Origin: Vibrio sp. CB1-14
Lineage (GTDB): Bacteria > Pseudomonadota > Gammaproteobacteria > Enterobacterales > Vibrionaceae
Assembly (NCBI RefSeq): GCF_040412085.2
Contig: NZ_CP115922.1
Location: 177,016 to 241,015, forward strand
Reading direction: 5' to 3'
Length of the DNA stretch: 64,000 nt
The translations under genes were made by a program, and so were the position numbers. This document shows positions 1-64,000 of this stretch, piece after piece. The notes under the pieces are model-generated. The model was not told where the DNA came from. It did not search any database and saw only the letters and a list, made by a program, of their open reading frames with translations. Every line of letters starts with the position of its first letter. Positions within the stretch are counted from its first letter, which is position 1.

Positions 1-478
1 TGCAAGGCAGGTTGGCTAAGATCTGTTTTTGCTCCTCGCGAGTGGTCAGAAGCTTTAGCATGGCATCGAAATGTGTTGCGCCTGCTGAATACGTTTGAAG
101 CCAAAGTTCGTTGACGGATTGCTTCGCATTGTCTTTGTCAGTAAGTCTGTAATGCGCGTCATAGATGGCATGGCCAACCAACTCTGTTTGAAGGTGCTCA
201 AAATATTCTTCAATCCTCGCTTGAACAACGCGCTCTACGCGCTGGTGAGTGGCTTGCTGCTGCTTTTTACTTAGCGCTCTACGTGAAAGGTTTCGCGCAC
301 GTCGGATCCACTTGAGGTGGTTAGCTTTTTGAAGACGATGCTCACTCATGAAAATGACATTCGGCAACTGAGACAGCCTTTGATAGTCAAAATCAGAGAT
401 TTGGTAGAGTGCATTTGAGTGGAATAACTCGGTTCTAGCGAGGCTACGCTGCACATAGCTCTCAAATGACGTGGACAT
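1..478 (-). CDS. Hypothetical protein, 3' end outside the window
   Basis: An open frame starts at an ATG at 478 and runs without a stop to the left edge (at least 159 residues). The product is helical, charged and Gln/Arg-rich, begins MSTSFESYVQRS and has no membrane segment or motif I recognise. It lies only about 20 bases downstream of the stop codon of the DndC-like gene on the same strand, so it is probably the next gene of that operon and may belong to the same modification module. I do not recognise the family. Confidence 0.7.
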   Translation of the reverse strand, partial: MSTSFESYVQRSLARTELFHSNALYQISDFDYQRLSQLPNVIFMSEHRLQKANHLKWIRRARNLSRRALSKKQQQATHQRVERVVQARIEEYFEHLQTELVGHAIYDAHYRLTDKDNAKQSVNELWLQTYSAGATHFDAMLKLLTTREEQKQILANLPC

Positions 479-498
479 GATAAGACCGGCGTGATTCA

Positions 499-2880
499 TC
501 AAGTAGTGAAACGCGGCAGTTCCTTGATAGGTGCGAGCGCAAGTCCTGCTGAACGGCTACGTAGAAGCGCTTGGTTGTGATTGGCTATACAGGTATTCCA
601 GTGGGTCTCTATGAAGTTCTGAAACGCAGAGTCGTCGATGTCGATGGAGTATTCCATATGCCCAACAAGCTCTTCATCCAAATTGTAGTCGTGCAGTTGA
701 AAGAGCTGCACTCGCTTCTGACTTCTATCTGGCAGCCAGTAGCCAATATGTTGTTCAAACTGCTCCGCTTGGCTGGAACGTGTAGAAGGGACGTAATCTT
801 GAAGGGACGTGCGTCCAGCAACCCATTTACCATCACGCTCTTTGCTTCTCGTGCGCATTGTAAAGCGCACGCCACTTTGGCGCTTGTTGGTTTTCGTTTC
901 ACGTAAGGCAGGGTAGGCACTCGAAAACTCTTTGCACTCGGGCATTTCAGTTAGAAACTCAATACTGATGACATCGTGCTGCGACAGGGGCTGTCCAATC
1001 ATGTCCTCGGTGGTAATATCCTCTCCGTACTTCTTGACTAGCACTCGATGCAGCTTGTCTTTTGCAAGTAAGAGGAGCTGCTGGTGGGCGTTCGAAGACG
1101 TTGGTAAATCAAAGTTAACCCCGCGCTTGCTGCGTTTTACTGAAAGTGATTCGCCTTGATCATCGATTCGGTAAACCACCTTTAGGCGTAGGTTATGCAG
1201 CGCTGTCATATTGTGACGGTTTACAAAGCGACCGTCAGCATCTGGAGTTAGCACAGGTGTTGCTTGCGATGAGTATTCAGTTAGGTTGATTGGCGAGTGC
1301 GCCAAGCACTCTTGTTCGCTTGCCTCGCTGTTAAACGTTTTTGCCGGTGTGAACAGTTGATAAACCAGTGCATCTGGTACGGTTTTATTTAGCACCGAAG
1401 CATCGTCCCAATCAGGGAGTCCTGCGGCGCGGCGTGCATCATTGAGCTCAGAGTTAAGCATGGGAAACGGCTTGCTCTTGCCATGTTGAACCGCATCTAA
1501 GATCTTCATGGGTCTGTAGGGTGTCGATTTAACCCCATTCAGTGACCATAGAGCAGACAGAAGTCCCGCGTGCTGCTCAGTGAAAAGAGACAACATCGGT
1601 GCGTCGCTCATGCGCGCGATGTACGCTTCACGGTATTCACGCTTCACGGCATCAGATAAAGTTGGGTCACTCATGATATCAAGTACCCCTTCATCGTTAT
1701 CGATATCACCTGACGCCAAGCGCTCGCAAAATTCTTCGTGAATGCGCTTTTGTTTTTCAGTGATCTGCGCCGCGTAGTAAAGCAGATTCTCTAAGACGTT
1801 TGCTTTTAGAACATTGGGCTGAAGGTAGATGTTACTCGTCACTCCGCAGGTCGCTCGAGGGTGATAAGCTCTATGGCGAACATCAAGACTGACTCGAACA
1901 AAGTAATCACGAAAGCGAAGTACATCGTCACCAAACCTAGCCCAGCGAGGATACTGCATGATCTCCTTGCCACTGTGATCATCACTGACCACGGGGCAAC
2001 ATTGACACCCATATCTTGCCGTTCCGCCGCAAGTTGACTGTGACGTGACGCTACACACGTCATCAGAACCTTCACCGTACAGAGCGAGCAGCAAACCAAA
2101 GCTCTCACAAAAAGCACGAATAGCGTGCTGCTTGGATGGGCGTTGAACGGGGTTTTGCCCAGCGTGTGTTAGATAGTTGATGACGTCGCGAGTATCCCAA
2201 TCAGAGATGGGTGCGAAGTTAGTGATGCTGTAGCCGACAGGTAGGCTCTGCCAATGCTGTATAAGTGAAGCAGCGGTGCGAGAATCTGTGCCTGCTTTCT
2301 TCATGTTATTCTTACGACGTTGGCTTTCCTCAGTGCGACTACCTGAAATGTCGACCCAGTGTGCTGAGCGATAACGGGCAGGGAGTCTATGCTGGATTTT
2401 TTCTAAGCAACGTCTTGAAGAGTCTAATTTCCAAATGATGCTGCAGTCGACAGTTCTCCCACTGCGTGCAGACGGAAGTAGCTTTTGTGTGCCAGCGAAC
2501 AGAACCATCAACTGTTGGTAGAGTGGTGGTGAAGCGACTTCAATCTCGAGATTAATGCCCAAAGAGTCACAGTAGGCCTTAACCAGTTTATGTGCATGGG
2601 GTACATAACAAGACAAGTTATATGGCTCTAATGTGGTATCAACGGTGATGACCACCAGTGGTCTCGTCGTTTCAATCGTGCCTTGTTCCAGGCAGCGTCG
2701 CATAGCTTCAATGCTTGCGTTAAGAACAGTGCTGCTGTCTTTACCAGTGCTATAGCCAACCTTTAACACTGCGCCTTCTTCTAAGAGCCTCATCAATTCT
2801 TTAATGACTTTCTCTGACTTCGTAAAGACCGCTTCAGAAAGTTCGTATTTGAGCGAGCTAACATCAATAAAGTTCAGCAT
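499..2880 (-). CDS. DndC-like PAPS-reductase-family protein (sulfur transfer)
   Basis: This is an ATP-dependent sulfurtransferase-type protein of the phosphoadenosine-phosphosulfate reductase family, closest in motifs to DndC of DNA phosphorothioation. Counting from an upstream in-frame ATG at 2922, a PP-loop YSTGKDSS lies at residues 57-64, an ISGSRTEES motif at about 192-200, and a cysteine cluster (C290, C298, C306, C308, C309, with STCGGTARYGCQCC) sits where DndC binds its iron-sulfur cluster. I prefer the ATG at 2880 because a TTGACA -35-like box at 2934-2939 would place the upstream ATG inside the promoter. The protein is about 790 residues, much longer than usual DndC (around 500), with a long C-terminal part of unknown role. 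It is divergent from the DGQHR gene. DndA, DndD and DndE homologues are not in view, so classical phosphorothioation cannot be claimed. Confidence 0.8.
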   Translation of the reverse strand: MLNFIDVSSLKYELSEAVFTKSEKVIKELMRLLEEGAVLKVGYSTGKDSSTVLNASIEAMRRCLEQGTIETTRPLVVITVDTTLEPYNLSCYVPHAHKLVKAYCDSLGINLEIEVASPPLYQQLMVLFAGTQKLLPSARSGRTVDCSIIWKLDSSRRCLEKIQHRLPARYRSAHWVDISGSRTEESQRRKNNMKKAGTDSRTAASLIQHWQSLPVGYSITNFAPISDWDTRDVINYLTHAGQNPVQRPSKQHAIRAFCESFGLLLALYGEGSDDVCSVTSQSTCGGTARYGCQCCPVVSDDHSGKEIMQYPRWARFGDDVLRFRDYFVRVSLDVRHRAYHPRATCGVTSNIYLQPNVLKANVLENLLYYAAQITEKQKRIHEEFCERLASGDIDNDEGVLDIMSDPTLSDAVKREYREAYIARMSDAPMLSLFTEQHAGLLSALWSLNGVKSTPYRPMKILDAVQHGKSKPFPMLNSELNDARRAAGLPDWDDASVLNKTVPDALVYQLFTPAKTFNSEASEQECLAHSPINLTEYSSQATPVLTPDADGRFVNRHNMTALHNLRLKVVYRIDDQGESLSVKRSKRGVNFDLPTSSNAHQQLLLLAKDKLHRVLVKKYGEDITTEDMIGQPLSQHDVISIEFLTEMPECKEFSSAYPALRETKTNKRQSGVRFTMRTRSKERDGKWVAGRTSLQDYVPSTRSSQAEQFEQHIGYWLPDRSQKRVQLFQLHDYNLDEELVGHMEYSIDIDDSAFQNFIETHWNTCIANHNQALLRSRSAGLALAPIKELPRFTT

Positions 2881-2897
2881 AACCGTGTCTCTTTTTG

Positions 2898-2939
2898 TGT
2901 ACCTATTAACAGTAAAGTACATGGGTACAAAGTTGTCAA
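2898..2939 (-). promoter_or_regulatory. Promoter and operator-like repeat upstream of the DndC-like gene
   Basis: Read on the minus strand, TTGACA (2939-2934) is followed after 17 bases by TTTACT (2916-2911), a plausible sigma-70 promoter with a weak -10. An inverted repeat TGTACC (2898-2903) / GGTACA (2924-2929) overlaps it and could bind a repressor. The rest of the divergent spacer up to 3090 is AT-rich and must hold the promoter of the rightward operon. Confidence 0.45.
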
Positions 2940-3090
2940 ATTAAAACCTAAAAGGAAATAATTGTATAAATTTAAATCGTTATATATCCGTTATTTAATA
3001 CTTTTATGTGTGATTTTGATTGTTGATTGCTTGATTAACATAATAACACCGACTAGTTTTAAGTTAACAATTTAAAAACGAGGTGCCATC

Positions 3091-4263
3091 ATGGATATGA
3101 CTACAATCGATTTATCAGCGAACTTAACACTAGAGCAGGCGTTCGAGCTTTTAGTGATCACAGGTAACGAGGGAATCGGTGAAACTCATCTTGGAAAGAT
3201 TACTTTTGCTCAGTTTTGCATGATGACTCGCATAGAAAACGACTCAATCGATGAGAAAGCACGCATGCAGAGGTTGGTACAATCCACTCGTGCCAGTGGT
3301 ATTACTCACTATGCTGTCGAACGAGAAAATACGGCTTTTCCTGAAGTGATAGTTGTGTTGTCGAATCACGCAAGCGTTAAACCCATTGAGATGCCATCTG
3401 TACAGGCCAATGGCACCAAACTTGGCATGTTATCGCTTCCAGTTGGGACGCGAACGTTTGTGCTCGATGGACAAGGGCGACGCGTAGGGATTGAACAAGC
3501 GTTGAAGCTCAAGGGCAGTCTTGCCGGTCACCATTTGGACGTAAAATTTTGGATTGTACCCTCTGCCGATGTCTATGAGAGTGCGACCGCTATTCGTCAG
3601 TTGTTCGCGGATCTGCATCTAGGGCTTCGTAAACCTTCCCGTTCTCAGTCCATCTATTTCGATAGCGAAGATGTCCTGAATGTATTTGCTAATGAAGTGC
3701 TAACGGTAACAGAGAGTCGCGGTGCCCCGCTAAGTGAGGCTGTTGCTGTAGAAGGGCGCTTGGCGCAAGGTCAGTGGTGTAACATGTCGCAAATCGTCGA
3801 CTTTTTCTGTGCCTTTATCGGTGGCAGCAAGGCGGAGGTAAGAAGCGCGCTTGCTAACCGCGATGCTTATGACGCTTATCTGCTCGACATCACCCGTTAC
3901 TTAGCCTCGCTCTACGACCACCTACCATACAAAGCGATTCAATCGGCAAACAAGGAGCAGTGGAAACTGCATGTGTCGAACAACTTGTTTTGCTGCGCTA
4001 TTGGACTCAAAGCGCTCGGTTTGCTCGGGAATAGTCTACTTGTGGATGCCAAGGTTCGTGGCGAAGAGGAGTTTGATTTAGCACCACTGAAGGGACTAGA
4101 AGCACTTCCGTTTACAGAGAAAGACCATGCGCTTTGGATTAACGCGCAGGTGTATCAGAACATCGACGGAAAACTGAAAATCGTGAAAAGCAGTGAAAAT
4201 CGTCTAGCAAGACTGCTTTGTACTGAGCTTAGAGTTATTGCTAGCGCTTATTGCAATCGCTAA
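3091..4263 (+). CDS. DGQHR-domain protein, DndB-like
   Basis: The 390-residue product contains the signature DGQGR (residues 126-130, within FVLDGQGRRVGIEQAL), the variant form of the DGQHR motif that defines the DndB/DGQHR family. In phosphorothioation systems DndB is a DNA-binding transcriptional regulator, and relatives occur beside other DNA-modification and defence genes. The family is usually 350-400 residues, so this looks full length. It is the first gene of a rightward operon (then TusA-like, a small unknown and an EVE-like protein) and is divergent from the DndC-like gene. The pairing makes a modification or regulatory role likely; which of the two is not shown by the sequence. Confidence 0.8.
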   Translation: MDMTTIDLSANLTLEQAFELLVITGNEGIGETHLGKITFAQFCMMTRIENDSIDEKARMQRLVQSTRASGITHYAVERENTAFPEVIVVLSNHASVKPIEMPSVQANGTKLGMLSLPVGTRTFVLDGQGRRVGIEQALKLKGSLAGHHLDVKFWIVPSADVYESATAIRQLFADLHLGLRKPSRSQSIYFDSEDVLNVFANEVLTVTESRGAPLSEAVAVEGRLAQGQWCNMSQIVDFFCAFIGGSKAEVRSALANRDAYDAYLLDITRYLASLYDHLPYKAIQSANKEQWKLHVSNNLFCCAIGLKALGLLGNSLLVDAKVRGEEEFDLAPLKGLEALPFTEKDHALWINAQVYQNIDGKLKIVKSSENRLARLLCTELRVIASAYCNR

Positions 4264-4270
4264 GGAGGGC

Positions 4271-4594
4271 ATGATGTTGATTCTAGATCTACAGGCGGAG
4301 CGCTGTCCAAATGCGATGAGCCTAGTACGACTATCACTCACTCGCGCGGTGCAATCAGGCTTTGAAGGAACGCTCCAGATACGGACTTTAGAACCTTCTC
4401 TTGAGAGTAAGATTAAGATCTTTGCTGAGCTTTCATCGTTGCCGTGCACTCTCGTAAACAGTCAAAGCGTTTCACTGAGCCAAGAAAGACGCGATGAACT
4501 TCTTGAAACAGAGGACATTGATACCAAAGAGCTCGCGCACTTCTCAAGCGAGCAGTTCATTACAGTAACCATAAACGGAGTACATCATGCCTAA
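4271..4594 (+). CDS. TusA/SirA-like sulfur-carrier protein
   Basis: The start at 4271 follows a strong AGGAGG ribosome binding site (4263-4269), 7 bases after the DGQHR stop. The 107-residue product begins with a TusA-like pattern: a beta strand LILDLQAE, then RCPNAM with the candidate sulfur-carrying cysteine C12, then a helix of the SLVRLSLTRA type. TusA proteins carry persulfide sulfur from cysteine desulfurases to acceptors such as those of tRNA thiolation. TusA is usually about 80 residues; this one has an extra C-terminal tail of some 30 residues. Its place between a DndB-like and an EVE-like gene, opposite a DndC-like enzyme, suggests it supplies sulfur to that enzyme. The fold assignment rests on the N-terminal half. 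Confidence 0.62.
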   Translation: MMLILDLQAERCPNAMSLVRLSLTRAVQSGFEGTLQIRTLEPSLESKIKIFAELSSLPCTLVNSQSVSLSQERRDELLETEDIDTKELAHFSSEQFITVTINGVHHA

Positions 4595-4820
4595 TCGATT
4601 TCCAAAACGCTATGAGGTTTGCGGTGACCATGTCGTTGTCTCACAAGAGCTCCATCGGACACTGAATATTCTTGCAGGACGTTTCTATTCGCAAATGGGC
4701 TACAAGCACATTGAGGGATTCGACTATTCATCGTCTTTGCATCCACAGGAACAGCTTATGTACGCCTTTGCGTTGGAAGCTGCCTATCTGCAGCAATCAA
4801 CGGGTGCACTCGATGACTGA
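4587..4820 (+). CDS. Small hypothetical protein of the modification operon
   Basis: A 77-residue protein starting with MPNRFPKRYEVCGDHVVVS. Its start overlaps the end of the TusA-like gene by 8 bases, which indicates translational coupling, and the next gene follows 14 bases after its stop. No membrane segment or catalytic motif is visible. I do not recognise the family. It is most likely an accessory subunit of the surrounding module. Confidence 0.65.
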   Translation: MPNRFPKRYEVCGDHVVVSQELHRTLNILAGRFYSQMGYKHIEGFDYSSSLHPQEQLMYAFALEAAYLQQSTGALDD

Positions 4821-4834
4821 TAAGGAGAAAGGAT

Positions 4835-5296
4835 ATGAACTACGAAGGTCACTATCTGATTTTAAAAAGGGCTGACTACACACGTGAGCTTTGTTTAACA
4901 GCCACAGAGTCAGTCATGGCACTGATACAGTGTGGTTTTTGGCCGCTCTACAAGCAAACACCTTGCAAAAATATCGTGAAAAGTGGAGAGAAAGTCCTAA
5001 TTTACTTGCCGGGTGATGAGCCCGACACGCAGCATGTAATGGGGTCGTTCACTATCGCGAAAGTCACGCCTTGGACAACGTTTCATAAACGCAAATATCC
5101 ACTACAGCTTGATGCAGAGCCGAGCGTTGTTCTCGAAATGACGGACGTGGAAGTGTTTGATTTGCCGGTACCAATCAAACCACTTCTCGACAAACTGGAC
5201 TTGACGCCAACGAATCGCCAGAAATGGGGCTGCGTAATGGTCGGAGGCATGCGAAGGATCACACCCAATGACTATTCGCTACTGAGCTCAATGTAG
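4835..5296 (+). CDS. EVE/PUA-like domain protein (possible reader of modified bases)
   Basis: The 153-residue protein starts after AAGGAG in the spacer. The stretch NIVKSGEKVLIYLPGD near residues 45-60, followed by a short loop and MGSFTIAKVTPW, resembles the core strands of EVE/PUA-like domains, where 'GD-x-hydrophobic-x-Y' precedes a strand containing G-x-F. EVE domains bind modified bases and are often found in restriction or anti-phage contexts. It is the last gene of the DGQHR-TusA operon. If the assignment holds, it would read the mark made by the module. Similarity is by pattern only, so confidence is moderate. Confidence 0.5.
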   Translation: MNYEGHYLILKRADYTRELCLTATESVMALIQCGFWPLYKQTPCKNIVKSGEKVLIYLPGDEPDTQHVMGSFTIAKVTPWTTFHKRKYPLQLDAEPSVVLEMTDVEVFDLPVPIKPLLDKLDLTPTNRQKWGCVMVGGMRRITPNDYSLLSSM

Positions 5297-5392
5297 CAGT
5301 CAGTTGATTGGATTGATGTCCACAAGATAGCCCTACAGAGCGCTAATCACGCTTGTGGATGCAAAATAGATTTGAAAAGGCTAGGTAACAAC

Positions 5393-6178
5393 ATGAAAAA
5401 ATGGAGTTTGGGTTTAACACTTACGGCAATTTCAACGTTAAGCATCGCACAGAGCATTGATGTGATGAGCTATAACGTTGAAGGTGGCTATCTCTCAGAT
5501 GCGAAGGTGACAACCGTAGCAAGCTATCTAAAAGCGGCACCAAAAGCGGATATCTATGGCTTTAGCGAGTTGACACAGTCTTGGTCTCCGCAGCTTAAGT
5601 CTCAAATGGGTGAGCAGTACCGTTATCTGAACAGCGACCAAGCGACTGATACTACGGATGCCCTGGCTTTGTTCTTTGATTCTTCAAAATTTAAAGCAGT
5701 TGAAACCGGTGAGCTTGTATTCAATGAACATAAGCACGAGCGTCCAGCGCTATACGCGCGCCTGAAAGATAAGCGAGAAAATATTGAGTTTATCGTCATG
5801 GTGAATCACTTAATGAGGGGAGATGCGTCTATAAGGCAGCGGCAATCAAAGAAACTCCAAGCTTGGGTAAGCGGGCAAACTCTACCAGTGGTGGCACTGG
5901 GCGACTATAACTTCGATTATGACGTACCTACAGGGAAGACGAATCAGGCTTATCGAGAGTTTGTTGCTGGTGGATACTGGCAGTGGGTAAAACCAACAAC
6001 TTTAGTAAAAACTGGTTGCCATAAAAATTACAACAGCATTCTAGATTTTGTTTTCGTAGCCAATGGTGCGAAGGGGACTTCGGAGATTTTGTTTGCTGAG
6101 CCTGAATACTGCAACGATGACGATAAGCGACCTGACCACCGACCAGTGTTTGCAAGTGTTAAGATCCCTACCAGTTAG
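5393..6178 (+). CDS. Secreted endonuclease/exonuclease/phosphatase family protein
   Basis: The ATG at 5393 gives a clear signal peptide (MKKWSLGLTLTAISTLSIAQ); an in-frame TTG 21 bases upstream is not needed. The mature part carries the metal-dependent EEP (DNase I/sphingomyelinase fold) motifs in order: SYNVEGG (Asn), GFSELT (Glu), VNHLMRG (His), LGDYNFDYD (Asp/Asn) and RPDHRPV (catalytic His) near the C-terminus. At 261 residues it is a compact single-domain member. The substrate may be extracellular DNA, but phosphoesters of other kinds are possible. A 75-base spacer separates it from the modification operon, and it seems to be a separate unit. Confidence 0.82.
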   Translation: MKKWSLGLTLTAISTLSIAQSIDVMSYNVEGGYLSDAKVTTVASYLKAAPKADIYGFSELTQSWSPQLKSQMGEQYRYLNSDQATDTTDALALFFDSSKFKAVETGELVFNEHKHERPALYARLKDKRENIEFIVMVNHLMRGDASIRQRQSKKLQAWVSGQTLPVVALGDYNFDYDVPTGKTNQAYREFVAGGYWQWVKPTTLVKTGCHKNYNSILDFVFVANGAKGTSEILFAEPEYCNDDDKRPDHRPVFASVKIPTS

Positions 6179-6490
6179 TTAGCAGAGACGAAAGTAGTCG
6201 TTAGTGATCGTTACAATACTTCCCTCGAGACAGAGGACTATTGGCGACGAAGTTGATCTCGACATTGAACAATTGGTGGCATTTAGAGCTTTGTTGAGAT
6301 TTAGGTCATTGATTAAAATTATGATGCCTGGCTGCATGTTTTTTGAAAATAATATTCAACAAAACAATTAGCTAATGGTAAATTTTTGTAATGTCGTGTC
6401 GTATTTTCTCTTGAGCTAATGCCGTATATATTTCATGTGAGGGTAACTTTCAGGTATAATGAGGGCAAGCATCACGCAGGAGGGTTAATC
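6179..6490. other. Intergenic region, 312 bases
   Basis: AT-rich spacer between the secreted nuclease and the AbiE-like pair. It must hold the promoter of the pair; TTGAGCTAAT near 6411 and an AGGAGG site at 6478-6483 are the only signals I can point to. No gene, repeat or RNA is apparent. Confidence 0.4.
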
Positions 6491-6895
6491 ATGACTGCAA
6501 TTGATCTTATTTATCAACAGATAAAGCGCTCTCGACGCTATGTTTTCGAGCGTAAAGACTTTGACAACTTCGCTAGCTATGATCAGATTGGTCGAGTATT
6601 GAAAAAACTTGTGGATAGAGGTGTGCTGATGAAAATTGGGTATGGTCTATACACAAAGTCAACAATCAACAGCCTTACGAATAAACCGATGCCTACGAAC
6701 CCAGGTGGCACTGATGCAATCATGCGTGAGATCTTAAGAATGCGCGGTGTAGACTTTGAGATGGACGCTTTGACATTAAAGAGTATAAATGGGCAGTCCA
6801 CTCAAATTCCAGCATCCATCAGATACAAGTGGAACCCAAAACAGTTCAACCGAAATCTCAAGGTTGGTAACCGAGTATTGAGTAAGCGACAATGA
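6491..6895 (+). CDS. AbiEi-like antitoxin/regulator (DUF6088 type)
   Basis: The ATG at 6491 follows AGGAGG at a proper distance; an ATG at 6419 in the same frame has no such site, so the 134-residue form is preferred. The N-terminus looks like a winged-helix domain (residues 1-55, ending KKLVDRGVLMKIGYGLYTK), as in antitoxins of type IV AbiE systems, followed by a short linker region. Its end overlaps the next gene by 4 bases (ATGA), the usual arrangement of the antitoxin and nucleotidyltransferase pair. It probably represses its own promoter and neutralises the partner. Confidence 0.72.
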   Translation: MTAIDLIYQQIKRSRRYVFERKDFDNFASYDQIGRVLKKLVDRGVLMKIGYGLYTKSTINSLTNKPMPTNPGGTDAIMREILRMRGVDFEMDALTLKSINGQSTQIPASIRYKWNPKQFNRNLKVGNRVLSKRQ

Positions 6896-7833
6896 GTATA
6901 CCAAAGTTAAAAAGACAATTTCTTGAAGTATCTGACCTCCTTGAGTTAGGTAACCCTTCTATCACTGAAAAGGATTATTGGGTTGTGTCTTTGCTTGCCA
7001 TGTTGGAAAGCGTAGAAAGTGAGCACCACCAGCTTGTTTTTTCAGGTGGAACAGCTTTGGCAAAGTCCAATATCAAGATTCTACGCATGTCTGAGGACGT
7101 TGACATAAAGTTGATACCAACTCAGGAGTTTCTCGAAAAGGGCACAAATGCGCGGAAAAAAGCTCGCAAAGCATTAGTCGATAATCTCATAACAAGGTTA
7201 GCTGATCATAGTTATCTGGATTACTGCGATAAAAAGGTACGCGATGAATATCGATATGTTGAAATCGTAATAGAATATCCACAACAATATAAACAAGCAC
7301 CGTGTTTGAGACCTTTCATCAAACTGGAATTGATCGAGACAATAGAGCTTGAGGGTGTTGAACCTCGCTCTGTTTCATCACTGGTGGCGCAGAGCTACCA
7401 TCAACCTGCTGAAGTTAATTCGATTTCGTGTATTTCTATTGACTCTACGTTGGTTGAAAAAGTGCTTTCTATGTTGCGGCGCACCATGTTAGTTAAGCGT
7501 AACCCGCAGCGTAAGGATGACAGAACACTTGTTCGACATATTTACGATGTTCACTGCATCAGCCACGGGCATACCATTAATATGGACGTACTAAAGCCGA
7601 TGTTTGATACTGTACTGGAAGAGGACAAAAATCGATATGGCAATCAACATCAGGAATTCGTCGATGACCCACGTAATGAGTTAAACCTAGGATTAGAAGA
7701 GATAGAAAACAACGAGCAGTTTCGTAAACGCTTTGCCGATTTTGTGGCTCCAATGGTTTACAACTCAGATCCCCATGACTTCGATACTTGTTTTGCCTCA
7801 TTTAAGGGCATTTCAGAGCAACTGATAAACTAA
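6892..7833 (+). CDS. AbiEii-like nucleotidyltransferase toxin
   Basis: The 313-residue protein has the DNA polymerase beta-type nucleotidyltransferase signature of AbiEii/MenA toxins: FSGGTALAKS (residues 50-59), then RMSEDVDIKL (65-74) supplying the catalytic acidic residues, and a later conserved DRTLVRHIYDVH stretch near residue 210. Such toxins transfer nucleotides to cellular RNA, for example tRNA acceptor stems, and act in phage defence or plasmid maintenance. It overlaps the antitoxin by 4 bases. Length and motifs look intact, so the pair is probably functional. Confidence 0.8.
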   Translation: MSIPKLKRQFLEVSDLLELGNPSITEKDYWVVSLLAMLESVESEHHQLVFSGGTALAKSNIKILRMSEDVDIKLIPTQEFLEKGTNARKKARKALVDNLITRLADHSYLDYCDKKVRDEYRYVEIVIEYPQQYKQAPCLRPFIKLELIETIELEGVEPRSVSSLVAQSYHQPAEVNSISCISIDSTLVEKVLSMLRRTMLVKRNPQRKDDRTLVRHIYDVHCISHGHTINMDVLKPMFDTVLEEDKNRYGNQHQEFVDDPRNELNLGLEEIENNEQFRKRFADFVAPMVYNSDPHDFDTCFASFKGISEQLIN

Positions 7834-7852
7834 TTTCTTCGATACATAGTGC

Positions 7853-7884
7853 CCCAACATTTAGCAACGCTTACAAATGTTGGG
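7853..7884 (+). terminator. Hairpin after the AbiE-like pair
   Basis: CCCAACATTT and AAATGTTGGG form a perfect 10-bp stem with a 12-base loop, 20 bases after the toxin stop codon. There is no clear T-tract, so termination is probable rather than certain. Confidence 0.45.
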
Positions 7885-7963
7885 ACAATATGCTCAAGAA
7901 GTCTAAATGGTTTCCTCTTTTACCTCAGTACCTACATAACCTATAGATTTGTTTTGTTTTCTA

Positions 7964-8590
7964 ACCCTAAACCACCTTCTAGGAAGGTGGTGATCGTCCA
8001 TTAGGGCTTTGCCCGAAGGACGCTCATGTTCAAGATATCCAAGTTTGTAACCAGCAAATCAAGGAGAAAAAGAACATGAGCAGAGATGAATCCGCTTCGC
8101 ACGTATATTACAGGTGCCAGTACCACATAGTTTGGACGCCGAAGTACCGACTCAAAATACTCAAGGGTAACTTGGGCAAAGAGCTGTACCGAAGTATCTA
8201 TATCTACAGCAACATGAAAAACTGCAAGGTTGTAGAGTTGAACGTTCAAGTAGATCACGTCCACTTAGTTGTGAGAATGCCACCAAGTTTGAGTATTTCA
8301 AAGTATATGGGATTTGTTAAAGGACGGACAGCGATAAGGCTGTTCAACAAATTTCCGTATCTAAGAAAGCAAAAGTTATGGGGCAATAAGTTTTGGCAGC
8401 GTGGCTATTTTGTTGATTCGGTAGGAATGAACGAGGAAATAATCCGAAGATATGTCAGGCATCAAGATCGTGTGGGAAAGGAAGAAGAAGAGCGTCAGAT
8501 GCATCTAGGGTTGAGTAACTAAAAGTTAGCCCCCCTTTTAGGGGGCCGCCATTCAAAGCCACCTGCTCAGCAGGTGGATTTTTACTTTGA
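7964..8590 (+). mobile_element. IS200/IS605-family element (tnpA only)
   Basis: The element holds one short transposase gene flanked by subterminal hairpins in place of terminal inverted repeats. The left hairpin is CCACCTT-loop-AAGGTGG (7972-7990). The right one is CCACCTGCT...AGCAGGTGG at about 8560-8577, shortly after the gene. This is the single-strand recognition architecture of IS200-type elements, which make no target duplication. Exact ends cannot be fixed from this sequence alone; those given are approximate. No tnpB is present. Confidence 0.7.
8076..8522 (+). CDS. tnpA: IS200-type Y1 transposase TnpA
   Basis: A 148-residue HUH/Y1 transposase. It shows the N-terminal YHIVWTPKYR motif, the metal-binding HUH pair in VDHVHLVV (residues 60-67) and a C-terminal helix with the candidate nucleophile tyrosine in IIRRYVRHQ. 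The length is typical (about 140-155). AAGGAG precedes the start. It cuts and joins single-stranded DNA at the hairpin-flanked ends. The gene appears intact. Confidence 0.9.
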   Translation: MSRDESASHVYYRCQYHIVWTPKYRLKILKGNLGKELYRSIYIYSNMKNCKVVELNVQVDHVHLVVRMPPSLSISKYMGFVKGRTAIRLFNKFPYLRKQKLWGNKFWQRGYFVDSVGMNEEIIRRYVRHQDRVGKEEEERQMHLGLSN

Positions 8591-8705
8591 TCTGAATGGC
8601 TTTGATTCGGGGGTTATATCCAAAGTCGACTTCTGTGACACTTTCAACTAGTAAGCCTCGTTTTTCTGCAAAATCCGCTATCTCACCAAGGGTAAAAGTC
8701 GACAT
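8588..8705 (-). pseudogene. Possible gene start cut by the IS200-like element
   Basis: On the minus strand, an ATG at 8705 opens a frame of about 40 codons (MSTFTLGEIADFAEKRGLL...) that reads straight into the right end of the IS200-like element, where it continues only into transposon sequence. It reads like the N-terminus of a real helical protein. I find no matching continuation on the other side of the element. No strong ribosome binding site precedes it, so this is a weak call. Confidence 0.3.
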
Positions 8706-9124
8706 TTTGTTCGGTTTATTGAAGCGATCTCATGTTGCTCTAATGTGTTTATTTGTTTTCTCATTGATTGCCACAATTTTCCCCTAGCTTTTACGTGTAA
8801 CTGTTCATAAAAAAATAAGCAATCACGACTGACATGTTTTTTCAAATTAGTAATAGACTAGTAAAGTTAGTCACTGTTCGGTAGTTTTGATGGGTATTTT
8901 GCCTTAGATCAGGTTATCTGAAATATTCCAACCCTTCAAAAACCGTAACAAGGTTTTGTCCATAAACATCGTAACCTACATATTTAATGCGACTAATGAT
9001 GTGCGAGCCCTGTTGACATCACTTTAAATGAGCTCGTTGATGCTCTAAATCCATGAAGGTCTTTCTGGAAAGATACGCGTGCTTTGTCCTTCCTTCACAG
9101 AAGGAGGGGCATGTTGTACGGTCG
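8706..9124. other. Intergenic region, about 420 bases
   Basis: No gene is visible. A short inverted repeat TCCTTC/GAAGGA near 9088-9104 lies just downstream of the LysR gene on the minus strand and may act in transcript termination. The rest shows nothing I can assign. Confidence 0.3.
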
Positions 9125-10051
9125 TTAGCTTAGGTGCTTTATCGTGTCGAAAACAAGCCCTTTTAACCAAGTTAGATACGGTGAATGTCGGGAGCGATGA
9201 GCAAAAAAACCACCAATGGAGAATTCTGGTCCATCTTCAAAGTGCTCTATATCAAGTAGCGTCATATTTTCTGGAATAGAGTGTCTAACAATATGGCTGA
9301 CAGGAAAAAGACAGTGGTGTTTACGTACTGCTTGATAGCATAGACCTATTTTGTCTGTTCGTAATAATACCCGAGGTTCAATATCCCGCGCTCTCAAATA
9401 GGTTTCTGCAAATGTTTCCCCTTGGTGGTAATCAGGCATTAACATTAATGCTAACGGCATGCTTCCGACATCTTGTGGGGTTATGCTTCCTTTTCTACTC
9501 ATTGGATGTTCGGTAGAGCAACAGAGCTTAAACTGAGCCGCAACAACATGTTGCTGCACGATCTCTTTAGTAATGCCTAAAGGCATAAAATTAATCCCTA
9601 GGTCTACTTGGTTGGTTTTGATTTTAACTTCGGTATCGTGAGACCAGTTTTGGATGACGATCGTTGCATTGGGAGCGCTTTTAGTGAGTGTTTTGAATAA
9701 GGGCTCCATTAGTGGGTAGCAGAGCACTGTGTTGATGTGAATATTGATTTCGCCAGAGTAGTCCTCCGGGTTGAAACTACTTCCTTGTTCAAATATCGCT
9801 TCCAGTCTTGATAAGACATCGGGAAGTTGTCGAAGCAACTGATCACATTTGGGTGTCGGCTCTAACCCATGCTTTTGTCTCAAAAACAGTTGATCGTTGA
9901 ACTGCTCTCTGAGCTTTCTTAGTGACTTGCTTACTGCGGGTTGGCTGATAAAAAGTCGCTCGCCGGCTCGTTTGGTATTCTTCTCTTCGCCCAGTATTTT
10001 AAGCAACTTTAGAGAATTAAAGTCGAGTTTTAACATCTCCGACTCTTTCAT
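9125..10051 (-). CDS. LysR-family transcriptional regulator
   Basis: A regulator of about 308 residues with the N-terminal winged helix-turn-helix (LDFNSLKLLKILGEEKN, then ERLFISQPAVSKSLRKL) and a C-terminal substrate-binding-like co-inducer domain. I place the start at the ATG at 10051, which has AAGGA seven bases upstream; longer frames begin within an upstream palindrome. The likely target is the adjacent outer-membrane protein genes or itself. The inducer is unknown. Confidence 0.85.
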   Translation of the reverse strand: MKESEMLKLDFNSLKLLKILGEEKNTKRAGERLFISQPAVSKSLRKLREQFNDQLFLRQKHGLEPTPKCDQLLRQLPDVLSRLEAIFEQGSSFNPEDYSGEINIHINTVLCYPLMEPLFKTLTKSAPNATIVIQNWSHDTEVKIKTNQVDLGINFMPLGITKEIVQQHVVAAQFKLCCSTEHPMSRKGSITPQDVGSMPLALMLMPDYHQGETFAETYLRARDIEPRVLLRTDKIGLCYQAVRKHHCLFPVSHIVRHSIPENMTLLDIEHFEDGPEFSIGGFFAHRSRHSPYLTWLKGLVFDTIKHLS

Positions 10052-10064
10052 AGGCAATCCTTGC

Positions 10065-10094
10065 TTCATGATAACCACATCAGGTTATCATGAA
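10065..10094. promoter_or_regulatory. Operator-like palindrome upstream of the LysR gene
   Basis: TTCATGATAACC (10065-10076) and GGTTATCATGAA (10083-10094) are perfect 12-base arms separated by 6 bases, placed 14 bases upstream of the preferred LysR start. This symmetry and position fit an autoregulatory binding site, although it is more symmetric than the usual T-N11-A LysR box. Confidence 0.5.
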
Positions 10095-10642
10095 GTTAAA
10101 CATATTGCACAGAGTCCAATAAAGTAGCGATCGGTTGGATAAAGGAGGGCTGCCTTTGTGTGCACCTTCGATCGATAGTGTATAGAGTTTGACTAACTAA
10201 TTGAACTCGTATCGATAGTTAATTGACAGGGTGTTTTTTGAACCAAATTGTGAGCTATTACTGACAATGCCAAAGCTGTTTATTGATTGGTTATCATCGA
10301 TTCGATAGCTTATGCCACCACCAAGATAACCATTATTTGTGTTATTGCTTCCTGCACTACCTCCACCACCTAACATCAGTGTAAGTCCATGACCTATTGG
10401 CTTAAGTGCGAGCATTCCCAGATACGCGCCATGGCTTTCAATGGGCACCATTAATGATTGACCGTGGTATGAGTGAGTGGTGGCCACTACAGCGCGTCCT
10501 TCTGTGTAGTTATAACCAAAGGCTGGAAAAAGTTGCCAGCCAGCTGGGTTCACACCGAAAACGCTGAGAGGTATAAATGTCCCCAAGTTGTAGCTGGTGC
10601 TGTTACCACCACTCTCATACTGATTTTTCTTGAAGTTGAAGT

Positions 10643-11696
10643 GGCTTTGTTGCGTAATTCGATGGAACTAAATCAGGAAGTTACGATCTGATCGTCTACA
10701 TCAGTTAATCATCGTAGCCTTATGCCAAAACCTCGTTATAAAACAACGAACTGGAAACAGTACAACAAAGCCCTAATCAATCGTGGTTCACTCACTTTCT
10801 GGATTGATGAAGAAGCCATAAGCGAGTGGAAGCAAAGCAAACAGAGTAAGCGCGGCAGGCCTCGTCAATTCAGCGATCTTGCCATTACAACCGCATTGAT
10901 GGTGAAACGAGTTTTCTCTATGCCATTGAGAGCGCTGCAAGGTTTTCTAGACTCAGTATTTAAGCTGGCTAACATTCCGCTTGTTTGTCCACATTACACC
11001 TGTATAAGCCGTCGAGCCAAGGAAGTTGAGGTCTCATTTAAAACTAAAACCAGAGGTACGATACAGCATCTGGCCATTGATGCTACTGGTCTCAAGGTTT
11101 ATGGAGAAGGTGAATGGAAGGTCAAGAAGCATGGTACTGACGGGAAGCGCAGAGTCTGGAGAAAGCTGCATTTAGCAGTCGATACCAGCACTCACGAGAT
11201 AATAGCAGCAGAACTAAGTTTATCTAATGTCACTGATGCAGAAGTCCTTCCTAATTTGCTTAAGCAAACACGTCGACGAATCATCGAGATATCTGGAGAT
11301 GGTGCTTACGACACAAGGAATTGCCATGATGCCATACGGATTAAGCGAGCTGTTCCGCTTATCCCACCAAGAGAAGGGGCTGCCTTCTGGGAACAAGGAC
11401 ACCCTCGCAATTTATCGGTAGGTTGCCAAAAGCTCTACGGCTCCAACCAGAACTGGAAAAAGCGGTATGGTTATAACAAGCGTTCACTCTCAGAAACAGC
11501 CATGTATCGTGTGAAGCAGTTGCTAGGAGGTAGATTAAGCCTGAGAAATTACAATGCTCAGGTAGGTGAAACCTACGCCATGATTAAAGCACTGAACAAG
11601 CTTACAGGGCTTGGTATGCCTGAAACTCAGTATGTTGTATAAGAATTACCCAATTTCAGGCAGTTTGGTTTTCTGTCCGAATTACGCAACAAAGCC
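10643..11696 (+). mobile_element. IS5-family (IS903-like) insertion sequence, copy 1
   Basis: A 1,054-bp element with terminal inverted repeats GGCTTTGTTGCGTAATTCG / CGAATTACGCAACAAAGCC and a single DDE transposase gene. It is flanked by a perfect 9-bp duplication AGTTGAAGT (10634-10642 and 11697-11705), as expected for the IS903 subgroup. This copy therefore arrived by simple transposition. Two further copies lie at 20779 and 27839. Confidence 0.93.
10722..11642 (+). CDS. IS5-family DDE transposase, copy 1
   Basis: A 306-residue transposase, identical in translation to the other two copies. DDE acidic residues are in HLAIDATGLKVYG (first D), ISGDGAYDT (second D) and in the KKRYGYNKRSLSETAMYR region (E, with the Y-(2)-R-(3)-E-(6)-K-like context of IS4/IS5 transposases). 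The length matches IS903 (about 307). The reading frame is intact, so the element may still be active. Confidence 0.92.
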   Translation: MPKPRYKTTNWKQYNKALINRGSLTFWIDEEAISEWKQSKQSKRGRPRQFSDLAITTALMVKRVFSMPLRALQGFLDSVFKLANIPLVCPHYTCISRRAKEVEVSFKTKTRGTIQHLAIDATGLKVYGEGEWKVKKHGTDGKRRVWRKLHLAVDTSTHEIIAAELSLSNVTDAEVLPNLLKQTRRRIIEISGDGAYDTRNCHDAIRIKRAVPLIPPREGAAFWEQGHPRNLSVGCQKLYGSNQNWKKRYGYNKRSLSETAMYRVKQLLGGRLSLRNYNAQVGETYAMIKALNKLTGLGMPETQYVV

Positions 11697-12053
11697 AGTT
11701 GAAGTTCACGATCCCCTTGCTAAATAGCCAAGACCCGCCAATACGCCACTCACTAGCATCGGAATTGATATTGCCGCTGATCATTCTGGCTTCATCCAGC
11801 CCTAACGAACCATTAAGCGTTAACTCTCCATTATAGCCAGCGCCAACTCTTGTCACTATTTTAGTAGGGTCTTCTTGGTTTTTTTCTTCATCAACTAGCT
11901 CATAAGCCGCTACCTGCAGCGCTAGGATGGGTAATATGAGAGATGTAAGTCTCTTTTTAAGTAACATATTTAATCTTCCGATATGTTTATAATTGGTTGT
12001 TTTTATTTTTTAGTTTTATATTTCTGAGCTGTTCGCCATCCATGGCAATAGTT

Positions 12054-12812
12054 CTAAAATTGATAGTTATATTCGACTCTGAAATCAGTGCCGTTTACTG
12101 CTTCACCAAAATTCCAAAATGCTCGGATATTGCTTTGAGTATCTATTTGATAGCTCAAAGCAACTTCATGCTGCCAACCATATAAACTGCTTAATGCTTC
12201 AACACCACCCAATTGAGTTGTGTACATAGGGTTGTAGTTCAACCAAGCTTGGTCGGTTATCTCTATTTTCGAGTAGAGGCCTAGCAAGCCAAAACTAGAT
12301 GGGATGGCATAACCTATTGATCCGAACGATTCACCTTCATCGACTAATAGAGCCGAATCAACGTCCGCAATATTCACTCCAATGCCAGCTAGTGGGTAGA
12401 GCTGAATCGCTCCCATAGCAGGGAGTGCTTGAATCATGGAGTATGAGGCTGAGCCTAGCTTTTGATTGAAGTCCCAGTTAATGTCCACTTGAGAGCCAAT
12501 ACCGTTTTGCATATTGACATTAAAGTGGCGGTAACGAAGAGAATCGAAGCTATCATTTCCTTTTAATCCAAGGGTATCAGCAGCAAACCCCTTTGCTTCA
12601 AGGATATGCATTGCCATTGTGGATTCGTTGTTGGTGTCATACGCCTGACCGAACTTGAAGTTTAGGCCTTTGTTTGTTGCTCCAATTCCTGCTTGTGAAT
12701 AGACTGAAAGCGGGTCTGACATATCTTGATATTCTTCAGCAACAGAAGTGTTAAATACGACAGATAGAGCAGATGCGATAGTTGCTACTTTAATATAATT
12801 GATTGTTTTCAT
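12054..12812 (-). CDS. Outer-membrane beta-barrel protein
   Basis: A 252-residue protein with a signal peptide (residues 1-25, cut after SVA), alternating hydrophobic strands and the C-terminal signature FRVEYNYQF ending in phenylalanine, which is recognised by the BAM complex. It resembles small acyl-barrel or OmpW-size barrels but I do not recognise a family. The paralogous gene downstream is broken by an IS. The pair was probably one operon, and its ligand is unknown. Confidence 0.7.
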   Translation of the reverse strand: MKTINYIKVATIASALSVVFNTSVAEEYQDMSDPLSVYSQAGIGATNKGLNFKFGQAYDTNNESTMAMHILEAKGFAADTLGLKGNDSFDSLRYRHFNVNMQNGIGSQVDINWDFNQKLGSASYSMIQALPAMGAIQLYPLAGIGVNIADVDSALLVDEGESFGSIGYAIPSSFGLLGLYSKIEITDQAWLNYNPMYTTQLGGVEALSSLYGWQHEVALSYQIDTQSNIRAFWNFGEAVNGTDFRVEYNYQF

Positions 12813-13251
12813 AATAACTCTTATTTTATTTAATTTATCCCTGGTGAGTATTGAAAGCCCATTCCAATTAGGCCATCAAGTGATATGCATAGACTTAAAA
12901 TTAAATGCCTTTGCTATGTGGGAAATTCTATAATAAGGTCTTTTTATTTAAGAAATGACTATGGTGATTTCATGCTATTACGATTGGTTATATCTAAAAT
13001 TTACCAAGATAAATATTAATTTAATGATATGATTTCAAGTTATTTCTTAATGTAATAATTGTTATTTCTTGTTGGTTTAATTAGTCGCTAATATTAACGT
13101 GGATTGATGATGTGGGGAGCAATCATCTTATATTGAAGAAATGCTGACTATGGAATGTCTCGGTGTCTCTTATAGAGTAAGCACGATAGCTATATTGCCA
13201 AGTTAACATAACTTTTGCGATTGCATTGCGCTATACCAAAAAACTAACTCC
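12813..13251. other. Divergent intergenic region, 439 bases
   Basis: Very AT-rich spacer between the leftward outer-membrane genes and the rightward DUF1254 gene. It must contain both promoters, but I cannot single out convincing -35/-10 pairs among the A/T runs. No RNA or gene is evident. Confidence 0.35.
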
Positions 13252-13269
13252 ATGAGTGAACTTAATATT

Positions 13270-14709
13270 ATGAAAAAATCAATGATTACTTTGGCATTGG
13301 CAACGGCTGCTTTTACTAGTATTGCGAGTGAAGTTCCATCTGGATATCCGGTTCTCAATAGCGAAGAAGTTTACCAGCAAATGGATCTCGAGAATCTAAC
13401 AAGAGCGTTTGTCGACCTGCAACCTGAAGCTGCCTTTATGTCTCTTTACCACTCTTATTTTGATGCCGGTTCAACAGAGCAGAATATAGGTATTATGAAA
13501 ACGTCGGTAGATCCAAGACAAATTGTGCTTACTGCAAACTCTGAAACCGTTTATGCCGTTCATCCTGTGAACTTGGAAGTACAAGGAGGAGCCGTGGTGT
13601 TAGAGGTTCCACCGGGTGTGATGGGTATGGCAAATGGTCCTGGATGGACGTCGTTTGCAGATTTTGGATTGACTGGTTCTGATCGAGGCAAAGGAGGTAC
13701 CTATTTACTTACTGCACCTGGATGGGAAGGAGAAGTACCGTCAGATATGATTCACGCACCTTCACCGACCAATACTATCGTCTGGCTAATTAGAGCTTTT
13801 CAAGGTAAGGAGGGAATGCCAGGGGCCGTCAATACATTAACAAACGGCCTTAAAACGTATTCTCTTGCTGATGCGAATGAGCCACCTAAAACTACCTTCT
13901 ACAATACCTCTGCACCGGTATACGATGATGGTGGGTATCAGGATATGCTTTTTCATAAGAAGGATATTCCGGCATTGATTCAACAGTACTATCTATTAAA
14001 TGGATATGATGCAGAGAAGCACAGTTACAATACTGCACACTTATATCATGCTGGCTTTTTTAATAATTCGATTGATGAAGATTTGCTAAAAGAAGCAAAG
14101 GATCTAGCCTGGGAACGCGTACTTACATTAACGTTTTCTAACCGAGAGCAAAATGCTTATAAATGGGGGCAAGAGCAAAGCCATTGGGTATTACCCAATA
14201 CAACGGCTGATGAAAACTGGACACATCGGGACTTTGATATTGTTGACCCAGTAGCTCAAGTTGTTTGGGCTCATCAAGCAACCTTTACCGCTGCAGCCAT
14301 GACTCGGCCGCCTAGAGGCACAGGAGCCGTCTACGTGTCTACCTATGTAGATAGCGACGGAAACTATTTGAATGGTTCAAATTGTTATCAGCTAGACATT
14401 CCAGCAGATGTTCCTTATAGCAATTTCTGGTCTTTGGTGACCTACAATGCGCCAGAGCGTTCAATGATTCAGAACGATCATTTTACGTGGGGAATAAATA
14501 GTTACCAAGAAGGGCTGGAGCAGAATACCGATGGGTCTTACAGTATTTATTGGGGGCCTAATGTAGACAATAATGAAAATTCAATTCAAACCAATTTCAA
14601 TGAAGGGTTCTTCCCATATTTTAGAATCTATGATCCTACTGACACGTGGTATGACAATAGCTGGGTAATTCCGAATATTGAGAGAGTTGAATGTTCGGAA
14701 TATAAATAA
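13270..14709 (+). CDS. Periplasmic DUF1254/DUF1214 protein
   Basis: The ATG at 13270 gives a signal peptide (MKKSMITLALATAAFTSIAS); an ATG six codons upstream in the same frame is also possible. The mature protein has a DUF1254 N-terminal half (LTANSETVYAVHPVNLE, PPGVMGMANGPGWTSFADFG, GGTYLLTAPGW) and a DUF1214 C-terminal half (CYQLDIPADVPYSNFWSLVTYN..., then a WGPN strand and a C-terminal W). About 480 residues is normal for the family. The function of these exported proteins is not established. It is followed by the DUF3943 gene on the same strand. Confidence 0.82.
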   Translation: MKKSMITLALATAAFTSIASEVPSGYPVLNSEEVYQQMDLENLTRAFVDLQPEAAFMSLYHSYFDAGSTEQNIGIMKTSVDPRQIVLTANSETVYAVHPVNLEVQGGAVVLEVPPGVMGMANGPGWTSFADFGLTGSDRGKGGTYLLTAPGWEGEVPSDMIHAPSPTNTIVWLIRAFQGKEGMPGAVNTLTNGLKTYSLADANEPPKTTFYNTSAPVYDDGGYQDMLFHKKDIPALIQQYYLLNGYDAEKHSYNTAHLYHAGFFNNSIDEDLLKEAKDLAWERVLTLTFSNREQNAYKWGQEQSHWVLPNTTADENWTHRDFDIVDPVAQVVWAHQATFTAAAMTRPPRGTGAVYVSTYVDSDGNYLNGSNCYQLDIPADVPYSNFWSLVTYNAPERSMIQNDHFTWGINSYQEGLEQNTDGSYSIYWGPNVDNNENSIQTNFNEGFFPYFRIYDPTDTWYDNSWVIPNIERVECSEYK

Positions 14710-14881
14710 ACGTTCCCATACTATTTATATAATTGTATGAGCAATATGGTGCCTATATTCCAAGGCACTATATTGTTCAACATCTCTTGAAAATAGAAGC
14801 CTCTCCAATTTAATAGTCACTTTGCAAGGCATTTATTGTCGACGCCCCATTATATGCAATGTGATGTTTAAAGGTGCTCCA

Positions 14882-16321
14882 ATGAATATACCGTTTATCA
14901 CTGCCCAGCTAGGGCTAGTGTTGACCATTTCGATGTCCGCAGCGTTTGCAAGTAACACCGGAAAAACGCTTAAGCTAAGTAGTGAGAATGTTGTCATTAC
15001 AACAACTCACTGGCGATATAACTCTGTCAGCGAGTTAGAGGATGCCAATGACATCACAAGCCTGACGATTTATTCAGCGAATAGCTACTCCAACTCGGCG
15101 TGGGAGGAAATGGATCATTGGGATGATGTGTACCATTCTCCCTATCGAGTCTCTTTGTTCTCCGCTGAAAATGGTGAGGATGCCGAGCGTTTGTGGTCCC
15201 AAACTAAATCAATAGGGGCCTATGGGCTGGGAGTCGCTGGAGTGTTAGCACTAATGCCTACCTCTATTACTCAATGGGAAAAAAACGGTGATCCATTAAT
15301 GGAGAAATGGTGGAACAATGTCAGTAAAGGACCAGTTTGGGATCGTGATGTTTGGTATATCAATTACCTTGGGCATCCTTATTTCGGTGGTGTCTACTAT
15401 CAGTCGGCAAGAAAGTCTGGTTACCGTCAGTGGGACTCATTTCTATATTCCACATTGATGTCTACGTTTTACTGGGAGTACGGTGTAGAAGCATTTGCAG
15501 AAGTCCCCTCTATACAAGATTTATTCGTAACACCCATCATGGGTTGGGTGTATGGTGAGTGGGCATATCATAAAGAGCAACAGATTAGGCTCAGTGGCGG
15601 AACAGTTCTAGGTTCCTCGACGTTAGGGAGCACTACACTGTTTTTCTTAGATCCTGTTGATAGCCTTGGGAGAGGTGTCAACCACTTAGCGGGTCGCGAC
15701 TTAGTGACTGCGGGTTCTGGTTTCATGGGGGTTCAAGAAACAAACTTGCCCAATGGAAGTACCGAGAGGCAGTTTAGGTTCCAGGTTCAATATGAGCTGG
15801 TCACGACAACAGGTTCAAAAAAACATAGAAGTGATTATTACTCACAAACAACGCAAGATCCCGTGACGTACAGTATCGTAGGTGTATCTGCGGGTGTCAG
15901 TCATGTCGCCCCTGCTAACAGTTGGTCATTGGAGCCAGGTATTGGAGCGACATTTTCCCTTGGTTTACATTTTTCACCTGAACTCTCAGGCCACTTAACT
16001 TATACCCGAGCTCAACTAAATGATGTTCAAACTCAGCAGTCGGTTACTTACGAAAACTATAGTGTAAATGCACTTTACTATTTCAATAGTGATTCTTCGT
16101 TAAGGCCTTTTTTTACCGCTGGCTTTGGTGAAGCGATGAAAGACATGGACAGAAAACAAAAAACGTTTCAAGTTAACGGAGGTCTAGGCCTTCACTACAA
16201 AATTAATAACAATTGGGCGATTCAAACAGATTGGCGTTATGCCAAGGGAACAAGAGAGAGTGTTAATGATAAAGTGACAACAGGAAAGCTCATTTATAGA
16301 TTTGGTCGTGGAGAGCTGTAG
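14882..16321 (+). CDS. DUF3943 protein with outer-membrane barrel domain
   Basis: The start at 14882 follows AAGGTG and gives a signal peptide (MNIPFITAQLGLVLTISMSA, cut near AFA). Residues of about 110-240 show the DUF3943 pattern (WDRDVWYINYLGHPYFGGVYY, then a GWVYGEW segment). The C-terminal 140 residues look like an OmpA-type eight-stranded barrel with the ending KLIYRFGRGEL. The 479-residue length fits. It is probably an outer-membrane protein of unknown function, cotranscribed with or following the DUF1254 gene after 170 bases. Confidence 0.75.
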   Translation: MNIPFITAQLGLVLTISMSAAFASNTGKTLKLSSENVVITTTHWRYNSVSELEDANDITSLTIYSANSYSNSAWEEMDHWDDVYHSPYRVSLFSAENGEDAERLWSQTKSIGAYGLGVAGVLALMPTSITQWEKNGDPLMEKWWNNVSKGPVWDRDVWYINYLGHPYFGGVYYQSARKSGYRQWDSFLYSTLMSTFYWEYGVEAFAEVPSIQDLFVTPIMGWVYGEWAYHKEQQIRLSGGTVLGSSTLGSTTLFFLDPVDSLGRGVNHLAGRDLVTAGSGFMGVQETNLPNGSTERQFRFQVQYELVTTTGSKKHRSDYYSQTTQDPVTYSIVGVSAGVSHVAPANSWSLEPGIGATFSLGLHFSPELSGHLTYTRAQLNDVQTQQSVTYENYSVNALYYFNSDSSLRPFFTAGFGEAMKDMDRKQKTFQVNGGLGLHYKINNNWAIQTDWRYAKGTRESVNDKVTTGKLIYRFGRGEL

Positions 16322-16429
16322 CAGCAGTGTACTCAAGTTCATCCAAGATAATAACGTGTACATACAGCGAGCGAATCTTTATTGGAGATTTTCAAACTGA
16401 TATAGGTCGTAGATACCGTGACCCTAATG

Positions 16430-16566
16430 ACGCACGGAGCGGGCTAACAAGGGGGTATTGGGGTTCCGTTACAAGAGCTAGACTACTTTGAAAAACTCAG
16501 ACATGTTGCTACCGCGATGGTGACCACAGGTGTGTTTCTTAAGATGAGTGACGTCATCGTAGGGTA
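16430..16566 (+). pseudogene. Possible remnant of a decayed coding sequence
   Basis: A frame reading LQELDYFEKLRHVATAMV and on to TAG at 16564-16566 looks protein-like, but is preceded by an in-frame stop at about 16450 and has no start. It looks like the C-terminus of a lost gene. I do not recognise the parent. Confidence 0.25.
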
Positions 16567-16801
16567 GAGGTTTCCATCTGATCCGGTGTGTCCTGGACGT
16601 CAGTTTAGCTATTTACTATCCCTGTCGTTATTAATTGCTAATATTTGATTTTGCGTAGATGACTTTTGTCCAAAAGTTTGTTGGAGGAAAGCTGTAATGT
16701 GTTTAAAGTGTGTGCTGTACTAATAGCTTGCCAACCAATGAAGAATTTGTGATTGCACAGCAGTCGGTTGCACTCCTAGATTGATTTACATTCAATGATT
16801 T

Positions 16802-16835
16802 AAGGCCAATCCTCTTACAGGGCTGGCCTTTTTTT
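16802..16835 (+). terminator. Rho-independent terminator
   Basis: AAGGCCA (16802-16808) pairs with TGGCCTT (16824-16830) and is followed by seven T. No annotated gene lies close upstream: the DUF3943 gene ends 480 bases before. It may end a decayed unit or a small RNA transcribed from about 16600. The remaining 16.3-17.3 kb spacer shows only the weak items listed separately. Confidence 0.6.
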
Positions 16836-16911
16836 ATCATTAAAAACAGATATTTACCATTGCTTATAAAAGATAACTTACCCACAAAAATCGTCTGAAC
16901 TGATTGGTGCT

Positions 16912-17142
16912 ATGCGGTCTAATCGATATATTGAATGCCTATTGTATAGCGTGAAAATTAGGAACAAGTATGGAAATAAGAAAAGCATATATTTACTACA
17001 GAGCATCACCTATTGGCTAATGACTCCCAGAGATAAGAGTGAAGTTGAGTACTATCTGGTGCTATCTCGGGATGAACAAGCAGTAGACTTTAAGTTCATT
17101 TCGAAAGAATGGGCTGACTTTTTGCTAGAAAAGTGGAGATAG
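16912..17142 (+). CDS. Small hypothetical ORF
   Basis: A frame of 76 codons; an internal start at an ATG near 17020 (MTPRDKSEVEYYLVLSRD...) would give about 40 residues ending FLLEKWR. No convincing ribosome binding site precedes either start and I do not recognise the product. It may be a real small protein or the 3' remnant of a larger gene. Confidence 0.3.
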   Translation: MRSNRYIECLLYSVKIRNKYGNKKSIYLLQSITYWLMTPRDKSEVEYYLVLSRDEQAVDFKFISKEWADFLLEKWR

Positions 17143-17361
17143 TACTTCTTTGTAAATGTTCTGCGTGATAAGGAGGCAGAAGCTGATTAGGATCGACCTC
17201 GGTAGCGCAATATGATGATCACTTTAAGGGATGGGGAGTTTCATTTGTTATGAAGGCAGTAAAGACATTACATTAATTTATACTAATATAATAATGTTAG
17301 TTCTATGTTGCTAAGTCCAGCGTTACATGTGTTGCTAACTAGAGTTTGGTTGGAGACCATT

Positions 17362-18303
17362 ATGAAAAAGATGATCGTGTTATGCTTGCTCTTTCTCTCT
17401 ATGGATGGAGAAACGTCTGAAAAGCAACTGGTTTATCTTGTTTCAGATTTGAGAATACCCTTTTGGGAAATTATGAGGAGAGGAGTTACTTCGAAAGCAA
17501 ACGTCTATGATTACGACGTGCTTGTCCTCTCTGCCAACAATGATGCTAAACAAGAATTAGAAAATCTTGTATTGGCCATCGATATGAAGGCTGATGCCAT
17601 TATCATGTCTCCAACGAATTCTTCTGCCGCGGTGACCTTGCTTAATTTGGCAAAACAAGCCCAGATCCCTGTTGTCATTGCCGATATTGGAGCAGAGAGT
17701 GGCGACTACTTGTCCTACATAAAATCAAACAATCTCCAAGGAGCCTATGATTTAGGAAAAATGCTTGCAGCTAAGATGGAGCGTAGCTCAAGTGTTGACG
17801 GCACCGTAGGTATTATCGCTATTCCCCAGATGAGAGTGAATGGTCAACAGAGAACACAAGGTTTCATTGCTGCTCTTGATGAAAGTGGTATAGATGTTAA
17901 TGGTCTTTATCAGCAAGTGGATTTTAGTTATCAGGAAACATTTGATTATACAATCGAAATCTTAACAAAAAATCCTAGAACGCGTGCTATTTGGCTACAA
18001 GGTTCGAACAGGTATCAAGCTGCTCTTGATGGTATCGCGAAAATGGGTAAAGGGAAGGAGGTTTTGTTGATTTGTTTTGATGCAGAGCCAGAGTTTCTGG
18101 AGTTGCTCAGAACGGGTGTTATTGTTGGAGCTGCGATGCAACAACCTTTTAAAATAGGAGAGCGTTCAGTCGAGACTGTTTATGAGTTTTGGCAAGGGAC
18201 GAAGATTGAATCAACACAAGAACTTAAGGTGCTTGCTGTGGACAAAAATTCCCTTGATAGCCAAGAAGAAGAAATTAAAAGAAATGTCCTCGGTTTGGAT
18301 TAG
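17362..18303 (+). CDS. Periplasmic sugar-binding-type protein (PBP1 family)
   Basis: The ATG at 17362 has GGAG upstream and starts a signal sequence MKKMIVLCLLFLS. The body follows the ribose/galactose-binding protein pattern: LVSDLRIPFWEIMRRGV near the start, a DAIIMSPTNSSAA strand-turn, PVVIADIGAES, and a second lobe with GTVGIIAIPQ. No ABC permease or ATPase follows; instead a membrane GGDEF/EAL gene starts 12 bases downstream. This suggests that the protein is the ligand sensor of that signalling protein, as LuxP is for LuxQ. The ligand is not evident. Confidence 0.78.
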   Translation: MKKMIVLCLLFLSMDGETSEKQLVYLVSDLRIPFWEIMRRGVTSKANVYDYDVLVLSANNDAKQELENLVLAIDMKADAIIMSPTNSSAAVTLLNLAKQAQIPVVIADIGAESGDYLSYIKSNNLQGAYDLGKMLAAKMERSSSVDGTVGIIAIPQMRVNGQQRTQGFIAALDESGIDVNGLYQQVDFSYQETFDYTIEILTKNPRTRAIWLQGSNRYQAALDGIAKMGKGKEVLLICFDAEPEFLELLRTGVIVGAAMQQPFKIGERSVETVYEFWQGTKIESTQELKVLAVDKNSLDSQEEEIKRNVLGLD

Positions 18304-18314
18304 AAAGGAACCTG

Positions 18315-20778
18315 ATGGGGAAAATGAACGCTTCTTCCAAGTCCGTCGCTCTCATAAGAGTGACCATGCTAGTTATCATGCTTAGCATCAGTCTCGTGAT
18401 AGCTATCTATACAACGATTGCTCTTTCAATTGAAAAACAAGCACTCTCAAAGCACATCAATAAACAAGTTGAAATGAGCTTAATTACACTGAGTAATAAT
18501 ATTGCTCCTTTGATGCAAGCGTATGCTATTAATGAATATAAAAAAATCATCTTAAATGAAGCAAGAGAAAGAAATTACCAAGCTATTGTGGTTTATGACA
18601 ATCAGTTCGCCAAAATTCTTAACCGAGATAACTATGTTTCGGGTGTAACAAAAGTTAATGGTGAAATTTCAGAGTGTGACGAGGAAAAGGGCTATTTGTT
18701 TGGTGATGAGTTTGTCATAACAAGCATGCCTATTGAATCACCAAACGGTGAGGAGATTGGCAAAGTAAAGATCAGTGTTTCTGATAGCATTATTAAGGAT
18801 AAGATGTATGAGTCGCTTTTTCATGCCGTACTCTCAGGTCTAATACTTAACGCTGTTATCTTATCGATATTATATTTTCTTTTACAACGGTTTGTATCGA
18901 AACCCTTAGCGAGTTTAAAGCTTCAGTTAGAAGTTGATGAAGTCAATACCATTCCCAATCAGGAGTTGAAGCTCAGTGGGTATAATGAAATTGATGGTTT
19001 TATTCGGGTTGTAAACCAGATGTTTTCAACAATCAAAGCAACGCGAATGAAGCTGCTGGAAGAACAGAGAGATTTGAATAGTGTTATTGCAGCAACCAAA
19101 ATTGGCACTTGGTACTGGAATATAAAGTCGGGTGAAGTTAAATTTAATGAAAGATGGGCAGAGATGCTCGGCTATCGCTTAGCAGAGCTTGAACCACTCA
19201 CTTTCAAGACTTGGGAAAAGCTCTGTCACCCAGAAGATTTTGTTCAATCAGAAGAACAATTAAAGCGCCACTTTGAAGGTTCTCTTGAAGTTTATGAATG
19301 TCAATGTCGTGTTCAACATAAATCTGGACAATGGCTTTGGATACTCGCTCGAGGACAGGTGGTGAAATGGGAAAAGACTGGTGAACCGATAGAGATGTTT
19401 GGGACATATCTAGACGTAACGGAAAAGAGCCATGCAGAAGAAGAATTGAGAATGTCAGCGAGTGTTTTTGACAACACGAGAGAAGGTATTTTAATTCTTG
19501 ATAATTTGGGGTTAGTTCGAAGAGTTAATGAAGCGTTTATTTCAGCTAATGACTACAGTAGAGAAGAACTATTGGGTCACTCTTTAGAGTCAATGATAGA
19601 TGAAAGTGAATCTCAGGTTCGCTATGCCCAACTGAAACAAAAAGTGTTAAGTAATGGGTTTTGGCGTGGTGAATTATGGCTCGTAAGAAAAGATGGTCAA
19701 GCTTATCCTGAACTTGTCAGCATAACGGCAGTTAGGGACTCTCAAAATAGGCTATCTAATGTTGTTGCTCTGTTTACAGATATATCACGCCTTAAAGAGC
19801 AAGAGAAGCAACTAGAGTTACTTGCACTCTATGACCCCCTCACGAAACTGCCTAATCGTAACTTATTGGTGACCAAAGTCAGTGAGTTAATAAAATTCAA
19901 TGAATTCGGTCGATATATGGCAGTTCTGTTTATTGACCTCGATGAGTTTAAAAAGATTAATGATTCTTTTGGACATGAAGTTGGCGATGAGGCACTAAAG
20001 TTACTCGCTTCTACCTTGAGTAAAAATATTCCTTCAAACGATATTCTAGTAAGGTGGGGGGGAGATGAATTTATTATTATCCTTAATAATGTTCGGAATA
20101 AAACTAAAGTAAAATCGTACGCTTCAAAGCTACTCAATATAATTTCTACGATGAGATTTAAAACAGATTTGATTCACCCTCAGCCCTTCTCTGCGAGTAT
20201 TGGTGTGACTATGACGGAGGCGGATAGTGTCACAGATATAGAGCACCTTATTCGACAAGCTGACCTAGCTATGTATGAATCGAAACTGCAGGGGGGGAAT
20301 AGTATGTCATTCTTTAACCCTGAGCATGATAGAAGTAAGCGAAAACGACATGCTAAAAAGCGACAGTTGGAACAAGCCGTTTCTGAAAATGAGCTGGAAC
20401 TATACTTTCAGCCAAAAATGAACCTGAGAAGCAATGAGCTGATAGGAGCAGAAGCCCTTCTTCGTTGGAATCACCCGATAAAGGAGTGTTAACCCCGAGC
20501 AATTTTTGTTTGATATAGAAACTCCCGCGCTACAATGTGAGATTGGTGACTGGGTAATGACTCAAGCCGTTCATCAAGTGTCCGAGTGGATGAAATGTGG
20601 CATGGATATACAATTGTCTATTAACGTATCCAGCTATCAATTGGATGATATCAATTTTACCAGTCGCCTAAGAGCGCTATTGTCTCAATATAAGGTTCCT
20701 CCAAGCTATGTACAGATAGAAATTCTTGAATCGAGTGCTCTAGAACTGGTAGAAAGAGCTCAGGCGGTGATTGAGCGT
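18315..20778 (+). pseudogene. PAS-PAS-GGDEF-EAL signalling protein, frameshifted and truncated
   Basis: A membrane cyclic-di-GMP enzyme: a first transmembrane helix near residues 13-37, a periplasmic sensor region, a second helix near 170-190, two PAS domains (about 250-490), a GGDEF domain with intact RWGGDEF at about residue 580, and the start of an EAL domain (LRWNHP). Within the A-run near 20478 the frame shifts by one extra base and ends at KEC-stop; the next frame continues the EAL domain as SVNPEQFLFDIE and ILESSALEL. IS copy 2 then cuts it before the rest of the domain. The GGDEF part could still be made as a 725-residue protein, but the EAL part is lost. Confidence 0.82.
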
Positions 20779-21832
20779 GGCTTTGTTGCGTAATTCGATG
20801 GAACTAAATCAGGAAGTTACGATCTGATCGTCTACATCAGTTAATCATCGTAGCCTTATGCCAAAACCTCGTTATAAAACAACGAACTGGAAACAGTACA
20901 ACAAAGCCCTAATCAATCGTGGTTCACTCACTTTCTGGATTGATGAAGAAGCCATAAGCGAGTGGAAGCAAAGCAAACAGAGTAAGCGCGGCAGGCCTCG
21001 TCAATTCAGCGATCTTGCCATTACAACCGCATTGATGGTGAAACGAGTTTTCTCTATGCCATTGAGAGCGCTGCAAGGTTTTCTAGACTCAGTATTTAAG
21101 CTGGCTAACATTCCGCTTGTTTGTCCACATTACACCTGTATAAGCCGTCGAGCCAAGGAAGTTGAGGTCTCATTTAAAACTAAAACCAGAGGTACGATAC
21201 AGCATCTGGCCATTGATGCTACTGGTCTCAAGGTTTATGGAGAAGGTGAATGGAAGGTCAAGAAGCATGGTACTGACGGGAAGCGCAGAGTCTGGAGAAA
21301 GCTGCATTTAGCAGTCGATACCAGCACTCACGAGATAATAGCAGCAGAACTAAGTTTATCTAATGTCACTGATGCAGAAGTCCTTCCTAATTTGCTTAAG
21401 CAAACACGTCGACGAATCATCGAGATATCTGGAGATGGTGCTTACGACACAAGGAATTGCCATGATGCCATACGGATTAAGCGAGCTGTTCCGCTTATCC
21501 CACCAAGAGAAGGGGCTGCCTTCTGGGAACAAGGACACCCTCGCAATTTATCGGTAGGTTGCCAAAAGCTCTACGGCTCCAACCAGAACTGGAAAAAGCG
21601 GTATGGTTATAACAAGCGTTCACTCTCAGAAACAGCCATGTATCGTGTGAAGCAGTTGCTAGGAGGTAGATTAAGCCTGAGAAATTACAATGCTCAGGTA
21701 GGTGAAACCTACGCCATGATTAAAGCACTGAACAAGCTTACAGGGCTTGGTATGCCTGAAACTCAGTATGTTGTATAAGAATTACCCAATTTCAGGCAGT
21801 TTGGTTTTCTGTCCGAATTACGCAACAAAGCC
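20779..21832 (+). mobile_element. IS5-family (IS903-like) insertion sequence, copy 2
   Basis: The same 1,054-bp element as copy 1. Its flanks do not match: ATTGAGCGT on the left and ACTCTAATG on the right. The right flank is the exact reverse complement of the 9 bases to the right of copy 3 (CATTAGAGT), which shows that the segment between copies 2 and 3 is inverted relative to the interrupted target. Confidence 0.93.
20858..21778 (+). CDS. IS5-family DDE transposase, copy 2
   Basis: Translation identical over all 306 residues to copies 1 and 3, with the same DDE context (IDATG, SGDGAYD, SETAMYR). The identity points to recent spread within this element or frequent gene conversion. The gene is intact. 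Confidence 0.92.
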   Translation: MPKPRYKTTNWKQYNKALINRGSLTFWIDEEAISEWKQSKQSKRGRPRQFSDLAITTALMVKRVFSMPLRALQGFLDSVFKLANIPLVCPHYTCISRRAKEVEVSFKTKTRGTIQHLAIDATGLKVYGEGEWKVKKHGTDGKRRVWRKLHLAVDTSTHEIIAAELSLSNVTDAEVLPNLLKQTRRRIIEISGDGAYDTRNCHDAIRIKRAVPLIPPREGAAFWEQGHPRNLSVGCQKLYGSNQNWKKRYGYNKRSLSETAMYRVKQLLGGRLSLRNYNAQVGETYAMIKALNKLTGLGMPETQYVV

Positions 21833-22349
21833 ACTCTAATGCCTGCTTTTCTGCATCGTCGACAGTCAGAGAATATTTACGCTTAATCATAACTACTCTG
21901 TTCGCATACCAGCATTGATTGACTTCGGGAAGCCAACTCGCAGCATCTTTATCGCATTTGCCTTGCTTGCTACATCGATTGACTTTAGCGGACGCCAAAG
22001 TCAGGTTCAATAGATCAGACGCGAAGTCTTTCCTTGTTTGAGTAGACGCATCGCAAAGTCCGCTATCATGCCCCTCTGCAGCCGCAACTATGTGTTCGAT
22101 ATCGGTATTCTTCGCTGAAGAGAAATAGCTACCGCTATACGGGCCATAGATCTTACCGTCCATCTCACCAATGATGTCCGTTTCCAAAGATGCTCGATAA
22201 GGATATTGTTTTTTCTTGTTATAGTCGGAGCAGCGATTTTCTGGTGCGACAACCAGCCCTCGCCATAAGTCCTCGGCCACATTCTCAGAGTGAGAGCTAA
22301 ACGAAGCGCCGCTCAATGCCAGTAGTAAATATTGAAAGTATGCTTTCAT
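21833..22349 (-). pseudogene. 5' half of a secreted HNH-type nuclease gene
   Basis: Encodes a signal peptide (MKAYFQYLLLALSGASFSSH) and an HNH-like nuclease domain: DIEHIVAAAEGHDSGLC with the catalytic histidine, then DLLNLTLASAKVNRCSK and ASWLPEVNQCWYANRVV, the usual order in secreted HNH/DUF1524-like nucleases. It is cut at codon 172 by IS copy 2. The missing end lies at 28893-29128 on the other strand: joining the two at the shared CATTAGAGT gives one 247-residue frame reading ALESILSNCSSVEMV. The retained half ends in about 13 codons of IS sequence. Confidence 0.85.
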
Positions 22350-22396
22350 TGTCGTCCCTTCACTAATACAAAAGCCACCAGCCCGCGCTGGACTTA

Positions 22397-23356
22397 TTAA
22401 TCCATCATTGAGAAAGCTTTGATAGGTTCAAGTTTCAAGTGCCTGTTGTTATCAAGACCACTTTTTACATAGTCTACAAACGCACGAAGCTGTCGAGGAA
22501 TGTACTTTGATTGCACATATTGAGCGATAATTTTGCCCTGGTAGTTACCACTCACATGCCAATCAGCGAGGAGCGGTACAAGGGTACCATTATCAATATA
22601 CGACTGAACTGCAAACTCCGGAAAGACTGACACCCCGAGCCCACGAAGCACCGCTTCTCGACGAATTTCACTATGATTTACCGCAAAACTGCCTTTAACG
22701 TCCACTGTCGTTGAGTGTCTGTTCGACGAGAATGACCAGATTTTATCTCTTGGGTTCTCTCCTAGGCACAAACAGTTGTGTTCTGAAAGCTTATCTGGAT
22801 GAGATGGCATACCAATACGTTCTACATATGCAGGGCTTGCACAAAGAATTAATCTGCATTGCCCAAGGCTAGTAGCAACAAGATTCTCTTTGGGTGAATT
22901 TGTGATTTGAATTAATACATCAACTTCATCACTCATAGGATCGATAAAGTGATCTGCTACTTTAAAATGTAAATCGACATTTGGATAAGCCTCTGCAAAG
23001 TCCAAAACTATTGGCATTAAAACTTGTCGTGATAACGCTTTTGGAGCCGCGACTCTTAACGAACCGCATATATCCTCTTGTTCAGATTGTGCAGCAAATA
23101 CTGCGTTCTTAGCAGAACCCAACATTTCAAGGCAATGCATATGGACTTTTTTGCCTACTGGGGTCAAAGCCATATGTCTAGTGCTACGCTCTATGAGTTT
23201 TTCATTCAGCGAAGCTTCAAGTCTATGAATAGTTCGACTTACTGAAGACGGCGCACAACCCAGCACTTTTGCCGCCTTTGCAAAACCACCTTGTTCGATG
23301 ACTTCTACGAAAACTGCCATCTCATGCAATAGTCCGATCAACTTACTTTTGTCCAC
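22397..23356 (-). CDS. LysR-family regulator of the ligase-dioxygenase-exporter set
   Basis: A 319-residue regulator with an N-terminal helix-turn-helix (MAVFVEVIEQGGFAKAAKV, then APSSVSRTIHRLE) and a CrgA/DsdC-like effector domain (RGLGVSVFPEFAV near residue 235). It is divergent from the ArgG-like gene with a 99-base spacer, the classical arrangement for a LysR regulator acting on the neighbouring operon. The spacer has an ATTAAT-rich dyad but no unambiguous T-N11-A box. The inducer is probably a substrate or product of the pathway. Confidence 0.85.
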   Translation of the reverse strand: MDKSKLIGLLHEMAVFVEVIEQGGFAKAAKVLGCAPSSVSRTIHRLEASLNEKLIERSTRHMALTPVGKKVHMHCLEMLGSAKNAVFAAQSEQEDICGSLRVAAPKALSRQVLMPIVLDFAEAYPNVDLHFKVADHFIDPMSDEVDVLIQITNSPKENLVATSLGQCRLILCASPAYVERIGMPSHPDKLSEHNCLCLGENPRDKIWSFSSNRHSTTVDVKGSFAVNHSEIRREAVLRGLGVSVFPEFAVQSYIDNGTLVPLLADWHVSGNYQGKIIAQYVQSKYIPRQLRAFVDYVKSGLDNNRHLKLEPIKAFSMMD

Positions 23357-23455
23357 AGAGCAATTATCCTTTGCGTTTGGAGCTATTTATTTCCTTTGAA
23401 TCAATATTAATACTTATATGGCCTTCTTTAAAGTCATCAGCAAAGGAAATGCGTT

Positions 23456-24670
23456 ATGAAGAAATTGAGAAGTATTGAAGATTTATTATTAATGTCTACG
23501 CAATGTAAACATATTCTCACCCTCTTTAGTGGTGGTCTAGACAGTGCGTATTTATTGTCTCTCCTATCTGAAAGTAAAGCTAAAGTCACTGCTTTAGTGG
23601 TTGACGTTGGCGAGACATATGACCGACAACGCTTACAAATAGTCTGCGACCACTTTGATGTTGAATTAGCTATTGTGGACGCAAAACAAGATTTTATTGA
23701 GTACGGCGTTTTGCCCGCTATTCAATCTCAAGCTTATTATCTAGGTGACTACCCAGTGAGTTCATCACTTAGTCGCCCTATCATTGCCCAACACGCAGTC
23801 AACACCGCAAAGAAACTCGGCTGCGACGCCATTGTTCATACCGCTACTCAATCTCAAAATAGTCTCCGTCGACTCAACGGTGCTATTGAAACGTTAGGCT
23901 TTGACGGCTATTACGGTTCTCCATACGAGTATTCAGCGATATCAAGAGAAGAAAAAACGGATCACTTAGCTGAACAAGGTCTCATGCATTTTAAAGGCAG
24001 AGAAGTCAGTTCAGATTCTAACCTATGGTGCCGTGAGTTCGAGTCCGGCGTTATGGATAATCCCGAAGATTTCGCTGATCCAAATAGTCACTTTTCTTGG
24101 GCAGTATGGGAGCCAGAGCATCATTTGGAAAACCACACCATCAAAATTGGTTTTCATAAAGGCCACCCTGTTGAATTAAATGGTCGCGCAATTCAACTGA
24201 GTCAGCTAATCAGTTATCTAAATCGACACATTGGCGGTTATGAGATAGGACGATATGTTGGTTTTGACCATTTGGAAGAAGACGAGAAGGTACTAGAAAT
24301 TAGAGAAGCACCAGCGGCCACATTATTGATGTCTGCGTTTAAATTGCTGTCCGTCGCTACGCTACCTACTGATATTTTGCGTGCCAAACGAGTCCATGAT
24401 GACGCCTGGACTATGGAAGCTGTAGAAGGACGTTGGAACAGTTTGGCTCAACAGATGAGCTATCAGTATATTTCCACGCTTTCTGAGAGTATCACTGGCG
24501 ATGTGACCTTCACATTAACCCGAGGCGCAGCGCTACCAAGTGCGATTTACGCAGAGAACGCTCGTTACTTAAAAAACAGAGACGAGTGGGAAAAGCTCGT
24601 GACCAAAGAGCGCAGTCTACGAACAGTGAAAGCTCGTGCCGGTTTCGATCTCGATTCGAACGTAGCGTAA
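23456..24670 (+). CDS. Argininosuccinate-synthase-like ATP-dependent ligase
   Basis: The 404-residue protein follows the ArgG fold in order: PP-loop LFSGGLDSAYLL (residues 23-34), a YYLGDYPVSSSLSRPIIAQ segment matching 'YpLgTalaRPLIA', then IVHTATQSQNSLRRLN where ArgG has the HGCTGKGNDQVRFE loop, SDSNLWCREFESG matching 'DeNLWgrs.E.G', and REAPAATLL near residue 285. The aspartate- and citrulline-binding loop is much changed: the TGKGND part is replaced by TATQSQNS, losing the Asp. The enzyme therefore probably adenylates and couples a different pair of substrates. AAAGGA precedes the start. It is the first gene of an operon with a dioxygenase and an exporter. Confidence 0.78.
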   Translation: MKKLRSIEDLLLMSTQCKHILTLFSGGLDSAYLLSLLSESKAKVTALVVDVGETYDRQRLQIVCDHFDVELAIVDAKQDFIEYGVLPAIQSQAYYLGDYPVSSSLSRPIIAQHAVNTAKKLGCDAIVHTATQSQNSLRRLNGAIETLGFDGYYGSPYEYSAISREEKTDHLAEQGLMHFKGREVSSDSNLWCREFESGVMDNPEDFADPNSHFSWAVWEPEHHLENHTIKIGFHKGHPVELNGRAIQLSQLISYLNRHIGGYEIGRYVGFDHLEEDEKVLEIREAPAATLLMSAFKLLSVATLPTDILRAKRVHDDAWTMEAVEGRWNSLAQQMSYQYISTLSESITGDVTFTLTRGAALPSAIYAENARYLKNRDEWEKLVTKERSLRTVKARAGFDLDSNVA

Positions 24671-24680
24671 GGAGTGAGTC

Positions 24681-25415
24681 ATGAATACGTTAATTGCTCC
24701 CCACAGTACACGCATCACAAACGAGCTAGGCTCTAACACATACGCTTACGAGAAAGGTCAAATGTTACGTGAAGCGCTGTTTATTGATGACCAAGATATA
24801 GCTGAGTTTGCATCTCACTGGCACCAGCTCAAAATCGATAAGTATATGAACGATGGGGGTCGATACCGTTATCGTCGTTACAGTCAACTGATTAAGCTCA
24901 GACACTCAAATGAGTTAGTCCTACTTCCCCACGAACCCTATCAACAATCTATGTCCGTCAATTCACTCAATGGTGGCACATTACGCTATTTCGAGCCGAT
25001 GACTGATGACTTTCTCACCTCACCATGCCTAGAACGTCTGCTTGTTTTCCTCGCTTATTGCTTCGACGATATTCTCGGTGAAGCTAACGACTGGAACATC
25101 AAGCTTCACCCTTACCGAATCCTAGCAAATGATGAGGCTGGACAACCGACCCCTGAAGGACTGCATCGTGACGGCGTCACTTTTATTTCATCTCTTCTCA
25201 TTGCTAGACACAACATTCGAGGCGGCACGACAACGATTACCGATAATCAATGTAAGAAACTTGAGGAGATCACGATGACCGACGCATGGGACATCATCAT
25301 CGCAAATGACGCGCAGTCTATGCATCAGGTCAGTGAAATAACGCGTGAAAATGTGGAGTTCGATGCTTATCGCGATGTATTGGTGATCGCCTTTACCAAG
25401 ATCGAGGACAAATAA
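24681..25415 (+). CDS. 2-oxoglutarate-Fe(II) dioxygenase (PF10014 family)
   Basis: A 244-residue protein with the 2-His-1-carboxylate facial triad: H162 and D164 in PEGLHRDGVTFIS and H215 in SMHQVSEI, and R231 in YRDVLVIAF for 2-oxoglutarate. The PTPEGLHRDG...SLLIARHNIRGGTT pattern is that of the family containing the bacterial isoleucine dioxygenase and other free amino-acid hydroxylases. It starts 10 bases after the ligase with GGAGTG as ribosome binding site. It probably hydroxylates or oxidises an amino-acid substrate or the ligase product. The transporter follows after one base. Confidence 0.82.
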   Translation: MNTLIAPHSTRITNELGSNTYAYEKGQMLREALFIDDQDIAEFASHWHQLKIDKYMNDGGRYRYRRYSQLIKLRHSNELVLLPHEPYQQSMSVNSLNGGTLRYFEPMTDDFLTSPCLERLLVFLAYCFDDILGEANDWNIKLHPYRILANDEAGQPTPEGLHRDGVTFISSLLIARHNIRGGTTTITDNQCKKLEEITMTDAWDIIIANDAQSMHQVSEITRENVEFDAYRDVLVIAFTKIEDK

Positions 25416-25416
25416 A

Positions 25417-26319
25417 ATGCATATATTGTCAATTGTGAACAATGAAAAGCACCGGTGGCCAGTTACTGAATGGCTTTTGTTACTGGTCGCCATTTTTTGG
25501 GGTACCAGTTACGGAATGACGAAGTCCGCCCTGGTGTTTACCTCTGTTCTTATGTTTATTGCGATTCGCTTCAGTCTGACATTTATAGCACTGCTGCCTG
25601 TAGTCATTAGAGATTTTAAGCTAGGACGAAATAAAGACTGGATAACTGCGATACCGACAGGCGCTATCCTCTCTGCCATTTTTTTCTGTGAAGTAATTGG
25701 TGTTTCAAAAACCACGGCGTCGAACGCTGCGTTCTTAATTAGCCTTTCAGTGATTTTTACAGCGTTTGCAGAGAGACTGGTGAACAAGCACGAGGTGAGC
25801 ATGACCTACAAATCGCTCGTTGTCTTGTGCATTATCGGTGTCTATCTCCTCAGTCAACCAGATCTCACAAGCTTTACATTTAACTCTGGTGACTATTGGA
25901 TCCTCGGTGCGGCTTGTCTCCGCGGTTTGATGGTCACTACGACAAAACGCCTGACAGAAGGGCGCGTTATTTCAACGGTCTCTTTGACAGCCCTTCAATC
26001 GGCGACGGTCGCGGTCGTCGCCATCATTGCATGCGGATTGTTTCTGCCAATGGACGCCATATCAATCCCAACCTCACTATCATTTTGGTTGATGACCCTC
26101 TACTTGGTTGCGTTTTGCACCCTGTTCGCATTCTTTGTTCAAAACTACGCCGTTCGTCGCTTATCACCTACTCGCGTTTCTTTACTCATGGGGAGTGAGC
26201 CGCTATTTGGCGCACTGTTCGCAATGCTCTGGTTAGGAGAGCAATTAACTGCGCTGCAAGCACTTGGCGCACTGATGATCATCTCTAGTGTTATCTACGT
26301 GTCTTTGAAAAAAGCTTAA
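25417..26319 (+). CDS. EamA/DMT-superfamily transporter, likely exporter
   Basis: A 300-residue protein with about ten hydrophobic helices in two EamA repeats: LLLVAIFWGTSYGMTKSAL at the first helix and SLLMGSEPLFGALFAMLWLGE in the second repeat are typical. Members of this superfamily export amino acids and metabolites (RhtA, YdcZ types). Translation is coupled to the dioxygenase gene (ATG two bases after its stop). As last enzyme-linked gene it probably exports the pathway product. Confidence 0.85.
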   Translation: MHILSIVNNEKHRWPVTEWLLLLVAIFWGTSYGMTKSALVFTSVLMFIAIRFSLTFIALLPVVIRDFKLGRNKDWITAIPTGAILSAIFFCEVIGVSKTTASNAAFLISLSVIFTAFAERLVNKHEVSMTYKSLVVLCIIGVYLLSQPDLTSFTFNSGDYWILGAACLRGLMVTTTKRLTEGRVISTVSLTALQSATVAVVAIIACGLFLPMDAISIPTSLSFWLMTLYLVAFCTLFAFFVQNYAVRRLSPTRVSLLMGSEPLFGALFAMLWLGEQLTALQALGALMIISSVIYVSLKKA

Positions 26320-26328
26320 GGAAAACCT

Positions 26329-26523
26329 ATGTACGTTGCTATTTTTATACTCTCAATATTGCTGATTTACGCCATCTTTTGTCTCTATACCATACAGAAA
26401 CAAGTACGGGGTCTTATTGATGATCTCGAAAACATGCCCAATAAGAAACTCTCATTCACACTAGCCCTAAACACCCTAAATGGCTTGTATTCACGCATGC
26501 CACTTCGCTGGATGGATGATTAG
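26329..26523 (+). CDS. Small single-pass membrane protein
   Basis: 64 residues: an N-terminal helix (VAIFILSILLIYAIFCLYTI) and a cytoplasmic tail ending MPLRWMDD. It starts 10 bases after the transporter with AAGGAAA upstream. A protein of the same design with the ending WPLKWLDK is encoded at 34999-35232, so this is a small family of the element. Function unknown. Confidence 0.6.
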   Translation: MYVAIFILSILLIYAIFCLYTIQKQVRGLIDDLENMPNKKLSFTLALNTLNGLYSRMPLRWMDD

Positions 26524-26586
26524 GCTCTTAAGTTCAAACTGTTAGATAAACCAATGTGTTTCAGAATCAAATAGGTGATATTGAAG

Positions 26587-27273
26587 ATGAGCCTAGAAAA
26601 AATCGACATTAACGTTACGGTCTACAATCACGCGCAGTTCTCATTTTCTTCGTTTAGCATCGCGCTATTCGACGATAATCAGTGGAACTTACCCATAGAT
26701 GAGCAGACGATTTACGCTCGTCACTGGGCGTCAGCTCCACAGCACGACGTTGTTTATGAAAGTGATTACGACCTGTTATCTTCTTCGTGCCCACTGACAA
26801 TTGAATGGGCGATTGATGGAGTTGTGCTTGATGGCCAAAGCAGATTGGGCTGTATTATCGCGTGGCATGCAACTGGAGATCCTAGCATTCAGATTGTAAG
26901 CGGCGAACTTGACCCGTCTTCGCTCGCTTTCGCTCTACCAAACGATGCGGCTTCAATGCTCTGGGGCAGCGTCGATAGCCACTTGCCTGGTATTGAGTTC
27001 TTAGACAATGGAAATACGCTGTCGAAGATCGCATTAACAAGGCTTCTTCGCCCTCCACGAGGCACTACCACACACCCAGGTGTGTCCATCACCCTAGACC
27101 GCAGCAACACACAGTTCGACATCCATATAGGGAGTAATAGAAGCTGTTCAGAGAGCCAAAATAGCCAAGTATCGGTGCTTGACCGAAGCTTAGTAACGTT
27201 AGGAAATGGCACGAATGTGACAAGAGCTAGAGTTGTTCCTATTAGTGTGGAGAAACCAAGCTTCGAGGAGTAG
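26587..27273 (+). CDS. Hypothetical protein
   Basis: About 229 residues from ATG at 26587 (a GTG at 26575 is possible). Sequence is mixed beta, rich in Asp, Ser and aromatic residues, with no signal peptide or membrane helix; it begins MSLEKIDINVTVYNH. I do not recognise the family. It lies within the inverted segment, after the exporter operon. The spacer after it (27274-27368) holds a 9-bp dyad TATAGTGAG...CTCACTATA that may end transcription. Confidence 0.6.
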   Translation: MSLEKIDINVTVYNHAQFSFSSFSIALFDDNQWNLPIDEQTIYARHWASAPQHDVVYESDYDLLSSSCPLTIEWAIDGVVLDGQSRLGCIIAWHATGDPSIQIVSGELDPSSLAFALPNDAASMLWGSVDSHLPGIEFLDNGNTLSKIALTRLLRPPRGTTTHPGVSITLDRSNTQFDIHIGSNRSCSESQNSQVSVLDRSLVTLGNGTNVTRARVVPISVEKPSFEE

Positions 27274-27368
27274 TCGTGGTGGTTTCGAGAGTATAGTGAG
27301 AGCGCACGCCCTCACTATATAACGTATTTCTAATACAGGGCGCCAATCGATTCCAAAGGTGTAATCAG

Positions 27369-27838
27369 CTATGCTTTGTCGGCTAGATATTGCTCCCGCG
27401 TAATGTGAAGACCATTATAGAGATCCAACAGTTTCTGAAAATCATTCACGTTTTTCTGATTCTCTTTTATACCTGTTTCAACCAATATCGCATGTAAATA
27501 TCGATTTGATTCTTCCAAAGCACTTACTGTGTCGGTTAACTTCTCATTTTTTTTCTCAAGCAGCAGGCGCTTGCTTTCTTCTTTTTTGAGCTCACGTAAG
27601 TAGTGTTACTTCAACAGGAAATATTCTATCTTTGAATCGATGAACGCCAATATTGAGTCGATATCACATCCACTAATGAATCGTGACCGATTGCCCGTTG
27701 GGTGGCTTTCGACAAACATAGGCTTTTGAATAGTTGACAACAAGGAACGGAAAAACTCAGCGTAAAGCTCTTTGGGAAAGGCGTATGTCTTCACTGGCCA
27801 CAGTTCAACGTTGTCCGAACTAGCTTTCACTAAGTCTG
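27369..27838 (-). pseudogene. Gene fragment: 5' end removed by IS copy 3, one internal stop
   Basis: On the minus strand the frame enters from the IS boundary (VKASSDNVELWPVKTYAFPK...) and runs to a TAA at 27606-27608. It continues in the same frame with strongly coding, coiled-coil-like sequence (LRELKKEESKRLLLEKKNEK...) down to TAG at 27369. A single nonsense change therefore interrupts it, and the IS has removed its start. I do not recognise the parent; the C-terminal part looks like a heptad-rich helix. Confidence 0.6.
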
Positions 27839-28892
27839 GGCTTTGTTGCGTAATTCGGACAGAAAACCAAACTGCCTGAAATTGGGTAATTCTTATACAA
27901 CATACTGAGTTTCAGGCATACCAAGCCCTGTAAGCTTGTTCAGTGCTTTAATCATGGCGTAGGTTTCACCTACCTGAGCATTGTAATTTCTCAGGCTTAA
28001 TCTACCTCCTAGCAACTGCTTCACACGATACATGGCTGTTTCTGAGAGTGAACGCTTGTTATAACCATACCGCTTTTTCCAGTTCTGGTTGGAGCCGTAG
28101 AGCTTTTGGCAACCTACCGATAAATTGCGAGGGTGTCCTTGTTCCCAGAAGGCAGCCCCTTCTCTTGGTGGGATAAGCGGAACAGCTCGCTTAATCCGTA
28201 TGGCATCATGGCAATTCCTTGTGTCGTAAGCACCATCTCCAGATATCTCGATGATTCGTCGACGTGTTTGCTTAAGCAAATTAGGAAGGACTTCTGCATC
28301 AGTGACATTAGATAAACTTAGTTCTGCTGCTATTATCTCGTGAGTGCTGGTATCGACTGCTAAATGCAGCTTTCTCCAGACTCTGCGCTTCCCGTCAGTA
28401 CCATGCTTCTTGACCTTCCATTCACCTTCTCCATAAACCTTGAGACCAGTAGCATCAATGGCCAGATGCTGTATCGTACCTCTGGTTTTAGTTTTAAATG
28501 AGACCTCAACTTCCTTGGCTCGACGGCTTATACAGGTGTAATGTGGACAAACAAGCGGAATGTTAGCCAGCTTAAATACTGAGTCTAGAAAACCTTGCAG
28601 CGCTCTCAATGGCATAGAGAAAACTCGTTTCACCATCAATGCGGTTGTAATGGCAAGATCGCTGAATTGACGAGGCCTGCCGCGCTTACTCTGTTTGCTT
28701 TGCTTCCACTCGCTTATGGCTTCTTCATCAATCCAGAAAGTGAGTGAACCACGATTGATTAGGGCTTTGTTGTACTGTTTCCAGTTCGTTGTTTTATAAC
28801 GAGGTTTTGGCATAAGGCTACGATGATTAACTGATGTAGACGATCAGATCGTAACTTCCTGATTTAGTTCCATCGAATTACGCAACAAAGCC
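27839..28892 (-). mobile_element. IS5-family (IS903-like) insertion sequence, copy 3
   Basis: The same 1,054-bp element in inverse orientation to copies 1 and 2. Left flank ACTAAGTCT and right flank CATTAGAGT do not match, but the right flank is the inverted twin of the base run right of copy 2. The outer flank of the target (28893-28901) together with copy 2's right side forms the original 9-bp duplication. Confidence 0.93.
27893..28813 (-). CDS. IS5-family DDE transposase, copy 3
   Basis: 306 residues, identical in translation to copies 1 and 2, with intact DDE residues. In combination with copy 2 it provides a pair of inverted 1-kb homologies able to flip the 6-kb segment between them. 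Confidence 0.92.
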   Translation of the reverse strand: MPKPRYKTTNWKQYNKALINRGSLTFWIDEEAISEWKQSKQSKRGRPRQFSDLAITTALMVKRVFSMPLRALQGFLDSVFKLANIPLVCPHYTCISRRAKEVEVSFKTKTRGTIQHLAIDATGLKVYGEGEWKVKKHGTDGKRRVWRKLHLAVDTSTHEIIAAELSLSNVTDAEVLPNLLKQTRRRIIEISGDGAYDTRNCHDAIRIKRAVPLIPPREGAAFWEQGHPRNLSVGCQKLYGSNQNWKKRYGYNKRSLSETAMYRVKQLLGGRLSLRNYNAQVGETYAMIKALNKLTGLGMPETQYVV

Positions 28893-29128
28893 CATTAGAG
28901 TCGATACTATCGAATTGCAGTAGTGTTGAAATGGTATTCTATCCACCAAATACAGATGTGAGTGTTAAGGTCGTACAGTTAGACCCTCTTGCTCTGTACG
29001 ATGAAAATGAGAATGGCAAAATTTCGTGTGCCGAAGCTCGCCTCCATGGTATCGCTCCTGTCCTTCGGGCGCACGCTGCATACAAGTTCATGAACGACGC
29101 GAATGATGATGGTGTTGTGTGTAATTAA
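28893..29128 (+). pseudogene. 3' end of the secreted HNH nuclease gene (Excalibur-like domain)
   Basis: The frame runs out of the IS end as LESILSNCSSVEMVFYPPNT and ends VCN. It contains an Excalibur-like calcium-binding region (ENENGKISCAEARLHGIAPV, then NDANDDGVVCN), with the two cysteines and the DxDxDG-like acidic loop. It completes the 5' half at 21833-22349 exactly. On its own it has no signal peptide; an internal ATG at 28931 is unlikely to be used. Confidence 0.85.
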
Positions 29129-29156
29129 CCTGCTTTCGAGCTGTTGCAATTGACGA

Positions 29157-29687
29157 TTAAGAGCATGGCGTCTGTCGGTACAATGAGGCTTTTATTTTAT
29201 GCGGATGTTCGAATCGACCATCGATAATCGCTTCTAGCCGGCTTAGCTTTTTAGACTTTACGATGTCGAAATGCTCAGCACCAACTATATTCTTCATTTC
29301 ATCGACTCTGACTGTAACGATAGCGACGGCACTCAGCACAGCATCATGATTCTCTTCTTGTTCGATATAGTAACTTACTGCTTCTGCAATAAATACAGCG
29401 CACGTTTGGGAAGTAAGCACAGCACAATGTGGTACGGTTAAGTTTTTAAATACGGGGGGCGTTTGCTTGATTTCGTTGTTTATTCGACAGGTTTCAAATA
29501 GTAGCTGCATTTGTTCCATCACGATGGAAACGTCAGCAAGCTCAGAAATAAATGCGTCTAAGGTCGACTTCTGCTGTATGTAATGCCGAGTGGTTTCTGC
29601 TATTAGTTCTCCGCATTCGCCCGTGGCTATGAGTACTTGTGACGTTTCGCCCCATTTATCCAGCGCTTTTTGATAGATTGATGTCAT
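29157..29687 (-). CDS. MazG-like nucleotide pyrophosphohydrolase
   Basis: About 176 residues from the ATG at 29687, which has GGGGAAAGG upstream; an earlier in-frame ATG at 29717 is less well placed. The N-terminal half shows the all-alpha NTP pyrophosphatase pattern: KALDKWGETSQVLIATGECGEL with ExxE, then ISELADVSIVMEQM with ExxD, which bind magnesium. The second half repeats a helical layout (AVFIAEAVSYYIEQEE) without the full motif. Such proteins hydrolyse (d)NTPs and are common on phages and plasmids. It is divergent from the transfer operon. Confidence 0.68.
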   Translation of the reverse strand: MTSIYQKALDKWGETSQVLIATGECGELIAETTRHYIQQKSTLDAFISELADVSIVMEQMQLLFETCRINNEIKQTPPVFKNLTVPHCAVLTSQTCAVFIAEAVSYYIEQEENHDAVLSAVAIVTVRVDEMKNIVGAEHFDIVKSKKLSRLEAIIDGRFEHPHKIKASLYRQTPCS

Positions 29688-29717
29688 ACCTTTCCCCAAC
29701 GTAGAAACCGCGTTCAA

Positions 29718-30044
29718 GACAAGTTCTACTTATTATTGGCTCTCGAAAAGAGTGTGCGTTAAGTGAAATAGTATTAGTGGTTCAAAAGTGAAAACGTTTT
29801 TGGGCAGCTTAATTGTACTAAATAAGGATTTTAGCCCGATTTGCATGCAATTTAGCACAAGCGATTTAATCAATAATTTACTCAGTTTTCTGTGAGAAAC
29901 TAATAATCAATGAACAATCAATAGATTAGAAAAAGTGTTGTCTCTTTTTAGTGATCACAAAAATTAGGGTGCTTAATAGAATTTGAAAGGGAGGAACTTA
30001 TCGATACTCGTTACGACTTCAACACACAACTAAAGGAATGTCGT
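29718..30044. promoter_or_regulatory. Upstream region of the transfer operon
   Basis: A 327-base AT-rich region between the MazG-like gene and the pilin gene. The position implies that it carries the main promoter of the transfer operon. I see several TTG...TAAT-like combinations but none that I can defend, and no long inverted repeat. AAAGGAA just before 30045 is the ribosome binding site. Confidence 0.4.
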
Positions 30045-30368
30045 ATGCTAGGTCAACTAAACTCCACTTTTAAATCTAACCTTTCTCAGTTGCGCTACGC
30101 TCTTGCCTTCGCATTACTTTGTGCCAGTTCACTTGTTATGGCTGGTTCAGGTGGTGATGCTTTCCAAGGCGTAATGGACGACTTGATTTCATTCGCCGAT
30201 GGTATTCCTGGCCAGATCGTTGCATTTCTTACGGTCGCCGGTGTGCTTATTTTCTCCATTGTACGTCCAAACCTTGTTGGTTTAGGGGCTAGTATCATCG
30301 TCATGGTCGTACTTGCACAGTTGAACACAATCATCACAACTATGCTTTCAGCAGGTTTGCCTGTTTAA
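30045..30368 (+). CDS. traA: F-type conjugative pilin, TraA-like
   Basis: A 107-residue prepilin with a long leader (residues 1-33, ending in LCASSLVMAG) and a mature part of two hydrophobic helices (GQIVAFLTVAGVLIFSIV and ASIIVMVVLAQLNTIITTML) joined by a short polar turn containing RPN. Length and layout match F-like TraA. It is the first transfer gene and is separated from TraL by a strong terminator, which would allow higher pilin expression than the downstream genes. Confidence 0.82.
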   Translation: MLGQLNSTFKSNLSQLRYALAFALLCASSLVMAGSGGDAFQGVMDDLISFADGIPGQIVAFLTVAGVLIFSIVRPNLVGLGASIIVMVVLAQLNTIITTMLSAGLPV

Positions 30369-30394
30369 TCACAATGCAATTACCCAACCAACTA

Positions 30395-30416
30395 GGCTCC
30401 GAAAGGAGCCTTTTTT
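30395..30416 (+). terminator. Rho-independent terminator after the pilin gene
   Basis: GGCTCC-GAAA-GGAGCC followed by six T, 27 bases after the TraA stop. A tetraloop of the stable GNRA type closes the stem. Confidence 0.85.
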
Positions 30417-30524
30417 ATGCTGCGACGAAAATAAAATACAACATCGAATAAAAAAGAAAGAAACGGACTTTTTTAACCGCTACATCGATTAGACTACGCG
30501 CGCATAATCAAAATGAGTGACTAT

Positions 30525-30626
30525 ATGAAAACTAACGACTCAAGTATTGCCATACAACCTGTTGCTTTGCATACAGGGAGCGATGGCTCTTACGTCAATA
30601 CGCTGCTTTTAAATGGAGTAAATTAG
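30525..30626 (+). CDS. Small ORF in the traA-traL spacer
   Basis: A 33-codon frame (MKTNDSSIAIQPVALHTGSD...) ending in TAG. Only a weak GAGTGA lies before the start. It may be a small protein or a leader peptide in a transcript that ends at the hairpin at 30723. I do not recognise it. Confidence 0.3.
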   Translation: MKTNDSSIAIQPVALHTGSDGSYVNTLLLNGVN

Positions 30627-30722
30627 CGAAGATACCTCGGTTCTCTTTGCTAATGCGAAGAGATGGCAACCTAGGTTCGCACTCTCTTGCTCTATCCATT
30701 TCACTTTCGATGTTGGCGTACA

Positions 30723-30748
30723 GCCTGCTTGTTTGAGCAGGCTTTTTT
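30723..30748 (+). terminator. Rho-independent terminator upstream of traL
   Basis: GCCTGCTT-GTTT-GAGCAGGC (one G-T pair) followed by six T. No annotated gene except a 33-codon frame lies between it and the pilin terminator, so a separate short transcript of 200-300 bases, possibly a regulatory RNA, probably ends here. Confidence 0.8.
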
Positions 30749-30889
30749 ATTGCCAGCTGCCAACGAACTGGCCTCAACAAATGAATGGTTAACTTTTTTA
30801 ACCTGCGTCAGATGGGTCGCTTAATTGCGAAATCATCACACGTCATTGTCTTTACTGGAAGCTAAGCGAAGTAATAGAGGCGTTTACTC

Positions 30890-31219
30890 ATGAGTAAAAT
30901 AGACGTAGACAAAGATGCAAAGCCCGCTCTACCAGAAACACACACCTATATTCCAACAGGTATCAATCAAAAATGGTCATTGATGTCGATTGAATCCGAC
31001 ACGCTTGGCATCATTCTCGGCGCTATCGCGATTGGTAACTACACACGAGACGTTCTCCCTTTCATGATTGCTGGGGTATTTATTGCAGCTGGGTATGCCT
31101 ACATCAAAGGCAAATATCCGAGAGGTCGACTTAAACATCTTCTTTGGTGGTACGGCTTAATAAACACCAAACAAACTCGCTCAAAACCCAATCCATACAA
31201 TCGCCGTTTCTACAAGTAG
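30890..31219 (+). CDS. traL: Mating-pair formation protein TraL
   Basis: A 109-residue inner-membrane protein. YIPTGINQKWSLMSIESDTL matches the TraL N-terminal pattern, followed by two hydrophobic helices (LGIILGAIAIGNYTRD region and FMIAGVFIAAGYAYIKG) and a basic tail. The length fits. TraL is a VirB3-like component of the F-type secretion channel. First gene of the run traL-E-K-B, with 10 or fewer bases between genes. Confidence 0.85.
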   Translation: MSKIDVDKDAKPALPETHTYIPTGINQKWSLMSIESDTLGIILGAIAIGNYTRDVLPFMIAGVFIAAGYAYIKGKYPRGRLKHLLWWYGLINTKQTRSKPNPYNRRFYK

Positions 31220-31229
31220 GGACTTGAAC

Positions 31230-31880
31230 ATGAATTTATTCAAGCGCAAAGAAAAAAATGAAACAGAAGCTATGTCACCTGGACAAGGAACTTGGACTGC
31301 CGCTATCAATCAAGCGAAGAAGTTGACCACAATGCTTATGATCAGTGTTCTCGCCAACTTGGTATTGGTCTTCTCACTTGTTTCCAAGCAGCCAGTGATG
31401 ACGGTGACCCCTCCAAACTTTGCAGAGGCATTCACACTAGTTGGTGAGAAAGCAGATGAGGCTTGGAAGCGAATGTGGGCGGTCGCTATTGCTGAACTGC
31501 TTGGTAACGCGAATGAGCGCTCTCTCGATACGGTACTTGATGCTTTTAAACCAATGCTTCGTGGTGATGATTATGAAGTGATGGCGTCTCAACTTGAAGC
31601 ACACGTCAAAGCTTTGTCGATTCGCAATCAATACCAAGAGTTCGACGTTGTCGATTCTTTCTTCGATGAGAAGTATGACAGGGTCATCATATACGGTCAG
31701 CGAAGTATTAAGAGCAAACGTGTTTCAGACGATGAGAGGCTAAACAGTCGCCCCATCAGATGGACATATGAGATAAGCATTCAAAACGCGTTTGGTACGC
31801 CGAAACTGATGCACATCAGCCAATACGAAGGTGCTCCGAAAATCGATAGAGCCCGCTTTTCAAGGGAGTCCACACAATGA
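31230..31880 (+). CDS. traE: Mating-pair formation protein TraE (VirB5/VirB8-like)
   Basis: 216 residues from the ATG at 31230 (an in-frame TTG two codons earlier is less likely). One membrane helix near residues 30-52 (TTMLMISVLANLVLVFSLV) and a periplasmic domain with the TraE pattern IIYGQRSIKSKRVSDDERL and a strand YEISIQNAFGTPKL. TraE is part of the inner-membrane platform of the F-type system. Its stop overlaps the traK start by 4 bases. Confidence 0.87.
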   Translation: MNLFKRKEKNETEAMSPGQGTWTAAINQAKKLTTMLMISVLANLVLVFSLVSKQPVMTVTPPNFAEAFTLVGEKADEAWKRMWAVAIAELLGNANERSLDTVLDAFKPMLRGDDYEVMASQLEAHVKALSIRNQYQEFDVVDSFFDEKYDRVIIYGQRSIKSKRVSDDERLNSRPIRWTYEISIQNAFGTPKLMHISQYEGAPKIDRARFSRESTQ

Positions 31881-33040
31881 AAAATCTAACAATGGCAATT
31901 GCTCTTCTACTAGTTGGAATAGGGATAACGCCAACCTATGCGCAGGTGGCAGACATCGTTCCAGTGGACAACAACAAGCAAGAATTGACAGAAGAACAGG
32001 TAGAGTCCGTCATGTCGCAAGTTGTTGACCAGCTACCTGTTGAAAAAAAGCAAAAGCTCATCAATTTAACGACAGAAAGTCAAAGAGATGATTTTGGACG
32101 CTCTGTCAGCACTGTAGGCGCAGAAAAAGCGGTGTCACTAACCCCTCAAAACTCTCGGCCAACTAACAATGTAGAGCCTATAAACAACGAAGCGCCGCCT
32201 AGGCCACTATCGTCTATGGAACGATTGCAGGCAAACATGATGAAGAAATATAAAGGTGTGCAGCGGTATAAAGTCAATGCCGGTGACAACATAACGCTAC
32301 CGGCTGCTAAGTACATTCTTAATCGGATTAAAGTCAATTTCTCCGAGATAGCAGTGCGCTCTAGCGATCCAAATGTAGTGCTTAAAGTTGAAGGTTCACA
32401 TGTCTATTTCTCTACTGAGTCAGATGCACCATTTGGACTCATAATGTTTGAAAAAGGGGTGCCAGATACACAAATCAATGTATCCATCGTGCCGCTCAAT
32501 GTGATGCCTGCCATGGTGGATATAAAAGTTCGTTTTAATTCGACCATGAAGTCTCAAATAGCCAAGGTTAAACGAGAGCGACAACATGACATACAAGAGC
32601 AAGAAGAGCGGATCAGAGATATGGAGTCAGAGCTCCTGCTACAGTCAGATCCGGACTTCCAAAGCAATGATTACGAAACTTCCATCGACTTGCTCGTGGC
32701 ACAAGTAGCAGGTAATGGGAGACCCAATGGGTTCGACTTAAGTGATAACATTCCAGACTCTGCTCGATACCCTTGCAGGTTTGACGCCTATGCGGTGACA
32801 AAGCAACGACTTATTTCTTCGAGGCGCATTGTTGATGTGGTGCTGGTAGAAAATAAAAATCGATACAACGTTGTTCTTGAAGAGAGCCAGTGTTGGATAG
32901 ATGACGATGTAATTTCTACAGGGATCCTAAATCGAACAACTTTAGCTCCCGGCGAGAAGACAGAAGTATACGTCGTACGAGACCGCTTGCATGAGACTCG
33001 AATGAAATCGAGAAGGCTGCGTCCTTCATTATTGGACTGA
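31877..33040 (+). CDS. traK: Secretin-like protein TraK (VirB9-like)
   Basis: 387 residues with a signal peptide (MKNLTMAIALLLVGIGITPTYA) and a long polar linker to about residue 130. The following beta-rich part has VNAGDNITLPAAKYILNRIK and NVMPAMVDIKVRF of the TraK type. It is longer than F TraK (242) and similar to versions on SXT/IncA-C-type elements. It forms the outer-membrane core with TraV and TraB. Confidence 0.87.
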   Translation: MKNLTMAIALLLVGIGITPTYAQVADIVPVDNNKQELTEEQVESVMSQVVDQLPVEKKQKLINLTTESQRDDFGRSVSTVGAEKAVSLTPQNSRPTNNVEPINNEAPPRPLSSMERLQANMMKKYKGVQRYKVNAGDNITLPAAKYILNRIKVNFSEIAVRSSDPNVVLKVEGSHVYFSTESDAPFGLIMFEKGVPDTQINVSIVPLNVMPAMVDIKVRFNSTMKSQIAKVKRERQHDIQEQEERIRDMESELLLQSDPDFQSNDYETSIDLLVAQVAGNGRPNGFDLSDNIPDSARYPCRFDAYAVTKQRLISSRRIVDVVLVENKNRYNVVLEESQCWIDDDVISTGILNRTTLAPGEKTEVYVVRDRLHETRMKSRRLRPSLLD

Positions 33041-33050
33041 GGGTAGAGCA

Positions 33051-34400
33051 ATGGATATTAAACAATATTGGGAAAACAGTACCGTACGTTTCGGTGTTGT
33101 ATTCGGTGCAATAGCAGTTGTAGCTTTGCTTGTTAGTCTATTTATTCGACCAGAAAAAATAGCGGATCAAATTGAAGCAAAGAAAAAAATTACACCCATT
33201 TACGCGCCAAATAACACAGGTGACTTGCTTGAGCGCCAAGAAATGGCGCAAGTTCAAGATGAGCTAACACGTATTGCGCTGGAAGATCAGCGCTCAAAAA
33301 TCAACAATAACAGCTACGAGTACGATGCACTATACAGTCAGTTGGAACGTATGGGGAAAAAAGTCGATAAGTTAGACAATGAGTTGACGCTTTGGAAAAC
33401 GGGTCAGAAAACACTTGAGCGAACCCCTTACCAACGAACTCAGGTTCCCAATAGCCGCCAAGTAACAGTGGATGCAAATGGGAATAGGGCAACCGTTGAG
33501 CCAAGCTCGGTACCAAGGCCTTCGTCAAGCACTAATCAACTTAACCAAAGTCTTCCGAATAGAGTCTCCGGTATACGAAGTGTCGATGAGGCGAACGATA
33601 CGATTTTACTTCAAAACGGACAGGTAAAAACCCTTGTGAAAGCAAACGAAATTATGACGCCTGAGAAAGCAGAATCCGAAGCTGAGCTACAAGCCTGGCG
33701 TGATAAGAAAGAAGCCGAGCTTTCAGAAGCACTAGCCAAACTAGAAGCTACACCTGAGAAAGTATCTTATAAGGTGCAACTGCCTACCACCAGCTTGATT
33801 ACCGGTGTGCTGTTATCTGGTATGGAGGCACCAACATCGGTAGGCTCAAAGCGCGAACCGCTTCCAGCTGCAGTGCGAATCAAACATGATGCACTACTGC
33901 CTAACAACTACCGAGTTGATTTACGTGATTGCCAAGCTTTGGTTTCAGCAGTGGGTTCTTTATCAGACCGCCGTGCTTATATGCGTATGGAATCTATTGT
34001 GTGTATTGATGAGCAGGGGCGTGTAGCCGAATCAAATGCGAAAGGCTATGCCACTGGTGCTGATGGTAAAGCCGGAATACCAGGTATGCTGGTGGCTCGA
34101 AACGGAGAAGTGTTAAAAGGTTCCATGTGGGCAGGTTTCTTTTCAGGTTTAGCGCAAGGCATTGCTCCTCAGCGTGTCGTCGGTATTGACGTTAATTCAG
34201 AAGGTGGCGGATTTCAAACTCCTGATCTTGGCTTTATCGGAGCGGCTGCAGGTTTAAGTGGAACAGCAACGGCGCTAGATAGGATTGCAGATTACTACGT
34301 GAAGATGCTGGAAGAGATCTGGCCAACCATCAACGTGGATGCATTCCAAGAGGTCACGTTTTTTCTTCAAGCACCACTCACTTTAACTTTCCAAGACTAA
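33051..34400 (+). CDS. traB: Channel core protein TraB (VirB10-like)
   Basis: 449 residues: one N-terminal membrane helix (FGVVFGAIAVVALLVSLFI, residues 14-32), a coiled coil (about 60-125), a proline- and Ser-rich linker and a VirB10-type C-terminal domain from about residue 245 (GVLLSGMEAPTSVGSKREPLP, RVDLRDCQALVSAVG..., LSDRRAYMRMESI). It spans from the inner to the outer membrane and couples energy to channel opening. The domain order is complete. Confidence 0.9.
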   Translation: MDIKQYWENSTVRFGVVFGAIAVVALLVSLFIRPEKIADQIEAKKKITPIYAPNNTGDLLERQEMAQVQDELTRIALEDQRSKINNNSYEYDALYSQLERMGKKVDKLDNELTLWKTGQKTLERTPYQRTQVPNSRQVTVDANGNRATVEPSSVPRPSSSTNQLNQSLPNRVSGIRSVDEANDTILLQNGQVKTLVKANEIMTPEKAESEAELQAWRDKKEAELSEALAKLEATPEKVSYKVQLPTTSLITGVLLSGMEAPTSVGSKREPLPAAVRIKHDALLPNNYRVDLRDCQALVSAVGSLSDRRAYMRMESIVCIDEQGRVAESNAKGYATGADGKAGIPGMLVARNGEVLKGSMWAGFFSGLAQGIAPQRVVGIDVNSEGGGFQTPDLGFIGAAAGLSGTATALDRIADYYVKMLEEIWPTINVDAFQEVTFFLQAPLTLTFQD

Positions 34401-34410
34401 GGGGGCGAGC

Positions 34411-34905
34411 ATGTCGGACAAGCAGCACTCTGTGAATGAGAATATGATAGATGTGATAGGTCCTCAACAAGACCTAGAGGAGATGATTGAAAGTGAAGAG
34501 ACAAAGGATAAGAAGTCTCGTATGGAAGGGGTGCTAAACACTGCTGCTTCTTCTGCCTCTTCACACAAAGGAACACGTATTCTAGTTATCTTGCTCGCAC
34601 TGCAGATGGTCATACTGGCCTTCATGGCAAATACAATTTGGTTTACTTCAGATGAAGCGCCTTTGAAGCACGAAGCCTCATCTCGATTGGTAGTTTACCC
34701 ATATCGACAAGTTCACGATGATTTGAGGGCACAGGGCTATTCTGCCGTTTCGATTGAGACCTACCATAAGAACATGATCACGATATTGAATCGTAAAGGT
34801 TATATCGTGCTGTCTGCAGGTGCAGTTGAAGGGGCGATACCAGCGGAATGGCAGGCTCCATTGATAAGTATCGATGAAATGAATGCGTTAGCTGACGGTC
34901 AATGA
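34411..34905 (+). CDS. Single-pass membrane protein of the transfer operon
   Basis: 164 residues: acidic cytoplasmic N-terminus, one helix (LVILLALQMVILAFMANTIWF, near residues 53-75) and a periplasmic domain that contains VSIETYHKNMITILNRKGYIVL. In position it matches accessory genes such as traP or trbI next to traB, but I cannot show homology. It is 10 bases after traB and is followed by a terminator, so it ends the operon. Confidence 0.7.
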   Translation: MSDKQHSVNENMIDVIGPQQDLEEMIESEETKDKKSRMEGVLNTAASSASSHKGTRILVILLALQMVILAFMANTIWFTSDEAPLKHEASSRLVVYPYRQVHDDLRAQGYSAVSIETYHKNMITILNRKGYIVLSAGAVEGAIPAEWQAPLISIDEMNALADGQ

Positions 34906-34950
34906 ATCTAGATCAAGGGTAGTTTTCGTTGAGATAACTACGGAGAACAG

Positions 34951-34983
34951 GGCTTGCATGGTAAGTGTCATGCAAGCCTTTTT
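34951..34983 (+). terminator. Terminator of the traL-traB operon
   Basis: GGCTTGCATG (34951-34960) pairs perfectly with CATGCAAGCC (34969-34978) across an 8-base loop and is followed by five T. It ends the rightward transfer operon before the leftward genes. Confidence 0.87.
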
Positions 34984-34998
34984 AATTGAGGATGTTGA

Positions 34999-35232
34999 TT
35001 AAAAGTTGCTGGCGTTTTCTTTTCTGTTCATAGGCTTATCAAGCCATTTTAGCGGCCATGCCTTAAGTATTTTGTTAATTCGCTCTTTTGCAAGAGAGCT
35101 GGCTATTCGTTGGTCTTTGATTTGAGACATTTCATCAAGCACAAAACGAAGCTCTTTATATAGGTTAATAATGAAATAGACCAGTTTAAGAGCAGCAATA
35201 ATACAAAGTAACACTATTAACGTTTCAATCAT
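34999..35232 (-). CDS. Small single-pass membrane protein
   Basis: 77 residues with a hydrophobic helix (LIVLLCIIAALKLVYFII) and a basic cytoplasmic tail ending AWPLKWLDKPMNRK. The design and the tail motif (W/M)PL(K/R)W(L/M)D match the protein at 26329-26523. Role unknown; it may be an exclusion or anchoring peptide, but nothing proves this. Confidence 0.55.
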   Translation of the reverse strand: MIETLIVLLCIIAALKLVYFIINLYKELRFVLDEMSQIKDQRIASSLAKERINKILKAWPLKWLDKPMNRKENASNF

Positions 35233-35542
35233 ACGCTATCCGCTTATTCTTATGATTACAAATAATCTTTTTAATCCAATGGTTTGACGTTTCTGTAAGT
35301 GCTAAAAGCACTTCTTATCATCACTCGATTAGTATAGGCTTTGAAGCGTACGGTTTTTAAGATTAAGCAACCCAAAATTTATATTTCTGAATTAACCCCA
35401 CATAATTAACGTTCTGTGCATGTTTGTTAGATTGATAACGTATTGATTGAAAGCGATTTAGCATAGTTCTAAACGTAAGTTCTCAATTTTGAGACTGGAT
35501 CAATTTAATCTTTAGCTATCTGTTAATGGCTTTCATTTTTTC
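35233..35542. other. Intergenic region, 310 bases
   Basis: AT-rich, no gene or RNA seen. It separates the small membrane-protein gene from the end of the recE-recT operon. Confidence 0.35.
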
Positions 35543-35695
35543 TTACTTCTCTGAAGGCTCTGTTTGCCTTGTACGATGACTAAATAGGGTCGCAATCGCC
35601 AAGGGGCTAGAAACATCTTTGCCTAGAAAGTTCTTTGGGTTTTGCTTAGTCAATTTCTTCAGTAAAGTTTTAAGCTGAGTGTCTTTACCATTCAT
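35543..35695 (-). CDS. 50-residue protein coupled to recT
   Basis: The ATG at 35695 overlaps the last codons of recT (its stop is at 35685), and the frame ends at TAA 35543. The 50-residue product MNGKDTQLKTLLKKLTKQN... is basic and helical. The 11-base overlap suggests translational coupling and a role beside RecT. I do not recognise it. Confidence 0.5.
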   Translation of the reverse strand: MNGKDTQLKTLLKKLTKQNPKNFLGKDVSSPLAIATLFSHRTRQTEPSEK

Positions 35696-36695
35696 CGTCC
35701 ATCCATCCTCTTCCACTGAAAACGTTGCAGTCGGTCACTTCTGGTGTCTGTTCGGTGCTTTGCCCCATGATATAGCCTGCGTTATAGCTTGGCGCCGAAG
35801 TAGCCGATGCTTCTGGTACCCGGTCAATGATGTGCGTGTACTCGGAGGTCACCACTTTTGCATTGAAGCGACTAGGTACTTTGAAGGCGAAAGCGGTATC
35901 TTCAGCGCTTTCCTTTTTGGCGAGCTCAATAGCTTGGTTGCGTCGCAGCTCATGGTCAATGAACTGGTTGGCCTCAATCATGCTCCAAAAACGTCGCTCG
36001 ATACGTGAAAGTGCTTGCAAGCGTATTTTGAGTTCTGGGTTATCGTGTAAGAATAAATCCACGCAGCTGGCGATAACACGGCGAAGCGCAGTCTTCTTGA
36101 GCATGACGGTTACGAATTCATTCGACCAAAGTGAAGAAGCGACTGGGCTGTTCTGATGGTGTTTAATTGTAGCCTCTACAAATTCGCGCTCCAGAACTTC
36201 GACGTAAATTTCACCATCGACCCCCTCAACCCTTCCATACAATGCTTGGATATTCTCCAAACCGGTGGAATTGAATGTTGCCTCATGAATTACATCCTTG
36301 TTGATGCCCTGGAACACAAAATTATCTCCGTTGTATACCAGTGCTGCATCAATACGCTTTACGCAATTCGACTCTTTGAGAAGCTGAATCATGCCATGGT
36401 AAATAGGGTAGTAGCATAACTCATAGTCCCCAGAGTCTGGATGCTTGTTGAATAGAAGGGTAGCGTGATTGAGCCCCTCCTCTATGGACAGAGCGACCTC
36501 CGCCATCTCCAAAACGGTGTAATAGATAGAGCTTTGGTCTAGGTCGTTGTAAATTTCGAATCCAAATTGTTCAATTGCATTCTCAATACGTTGAAACTCT
36601 GCATTTGCATCCAAATGGGGCATTCTAGCTGCACGTTTAATGTACTCTGGTTTTGCAGCCTGCAGTGTTTGATAAGTCGTTGAGTTTTTAAACAT
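35685..36695 (-). CDS. recT: RecT-family single-strand annealing protein
   Basis: 336 residues with RecT/Bet-like features: YYPIYHGMIQLLKESNCVKRIDAALVYNGDNFVF (residues 95-130) matches the conserved 'G...L...S..V..I.A..V..GD.F' core and a helical C-terminal region. RecT anneals complementary strands made by the exonuclease encoded just upstream. AAGGAG precedes the start. Phage-type recombination pairs on conjugative elements create hybrid elements and mend breaks during transfer. Confidence 0.78.
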   Translation of the reverse strand: MFKNSTTYQTLQAAKPEYIKRAARMPHLDANAEFQRIENAIEQFGFEIYNDLDQSSIYYTVLEMAEVALSIEEGLNHATLLFNKHPDSGDYELCYYPIYHGMIQLLKESNCVKRIDAALVYNGDNFVFQGINKDVIHEATFNSTGLENIQALYGRVEGVDGEIYVEVLEREFVEATIKHHQNSPVASSLWSNEFVTVMLKKTALRRVIASCVDLFLHDNPELKIRLQALSRIERRFWSMIEANQFIDHELRRNQAIELAKKESAEDTAFAFKVPSRFNAKVVTSEYTHIIDRVPEASATSAPSYNAGYIMGQSTEQTPEVTDCNVFSGRGWMDDEW

Positions 36696-36739
36696 GTGGC
36701 AGTTCTCCTTTGGTTTAAGGGTAAGTTCTTGACTGATTT

Positions 36740-37783
36740 TTAGTAGTACTCAGGGATGTCGACCTCTACAACACCACCGCTACTCACTCCAGTTACAAAA
36801 TCATCTGCATGAAGACGTGCTTGTAAGTCTTTCAAAGCTCGTAAAGTCTTGGTGAATGCTCTCTCTTTGTTTCGGACCCGGATGATTTCGGTGATGTCAG
36901 CTTCCAAGTATTCAACGCACAGAAAAATGAAGTCCTCCAGATCGACATTGAGCAAAGAAGCGACATAGGTGTAAAAGGCTTCTTGATAGTGGTAACCCAG
37001 AGAGCCTGCTTGTCTGACGAAATCGTTGATGGAGGTTGAACGCGTGCTTTTGACATCAACTGCATCGTTATCAAAACGTAGCCAGTCAAATCTGCATTTA
37101 AGCATTAGACCCGTGATTTGGCATTTAGCAATGAAGGTCACTTCTGCTAGGCCATTACTAATGAACGCACTTGCCGTTGGGTGCTCCTCAAAGGTTTTAT
37201 AAGCTCGATGGGCGTTGTCCCACACCATGCCATCCAAACCTGTCTTATCTTCGTTGTAAGGGTCGTCTTCAATGTTTTTTATAACGTCGTCAAAGATGGT
37301 TACTGGAGCATTCGCGGATTTTAGTGCCTCAGCTAGGACAGGCTTAGTCGCAGACTTTGGAACTTCAACTTGGTGCTTTTCACATGCCAATACGAGCTCT
37401 TTTTGTGTGATAAGGGCATCAGGGTAGTCTTTCTCAAGTGGCAGGCGATAGTAACGATCATAGAAGCCGGTGCCTTCCAGGATTAACTCATGAATGATAG
37501 TCCCTGTATCTAGCGTGCGCTCTTGAGCTAGATTCTTAGTGCGCGTAGTCTCAATATTTGAGAGATATCGACGATAATAATGCGCCGCACCTTTTGTAAT
37601 GTAGGTTTTGATCTGGCTAGAACTGATTGCGGGCAGTTCATGGTAGACATTATTCTCTAGGCCGATATAGATACCTTCAAGAAGCTGGCCTTCTCGCAGG
37701 TAGTTTGGGTTACCTTGTTCATCATATGCCTGTTGAATCGGCGTTGTAGAGTTCATAAAGCAGGTTTGGGTTGCAGCGTTCAT
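36740..37783 (-). CDS. recE: RecE-like exonuclease (PDDEXK, YqaJ/DUF3799 type)
   Basis: About 347 residues from the ATG at 37783, preceded by GAGGAG; a longer frame starts at 37813. Core: ISSSQIKTY, LDTGTIIHELILEG (catalytic His region), then LMLKCRFDWLRFDNDAVDVKSTRS containing the D-(x)n-DxK nuclease motif, and GYHYQEAFYTYVA with the QxxxY motif. It degrades DNA 5' to 3' from ends to give single strands for the partner RecT, 45 bases downstream. Confidence 0.8.
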   Translation of the reverse strand: MNAATQTCFMNSTTPIQQAYDEQGNPNYLREGQLLEGIYIGLENNVYHELPAISSSQIKTYITKGAAHYYRRYLSNIETTRTKNLAQERTLDTGTIIHELILEGTGFYDRYYRLPLEKDYPDALITQKELVLACEKHQVEVPKSATKPVLAEALKSANAPVTIFDDVIKNIEDDPYNEDKTGLDGMVWDNAHRAYKTFEEHPTASAFISNGLAEVTFIAKCQITGLMLKCRFDWLRFDNDAVDVKSTRSTSINDFVRQAGSLGYHYQEAFYTYVASLLNVDLEDFIFLCVEYLEADITEIIRVRNKERAFTKTLRALKDLQARLHADDFVTGVSSGGVVEVDIPEYY

Positions 37784-37857
37784 GGGTATCTCCTCATTGC
37801 GATTTGATACCACCCTAACGCCAAGAGATGGAAATTAAGTCCATTTAAGGGTGATTT

Positions 37858-38451
37858 TTACTCTCGAAACCATAAAAGAAGTTTTGCCAGTGGAAACTGC
37901 GCACTTTTTACTAGACCTGAAATGCGCTTAGAGATGGCCGCATTAGTTATGTTGGCATCCAGAGCTATTGCTTTTTGTGATGTGTAGCGGGCGAGTTCAG
38001 CGAGCGTTTGCGACCGACTATCGTCAAGACCAAGTAGAAAATGCGCGCGTTCGATGTCACGTTTACAAGTGTAAGCGGGTACCGAGCCTGAACTTAAAAT
38101 CTGTTCGTAACTCGCTGCATCTCGTTTATCTAACAAAAAGTCGATTCTAGCCACTGATGCCACAGCGTTGAGCAAAGCTGTTTCATTCTCTTTGTGCATC
38201 AGTGTAACGATGATGGTGGGGTAGGTTTGCTTAATGTCGTGAAGGAACTTAAGAATTGAATAGTGGCTGCAATGGTACAATGACAGGGTGCAGATAATAT
38301 GATGAAAGGTCTCAAAGCTTGGGATCGATTTCGCCTGTTGAAGCGTGGTGATAGTTGTTACCAGATTGTTTGACGTGGAATGTAATATGGATTGCTCAAT
38401 ACCTTTAGCCATAACCAAGTCGTCTTCTATAAGCAGAACATGACGGTTCAT
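37858..38451 (-). CDS. Receiver-like regulator, paralogue 1
   Basis: 197 residues beginning NRHVLLIEDDLVMAKGIEQ, as in response-regulator receiver domains: the acidic pair is present (EDD at residues 9-11). The expected phospho-acceptor position falls at IICTLSL, with no Asp, so the receiver looks phosphorylation-independent. The C-terminal third (TLAELARYTSQKAIALDANI... AAISKRISGLVKS) looks like a helix-turn-helix region and ends LLLWFRE. A paralogue with the same design is at 48163-48774; a transposon lies between them. It has no sensor kinase next to it. Confidence 0.65.
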   Translation of the reverse strand: MNRHVLLIEDDLVMAKGIEQSILHSTSNNLVTTITTLQQAKSIPSFETFHHIICTLSLYHCSHYSILKFLHDIKQTYPTIIVTLMHKENETALLNAVASVARIDFLLDKRDAASYEQILSSGSVPAYTCKRDIERAHFLLGLDDSRSQTLAELARYTSQKAIALDANITNAAISKRISGLVKSAQFPLAKLLLWFRE

Positions 38452-38537
38452 AATGCCTCACATTGGTCAGAATTAGATCGCGGTGAAATGATTCTGCCAA
38501 TGATAGAGTAAGCTCTACCCGCTCTAGGTCCTAACTA

Positions 38538-38573
38538 GGGGTATTGCGCCCATTTCTACGAAAAGTTCCACGA
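38538..38573 (+). repeat. Left terminal inverted repeat of the Tn3-family transposon
   Basis: 36 bp, identical to the right repeat in inverse orientation, beginning with GGGG as in most Tn3-family elements. Confidence 0.95.
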
Positions 38574-38623
38574 TCCTTAATAAGCCTTTGTTTATTCAGT
38601 GGTAATTGTTGATTGCTCACCTA

Positions 38624-41600
38624 TCAAACATCTTCATCATCACCTAAAGTCCCTTCTGATAAAGGATTGACATCTTCCAGCAAGGCTTCAAGGTTAAGAG
38701 CATCTTGCTCATCGGCAAAGGTATAGTTACCCGCCAACTGAATGTGACTCCAAGCTACGGGAGACAGGTTAGCCAGTAGATCGACCACCGTTTGGTTACC
38801 TTTTTCTTTAAAGCGTTCAACTAGCCCTGATAGTAAAGCCGAGTTGTAATAGATTATACAGTTGGCTATGAGGCGAGCGCAGTCATTCCATTGCTCGATT
38901 TGGTAGTCATGACCACCACGAAACTGATTACCGTTTACCGACGCGATGGCACGCCGGAGTTGGTGATAGGCCTCACCTCTATTTAAAGCCTGCTGTACAA
39001 ACTGCCGGAGTGTTTGATTATCGACATACTCAAGTACGTAAATACACTTGATGAACCGATCGTATTCTCGCAGGGCTTGCAGCGTACGAGTACTTCGTTT
39101 GGTATTAGCCAGCTTTTTCACCACAGTACTTTGACTGGTTGATTTTCGGCTCAACGAGCAGACAATATGTTGAATATTGTCCCACTCCTGCTCGATCAGC
39201 TTGCGCTTAATAGGCTTCTTCAGAGTAATATCTAGCTCTGGTGTCACGCTCACATCAAACAAGCCTTCAAAAATACGCTTAAATCGCGCATAACGCGGCG
39301 CAAATTGATAGCCAAAAATGTCCAGTAATGCGAAATTGACACTGTTAACCCCGTGGGTGTCTGTTGCTAGTGAGCTTGGCTGTATCTCACTACTATTGTT
39401 ATAGAGAAGGTCAAAGGCGAAGTGAGCTTCATACTCATTGGGTGCATTTACGGCTGTATTAACTGGCACATGATTGACGACCAGTGTCAGTGCGGAAACT
39501 CCTTTTCCTTTACGAAAGTACTTGGCTGAGAATCGGGCTTTGAAGGTATTGATGCGACAAGCATGCTTTTGCCCATCGATACTGCCAAATGGCGCCTGCT
39601 CGTTAATGGTGTAGTACTTAAAGATTGGCAGTTTTGCTGTTGCATTGGAAATAAGGTCGTTAGCAGCCTGTGTGGTCTCGGGTCGAATGTAGCTGTCATT
39701 GACTGCGCGGAGGGAGCCCACGCTGCGATCGGATACAGATGCAATATGATGAAGCCCATAGTTTGCTCCATTGCCAAATAGACATGCAATCAGATCTTCA
39801 TCATTCGCTTTGACGGTCTTCTTCCGTGATGCCATTGCAGAAAAGGCACTGAGATAATCCGTTTTACGGCTGACGTAGCGCATCACCTCGATGATCCCTT
39901 TGTGCTGGAGTTGGTTGTATACAGGGTTGTCGATGGCAGTCTTCCAGCGCCGGTTTGCCAAACTCCAAGTCAGCTGATTAGAGCGAGGTTGGCATTTTAC
40001 AAACTCATTGGCATCCGCTTTTATGTTGAGTGTGACACGCTTCAGCAGTGTCTGAAAGCGCCCTTCAAGCTGGGACAAGGTCTCTGATATTGGCGTAGCC
40101 AATCGTATTAAACCTGTTTTTTCAATCAACGAAGCTTTATCCGCCCGCCAGGTATCGGAAGGAATCAGGTCGTCTTCTAACCTGCGGTTCTTTTCACTTT
40201 CCGTGACATAAACCTGTCCACTCTCAATAAAAGTCGCAATGCGCTGGTAAAGGTAATGTTCAAAACGTATAGGATCTGGTGTGTCATAGGCAATATATGG
40301 TTGCTCACGAGGTGGGATCAGGAACTCATTTATTGTCTGTACTGACGAGTGCCGAGTCAGTTCCCGTTTAGCGACAATGATTTGCTCAGCCAACGCAGGC
40401 TGCAGCGTCTCAATATCGATGGCGATAAAGAGTTTTCGCAACATTTTCCCTGTTTTACGTGCATGCTGATCTATTTACTGCCATTGGTAATCTCGTAGAT
40501 CGAGCTCGTTCTGACAGAGGTGCTGACTCACTCTATCCAGATCTGCAGCTTCAAGCAGGGAGAAAGCGCGTTTCCGCACTTCGCCGAGTGAAAGTGAGTC
40601 TTCAATATCGTGGTCAGTAAACAAACGCAATATACTGCCAGCCTCTTTGAGTTTCGTCCGAACCGCTTCCAGATCATCAGCAACCCGCTGCCTTGCATAC
40701 GCTTTCGCGGCTTCGCGGTGTTTTTCAACCCGGTAGCAAAATGCTGTAACTAAACGATCATTGTTTTCTCTGTATCGAAAGTAGAGGTAACACACCAGAT
40801 ATAGCAGCCCTTGCCATTTTGGTGTGCGTCGTAGTTTATATAATGAACGATGTTTTACTAAAGAGGCGTAATAGATCATGTTGCCTCGCGAGAGCTGCAG
40901 TAAACTGAGTAAGGCTTTTAATGTTGGATAGAGACGCTGCAGTGTTTGGTGTGTATTTAGTTCGCGTTCTAACTCGGAAGACGCAAACCCTCTGGCAGAG
41001 CCACGGTACTCAGATAAGTTGCTAAGCTCTCCTTTATTCTCCATGATGCTCTGTAGTGCCTGAACTGCTTCCACTGACAAATTTTTGGACATGATGTCTT
41101 CAATGCGCTGCCTTTCTGAACTGAGAACCGTGGTCACCAGTGACTGAAGCGTACTGTAACCAGGTAAAGCAATACGCTGTTGACTGAAGAAAGCGAGAGC
41201 TTCATCTAGTAAGTATCGAGGGTCGCTGTAAATCGTTGCGACATCAAACAGTCGGCTTTGCAACGCTGCTGAATGCTTTGGTGTCAAAGTAGAAAATTCC
41301 AGCTGTGCTAGTACCTGACTAATAACGCGTGATTTTGTTGCTTTAGCTAAAGAGACCTGTTGCGGCTTTTTGCCTAAGAAGTAGCGCTGACTGAGGTACT
41401 GGATGTCACTGCGTACTTGAGTAAGATGAAACTGCGGTACAACGGGTTTTGCACGAAAGTACCCCAGATACAGGACAAAATAGTACTGTGTTTCTAAGCG
41501 TGACAGAGACCGAACATAGCGGAGCAATTTATCATCGAGCGCGAAGTACTCTTCTCTTTCTGTTTGGTTAAAAGTAGGCAGGCAATAAAGCGCATCAATT

Positions 41601-41716
41601 TCGTCGGCTTTCAGGATCTGGAGGCGTTGCTTTTTTTGTTGCTGGCATTGGGGATTATCTGAAGTATAACAAGAGGATGTCAGCATGCTAAGTGAACGTC
41701 GGGCCCAAAACAACAT
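38624..41716 (-). pseudogene. tnpA: Tn3-family transposase with one in-frame stop codon
   Basis: Two frames of 413 and 606 residues lie in the same reading frame and are split by a single TAA (at 40475-40477, context CAG TAA ATA), followed by ten sense codons before the next ATG at 40444. Together they give a normal Tn3-type length of about 1,030. The N-terminal part has the DNA-binding region, the C-terminal part the DDE domain (ATDTHGVNSVNFALLDIFG with two acidic residues, and the E in NRGEAYHQLRRAI). It is probably inactive unless the stop is read through. Confidence 0.88.
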
Positions 41717-41770
41717 AGACTTATATGTGATCCATGATTATGGGAAATGATTTGACCTGGTTGGTGATGC

Positions 41771-41808
41771 CCAAAAACGTGCTCACAACCAACTCAGCAC
41801 GTTTTTGG
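41771..41808. repeat. Perfect 13-bp inverted repeat
   Basis: CCAAAAACGTGCT and AGCACGTTTTTGG separated by 12 bases, between the start of the transposase gene and the end of the RND gene. It can form a hairpin with a T-rich 3' arm and may stop the transcript of the pump or shield the transposase gene. Confidence 0.55.
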
Positions 41809-41912
41809 ACATAAATAAGATATAGAATTTTCTAAATTAGCTTTATTAGGATTACTCTGAGTATTACAAAGACTGACAGTTAGTGCTCACAGTTGCCACC
41901 TGTCTACATACC

Positions 41913-41946
41913 TAGGTCAGATTCAGTTGGAGCTGAATCTGACCTA
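41913..41946 (-). terminator. 14-bp hairpin after the RND operon
   Basis: TAGGTCAGATTCAG pairs perfectly with CTGAATCTGACCTA over a 6-base loop, 25 bases after the stop of the pump gene on the minus strand. No T-run follows, but the stem strength and place suit transcript termination or 3'-end protection. Confidence 0.5.
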
Positions 41947-41970
41947 AAGCTTCAATCAATCTCCGTATCT

Positions 41971-44900
41971 TTAGCCCCCCGCTCTGTCCTTTACACTAGG
42001 CTTAATCCTAAAGAGAATCGAGTAAAGTACAGGGACAATGACCAGTGTAAGCAAGGTGGCAAAGCTTAAACCAAATACAAGAACCACAGACATTGACTTG
42101 AAAAAGGCGTCAAAATAAAGGGGGATTACTCCTAAGACAGTAGTAAGAGCCCCCATCAAAACTGGCCTAACACGACTTGCAGATGCATCGACAATAGCGT
42201 CAATACCCGGTTTACCCTCGGCTATTTCTAAATCGATCTGGTCAACCAGAACGATAGCATTCTTGATCAGTAATCCAGAGAGAGATAGCAAACCCAATAT
42301 AGCCATGAACTCCATTGCGGTATTGGTTGTTAGCAAACCGATTACAACGCCAACTATTGCTAAAGGAACTACTAACCAAATCACGAGAGGCTGCCTCACT
42401 GTGCCAAATAGTACGAAAACGACAATAATCATAGCCAAGAAGCCTAGCGGGATAGTTGATGCTAAGTTTTCATTTGATTCCTTAGAGTCGCCGTATTCTC
42501 CACCCCATTCCAACTGATAACCTTCTGGTAAATCTATCGACTCAACCTGAGGACGGATACGGTTAAACAGATCGGTGGCAAGTTCACCAGCAACAGGGTC
42601 TGCCTGCACTGTTAGCTCCCAGTTTCGATTAACTCTTCGCACAAGGCCATCACGCCATACTGTGCGGTAGCCATCGACTACCTGTCCGATTGGAATACTT
42701 TCCCCTGTAACTGAGCTCACAACATTGACACTAATTATGTCATTTACTCGAGAGCGCTCGTCTTCGGTTGCCCGAACAATAATCGGGATCAGGTCATCTT
42801 TTTCGCGGTAAGCCCCTGCGCTCTGCCCTGAAAAGTTTCTCTCCAACGCCCTTGCAAGGTCTTCACGAGAAACCCCAATTCTCTGAGCCGCTTCCTCTGA
42901 ATAAATTGGCTCAATCACAGGAACAGGCTGTCGCCAATTATCTTTTACCGACAATGCCTTCCCATCAGCGAGCAATATCCGTTTGGCTTTCTCAGCAAGC
43001 TCTCTTAGAACGCTTGGGTCAGGTCCACTAAATTTGGCCTCAACTTTTGATCCCCCGCCGGGGCCAAGCGAAAACTTCCACACTTTGCCAAGGGCGTCAG
43101 GAAAGTTTGAATCAATATAATCTTGAATGACCGGTAGTAAAGCATCAATTTGTTTGTCGTTGCCAGTACGAACCAACAGCTGACCATATGATGAATTTGA
43201 AGATTGAGGGGCATAAACCAACATAAAACGTGGAGCACCACCACCAACGGATGACTGCACACTTTCGACCCCCTCCAACTCTGTAACAAATTCAGACAGC
43301 TTGTTTATGTCACCCTCAGTTATTTCAATGTCTGTGTTTTGTGGCAGCCAATAGTCTACGACAAAAAGTGGAGTGGTAGAGGCGGGGAAAAAACCGGGCT
43401 TAACAAACTGAAATGCCCAGATAGATAAGGCAAACAAACCAATAACTCCGAGCGTGACGGGGTATCGCATACGCAGAGAGGTTTTCAGTACAGCTTTGTA
43501 TCCCAAGCTGAACTTACCGTCTTTTTCGACGGTATCTTCGTCAACAGAGTTAGCCTCTTTGAACAGCCAGAAACAAAACAAAGGGGTTAATGTAATGGCA
43601 AATAGCCAGCTGTATAGCAGAGAAATCAATATTACCCAGAATAGGTGGCCGGTATACTCGGCGGTAGAGCCAGGTGCAAACCCAATCGGTGCAAAAGCAA
43701 TAATACCAACAAGAGTTCCCCCGAGCAGTGGCCATATAGATCGTTGGACAATTTTTTTAGCAATGTCTAGCTTTTTAGAGCCTTTCTTAATGCCAACCAG
43801 TATACCTTCGGTAACTACAATGGCGTTATCAACCATCATACCAAGCGCAATAATTAATGCTCCAAGGGAAATACGATGCATAGGGATGTCAACGTAATTC
43901 ATTGTTGCTAAGGTTGCGGCAATAGTCAGGATCAGAATAGCCCCAATAACAATAGCGGACTTGATACCCATAAAGAGCAGCAGTGTGACGATTACGATAA
44001 CTAGAGCGGCAATCACGTTTAACACAAAATTCTGCACCGACGCATCAACAATGTTAGCTTGATGATAAAACTCATGAAGTTCCATACCTACGGGACGCAG
44101 ATCGATAGTATCCCTGATAGTCTTATCAATTTGTGAGCCGATTTGTACTATATTACTCCCCAGTACTCCAGACACACCAATGGCGATAGCAGGTTCGCCA
44201 TTAAACCTGAAGAGCTTTTCCGAAGGTTCTTGATAACCACGATAAATGTTGGCCAGGTCTTTCAGGTAAATCAACTTACCATTGGGCTCGACTGAAATGA
44301 GTAAGTTTTTGATGGAATCCAGTGAATCTATCGCGTCTGTAGGGTCAATAATCAGCCTTTTGGTGCCGGATTTGATGTTGCCCGCGGGGGTCACTGAATT
44401 TTGTTTCGTCAGTAAGTTAAGTACATTTTCAAAAGAAGCTCCTAAGCGTTTGACCTCGTGTCTAGATATTTCAACGTAGATGACTTCTTTTTGCAGTCCT
44501 TCTAATGTGACTCGAGCTACCCCTTTAACTCCGAGTAGCGAGTTTTGAAGTGTTTCGGCGTATTGATTGAGTTCCTTATAAGAAAAACCTTCACCCGTCA
44601 GAAAATAGAGCAGGCCAAAGACATCACCAAAATCGTCAGCGACATAGGGCTTACCTGTGCCTGGTGGCAAGGACTGCTCAGCGTCACTGACTTTATTTCG
44701 TAACTTATTCCAGACCAACTGGAGATCTGAGCGGCTCTTGGAAGCTTCGTACTTAACCTCGACCCTAATTTCAGACTTTCCTTGGGTGGAAACAGAGCTA
44801 ATTTCTTTAACTTCGGCGAGTTGTTGAATTGCTTTTTCGAGAGGCTCGGTGACTTCTAAAGCGACTTCACTAGGGGAAGCTCCTGGATAAGATGTGATGA

Positions 44901-45039
44901 TCATGGCTTCCCTGATTGTAAATTCAGGATCTTCAAACCGCGCCATATTGTTATAGGCATGCCAGCCACCTACTAAGGTGAGCAAAATGACGATAATACT
45001 TAAAACTTTGTTTTTTATAGTAAATTCAGCAATGTTCAT
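41971..45039 (-). CDS. RND efflux transporter, HAE-1 type
   Basis: About 1,022 residues: N-terminal helix (IIVILLTLVGGW), two large periplasmic loops and eleven further helices in two halves, the second starting with PLVIWLVVPLAIVGVV. Helix 4 carries LGMMVDNAIVVTEG with the proton-relay Asp and an Asn where AcrB has its second Asp, a common variant. ATG at 45039 follows TAGGTG; a GTG three codons upstream is possible. It exports drugs, dyes or lipophilic compounds with the adjacent fusion protein. No outer-membrane factor is encoded, so it must use a host TolC-type protein. Confidence 0.87.
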   Translation of the reverse strand: MNIAEFTIKNKVLSIIVILLTLVGGWHAYNNMARFEDPEFTIREAMIITSYPGASPSEVALEVTEPLEKAIQQLAEVKEISSVSTQGKSEIRVEVKYEASKSRSDLQLVWNKLRNKVSDAEQSLPPGTGKPYVADDFGDVFGLLYFLTGEGFSYKELNQYAETLQNSLLGVKGVARVTLEGLQKEVIYVEISRHEVKRLGASFENVLNLLTKQNSVTPAGNIKSGTKRLIIDPTDAIDSLDSIKNLLISVEPNGKLIYLKDLANIYRGYQEPSEKLFRFNGEPAIAIGVSGVLGSNIVQIGSQIDKTIRDTIDLRPVGMELHEFYHQANIVDASVQNFVLNVIAALVIVIVTLLLFMGIKSAIVIGAILILTIAATLATMNYVDIPMHRISLGALIIALGMMVDNAIVVTEGILVGIKKGSKKLDIAKKIVQRSIWPLLGGTLVGIIAFAPIGFAPGSTAEYTGHLFWVILISLLYSWLFAITLTPLFCFWLFKEANSVDEDTVEKDGKFSLGYKAVLKTSLRMRYPVTLGVIGLFALSIWAFQFVKPGFFPASTTPLFVVDYWLPQNTDIEITEGDINKLSEFVTELEGVESVQSSVGGGAPRFMLVYAPQSSNSSYGQLLVRTGNDKQIDALLPVIQDYIDSNFPDALGKVWKFSLGPGGGSKVEAKFSGPDPSVLRELAEKAKRILLADGKALSVKDNWRQPVPVIEPIYSEEAAQRIGVSREDLARALERNFSGQSAGAYREKDDLIPIIVRATEDERSRVNDIISVNVVSSVTGESIPIGQVVDGYRTVWRDGLVRRVNRNWELTVQADPVAGELATDLFNRIRPQVESIDLPEGYQLEWGGEYGDSKESNENLASTIPLGFLAMIIVVFVLFGTVRQPLVIWLVVPLAIVGVVIGLLTTNTAMEFMAILGLLSLSGLLIKNAIVLVDQIDLEIAEGKPGIDAIVDASASRVRPVLMGALTTVLGVIPLYFDAFFKSMSVVLVFGLSFATLLTLVIVPVLYSILFRIKPSVKDRAGG

Positions 45040-45053
45040 ATTGTGCACCTAGC

Positions 45054-46118
45054 TTATTCTGCCATCCACTTTCTAACTTTTACACCCTCTAATAGCTGAC
45101 TTACTCCAGCACTAACTATTGTATCGCCTTGATTAAGGCCACTCACAATCGCTATGTTGTCTCCGACAGAATCACCGATTTCCACCACTCGCTTGGTCAC
45201 TGTGTTGGTGTCGCCTTCTATCAACCACACAAACTCACCATTCACGTCCTGACCAATTGAATCTAACGGTACAAAAAAGGTGTTCTGGTCATTGTTTTCC
45301 TGTTTAGCAATGCTGACAGATACATTCATGCCAGGAAGAACTAAAATTTCTGGCAATGGTTCAAAAGCAAAGGTTAAGCCAAATGTTTGAGTAGTAGGAT
45401 CCGCTACAAGGGTTGCCTCTTTAAACTCGGCTGGAAAATGCATGTCTGGATTAGAGCTCAAAGACACCCACATTCTCACAGACTGGTCGTTTTTTGCACT
45501 TTGATGTAAAGAGGCTAAGAACTTGTCAGGAACATCTATAGATGCTTCCAATTCTCCCTCTCCAATGAGGATAGCTATAGTTTGTCCACCGGATACGACT
45601 TGATCTTTTTCAATAAATGTTTGAGCGATAACGCCATCAAATGGCGCGACGAGTGCTGCGTCGTTTCTCGCTTCTTGTGCGATGTCGAGTTGAACTTTTG
45701 CTACGTCTCTCTCTGTCCTTTTCACTTGCAGAGAGCTTTTTGATACTGCACCAGTTTTTGATAACTTAGCTAATCTTTGGTATTCGTCTTCCGCAACTCT
45801 GTATTCGGCTTGTGCTTGGCTAAGTTTGTTGTTTAAGTCCCTCTGGTCGAGCTCTGCAAGTAACTCTCCCTGTTTGACCGCCATTGCTTCGGTAATTGGA
45901 AAGTTGATGACTCGGCCTGAACCCAAAAAGCTAATTTCTTGTAAGTTACGACTTTCAATGACTCCGGGGAAAGAGGAGATTGTTTCAGTGTTTTTGTTCG
46001 TCACCGAAAATGTCTTCACTGGTCTTATTATTTCAGAGCTTTCCTGAACCACCCCTTCTTCGGAACAGGCTTGAATGAAAAGTATCAATGTAAATGCAAT
46101 TATGCTTTTGTAGTGCAT
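45054..46118 (-). CDS. RND periplasmic adaptor (membrane-fusion) lipoprotein
   Basis: About 354 residues from the ATG at 46118, which has GAGGA nine bases upstream. It begins with a lipoprotein signal, LILFIQAC with the Cys near residue 19. Then come the lipoyl half-motifs (VKQGELLAELD, and APFDGVIAQ), an alpha-hairpin between them, and a beta-barrel part. It joins the RND pump to the outer-membrane channel. The pump gene follows after 14 bases. Confidence 0.88.
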   Translation of the reverse strand: MHYKSIIAFTLILFIQACSEEGVVQESSEIIRPVKTFSVTNKNTETISSFPGVIESRNLQEISFLGSGRVINFPITEAMAVKQGELLAELDQRDLNNKLSQAQAEYRVAEDEYQRLAKLSKTGAVSKSSLQVKRTERDVAKVQLDIAQEARNDAALVAPFDGVIAQTFIEKDQVVSGGQTIAILIGEGELEASIDVPDKFLASLHQSAKNDQSVRMWVSLSSNPDMHFPAEFKEATLVADPTTQTFGLTFAFEPLPEILVLPGMNVSVSIAKQENNDQNTFFVPLDSIGQDVNGEFVWLIEGDTNTVTKRVVEIGDSVGDNIAIVSGLNQGDTIVSAGVSQLLEGVKVRKWMAE

Positions 46119-46608
46119 AACTAGAGTCCTCAATTTCAATCCAACAAACGTTTGCTTCACTTTGTCATTCATGACATTGAAAGCGATAACCGATTGTTAA
46201 ACATAGGACAAATATGAAAAATACGCCACTTGCGCCCAATAGCTAGAGAGGGATTGAGAGGAATATCACTATGAAAAGTATCTAGCGTAACGTGTCGCAT
46301 ATATCCACCCCTTCACAGTCTCTCCAGCTATCTGGCCGGGGCTTGAACCTAGCAGTTGCTGAAAACAGTCATTCAATTGGATGCAAACCGTTAAAGTACA
46401 GAGACTTCGGCCACCGATTAGGGCTTAGTGTGGGGTATAGGGGACTCTTCGCGCCTGTATGCTACGCAATTATCGTTAGTAAAGGTCGGGCTACTTTCTG
46501 GCGAGTATTGTTGACTCTTTTTTGCGCAAGCTTGGAATGGGGCAAAAGTGAGTCAGAGCTGGGCACTCTGACTCAGGTGATTAGATAAATATTACCTTGT
46601 TGATATCA
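46119..46608. other. Spacer upstream of the pump operon, 490 bases
   Basis: Contains the promoter of the leftward pump operon. No TetR- or MarR-type regulator gene is next to it. A rightward open frame of 98 codons exists here but looks non-coding (no ribosome binding site, mixed composition). Confidence 0.35.
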
Positions 46609-46914
46609 TTAGACCTTCATACCAAAGTGATGCCCGTCCGGCATTTCTATATCGATACGTAACCGACCGCCTAACGCTTCAACATAACGTTTTAGTGACA
46701 GAAGCTTAACGTCTTTGCCATTTTTCTCTAAACTGGCGACGGTAGGCTGCTTTATCCCCATAGATTCTGCAACCTGAGCTTGAGACATTTGAACACTATG
46801 GCGAATCTCTGCAAGATTAAGTTCAAGTAACATCTCTGCAGCTTGTTGTTGTGCCAGGTGCAGTTCATCTGCAGTCATCAGGTCATCAAGTGCGCTTAGT
46901 GGCTGACTTTTCAT
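46609..46914 (-). CDS. higA: HigA-type antitoxin (XRE helix-turn-helix)
   Basis: 101 residues. The helix-turn-helix is at about residues 43-66 (SQAQVAESMGIKQPTVASLEK), followed by a strand region (YVEALGGRLRIDIEMPDG) for the partner or dimer contact. It overlaps the end of the toxin gene by 29 bases. Toxin first, antitoxin second is the HigBA order. It probably represses the operon at the tandem palindromes at 47285-47316. Confidence 0.85.
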   Translation of the reverse strand: MKSQPLSALDDLMTADELHLAQQQAAEMLLELNLAEIRHSVQMSQAQVAESMGIKQPTVASLEKNGKDVKLLSLKRYVEALGGRLRIDIEMPDGHHFGMKV

Positions 46915-47254
46915 GATTTAGCTCCTCCAGATGCTCCTTAAACTCTCTTTCTGCGATAGGAATCATCTTCTTGTAAAAACGTTTATCACCAGTCTTATCG
47001 CCACCACACAAGATGACACACTGGCGCTCAGGGTCAAAAGCGAAGAAAACCCGAATCGGTTTTCCACTACTCTGCACGCGTAGCTCTTTTAAATTACTGA
47101 CTTTGCTGCCTTCTAAGGTGTCAGCGTATGGCCTAGGTAAAGTTGGGCCTCTTTCTTCTAGCAGAATAAGGGATGCACGTACATTAACCTTATCCCTGCT
47201 ATTCAATGTTTTAAACCAGTCAATGAAGACTGGCCGATTCAGTATTGTCCACAT
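46886..47254 (-). CDS. higB: HigB/RelE-type toxin
   Basis: 122 residues of the RelE/ParE-like 'Gp49' group: LPRPYADTLEGSKVSNLKELR, then SGKPIRVFFAFDPERQCVILCGGDKTGDKRFYKKMIPIAEREF, the usual core with basic residues for mRNA cutting on the ribosome. The length is normal. The pair would keep the transposon in the population. Confidence 0.87.
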   Translation of the reverse strand: MWTILNRPVFIDWFKTLNSRDKVNVRASLILLEERGPTLPRPYADTLEGSKVSNLKELRVQSSGKPIRVFFAFDPERQCVILCGGDKTGDKRFYKKMIPIAEREFKEHLEELNHEKSATKRT

Positions 47255-47284
47255 AGTCGGTGCTTGGCTTCTTTTGGAGTGATT

Positions 47285-47316
47285 ATAGATTAGAATCTAT
47301 ATAGATTGCAATCTAT
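47285..47316. promoter_or_regulatory. Tandem palindromic operator of the HigBA pair
   Basis: Two adjacent perfect 16-bp palindromes, ATAGATTAGAATCTAT (47285-47300) and ATAGATTGCAATCTAT (47301-47316), 30 bases upstream of the toxin start. Only the two central bases differ. This is the typical layout of an antitoxin binding site. Confidence 0.85.
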
Positions 47317-47329
47317 ATACACGAACCAG

Positions 47330-47455
47330 TAGTACTCATAGGGTACACGTTACGCAAACCATATGGTTGCACCTCTCAAATTGGTTCGCAAACCATTGAT
47401 AAGTAACCCTACTCGAACTACCATTGCAAACCATACCCTAATCAAACTGGTGCCA
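47330..47455. promoter_or_regulatory. Candidate res site of the transposon
   Basis: Between the toxin operon and the resolvase gene, GCAAACCAT or its complement occurs several times (near 47353, 47388 and 47424; the first is part of a dyad CGCAAACCATATGGTTGC). Spaced dyads directly upstream of the resolvase start fit a three-subsite res region. Confidence 0.55.
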
Positions 47456-47460
47456 AGTTA

Positions 47461-48072
47461 ATGTTCATAAGAGCATATCTACGAGCGTCAACCGCTGAAC
47501 AAGATGCGAAAAGAGCTAAAGAGGAATTAAGCCAGTTCGCAGCTAAAAAGGGTGTTCAGATAGCCAGTTACTATATCGAGAGCCAATCGGGCTCGACGCT
47601 AGAAAGAGCTGAACTGGCTAGGTTAATCGATGATTCCCACCAAAATGATATATTGCTTATCGAAAAGGTCGATAGGCTATCAAGACTACCTTATGAACAG
47701 TGGAAGCTGTTAAAACAGCGATTAGTTGAAGCTGGATTACATATCGTAGTTGTTGATCAACCGATGACTCATTCAGTTCTCCATGATAACTCTGATGGCT
47801 CCATGATCTCGAAAGTGCTAACTGAATTTATGATCGATTTAGCTGCAGCGATGGCTAGGGATGATTATGAGACTCGCCGCAAGCGCCAATCTCAGGGGAT
47901 TGAAAAGGCGAAGGCGCTGGGGAAGTACCAGGGACGGAAGCCCGATGAACAACTAAGATCCAATATTTCCCTTCTTTTGGGAGAGGGAAAGAGCTGGTCA
48001 CAGATACAGGGATTGCTTGGGTGTAGTAGATCAACGATCGCTAAAGTACGAAAAAAGGTCGTAAATTGGTAA
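47461..48072 (+). CDS. tnpR: Serine resolvase TnpR
   Basis: 203 residues. The N-terminal catalytic domain begins FIRAYLRASTAEQDA, with the active Ser in RAST; the arginines of KVDRLSRLPYEQW are also present. A long helix and a C-terminal helix-turn-helix (WSQIQGLLGCSRSTIAKVRK) complete it. It resolves cointegrates at the res site just upstream. Intact. Confidence 0.92.
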   Translation: MFIRAYLRASTAEQDAKRAKEELSQFAAKKGVQIASYYIESQSGSTLERAELARLIDDSHQNDILLIEKVDRLSRLPYEQWKLLKQRLVEAGLHIVVVDQPMTHSVLHDNSDGSMISKVLTEFMIDLAAAMARDDYETRRKRQSQGIEKAKALGKYQGRKPDEQLRSNISLLLGEGKSWSQIQGLLGCSRSTIAKVRKKVVNW

Positions 48073-48116
48073 ACCCGGAAATTTAAAACCCTTTATATAC
48101 AGTGATTTAGCTAATT

Positions 48117-48152
48117 TCGTGGAACTTTTCGTAGAAATGGGCGCAATACCCC
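48117..48152 (-). repeat. Right terminal inverted repeat of the Tn3-family transposon
   Basis: 36 bp, exact inverted copy of the left repeat, directly followed by the second AACTA target copy. Confidence 0.95.
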
Positions 48153-48162
48153 AACTAGGCGT

Positions 48163-48774
48163 CTATTTTCTAAACCAAAGCAATAAAGCGGAGTATTGTA
48201 TACCAACCTGCTGAACGACTTTACCGATACGCTTTGAAATCGCAGCGTTTGTTTTGTCTTCATCAATGGCGATAGAGTTTTGAGGGGTGTACTGTGCAAG
48301 TTTTGTCAGCGTGTCTGCTTTTGTTCTAGAGCAATCCAGCAGTGCAGCCGCTCTCTCTAATTCACGTTCAGTGACTGTCAAAATCTGCTTGGGAGAAAAG
48401 ATCACGTCTATGATGTTCTCTTCTTTGCTCTTATCGATAAGGTGATCGATATCCAGCTCGTGGCAGATTGCTTCAAGCAGTGGCCAGTCCGAGTTTTTTG
48501 TCATTAACGAGACTGTGGTTGAAGGTAAGACATCACGAACGGTACGTATCCAATAGATGATATCAAACGGGGTAGCACCTGATATGCCCATGTCTATGAT
48601 GAAGTGGTATGACGCGCCATCATAATCAAGCGCTTTTGCTTCAGAAAGGCTTCGATAAATATAAATGTTTGAATGACTTACGCGCTTGCTTAATTCATTC
48701 TTTATCGATGTCGAGATAAAGGTCTCATCGACAACGATGATAAAGTCTTTTTTGATGTCCATATCAAATTGCAA
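48163..48774 (-). CDS. Receiver-like regulator, paralogue 2
   Basis: 203 residues with the same plan as the protein at 37858-38451: receiver-like start (KDFIIVVDETFISTSIKNEL), a pseudo-phosphosite region YHFIIDMGISGATPFD (here an Asp is present), and a C-terminal helix-turn-helix region with TLTKLAQYTPQNSIAIDEDKTNAAISKRIGKVV, ending LLLWFRK. Shared positions in the last 60 residues show common descent. The transposon has inserted into the spacer between the two genes, which would otherwise lie about 90 bases apart in tandem. Role unknown; regulation of transfer genes is an inference. Confidence 0.65.
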   Translation of the reverse strand: MQFDMDIKKDFIIVVDETFISTSIKNELSKRVSHSNIYIYRSLSEAKALDYDGASYHFIIDMGISGATPFDIIYWIRTVRDVLPSTTVSLMTKNSDWPLLEAICHELDIDHLIDKSKEENIIDVIFSPKQILTVTERELERAAALLDCSRTKADTLTKLAQYTPQNSIAIDEDKTNAAISKRIGKVVQQVGIQYSALLLWFRK

Positions 48775-49251
48775 ATTCCAGCTGACTAATGAAGATACTT
48801 TTTTTGGTTATTATAGAAAACAATATACGCAATTACACAATGCAAGTGAATATTATTTTCAAATTTATTCACTACTTCAAAGCCTTACGCGGTAGAATCT
48901 TCTGTAAGTCATTGAAAATAAACTTTTTGATAGATGTGTTTACTAATAGGTTAGTGCATGATAGGTTAAATAAAGACGCTCATTACAGCATGCTGTATTA
49001 TAAGTTATAATTATAAAACTGTCATTAACAGCTGGAATAAATGTTTCATTACCCGTAAAGGATTTACAGCGAACTATATTCCTGAAGGGGTGATTTTTGA
49101 TAATATGCCTTCGATGAATGATTTCGTGAAACGTATTCACTAGCATGTATTTTAGATAGTGGTAGTTAATATATTTAACTTGCTTGCTTGGTATCCTCAA
49201 ATACTATAAAAATACCGGGTAATGTATAAAAATAACAACAAATGCTAAATT
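48775..49251. other. Intergenic region, 477 bases
   Basis: AT-rich, without a gene that I would support. Short frames exist on both strands but lack ribosome binding sites. It contains the promoter region of the regulator paralogue. Confidence 0.35.
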
Positions 49252-49287
49252 GGCCAGTGCAGCAGGAATCGTCCGCACTGGCCATTT
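49252..49287 (-). terminator. Hairpin after the PIN/NYN-like gene
   Basis: GGCCAGTGC (49252-49260) and GCACTGGCC (49274-49282) form a perfect 9-bp stem with a 13-base loop. The T-rich side lies on the plus strand, but the only adjacent gene ends here on the minus strand; it may act in both directions. Confidence 0.6.
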
Positions 49288-49290
49288 TCT

Positions 49291-49815
49291 TTAACAATAA
49301 TAACGGTTTGCGACACGCGTAAACTGCTTCTGTTCCAAGATCTTAGCTAGCCCAGCTCGCGACATTGATAGTTGACGCGCAATGTTCTCAAAATTAAGCC
49401 CGTTAGGATGTTGCTTTAGCAGCTTCACGGTATCTCTAGTGATTTTCTTTCTATTGTCTTTCAGGTTGAGTAGAGATTTGCGGATCACATGCAACCAGTC
49501 GTCCTGACCATAGCGAAGGAATGCAACACCATAACGTTCAGCCAAACGCTGCGCCATATCAGCTAGTTTGTGGTCTCTTGTAATAATTGTCACATGGTCA
49601 ATTAGGCCTTCCTGTAGCAGTGTGTTTGCCTCTAAGATCAGCTCCAAATCCGCGGCTTCTTTACGGCATTCCACCCGTTTGAACTGCAGGTTATCAATGT
49701 TGACGCTGCAAGATTTTGTGGCGGATGACGCGATGACACTAACATCACGTCCAGAGAGATCGCGTAGAGTCAGCGGTATGTGAAATTGATCGGCGTCGAT
49801 TAAAACTAACTTCAT
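49291..49815 (-). CDS. PIN/NYN-like domain protein with C-terminal helix-turn-helix
   Basis: 174 residues. The start LVLIDADQFHIP has the first Asp pair of NYN/PIN nucleases, RKEAADLELILEANTLL the central acidic helix, and HVTIITRDHKLADMAQRLAERYG the third acidic site (Asp in TRD). Residues 120-174 look like a small winged helix (NGLNFENIARQLSMSRAGLAKIL). Such proteins are probable RNases. It may act as a toxin or a regulator of the element. Isolated leftward gene with the 66-residue gene upstream. Confidence 0.6.
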   Translation of the reverse strand: MKLVLIDADQFHIPLTLRDLSGRDVSVIASSATKSCSVNIDNLQFKRVECRKEAADLELILEANTLLQEGLIDHVTIITRDHKLADMAQRLAERYGVAFLRYGQDDWLHVIRKSLLNLKDNRKKITRDTVKLLKQHPNGLNFENIARQLSMSRAGLAKILEQKQFTRVANRYYC

Positions 49816-49842
49816 GAGATTTTCTCCATCATTGATTAACTT

Positions 49843-50043
49843 CTAGTGTGAAGCCCTAATAGCTGCTCCGCGAAGCCACTTACGGCCGCGTGAACTCAGA
49901 GCTGCATGAATTCTGTGGTTTTGAATGAATACAGAGCCAACCAATCGTGCTCTCTTCAGCGCTAGCACCTTGAGGCGTTCGTATCCATCTATGGTCTCTC
50001 CTAGTGCGATGCTATACAGGATTGATACTTGTTCCTTAGTCAT
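49843..50043 (-). CDS. Small basic hypothetical protein
   Basis: 66 residues, MTKEQVSILYSIALGETIDG..., basic towards the end (SSRGRKWLRG). It lies 27 bases upstream of the PIN/NYN-like gene and probably shares its transcript. No family recognised; a partner of the nuclease is conceivable. Confidence 0.5.
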   Translation of the reverse strand: MTKEQVSILYSIALGETIDGYERLKVLALKRARLVGSVFIQNHRIHAALSSRGRKWLRGAAIRASH

Positions 50044-50214
50044 ACAATCACCACTCTTTTGCTTGAGTTAACTCTATTAAACACCACGGCTGTGCCACAA
50101 AAGTCCAAATAAGCAGCCAAAAAACACAAATATTAAAAAAATTGTGTCTAGCAGGACCGTGATTGAACTCAGATTAGTAATGATGTGTGCAGAAAGTAAC
50201 GGTAGAGGTGAGAT

Positions 50215-50901
50215 GTGAACGGATATATCGTGCCAGTGAAACAAGTTGAGGGCGTCTATTTTAATGTAGGCATTCCCGTTGTGCTGTCCAATATAGGGTA
50301 TAGCAGTGTGTCAGGGCTGAACAACCGTGTGTATCACCTTACGGTTTCGCAAGGCTCTACTTGGTATGACTCAGAGCAATTGGTTGAGCAGTTGATCACT
50401 TGTCGAAAAATACTAGAGAAATCGCGTCAAGATATGGATTTCTACCTGTTGAAAATGAACATTGACCCCGGTGCTCCGGCCGACCAGCGCTATCTTGATG
50501 CACTTAACAAAGTAGTTGAAGCAGAACCGACAACAACGTTCAAGCTCTGCGGCAATTATCATCGCCAGCTTTTAAGTCAGACTGAGTTTCGAGTACTTGT
50601 ATTGGATTTTAGAAACAAACAGACAGAGCTGGATCTGACCCCAGTTTTAGTCGATACAGTCCCAAGGCCTGATGAACTTTCAGTATGCGCTCCCGCACAC
50701 TTGTTACATTGCTATCCCCAAGCTTCCGCTCGAGAGGTTGGATGCGTTAAGTTAAAGCTGTTCGCGAACATCATCTATTCAAATGCGGTACTTGTGCTTC
50801 GGGATAGGACAAATCGACAGCTGTGCGAAACAGTGCATCATTGGTGTGCGACGTTTGGGATCCAGTGTTTAGACTTCCACGTGGAGAAGAAAGGCATTTA
50901 A
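50215..50901 (+). CDS. Hypothetical protein upstream of dsbC
   Basis: 228 residues from a GTG start with AGAGGTGAG upstream. The protein has no signal peptide or membrane helix and contains six cysteines (for example ITCRKILEK and VHHWCATFGIQCLDF). It is the first gene of the rightward run that leads to dsbC-traV-traC. I do not recognise it. Confidence 0.6.
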   Translation: MNGYIVPVKQVEGVYFNVGIPVVLSNIGYSSVSGLNNRVYHLTVSQGSTWYDSEQLVEQLITCRKILEKSRQDMDFYLLKMNIDPGAPADQRYLDALNKVVEAEPTTTFKLCGNYHRQLLSQTEFRVLVLDFRNKQTELDLTPVLVDTVPRPDELSVCAPAHLLHCYPQASAREVGCVKLKLFANIIYSNAVLVLRDRTNRQLCETVHHWCATFGIQCLDFHVEKKGI

Positions 50902-50978
50902 GGATGGCCTTTTGGGCTGCTTAATTGGTTCTATCATGTTTTCAACTCACCATACTTGCCCTAAACATAGGAGCAAGT

Positions 50979-51731
50979 ATGAACAGATTCACACGATCGC
51001 TGCTTCTTTTTAGCGCGACACTATTTCACTATCAATTGGCAGCAGAGCAAAAGGTTGACCCGAGCGTCTTTGGTGAAGTTGATATCAAACAGTCTGCTTT
51101 CTACCAAACGCCAGGCATTGTAATTGCTGAGCTCGAGTCAGGTGATATCTACCTTGCGACGGCTGATGGACGCTTTGTAATAAAAAACCCGACCATCATC
51201 CAGTCAGTGAACGCTAAGGTTCTCAATTCCTTTGATGACTTCAAATTAGCGATGACACCGACGCTTCATGATATGGGGATTGAGCCTAGGGAGTATTTTG
51301 TAGGTTATACCATTAATAAAGGTGCGGCTGATTTTGGCGGAACCTTATTCGTTGCACCAAACTGCTCTGCGTGTAAAACATTCAAGCAAGAACTGCAGTC
51401 TCGCTACCCCTCCAAACAATTCTTTATAGCCATTGCCCCCATTCTTTCCGCAGACGATTACAAGAACACCATTTTGGCTTCTTGCAGCGCAAATCCAGAA
51501 GGCGCTTACCAGGCACTTCTTAGCGGTAGCTTCAGCGAGCATCGTTTCCCGAAGGTGGGTGATTGCAAACAACAAGTCTCTGATGTGAACGTTACCGTTG
51601 CTGGGTTACGTCTACTTAGCACTGGCCAGATGGGGGTACCAACGTTTGCTGGTGGTGCGAACACTCAGGTCGGTTTGCCCAAAGATTTCGCCAAATTCGA
51701 GCGTGTTTTTTTCGAAGGAGCTAAACAATGA
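50979..51731 (+). CDS. dsbC: DsbC-like thiol:disulfide isomerase
   Basis: 250 residues from ATG 50979, with a signal peptide (MNRFTRSLLLFSATLFHYQLA). The thioredoxin-like domain has its active-site CSAC in FVAPNCSACKTFKQEL near residue 127, and a cis-Pro region GVPTFAGG near 226. It helps cysteine-rich transfer proteins such as TraN and TraV to fold in the periplasm. It overlaps traV by 4 bases. Confidence 0.85.
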   Translation: MNRFTRSLLLFSATLFHYQLAAEQKVDPSVFGEVDIKQSAFYQTPGIVIAELESGDIYLATADGRFVIKNPTIIQSVNAKVLNSFDDFKLAMTPTLHDMGIEPREYFVGYTINKGAADFGGTLFVAPNCSACKTFKQELQSRYPSKQFFIAIAPILSADDYKNTILASCSANPEGAYQALLSGSFSEHRFPKVGDCKQQVSDVNVTVAGLRLLSTGQMGVPTFAGGANTQVGLPKDFAKFERVFFEGAKQ

Positions 51732-52417
51732 AGAACCTCATTCTCGCAATCATGCCATTGCTGTTGGTCGGATGCTCAGTCGTGGGTCATGAAGAAGAGC
51801 AGACATGTGCAGGCTCGACCCATGGTATCAAGTGCGCTTCGTCTCGCGAAGTCTATGAAATTACCAACCACTACAATAACGCCGAAGACTATGCCAAAGA
51901 CACGGGTGATTCTCGGGTAGTGGTTCTAGATGAAGAAGGCAAGAAAGTGCCCTATGGCACAGTGGCAAGTCCGGAAGAGTCAAGCCAACAATCGAAAACA
52001 AGCTCCTCGTCAACACACACTGCCAAGCCTTATGTAAAGCCTGATCCGTACCAACATCTCATGCTACCAGCCCCTGAGCCAGTCGCTATGAGAAGACCCG
52101 CTGATATTGTCCGCAATCTGATACGTCCATATGTCGATGTAAATGACAGACTTAAAGTTCCAGGTCATAGCTACATTGAAGCTCGTTCTCGCACATGGGT
52201 TATTGACCGGAATGCGCGCAGTCAAGCAAATCAATTTATCGATGTAGGATTAAGACAGTCGTCGCAGATTCAATCGTATCAGGTCAAAGATAGTGGCGAG
52301 ATTGGCGTAGAAAGCCGAAATGGTCAGGCTGCGCCATCGCCTTCTGAAGTGAAAGAGCAGGCTAAGCAGAACGCATTCAAGCTCATGCGAGAGATCCAAT
52401 CAGGAGGTGACCAATGA
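51728..52417 (+). CDS. traV: Outer-membrane lipoprotein TraV (VirB7-like)
   Basis: 229 residues with a lipobox LLLVGCS (Cys at residue 16) and the early cysteine pair CAGSTHGIKC, the TraV signature. A Pro/Ser-rich linker and the conserved RPADIVRNLIRPYVDVNDRLKVPGHSY stretch (residues 123-150) follow. It anchors TraK and TraB to the outer membrane. Ends overlap with dsbC and traC by 4 bases each. Confidence 0.88.
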   Translation: MKNLILAIMPLLLVGCSVVGHEEEQTCAGSTHGIKCASSREVYEITNHYNNAEDYAKDTGDSRVVVLDEEGKKVPYGTVASPEESSQQSKTSSSSTHTAKPYVKPDPYQHLMLPAPEPVAMRRPADIVRNLIRPYVDVNDRLKVPGHSYIEARSRTWVIDRNARSQANQFIDVGLRQSSQIQSYQVKDSGEIGVESRNGQAAPSPSEVKEQAKQNAFKLMREIQSGGDQ

Positions 52418-55131
52418 TTGCAGATTACTATGAGCGTCAGAATAAAGAAGGGAAATTTTCAGACCTTTTACCTGTCATCGACTATGTGAAGAAACCTAAA
52501 GGCCGAGAACGATTTGGGTACTTTGTACTTGATGACGGATACATCGGAAGAATGTATGAGCTAAAGCCTGTGTCTGGTGGTAATGCAGAACTTCAGAACA
52601 TGATGGAAGACATCTTTAAAACAGAGTTTCCCGAAGACACCTTTGCGCAAGTGATGTTGTGGGCAAATGAAGATGTCAGTGGATTCGAGCAGAACTTTGC
52701 ACACTTCCATGGCGGTCGACAATCTAACCCAGAGACTGATGAGAAGCTCACAGCAATGTCGAAAATGATAGCAAAACACTATCGTAGATCGGCGGAGAAT
52801 GGTTTTGATAATAGCAATTGCCGAGCTCGAAACTTTAATGCTTACCTGACAATCAAGATCCCTGTTAAAGGCCGCTACGGTCGACCATTGGATAAGGAAT
52901 TCGATGATTTCTACGACAAATGCATCACCATAGAGGAGACACTCACAAAAGTGGGACTGCGACCACAAGAGATGGATCAGTGGGACTGGCTGTCGGTCAT
53001 GCAGCGAATGCACAATCGCCGAGACTCGGCAAGCTGGCGTAAAGGTAAAAAGAATAAGAATGAGTTGTACATGGCTCGCGAGCAGGTCATGGAAGTAGGT
53101 GGAGCGGTCGAGTTCCAGAGCGATAAAGTATTGATTGATGAAAAACCAATTGCTTCTCTTTCGCCAAAGACATATCCATCTGCGATTGGATTCGGAGACA
53201 TGCTCAACGTCTTCTCAGACTGGCGGTTTGGTCACAATACTATTTGGTCCAATTTTGCAATTGTCCTTAATGTCCATTTCCCAAACCATGACAAAAAGAA
53301 GCGCTCGAAATATCGAATGCGCAAAACCATGGATATGCAAAAGGGTAACAAGCTCGTCAACTGGTCTGAGAAAGTGAGATGGCAACTTGGTGACTTGGAC
53401 GAAATGTATAAAAAGCTCGAAGCAAAAGGCTCACGCTTGGTGAACTGCCACTTGCAGTTTTTCGTGTGGGGAGACAATGAAGAAGATCTTCAGCGTCAAG
53501 TTTCGAGAATGAAGAAAATCGCTAGTTCACCGGCAGGCTTCGAACTTGAACTAGATAAATACATGACAAGCCCCTTATTTCTTCACTGTACGCCTTTTGG
53601 TCCTGACAAGCCCTCAATGGATTTTATTAACCGCTATCTATTGATGCCATCGGACGTGGCTGCCTTCTTAACACCAGTCATTGCTTCTAGCGATGGTAAT
53701 GCCCCGCATGAGCCCATAGTGCCCTTTGTGACAAGAGACATGCAGCTCTTTGGATTCAACCCTTATCTAACGAATGGCTCGATGAACTTTTTAATTAGTG
53801 CCGAGTCGGGAAGTGGTAAGAGTTTTGTTATCAACTACATCGCAACTTGCATACTCGGTAGCGGTAAGAAGCCATCAAGGTATCTGTTGTCACTTTTAGA
53901 AGAGATGTCTGAGCGTGAGCTTGCAACCCTAGCCAAAACGTTGCCAGCCATGAACATGAAGCATTGTGACGGCGGCATGGTCATGATTATTGATGTTGGC
54001 TACTCATATAAAAACTTGTGTGAAGCGCTGAACGGACAATACATCACGTTTGGCGAAGACATGAAGTACTCACTTAACCCATTCCCGTCAATCGTAGAGT
54101 GGGGTGGTAAAGACGGTCAATCTGGCATGATTTTAGACTTGTTGAAGTGGATGGCTGACCCTAAAGGTCGTCTCTCGCGGATACAAGAGGCTCAGATGCC
54201 CGAAGTACTGCAAAGTATGTGGAACGATCATAAGCAAGCATCGAGCGTTACTCTGTTTGCTGAATACTGCAAAAAACATAAGCTGCCTGAGATCCAAGAA
54301 ATCGCTCTCATGATTGAACCCTACTGTGAGGGCAAAATTTACGGTGATATTTTTACAACCAAAAAGCCACCACCGGATCTGGACAATCCATTCATTGTTT
54401 GTGAGCTCGAAGAGCTTAAGTCGCTACCAGAAGTCCAATTGTTAGCGCTGATGCAAATCATTAATTTGTGTTACAGGCACTTCTTCCTGAGTGATGAAAA
54501 TCCATCAGACAGGCGCCGTAAAATGCTAGTTATAGATGAGTGCTGGGAGTTTCTGCAAAAATCGGAAAACGGTAAAGAGGGGGAAATGAATCCGGTTTCT
54601 AACTTTCTCGATCAGGCCTATCGTCGGTTTAGAAAAGTGGAAGCGTCCGCGGGTATATGTACCCAGATGCTATCTGATATTCACGAAACCCAACTTGGTC
54701 GCAGTATCGCAGCAAACTCAGTCTATCGATTCTATCTCTACCAGAAATCGGACACTATCAATACAGTTAAGAAGAATGGCTATTTGGACTTAACTGACCA
54801 GCAATTCGAACTGCTGAAATCCGTTCGCACGGTCAAGGGCAAGTATTCAGAAATCTTCCTGCAGATTGGCGATGAGATATCTGAAATAGTTCGGCTCTAC
54901 GCACCCAAAGAAATGCTCTTGATGTACTCAACCGATCCGCAAGACCGGCAGGATTTAGCACGCTATCGAGAGATGGGGCTAAGTTTGGACGAAGCGATAG
55001 AGCGTGTGCTCGAAGATCGCGGAGATAAGAGTTTTGGCGATGACATCAAGAACAGAGTAAACGAGTTCGATGAAGAAGACGCCTTCTTTGGCTTTCTAGA
55101 TGAGGGAACGAGAAATGAAATGGTGCACTAA
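52414..55131 (+). CDS. traC: Mating-pair formation ATPase TraC (VirB4-like)
   Basis: 905 residues. N-terminal TraC domain (about 1-430), Walker A in ISAESGSGKSFVINY near residue 463, and Walker B in RRKMLVIDECWEFL near residue 705, followed by the VirB4-type motif FRKVEASAGICTQM. It powers pilus assembly and the channel at the inner membrane. Full length compared with F TraC (875). The reading frame is intact. Confidence 0.93.
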   Translation: MIADYYERQNKEGKFSDLLPVIDYVKKPKGRERFGYFVLDDGYIGRMYELKPVSGGNAELQNMMEDIFKTEFPEDTFAQVMLWANEDVSGFEQNFAHFHGGRQSNPETDEKLTAMSKMIAKHYRRSAENGFDNSNCRARNFNAYLTIKIPVKGRYGRPLDKEFDDFYDKCITIEETLTKVGLRPQEMDQWDWLSVMQRMHNRRDSASWRKGKKNKNELYMAREQVMEVGGAVEFQSDKVLIDEKPIASLSPKTYPSAIGFGDMLNVFSDWRFGHNTIWSNFAIVLNVHFPNHDKKKRSKYRMRKTMDMQKGNKLVNWSEKVRWQLGDLDEMYKKLEAKGSRLVNCHLQFFVWGDNEEDLQRQVSRMKKIASSPAGFELELDKYMTSPLFLHCTPFGPDKPSMDFINRYLLMPSDVAAFLTPVIASSDGNAPHEPIVPFVTRDMQLFGFNPYLTNGSMNFLISAESGSGKSFVINYIATCILGSGKKPSRYLLSLLEEMSERELATLAKTLPAMNMKHCDGGMVMIIDVGYSYKNLCEALNGQYITFGEDMKYSLNPFPSIVEWGGKDGQSGMILDLLKWMADPKGRLSRIQEAQMPEVLQSMWNDHKQASSVTLFAEYCKKHKLPEIQEIALMIEPYCEGKIYGDIFTTKKPPPDLDNPFIVCELEELKSLPEVQLLALMQIINLCYRHFFLSDENPSDRRRKMLVIDECWEFLQKSENGKEGEMNPVSNFLDQAYRRFRKVEASAGICTQMLSDIHETQLGRSIAANSVYRFYLYQKSDTINTVKKNGYLDLTDQQFELLKSVRTVKGKYSEIFLQIGDEISEIVRLYAPKEMLLMYSTDPQDRQDLARYREMGLSLDEAIERVLEDRGDKSFGDDIKNRVNEFDEEDAFFGFLDEGTRNEMVH

Positions 55132-55531
55132 AAACAAACTTCTGCTTCTACTTACCCTGCTATCACCAGTCGCGTTGGCTACAGGTGGTTATACTCAGAG
55201 TGCTAAAGGGCTTCTAGATGGGTACAAAAAAGCGTGTGACACATGTTCAGATACTGTTGAACAACTGGCTGAAAATGTTTCAAGGGCGTGCTCAATTACA
55301 ACCAGCGAGTTTATTGTTCAGACACCAAACCTTTTAGGTGTACAGATGTTGGCAATTGCACAATCAGTGAGCCACCCTCAGTCATATCTTCTAGATCGCT
55401 TTGCGCTTTCCAACCTGGATTGCAATAACTTAGGTGCTTGGTCAGAAAAAATTGTCGACTATTCGTACACGCTCGATGAGTACAATGCCGACGTTGATTC
55501 TGCAACTTATACCGCACCAGTGGTTCAGTAA
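55115..55531 (+). CDS. Secreted cysteine-containing protein after traC
   Basis: 138 residues from ATG 55115, within the last codons of traC, with a signal peptide (KNKLLLLLTLLSPVALA). The mature part has four cysteines (KKACDTCSDT, SRACSIT, LDCNNLG) and is helical. It may be a periplasmic transfer accessory substrate of DsbC. Family not recognised. Confidence 0.65.
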   Translation: MKWCTKNKLLLLLTLLSPVALATGGYTQSAKGLLDGYKKACDTCSDTVEQLAENVSRACSITTSEFIVQTPNLLGVQMLAIAQSVSHPQSYLLDRFALSNLDCNNLGAWSEKIVDYSYTLDEYNADVDSATYTAPVVQ

Positions 55532-55986
55532 TGAAATGGCGCATTGTCATCTTTGTTATTGTTTTTAATTGCGGTTTGATGCTGTTTCTCGAGAATCAAG
55601 TTAAAGTGGAGCGCCTCAAAACAATGTCCGGATTAGCAGCATCACTATACGAAGTGACCCCTATATCAAGTAAAGCGATGTCTGAACCATTGTTGGCGCG
55701 AAACAGAGCATTTGCCGAGTCTCAAGGTGGGATACAGCGGGTAAGATTGGTAACTCAGAACTGCGAAAATACTGCCCCCGAGATCATACTTTGCCATGGC
55801 AGTTTTCAGACAGATTTTAAGAATGGTGAGAGTAGCCTGTTATGGTCAGTATCAGTGAGTTTCGATACTCCTGACGTTGGAAAAATAACGGATATCGGAA
55901 ATGATGTGGCAATGATAAACACGCTTTCTTCCCCTCCTTTTTTTTTGAGCCTCAGATCTAAAATGGAAGCCCTATGGATAGCCTGA
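55531..55986 (+). CDS. Membrane-anchored hypothetical protein
   Basis: 151 residues with an N-terminal membrane anchor (VIFVIVFNCGLMLFL) and a periplasmic domain with two cysteines (TQNCENT, LCHGSF). The start overlaps the previous stop (TAATG). It is likely part of the traC operon. Not recognised. Confidence 0.6.
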   Translation: MKWRIVIFVIVFNCGLMLFLENQVKVERLKTMSGLAASLYEVTPISSKAMSEPLLARNRAFAESQGGIQRVRLVTQNCENTAPEIILCHGSFQTDFKNGESSLLWSVSVSFDTPDVGKITDIGNDVAMINTLSSPPFFLSLRSKMEALWIA

Positions 55987-56372
55987 CAACCACCAAAGCT
56001 TTGGCATGCTTTACCATCGTTCAGCTCAGTATTTTAGTAGTTGTGTTGGTAACGCTGCACTACTTTGAAGTGTATTGGTTACGTGATTCTTTGATAAAAA
56101 TGAGCCCCATATCTACCTGTTTGGCCATGTTGCCTTACACACAGAATTCTCTGCCACCCGTGGTAGGCGCGATAGCCGGTGTACTTATTGGAGCTATTGT
56201 GTTTGTGACTCACTTGATATTGATAGCATCTTTAAATTTGCAGGATGGTGTCGATGTTAAAGATGGCCTTCAAGCTTGGGTGATAGTTTTAAGTGCAACA
56301 GGAGCGGCAACGTTCTGTGCGCGTCTTTACTATCCGTTCTTTACCGTACTTAGGTTGCGCTTTCGCTTCTAG
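55974..56372 (+). CDS. Three-helix inner-membrane hypothetical protein
   Basis: 132 residues with three hydrophobic segments (LSILVVVLVTLHYF, VVGAIAGVLIGAIVFVTHLIL, WVIVLSATGAATFCARLYY) and a basic end. It overlaps the previous gene by 13 bases. It could be an exclusion or channel accessory protein, but sequence does not show this. Confidence 0.58.
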   Translation: MDSLTTTKALACFTIVQLSILVVVLVTLHYFEVYWLRDSLIKMSPISTCLAMLPYTQNSLPPVVGAIAGVLIGAIVFVTHLILIASLNLQDGVDVKDGLQAWVIVLSATGAATFCARLYYPFFTVLRLRFRF

Positions 56373-56721
56373 TGAGTAGTGATGTGGAACCATTTATCGT
56401 CGCGCTAGGGTTATCTCCTTACATTTATTGTAATAGCGTCACTGCACTATGAAGCTTGTAGACTAAATTGGTTTTGGGAGCTGCTTTCCGACACCAGTGG
56501 AATGTCGGACTTGCTAGAGCCATTGGTATGCAAGAGATTAAGAATTAGTGTACGACTTGTCCCAAAACACTAGATACGTGCAATAGCGTCGTAAACTGCT
56601 GCCAAAGTTAAAAATGACAGTACTGTCATGTCCAAATGTCAGTAAATCGGGATAGGCGACACACCGTGAGTTGCTGTGAAATTCAAAACGACAGCGCTGT
56701 CATTTCCAAAACTACTGGGTC
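56373..56721. promoter_or_regulatory. Convergent spacer with two palindromic sites
   Basis: The spacer lies between two gene ends that face each other, so no promoter is needed. It holds ATGACAGTACTGTCAT (56614-56629) and ACGACAGCGCTGTCAT (56688-56703), two near-identical dyads 74 bases apart, each followed by TCCAAA. They look like a pair of binding sites of one dimeric protein. A cis-acting DNA site (partition, transfer origin or a silencing site) is more likely than an operator of a gene here. Confidence 0.5.
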
Positions 56722-57198
56722 TTAAGACCAATAATTTCGGCAACTGAGATCGTTACTCCTTTGTATTCTGTCCCAAACACGCATTACCCTGTAGAGGTAT
56801 CGGGTTTTGATGTTAACCGTCTTACTGTTATAGCAGCCAACAGCCTCCCAAACGTTTTGTTGTACCGAAGGGTGATGAAGGCATTGGCGGAAGATATCGG
56901 CTGAAATTGAGAAATTGAGTTCCACATTAGAAGCAACATCACTCCAACTCTTTTCGGGGTAGTGGCGCTCGATGTATTCGTGATGGATTGTGTTTACCTG
57001 GGCAGGTCCCAGGTCACTTGAGCCATCGGTGTTGGCCACAACTTGTCCTTTTTTGCCGCCTTCAGCAATTACGAGTAAGTTCAAGAAATCGCGGGGGACT
57101 TTTTTCTTGTCAGCAATCTCTGTAACTGTCAAACAGCGCTCTTCATGTGTCAGGGTTGTTTGGGGTAAGTCGTCATGTATAGGAACATCGAAAAACAT
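56722..57198 (-). CDS. Lytic transglycosylase of the transfer region
   Basis: 158 residues from ATG 57198 (a GTG three codons upstream is possible). The SLT fold is shown by LLVIAEGGKKGQVVANTDGS with the catalytic Glu, DLGPAQVNTIH, and YNSKTVNIKTRYLYRVMRVWDRI. No signal peptide is seen. It would cut peptidoglycan so that the secretion channel can cross the wall, as VirB1 or PilT-like proteins do. Confidence 0.8.
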   Translation of the reverse strand: MFFDVPIHDDLPQTTLTHEERCLTVTEIADKKKVPRDFLNLLVIAEGGKKGQVVANTDGSSDLGPAQVNTIHHEYIERHYPEKSWSDVASNVELNFSISADIFRQCLHHPSVQQNVWEAVGCYNSKTVNIKTRYLYRVMRVWDRIQRSNDLSCRNYWS

Positions 57199-57383
57199 AG
57201 CAAGCACCTCACTTTACTTCGCTTAAATCAAAATCTAGTTTGTGAGGTGTGGTGGTGACGATAAAATTTACTTAGCGAGGCTGAGATTGGGTGCTTAATT
57301 GACTATCAAGATAATCATCTTACTACTTTGCTGTTCTTTAGGGCTGAAAGTGGCATGGTGTTTTCATCTATCTGAGGAGTACT

Positions 57384-57659
57384 CTATCGCTTGGCCTTTT
57401 CCTGTCCCCAGCTCCAATCATAATTACCAAGCCCGATCAGTCCGTAGGATATGAACAGTACACCAGCTATACCCATAGCGTTTCCTACGAGTAATGGAAG
57501 TGTGTTGACTTGGCTAACAGTAAGAAATACTAAGCCAAGAATGAGTGAGAACAATGGCGCTTGCCAACTTAAGAAAATTCGCACGGCTACAGGTTGGGCG
57601 GCCGTGATTTGACGTTCAATTTCCGCTATTGATGATTTGCAATTTGGTTTATTCGTCAC
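57384..57659 (-). CDS. Small membrane protein, two helices
   Basis: 91 residues with two hydrophobic segments (PLFSLILGLVFLTVSQV and LLVGNAMGIAGVLFISYGLIGLG). Its start overlaps the previous gene by 4 bases (ATGA). Not recognised. Confidence 0.55.
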   Translation of the reverse strand: MTNKPNCKSSIAEIERQITAAQPVAVRIFLSWQAPLFSLILGLVFLTVSQVNTLPLLVGNAMGIAGVLFISYGLIGLGNYDWSWGQEKAKR

Positions 57660-57970
57660 CTTTCCCTCCTCCCCTGAACAATAAACGTCTTGGTGTTACC
57701 CTCGTAGCGCAACTTGGCAAAACTACCTAGTAAAGTGATTTTATTGAGTTGTGAACTATAGAAGGTGTGAGCTTCATCTATTATGATACGCGGAGGACCG
57801 GGTTGTTTGTCCCTAAAAAAACGACCGCGAGGCAACTGGTCATCGCGATTTAGTTTGCGTAACCATTCGCGAAACGCCGCTGTTTTTAAATGTCTTGCTT
57901 TTTGCCGAGCCACCGCTTCTACAAGCGTGTCTATTTTGGGTTCAACCGGCAATGATTTCTTTGAATCCAT
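57656..57970 (-). CDS. Small basic hypothetical protein
   Basis: 104 residues, basic (RQKARHLKTAAFREWLRKLN), with a mixed C-terminal part around IIIDEAHTFYSS. Coupled to the two-helix membrane protein by a 4-base overlap. The DEAH stretch is not in a helicase context. Not recognised. Confidence 0.5.
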   Translation of the reverse strand: MDSKKSLPVEPKIDTLVEAVARQKARHLKTAAFREWLRKLNRDDQLPRGRFFRDKQPGPPRIIIDEAHTFYSSQLNKITLLGSFAKLRYEGNTKTFIVQGRRER

Positions 57971-58018
57971 TTCAGTAGTCTCTCTTACATCTTGATTTGT
58001 GGTCTGTTAATCGAAGGT

Positions 58019-58423
58019 TTACACCATCGACCACTTACGTGACTCATTGGTTAGACGCTTATAATTTAGAAGACCAAAACGTGATTCTAGGGTTTGATTT
58101 ATGAAGTCAATGGCCATGAATCTGTTTGAAATGGGTTTTCGCAACTCATATTCATGATCAACTAACATATAAACGGTATCGCCTGTTGCCGTGAGTGCAA
58201 GCCAGGGTTGAGCTCCGCCTGTCGGATAGCATGATACATAGTGGCCGTCATTCTCAATAGCTATCATTAACCCCCCGTAGTTCGCCCCCGCAGCAAAACC
58301 ACAGCGTTCCACTTTTGCTTTGATCCGATAAGGAGGCGTGTCGACTGAAGACAAAGCCTGATCAACCGAACTGTGTATTGGTTTTGATGCCCAATCGACT
58401 TCTTGTCTCTTACTAAAGAACAT
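58019..58423 (-). CDS. Hypothetical protein
   Basis: 134 residues, MFFSKRQEVDWASKPIH..., with beta-rich composition and no membrane helix. It is 48 bases upstream of the 104-residue gene and may start that leftward operon. Not recognised. Confidence 0.5.
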   Translation of the reverse strand: MFFSKRQEVDWASKPIHSSVDQALSSVDTPPYRIKAKVERCGFAAGANYGGLMIAIENDGHYVSCYPTGGAQPWLALTATGDTVYMLVDHEYELRKPISNRFMAIDFINQTLESRFGLLNYKRLTNESRKWSMV

Positions 58424-58787
58424 GCATTAACCTAAATGATTTTGTTTACGTTAGAAGCTTTGCTTTAAGGAGTTGATTTATCCTTTAGTGTAAAAATATA
58501 GCAGTAAATCAATCTACAAATAGAGCGCATGAGTTGTGCTGCGGTTGAATTTATTAACTTCTATTAGAGGGATTATTGGTTTTGTGGTGATAAAATGAGA
58601 ATTGATAAAACCATTGGGTAGGCACTTTCAATCGTGCTTTTACTCTAAAGGTAGCGAAGTGTTTGGTAAATTATTCGGTGTCGATATCCTATCGTTGCAG
58701 TACTGCAACCAATGGTAAGGCTAATTGGCAATTCAGCTCCCGTTCGTTGTAAGGTTTGAAAAAAACACAATGACTTGGAGCCTTTGA
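58424..58787. other. Divergent spacer, 364 bases
   Basis: AT-rich spacer between the leftward small genes and the rightward genes. It must contain promoters for both. No RNA or long repeat could be supported. Confidence 0.35.
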
Positions 58788-58886
58788 ATGAAACAAATAT
58801 TTTGGATTGCTGTCTCTGTTACCTTTCTAATCGCTATCGGTTATTTAGAAATAGGTACTGGTTGCAGATTTATGGGTTTGTGCTGA
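58788..58886 (+). CDS. Tiny membrane peptide
   Basis: A 32-codon frame, MKQIFWIAVSVTFLIAIGYL..., with one hydrophobic helix and two cysteines near the end. GGAG lies eight bases before the ATG. It precedes the 183-residue gene by 24 bases. The composition and spacing suggest a real small protein. Confidence 0.4.
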   Translation: MKQIFWIAVSVTFLIAIGYLEIGTGCRFMGLC

Positions 58887-58910
58887 GCTACGCCGAAAAA
58901 GGAAATGCAG

Positions 58911-59459
58911 ATGAAAGATCTTGAGCAGCTTCGATCAAAGCCACAAAAGCGCGATGCGGTACTGGCGCTCGTTGCATTCGTTAAAAAACATTGGAGTCTG
59001 GTGAACCCAACTACTCAAATGCTGCAGCGACACCCAATTTCCCAAGCCTCTCTTTCTGATAGAGATCTAGCGATTATACTGCCATTTTTTGGCACAGCTT
59101 CTGAGATCAAGAAGCTAGAGGAAGCGATGAATATTGAGACAACTATTCCGGTCAAAGCTTCAAAGCCGCTCAAAGATTCAAAGCAAGAAAGTCGCTTAAG
59201 TCGGGAGAAGATTAGGTCGAGAAAAGATCAGGTGTTCGTCGATAGTATTGTCGCGGGTATAGCCACCAGCACAGATCGTTTTTTGGTGATGATGCTTGCC
59301 AAAACCGCTCAATCACGAAGAACTCATGAGCAGTTCAACGTCAATGAGCTAGATACTTTAAGCATTAAAGACCCTGCACTCAGACGGCGTGTCGAAGCGT
59401 TGCTTGGGTCGGCTCATTTGACAGAAAAACTGGTCAATGGTTTGGCTAAAACACTCTAA
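58911..59459 (+). CDS. Hypothetical helical protein before traN
   Basis: About 182 residues, start at 58911 with AAGGAAAT upstream (another ATG two codons earlier is possible). It is charged, helical, with a basic middle part (KQESRLSREKIRSRKDQ). No motif recognised. It lies 120 bases ahead of traN on the same strand. Confidence 0.55.
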   Translation: MKDLEQLRSKPQKRDAVLALVAFVKKHWSLVNPTTQMLQRHPISQASLSDRDLAIILPFFGTASEIKKLEEAMNIETTIPVKASKPLKDSKQESRLSREKIRSRKDQVFVDSIVAGIATSTDRFLVMMLAKTAQSRRTHEQFNVNELDTLSIKDPALRRRVEALLGSAHLTEKLVNGLAKTL

Positions 59460-59578
59460 GATAGCGCTACACTGTATTTTTCATACCAATCCACTAGGTA
59501 TTCCAATCTGACCGCTTAATCCCCTTAAGCGAAGAGTCAATGTCATAGACTCCCATTACTTAAATAGGGAGCTTGATT

Positions 59579-62500
59579 ATGTGGCGTCGCACTTTAACGT
59601 ATTTCAGTCTATTCACGTTCATTTTTCAGTTAGGCAATCTAAGCTGGTACAGCGCGCTGCTGGTGGCTTCGTATACCCCATACAGTTTTGCCGCCGAACA
59701 AACTCCTTTTCAGAGCGCAGAGCAACTAAATAGTCAAGTAACCCAGGGTTTTGCTTTGCCCACTATGGATGCAAGTGGCAAGGTGAACATCTACGGGCGA
59801 AATGAGCACGGTGAAATAGTCACGACTCAATTTGGTGAAGGGGAACTGTTGGGTGAGGGTTATGAGCAAGCGAGAGATAATAATCACTTTCAGGCGGCAG
59901 ATGCTTATCAGAATGAAGCGGAATTAGAGCGTGATAAACAAACACTTCGACAACGGATTGATAGAAACCCTGTAGGCTCCGAAACAGATTATGATGTAGC
60001 AGCTTGGAACACGCTGAACGACGCTCGTGGTAACAGAGTCTTCTTAGACTCTGATGACACCATCATGACTGACACGGAAACCCTGTTCAATGAACTTGCT
60101 GAGTCATTGGAAGGAGAGAATGATTGGTTTAGCGACTGCACAACGCAGAGCAATACTTTTTCGGTCAATAAAGAATACGTAGGTAAAACAAAATATGAGT
60201 GTCAGGAGCCTGATACTACCAATCTAAACTACTGCGAAATTGAGCGTTATGTTGACTACCCAGTCATCAAGACAAATGGTACAGGTACCTTAACTTATGT
60301 CGATGATCATACCTTCCAATTGGTGGTCGGTAATCCTTCCGCTCGAATTTGGGGGCAATGCGCAGAGTACAATTACAGTGTTCAAATAAAAATCAGAGAA
60401 GACTTAGAGATCGAACAGGTCAGAATGAAATACGCCTTGTTTGACGACCACATTCAAATCTATCTGAACAACGATATCATCTATCAACATGCGAATGTAT
60501 CGGGCTTTTGGCAAGACGAGAATGGCTTTCCATATACTAACTACAACCCTAAACCTCCCTATTTACCTTCGTCAGAAATATATGGCGCTCCGGGAATGAC
60601 GCCATATGGTACCTGTGAACGAAGTACAATTTGGAAAATTGGTGACGGTGGTAGCCATGGTGGCTTTCCCAATGGTGGAGACGTAACAGAACGATTCGAG
60701 CAAGCACGGGCTTCCGGTCATGGGCTTGTGAATTTCCGAAATAGGGTAGCAGCAGCAGACTGGGGTTACTCGTACTCAATTATAGAAATTAAAACAAAGA
60801 ACAGAGCTTCACCTAAAGAGTTTATCGAGCAGACGCCACCTGGGTGCGCAACACAACTTGGCTATGTGCAGCCACGTTCTACATGCGATATTCTCGGCAG
60901 TCCGGGAAGTAATCCTTATATCAATCCTCAATGCGATGCAGATCAGACATTCGGTAATGGCCAAGTAGGTCAAGTTTGTACGTTTAGCGAGTGGGAGTGT
61001 ACCGACGCTTCAACACCACCAGACACATACTACCCACATGTGTCTAGCTTTCCTTCAATTAGCTCAGGTGTTACCACGGATTCTAAGCAGTGCACCAAAA
61101 TCAACGCCAAAGATTATCAATGCAACCCGCTGCCTGGGATGCAAGTTTGCCAGTATCCAAATTACCCAGATGATTCAGATCCGGTTTGTAGCGATTTCAC
61201 ATCACTAAATCAAAACGCACCCGATCAGTGTGCTCCTTATCGTGATAACCCTGATTGTGAGCTTGTCGACAGTGAACCTTCATTTAGTGACCCTGTCACT
61301 GGTAGGGTCTACATTCAGGAGTCGACCTATGAATGTAATACCTACACGTCTAGAGACTATGCCTACACATTAGAGGAAGACATTTGTAGTGGAGAGATGC
61401 TATGCGTGGGTGGCGAATGTAGTTTTCATGAGCTCGAGAACAACGCCGACTTTGGTGCAGCGATGGCCACATTCAAAATGCTTGAGGATATTAAGCAGAA
61501 TCTGACTTGTGAGAATCCCGACGATGTAGAATCATGCCGCGTGTTTGAGGGTCAAGCTCGTTACTGTGGTGTAGAGAAAACTGGACTTGGTTACAACTGT
61601 TGTACATTGTCAGCAGGCCAAACGAATGTGCTCGACTATCTTAAAATGACCTACAACGTATATTCGTTAGAGCAAGCGATGGAGGGTTTAACGGATCAGG
61701 GAGTTATTGGTGCCTGGGGTGAACAAATACCAACACCAATCAGTGATGGGGTATCGTACGTGACGGATAGCTTCAGCCAAGGGTATGACTATATTGCGCG
61801 TGAAGTATTCGACGTAGAATCTGTCGCTAGCGAAGCTGGTGAAACGTTAATGGGAGAAGCAGTAAATCAAATTAAGCAGGAGATGATGTCTTTTGCATTT
61901 GAATCGCTTGGTGGCGCAGAAGGACTAGGTGGCGTTCTGTTTGACCAGGTACGTGATGGGGTTAGCCAAGAAATGGTTCTGCAGTTAAATCCAGCTATTA
62001 GCGGTGCTTTTTCTGCTATTGCGGGTATTTACGCAGCGTATCAGGTGGTCAAGCTCGCTATACAAATGATTTCGGCTTGCTCAGACGAAGAAATGAGCAT
62101 GGGAATGACGATTGATGAAGGTAAATGTATATACGGAGGTGAAAGTTGCCACATTGACACCTTCTTTGGGTGCCTAGTTGAGCGCGAATACTACTGCTGC
62201 TATCCATCACCCCTTGGGCGAATCATCATGGAACAAGCTGCGCCACAGTTAGGTATGACACTCGACCCAATGAACGGGCAATGTAAAGGCATGACACTGC
62301 GTCAAATAGCTGAGCTTGATTGGGATCAGATAGATTTTAGTGAGTGGGAAGCAATGATAATGGCTTCAGGACTGGCTGTAGAGCATGATGACTTAACAAT
62401 AGAAAACCTTTCTAGTAAACCTTGGATGCCTAATAACGACAATGCGCTTGACCCAGTTACGCTAAATGAAGAAAGGTTTCGGGAGCAGAATATTCAACAG

Positions 62501-62605
62501 AACATAAACGACCGTCGTGATCACTTGCAGTATGAAGAGAATCTCGACTGCTCCGTTGTGCCGAGACCTGAAGTATGTAGCTCGCCTTTAAGGCTTGTTG
62601 AATAA
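59579..62605 (+). CDS. traN: Mating-pair stabilisation protein TraN
   Basis: 1,008 residues from ATG 59579, which gives a signal region through SYTPYSFAAEQ. The protein is cysteine-rich, particularly from residue 420 to 620 and in the C-terminal part (CYPSPLGRIIMEQAAPQLG, the conserved TraN end region around residues 875-900). TraN is an outer-membrane adhesin that contacts recipient cells. F TraN is 602 residues, while SXT/IncA-C-type versions are about 900-1,000, so this is the long type. It depends on DsbC for folding. Confidence 0.88.
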   Translation: MWRRTLTYFSLFTFIFQLGNLSWYSALLVASYTPYSFAAEQTPFQSAEQLNSQVTQGFALPTMDASGKVNIYGRNEHGEIVTTQFGEGELLGEGYEQARDNNHFQAADAYQNEAELERDKQTLRQRIDRNPVGSETDYDVAAWNTLNDARGNRVFLDSDDTIMTDTETLFNELAESLEGENDWFSDCTTQSNTFSVNKEYVGKTKYECQEPDTTNLNYCEIERYVDYPVIKTNGTGTLTYVDDHTFQLVVGNPSARIWGQCAEYNYSVQIKIREDLEIEQVRMKYALFDDHIQIYLNNDIIYQHANVSGFWQDENGFPYTNYNPKPPYLPSSEIYGAPGMTPYGTCERSTIWKIGDGGSHGGFPNGGDVTERFEQARASGHGLVNFRNRVAAADWGYSYSIIEIKTKNRASPKEFIEQTPPGCATQLGYVQPRSTCDILGSPGSNPYINPQCDADQTFGNGQVGQVCTFSEWECTDASTPPDTYYPHVSSFPSISSGVTTDSKQCTKINAKDYQCNPLPGMQVCQYPNYPDDSDPVCSDFTSLNQNAPDQCAPYRDNPDCELVDSEPSFSDPVTGRVYIQESTYECNTYTSRDYAYTLEEDICSGEMLCVGGECSFHELENNADFGAAMATFKMLEDIKQNLTCENPDDVESCRVFEGQARYCGVEKTGLGYNCCTLSAGQTNVLDYLKMTYNVYSLEQAMEGLTDQGVIGAWGEQIPTPISDGVSYVTDSFSQGYDYIAREVFDVESVASEAGETLMGEAVNQIKQEMMSFAFESLGGAEGLGGVLFDQVRDGVSQEMVLQLNPAISGAFSAIAGIYAAYQVVKLAIQMISACSDEEMSMGMTIDEGKCIYGGESCHIDTFFGCLVEREYYCCYPSPLGRIIMEQAAPQLGMTLDPMNGQCKGMTLRQIAELDWDQIDFSEWEAMIMASGLAVEHDDLTIENLSSKPWMPNNDNALDPVTLNEERFREQNIQQNINDRRDHLQYEENLDCSVVPRPEVCSSPLRLVE

Positions 62606-62609
62606 AAAA

Positions 62610-62628
62610 AAGCTCGCATAGCGAGCTT
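62610..62628 (-). terminator. Terminator of the leftward lipoprotein gene
   Basis: AAGCTCGC-ATA-GCGAGCTT. Read leftward it is followed by a run of T (complement of the A-run at 62603-62610). The stop codon of the lipoprotein gene lies in the stem. It separates it from the converging traN. Confidence 0.8.
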
Positions 62629-63571
62629 ATAGTGGGTGAGTTAAGCCTTTCGGTGTGAGCTGCTGTCTGAACTCGTCATTTGACGCAGTTATGTGAGGTG
62701 TTACACCGTTGTGAGGCTTAACAAAGAAGTAAACATTCTCATTAGCGTCTAAGATTGCAGAAACGTTAAGATTAATTCGCTTTATAGTACCGTTTTTATC
62801 TGTGTACCCACCGTAGGTAGGGAAAATACTAAAGTGGCCTTTTGCGAGTTTGTAGTCTAAGAGTTTCGAGTTGCTAAAACCCGGCGCAAGTGTTGAGCTA
62901 TATCTAATTGGTATGATGACACCGCTAGCAACCTCGCTTCGTAACTCCTTAGTAAACGTACTCGTTGGGATTTCGTCGTAACGCTTGAATTGGACGTCAG
63001 ACACAACAATGTCAACACCAACCATAGAAAAAGTCATTCCTTCATAATGAAAGGCATTGGCAACATCTTTTTTATGAACTTTATATCCTTTCATTAGAAC
63101 GATGCCTTGCTGATGGATAGTGGGTTCAGACTCGACTTCACAGTTACAGTCAGAAGCAACTTGTTCTAATTGTTCTTGTGAAATTGGGTTGTTATCGAAG
63201 CTAAGGTTGAGTAGATAAGTTTGAATCTCTTTGTTAGATGCATCTCTCCATTTGGTCGCATCCAAGAAAGCGACGTTACCACCATACTGCAAACCACACT
63301 TATTGTCGGCTACCATGGCGTTGTTAAGACCCAGTAACAGACCACCACTTGAAGCTAAAACGCCTAGTCCAACACTTCCAGCATATCCAAGTGCACTTAC
63401 ATCATTGATCGTACTCTCTGGAACTGGAACCTCGCGGTCTTCAAAGCAGCTACCGGCTTTAATTGACTTTACTACTTGTAAAGGGAGTGAATCATCTTGT
63501 TCGATGACATAGTTTGTGTTTGCACAAGCAGATAAGAACGCACCACACACAATAGAAATTAAATAACGCAT
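62627..63571 (-). CDS. Hypothetical lipoprotein
   Basis: 314 residues with a lipobox FLSAC (Cys at residue 16). A helical glycine-rich stretch (ALGYAGSVGLGVLASSGGLLLG) follows near residues 60-85 and may insert into a membrane. The C-terminal half is beta-rich. It is convergent to traN. A role in surface exclusion is possible but unsupported. Confidence 0.62.
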   Translation of the reverse strand: MRYLISIVCGAFLSACANTNYVIEQDDSLPLQVVKSIKAGSCFEDREVPVPESTINDVSALGYAGSVGLGVLASSGGLLLGLNNAMVADNKCGLQYGGNVAFLDATKWRDASNKEIQTYLLNLSFDNNPISQEQLEQVASDCNCEVESEPTIHQQGIVLMKGYKVHKKDVANAFHYEGMTFSMVGVDIVVSDVQFKRYDEIPTSTFTKELRSEVASGVIIPIRYSSTLAPGFSNSKLLDYKLAKGHFSIFPTYGGYTDKNGTIKRINLNVSAILDANENVYFFVKPHNGVTPHITASNDEFRQQLTPKGLTHPL

Positions 63572-64000
63572 AATCGTATCCTCATTCGTCCTTGAAAGTG
63601 ACGATATTCATGCAGCAGTATAGGGTACAGTTGCATAAAATGTAGTCGATTTTCAAAGGGGGTTGTCTCGGTTGAGAGTGAAAGCTACAAAAGTAGAAGC
63701 CGTTGGCAGCGGCATAACTGATGATGGTCAAAGCCAACAATAGTTGGCGATATCACATCGAAGGTTATCCTCAGTATGGCAATCACCATTTTTCAAAAAC
63801 CAATTAAGCGACCGAAATGCGATGATAAAACACTGGGTGTAGGAGGAAGTCCGCCTGGCCTGCATGAATTAATTTGTGTCAGTAGACAATATAGTCTGAT
63901 CGATTCCAATAAAGTCGTTCATTTACAATAATGTTTGTCACTTTTCCTCTGTAAGTCCACTTGGCAGAGGTTATGTGTACTGACGATGACAAATACGCTT
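63572..64000. other. Right-edge region without a recognised gene
   Basis: 429 bases with no open frame longer than about 30 codons that has a ribosome binding site. It includes the promoter of the leftward lipoprotein gene. A gene that starts beyond the edge cannot be excluded. Confidence 0.3.

Follow-up and report, generated by a model that had tools for sequence, protein, structure and literature searches.

Which product could be made by four adjacent genes that combine a relative of argininosuccinate synthase (ArgG) with an oxygenase, an exporter and a regulator? The genes lie uninterrupted on a plasmid-like replicon of Vibrio sp. CB1-14, at positions 22397-26319 of the window, i.e., the whole 64,000-nucleotide stretch of DNA analyzed here. 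A first-pass annotation made from the sequence alone had described them as tightly packed. Indeed, all four frames were intact, with 10 bases between the ArgG-like and oxygenase genes and a single base between the oxygenase and EamA genes (Table 1).

Table 1 Features of the operon and of the insertion sequences around it (window coordinates)
Feature	Position	Strand	Description
IS5-family copy A	20779..21832	+	1054 bases, transposase 20858-21778; brackets operon, outside pathway
LysR-type regulator	22397..23356	-	319 aa, GTG start, divergent from operon; Pfam HTH_1 and substrate domain
Divergent intergenic region	23357..23455	.	99 bases separating the two gene starts (LysR and ArgG-like); promoter and operator presumed
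ArgG-like protein	23456..24670	+	404 aa; NCBIfam NF038212 argG_rel; Pfam PF00764 and PF20979; predicted ATP-dependent amide-to-nitrile dehydratase (nitrile synthetase)
Fe(II)/2-oxoglutarate-dependent oxygenase	24681..25415	+	244 aa; PF10014; predicted amino-acid oxygenase
EamA/DMT-family transporter	25417..26319	+	300 aa; Pfam EamA; predicted exporter of product
IS5-family copy B	27839..28892	-	identical to A, inverted; brackets operon, outside pathway

The replicon is a contig of 241,015 bases with conjugation-type genes. Together with the position of the operon between identical, inverted IS5-type copies, this agrees in part with the earlier proposal that the product is carried by a mobile element; a composite transposon was unsupported. 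The outer flanks of the two IS copies carry no matching target duplication (outer 9 bases ATTGAGCGT vs CATTAGAGT), though later rearrangement could have erased one, whereas IS5 copy C and the copy in locus L112 each had a perfect 9-base duplication. When the 8.1-kb region was compared with plasmids at near identity, 110 records matched, none of them covering 80% of the query; among the 20 matches listed, the 26% of the query that was covered corresponded to the IS copies.

Score and sequence tests set the ArgG-like protein apart from ordinary argininosuccinate synthases. It passed the curated cut-off of the argG_rel family NF038212 (551.5 vs 425 bits), a family with no fewer than 555 proteins in the database at E <= 1e-60, and missed the ArgG equivalog cut-offs (NF001770, 190.8 vs 334 bits; TIGR00032, 186.5 vs 268.2 bits). 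The host's own normal ArgG, on contig C1, scored 614.1 and 454.4 bits with these two models and has a common fold and 27% identity with the ArgG-like protein. Across the 94 family rows, duplicates included, the ATP loop SGGLDS was preserved (S25 in 91, and G26, D29 and S30 in 93 each). The loop TGKGND, which we take to be the aspartate-binding loop of ArgG, is present in the host ArgG and reads TQSQNS in the window: its K was replaced by S (S133) and its D by S or T (S/T136) in 94/94 rows, both being unchanged in 12/12 true ArgG proteins. The first-pass description of a retained ATP site beside an altered aspartate loop was thus accurate, and the failed cut-offs, the changed loop and the normal ArgG on contig C1 lead us to reject the ordinary enzyme, an outcome that the first-pass annotation had named as refuting its proposal. 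Duplicates among the 94 rows comprise five of the eight same-genus loci L090-L097, which contain the same stretch as other loci, and the pair L023 and L001, both from V. halioticoli; L004 and L098, which duplicate the window, and L066 and L068, too short, were excluded.

Positions Y99, S104, N135, R139, S185 and D/E271, which presumably correspond to citrulline contacts in ArgG, were preserved in most or all argG_rel rows. The closest relative with reported activity is the nitrile synthetase ArtA, and the predicted fold of the ArgG-like protein was nearer to ArtA than to ArgG. With an inferred numbering offset of 29, the amide-interacting residues Q146, S197 and D199 reported for ArtA were matched by Q134, S185 and D187; S185 and D187 also occur in 12/12 true ArgG proteins, so two of the three are non-discriminating. 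The window copy departs from the family at three near-invariant positions (N131 to T, as in ArgG; G186 to S; E299 to S) and sits on a long end branch, which ranks third among 50 in each of the two enzyme trees; its substrate specificity may therefore have drifted.

The adjoining oxygenase matched PF10014 with 190.6 vs 23.1 bits gathering score. Its HxD...H triad, from which membership of the amino-acid hydroxylase family had been proposed, was confirmed as H162/D164/H215 and was present, as was the C-terminal R231, in 77/77 rows, duplicates included and three fragments dropped (one in L089, two in L047). We take R231 to be the 2-oxoglutarate-binding residue. The transporter matched EamA in two stretches (119.4 vs 28.2 bits gathering score).

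Homologues of the four genes occur together elsewhere, contrary to the second outcome that the first-pass annotation had named as refuting: the full set was present in 49 of 86 other argG_rel loci (50/87 including the window). This count leaves out L004, L005, L023 and L090-L109, takes the L047 and L089 fragments as oxygenase present, and over-represents loci close to the window, as the best 80 of 171 confirmed relatives were kept from the genome scan; seven of 56 plasmid records (H1-H5, H7, H8) were taken in. A LysR relative stood upstream of argG_rel in opposite orientation in 50/87 loci including the window, EamA adjoined argG_rel in 64/87, and the oxygenase, exporter and LysR were all absent by the criteria used in 17/87. 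Around true ArgG genes, none of the oxygenase, EamA or a matching LysR was found within 1.5 kb in any of 12 loci, so the recurrence is more than chance. Fusions of the two enzymes also occur; in locus L067 the open frame leaves out roughly the first 28 profile positions of the ArgG part. These results support a real, co-inherited small-molecule gene set.

In the intergenic region, the sole conserved stretch picked out was 23360-23374. A dyad-like GCAA...TTTGC stretch lay at one distance from lysR in 18 of the 50 full-set loci, and control sequence gave 16 hits in 619 kb. Because this stretch, read on the minus strand, resembles the ribosome-binding site of lysR, no LysR operator is claimed there.

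We consider it fairly probable that the four genes form a self-contained pathway that makes, oxidizes and exports a small nitrile-bearing metabolite. The observed and computed basis is the gene set itself, its wide recurrence and co-inheritance, the fusions, the family assignment, the predicted fold and the retained ArtA residues. With ATP, the argG_rel enzyme would convert a carboxamide into an activated adenylate, from which elimination of AMP would leave the nitrile, as proposed for ArtA-type enzymes; this amide-to-nitrile activity would act on a free carboxamide amino acid, e.g., glutamine or asparagine. Before or after this step the PF10014 oxygenase would oxidize the same small molecule (by hydroxylation, possibly ring closure), the EamA protein would export the product, plausibly an antimetabolite or a signal, and the divergent LysR would control the operon. 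Against this reading count the two non-discriminating ArtA residues, the deviating positions and long branch of the window copy, and the 17 loci without oxygenase, exporter and LysR. In some other loci argG_rel is adjacent to a nitrile hydratase (PF02979), but this enzyme also runs the reverse reaction, and argG_rel is there 76-88% identical to that of L076, so the link is probably one inherited event. PF02979 genes occur in 103/148 genomes of that genus, which weakens them as a rare marker, and only the adjacency counts. By analogy with those other PF10014 enzymes that act at C-4, a more specific and quite doubtful version can be drawn: a free cyano-amino acid would be formed from glutamine and hydroxylated at the carbon next to the nitrile, giving a cyanohydrin amino acid able to release hydrogen cyanide, i.e., an exportable, oxygen-dependent route to cyanide that differs from the bacterial one starting from glycine. 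Ring closure is known from HrmJ-type relatives, and a related option would be closure beside the nitrile to a cyano-cyclopropane amino acid. If true, the nitrile pathway would be a compact, sporadically scattered bacterial route in which one ATP-dependent enzyme equips a small molecule with a nitrile group, oxygenase and exporter adjoining; the argG_rel family would offer many natural enzyme variants, and the label argininosuccinate synthase, given to its members by some sources, would be corrected.

The first-pass annotation had instead suggested that a hydroxylated amino acid is coupled to another substrate. The ArgG-like protein would then be an amide- or amine-forming ligase, linking a carboxylate or ureido group, once adenylated, to a second substrate, with the oxygenase supplying a hydroxylated partner. 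The preserved ATP site, the several presumed citrulline-contact positions retained in most or all rows and the amino-acid hydroxylase family of the oxygenase fit this reading, which we nevertheless judge unlikely: the aspartate-holding loop is rebuilt family-wide (S133 and S/T136, 94/94 each), no further enzyme is shared widely between genera at the full-set loci, and ArtA, the nearest characterized relative, is reported to dehydrate an amide to a nitrile instead of joining substrates (PMC13060819).

Improbable as well, in our estimate, is nitrile chemistry whose substrate would be a urea (e.g., a citrulline-type ureido group converted to a cyanamide) or an intermediate that is larger or bound to a carrier; the four genes would then cooperate with others located elsewhere in the genome. 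Citrulline is a ligand of the ArgG ancestor, and peptide-synthetase or AMP-ligase genes lie beside argG_rel in two Actinomycete loci (L072 and L077; Pfam), in Salmonella enterica subsp. diarizonae (L063) and, by annotation, in Mesorhizobium huakuii (L009). One cluster of such frames spans 15 loci, but none of these is among the 50 full-set loci.

It is very unlikely that the set serves detoxification or scavenging, modifying and expelling an amino-acid analogue made by others. EamA-type proteins frequently export amino acids and their analogues, and the operon is accessory (9/61 congeneric genomes including that of the window; 5/398 across the phylum), as this reading would have it; ATP-driven nitrile formation, however, is costly and creates a reactive group rather than removing one, and a two-enzyme fusion seems better suited to committed biosynthesis. 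A divergent, dispensable ArgG duplicate, for which the common fold and the identity to the host enzyme could speak, is hardly credible given the sub-threshold scores, the lost aspartate loop and the normal ArgG (NF001770 614 bits) noted above.

The pathway favored here, that of a nitrile-bearing metabolite, has partial counterparts among known systems. Our literature search, most subscription papers being outside its scope, found no description of an ArgG-like, PF10014 and EamA operon. HrmJ, BelL and TqaL carry out ring-forming reactions. These Fe/2OG enzymes (PDB 9dqp, 8jms, 7eeh) are 15-27% identical to the oxygenase. According to PMC3684760, the Hil and IDO operons of Bacillus thuringiensis and Pantoea ananatis likewise have a PF10014 hydroxylase, whose substrate there is a free amino acid; it is accompanied by a LysR-type regulator in Hil or by an exporter of the RhtA type in IDO and some Hil operons. 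The term argininosuccinate does not occur in that paper (0 occurrences). By its definitions, no match to the PF13640 HilA or the HilC dehydrogenase was found among the six non-IS proteins between the IS copies; unlike Hil, the window set lacks these and the HilD ligase and has the ArgG-like enzyme in their place. ArgG itself has the fold, the ATP site and the Pfam domains in common with the ArgG-like protein and differs in the aspartate loop and the curated scores. According to PMC13060819, other nitrile-forming enzymes are asparagine-synthetase-like (PesC), QueC-like (QueC/ToyM) or kinase-like (CalN), not ArgG-like, and act on other substrates. There ArtA (PDB 9leh, 9lei) is described, in the nonribosomal-peptide context of auranthine, as an ATP-dependent enzyme that dehydrates an amide to give a nitrile, whereas the ArgG-like enzyme of the window has no peptide synthetase beside it and is paired, under a LysR regulator, with a PF10014 oxygenase and an exporter of the EamA family.

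The first-pass annotation had described a LysR regulator, an ArgG-like ligase, a 2OG-Fe dioxygenase and an EamA exporter at this position; all four genes were found there undisrupted, and Pfam and NCBIfam family searches returned the same identities. Gaps of 10 bases and 1 base separate the ArgG-like gene from the oxygenase gene and the latter from the EamA gene. The window is the final 64 kb of the 241,015-base contig C3, in a host genome of three contigs, and the normal ArgG of the host is encoded in contig C1. Of eight genome loci from the host's genus, five share their stretch with named Vibrio loci, which makes Vibrio the very probable genus of the host. The 232-aa open frame downstream of EamA gave no match in Pfam and NCBIfam searches.

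Features of the window and of compared loci
Feature	Location	Strand	Remarks
LysR regulator	22397-23356	-	intact; divergent from ArgG-like gene; family search
ArgG-like gene	23456-24670	+	intact; family search
PF10014 2OG-Fe oxygenase	24681-25415	+	intact; family search
EamA transporter	25417-26319	+	intact; family search
Dyad-like stretch	23360-23374		conserved; adjoins lysR; minus strand resembles lysR ribosome-binding site
Small protein, GmrSD_C domain match	21792-22349		between IS copy A and LysR gene
Open frame	26575-27273		232 aa
IS copy A	20779-21832		1054 bases
IS copy B	27839-28892		inverted; 1054 bases
IS copy C	10643-11696		1054 bases
DUF1254/DUF1214 protein gene, then DUF3943/outer-membrane-barrel protein gene	13252-16321
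PAS/GGDEF/EAL-like signalling gene	18315-20793		by eye only; stop at 20492, resumes in another frame
TraE- and TrbI-like genes, weak TraK match	31224-34400		TraK match below its cut-off
The same conjugation-type genes plus RecT-like gene	31224-36695
argG_rel, nitrile hydratase (Mycobacterium)	L076 6977-9741; also L085, L117-L121		beta gene cut by locus end in some loci
Peptide synthetase, argG_rel, PF10014 oxygenase, seryl-tRNA synthetase-like gene, in a row	L063 2-10371		Salmonella enterica subsp. diarizonae
EamA/argG_rel/oxygenase trio, annotated peptide synthetase gene downstream	L009 8014-11119		Mesorhizobium huakuii plasmid

Joint occurrence of the homologues elsewhere, for which a neighbourhood comparison had been proposed, was borne out. 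A genome collection was queried with an alignment built only from ArgG-like family proteins (argG_rel, NCBIfam NF038212), and the best 80 of 171 relatives, seven plasmid loci and the window, minus one duplicate strain, gave 87 scored loci. The full set, i.e., argG_rel, oxygenase, EamA and divergent LysR, was present in 50 of these, window included, from 21 named genera of gamma-, beta- and alphaproteobacteria and unassigned ones. Fourteen of the 87 had oxygenase and EamA without the divergent LysR (among them Agrobacterium vitis, Rhizobium and Mesorhizobium plasmids, a cyanobacterium MAG, Sorangium and a Sulfurospirillum MAG), six had the oxygenase without EamA and LysR, and 17 (14 Actinomycetes, 3 Burkholderia/Paraburkholderia) had none of the three beside argG_rel. 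Around true ArgG genes, 0 of 12 loci showed an oxygenase, EamA or matching LysR match within 1.5 kb; the same search found such neighbours in 9 of 9 argG_rel loci, window included. Tree distances of the four genes were correlated in all six pairs across the 50 full-set loci (Spearman 0.57 to 0.89; 1000 shuffles per pair gave at most 0.20), with host relatedness contributing part of the correlation. The operon is accessory, since it occurred in 9/61 congeneric genomes, the host counted, and in 5/398 genomes phylum-wide.

IS copies A, B and C are identical in sequence, and perfect 9-base target duplications flank copy C and the IS copy of another locus (L112). In IS orientation, ACTCTAATG stands both at the right flank of A and at the left flank of B, each copy keeping one half of a single 9-base duplication, as expected after A/B recombination; this is a sign that the operon-holding segment (20779-28892) was inverted. 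A composite transposon formed by A and B was not supported, because their outer flanks differ. The signalling-like gene is broken: besides the stop and the change of frame, copy A cuts into it.

The strongest evidence that the ArgG-like, oxygenase and EamA proteins would serve one shared pathway comes from gene fusions. The ArgG-like and oxygenase domains form a single protein in Rhizobium sp. 007 (annotated 654 aa; domains spanning residues 15-395 and 428-654 of the open frame), are fused in the Sulfurospirillum MAG (L067; start of the ArgG part outside the frame) and share one 665-residue open frame in two genomes of one genus (G364 and G507), and EamA is fused to the ArgG-like protein in Microvirga lupini (L089). 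Most likely, the ArgG-like enzyme would use ATP to dehydrate a free carboxamide amino acid, possibly glutamine and less likely asparagine, to a nitrile; the PF10014 enzyme would oxidise the small molecule, tentatively after this step, EamA would export the product and LysR would sense an inducer.

Two points favour a free amino acid as substrate: no carrier-type gene recurred with the full set, and the PF10014 enzymes treated in PMC3684760 act on free amino acids. Neighbouring reading frames were clustered across loci, and the clusters of four or more loci were overlaps with the four genes themselves or synteny inside Vibrio or Collimonas, apart from three of other families common to different genera (one including the aldehyde dehydrogenase of L049), each in at most three full-set loci. 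AMP-ligase/peptide-synthetase-type frames formed a cluster of 15 loci, none among the 50 full-set loci. The full set is thus free-standing. Peptide-synthetase or AMP-ligase genes adjoin related enzymes in two Actinomycete loci, the Salmonella subspecies and Mesorhizobium, where the nitrile unit may therefore be built into peptides; the seryl-tRNA synthetase-like gene in Salmonella (TIGR00414, 476 bits) may serve in self-protection or supply.

In Mycobacterium arosiense, the alpha and beta genes of a nitrile hydratase come after argG_rel. Five of the 148 Mycobacterium genomes searched carried argG_rel, all five with nitrile hydratase genes directly after it; PF02979 genes are widespread among the searched genomes (103/148), and the five loci are orthologous, so the adjacency probably reflects one event. 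Nitrile hydratase catalyses the reverse reaction, nitrile to amide, and the link is therefore a hint of nitrile/amide chemistry, in either direction. Other versions of an argG_rel-oxygenase pairing also occur: an oxygenase of another Fe/2OG family, PhyH, lies downstream in Streptomyces L077, with a homologue in L078, and in Burkholderia cenocepacia argG_rel and the PF10014 gene are separated by a TauD-family gene.

The window ArgG-like protein departs from its family at positions conserved in at least 90% of members (N131 to T, G186 to S, L200 to M, E299 to S and F338 to Y) and has a long end branch in the tree. Judged from its sequence, this copy is unusual, and its substrate may have shifted or constraint may have relaxed.

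In an open-access literature search, with the ArtA papers outside its scope, no description of a bacterial free-standing ArgG-like, PF10014 and EamA cassette was found. ArtA is a known ArgG-like nitrile synthetase, the enzyme type predicted here, and IDO and Hil are known PF10014 operons with a LysR or exporter.
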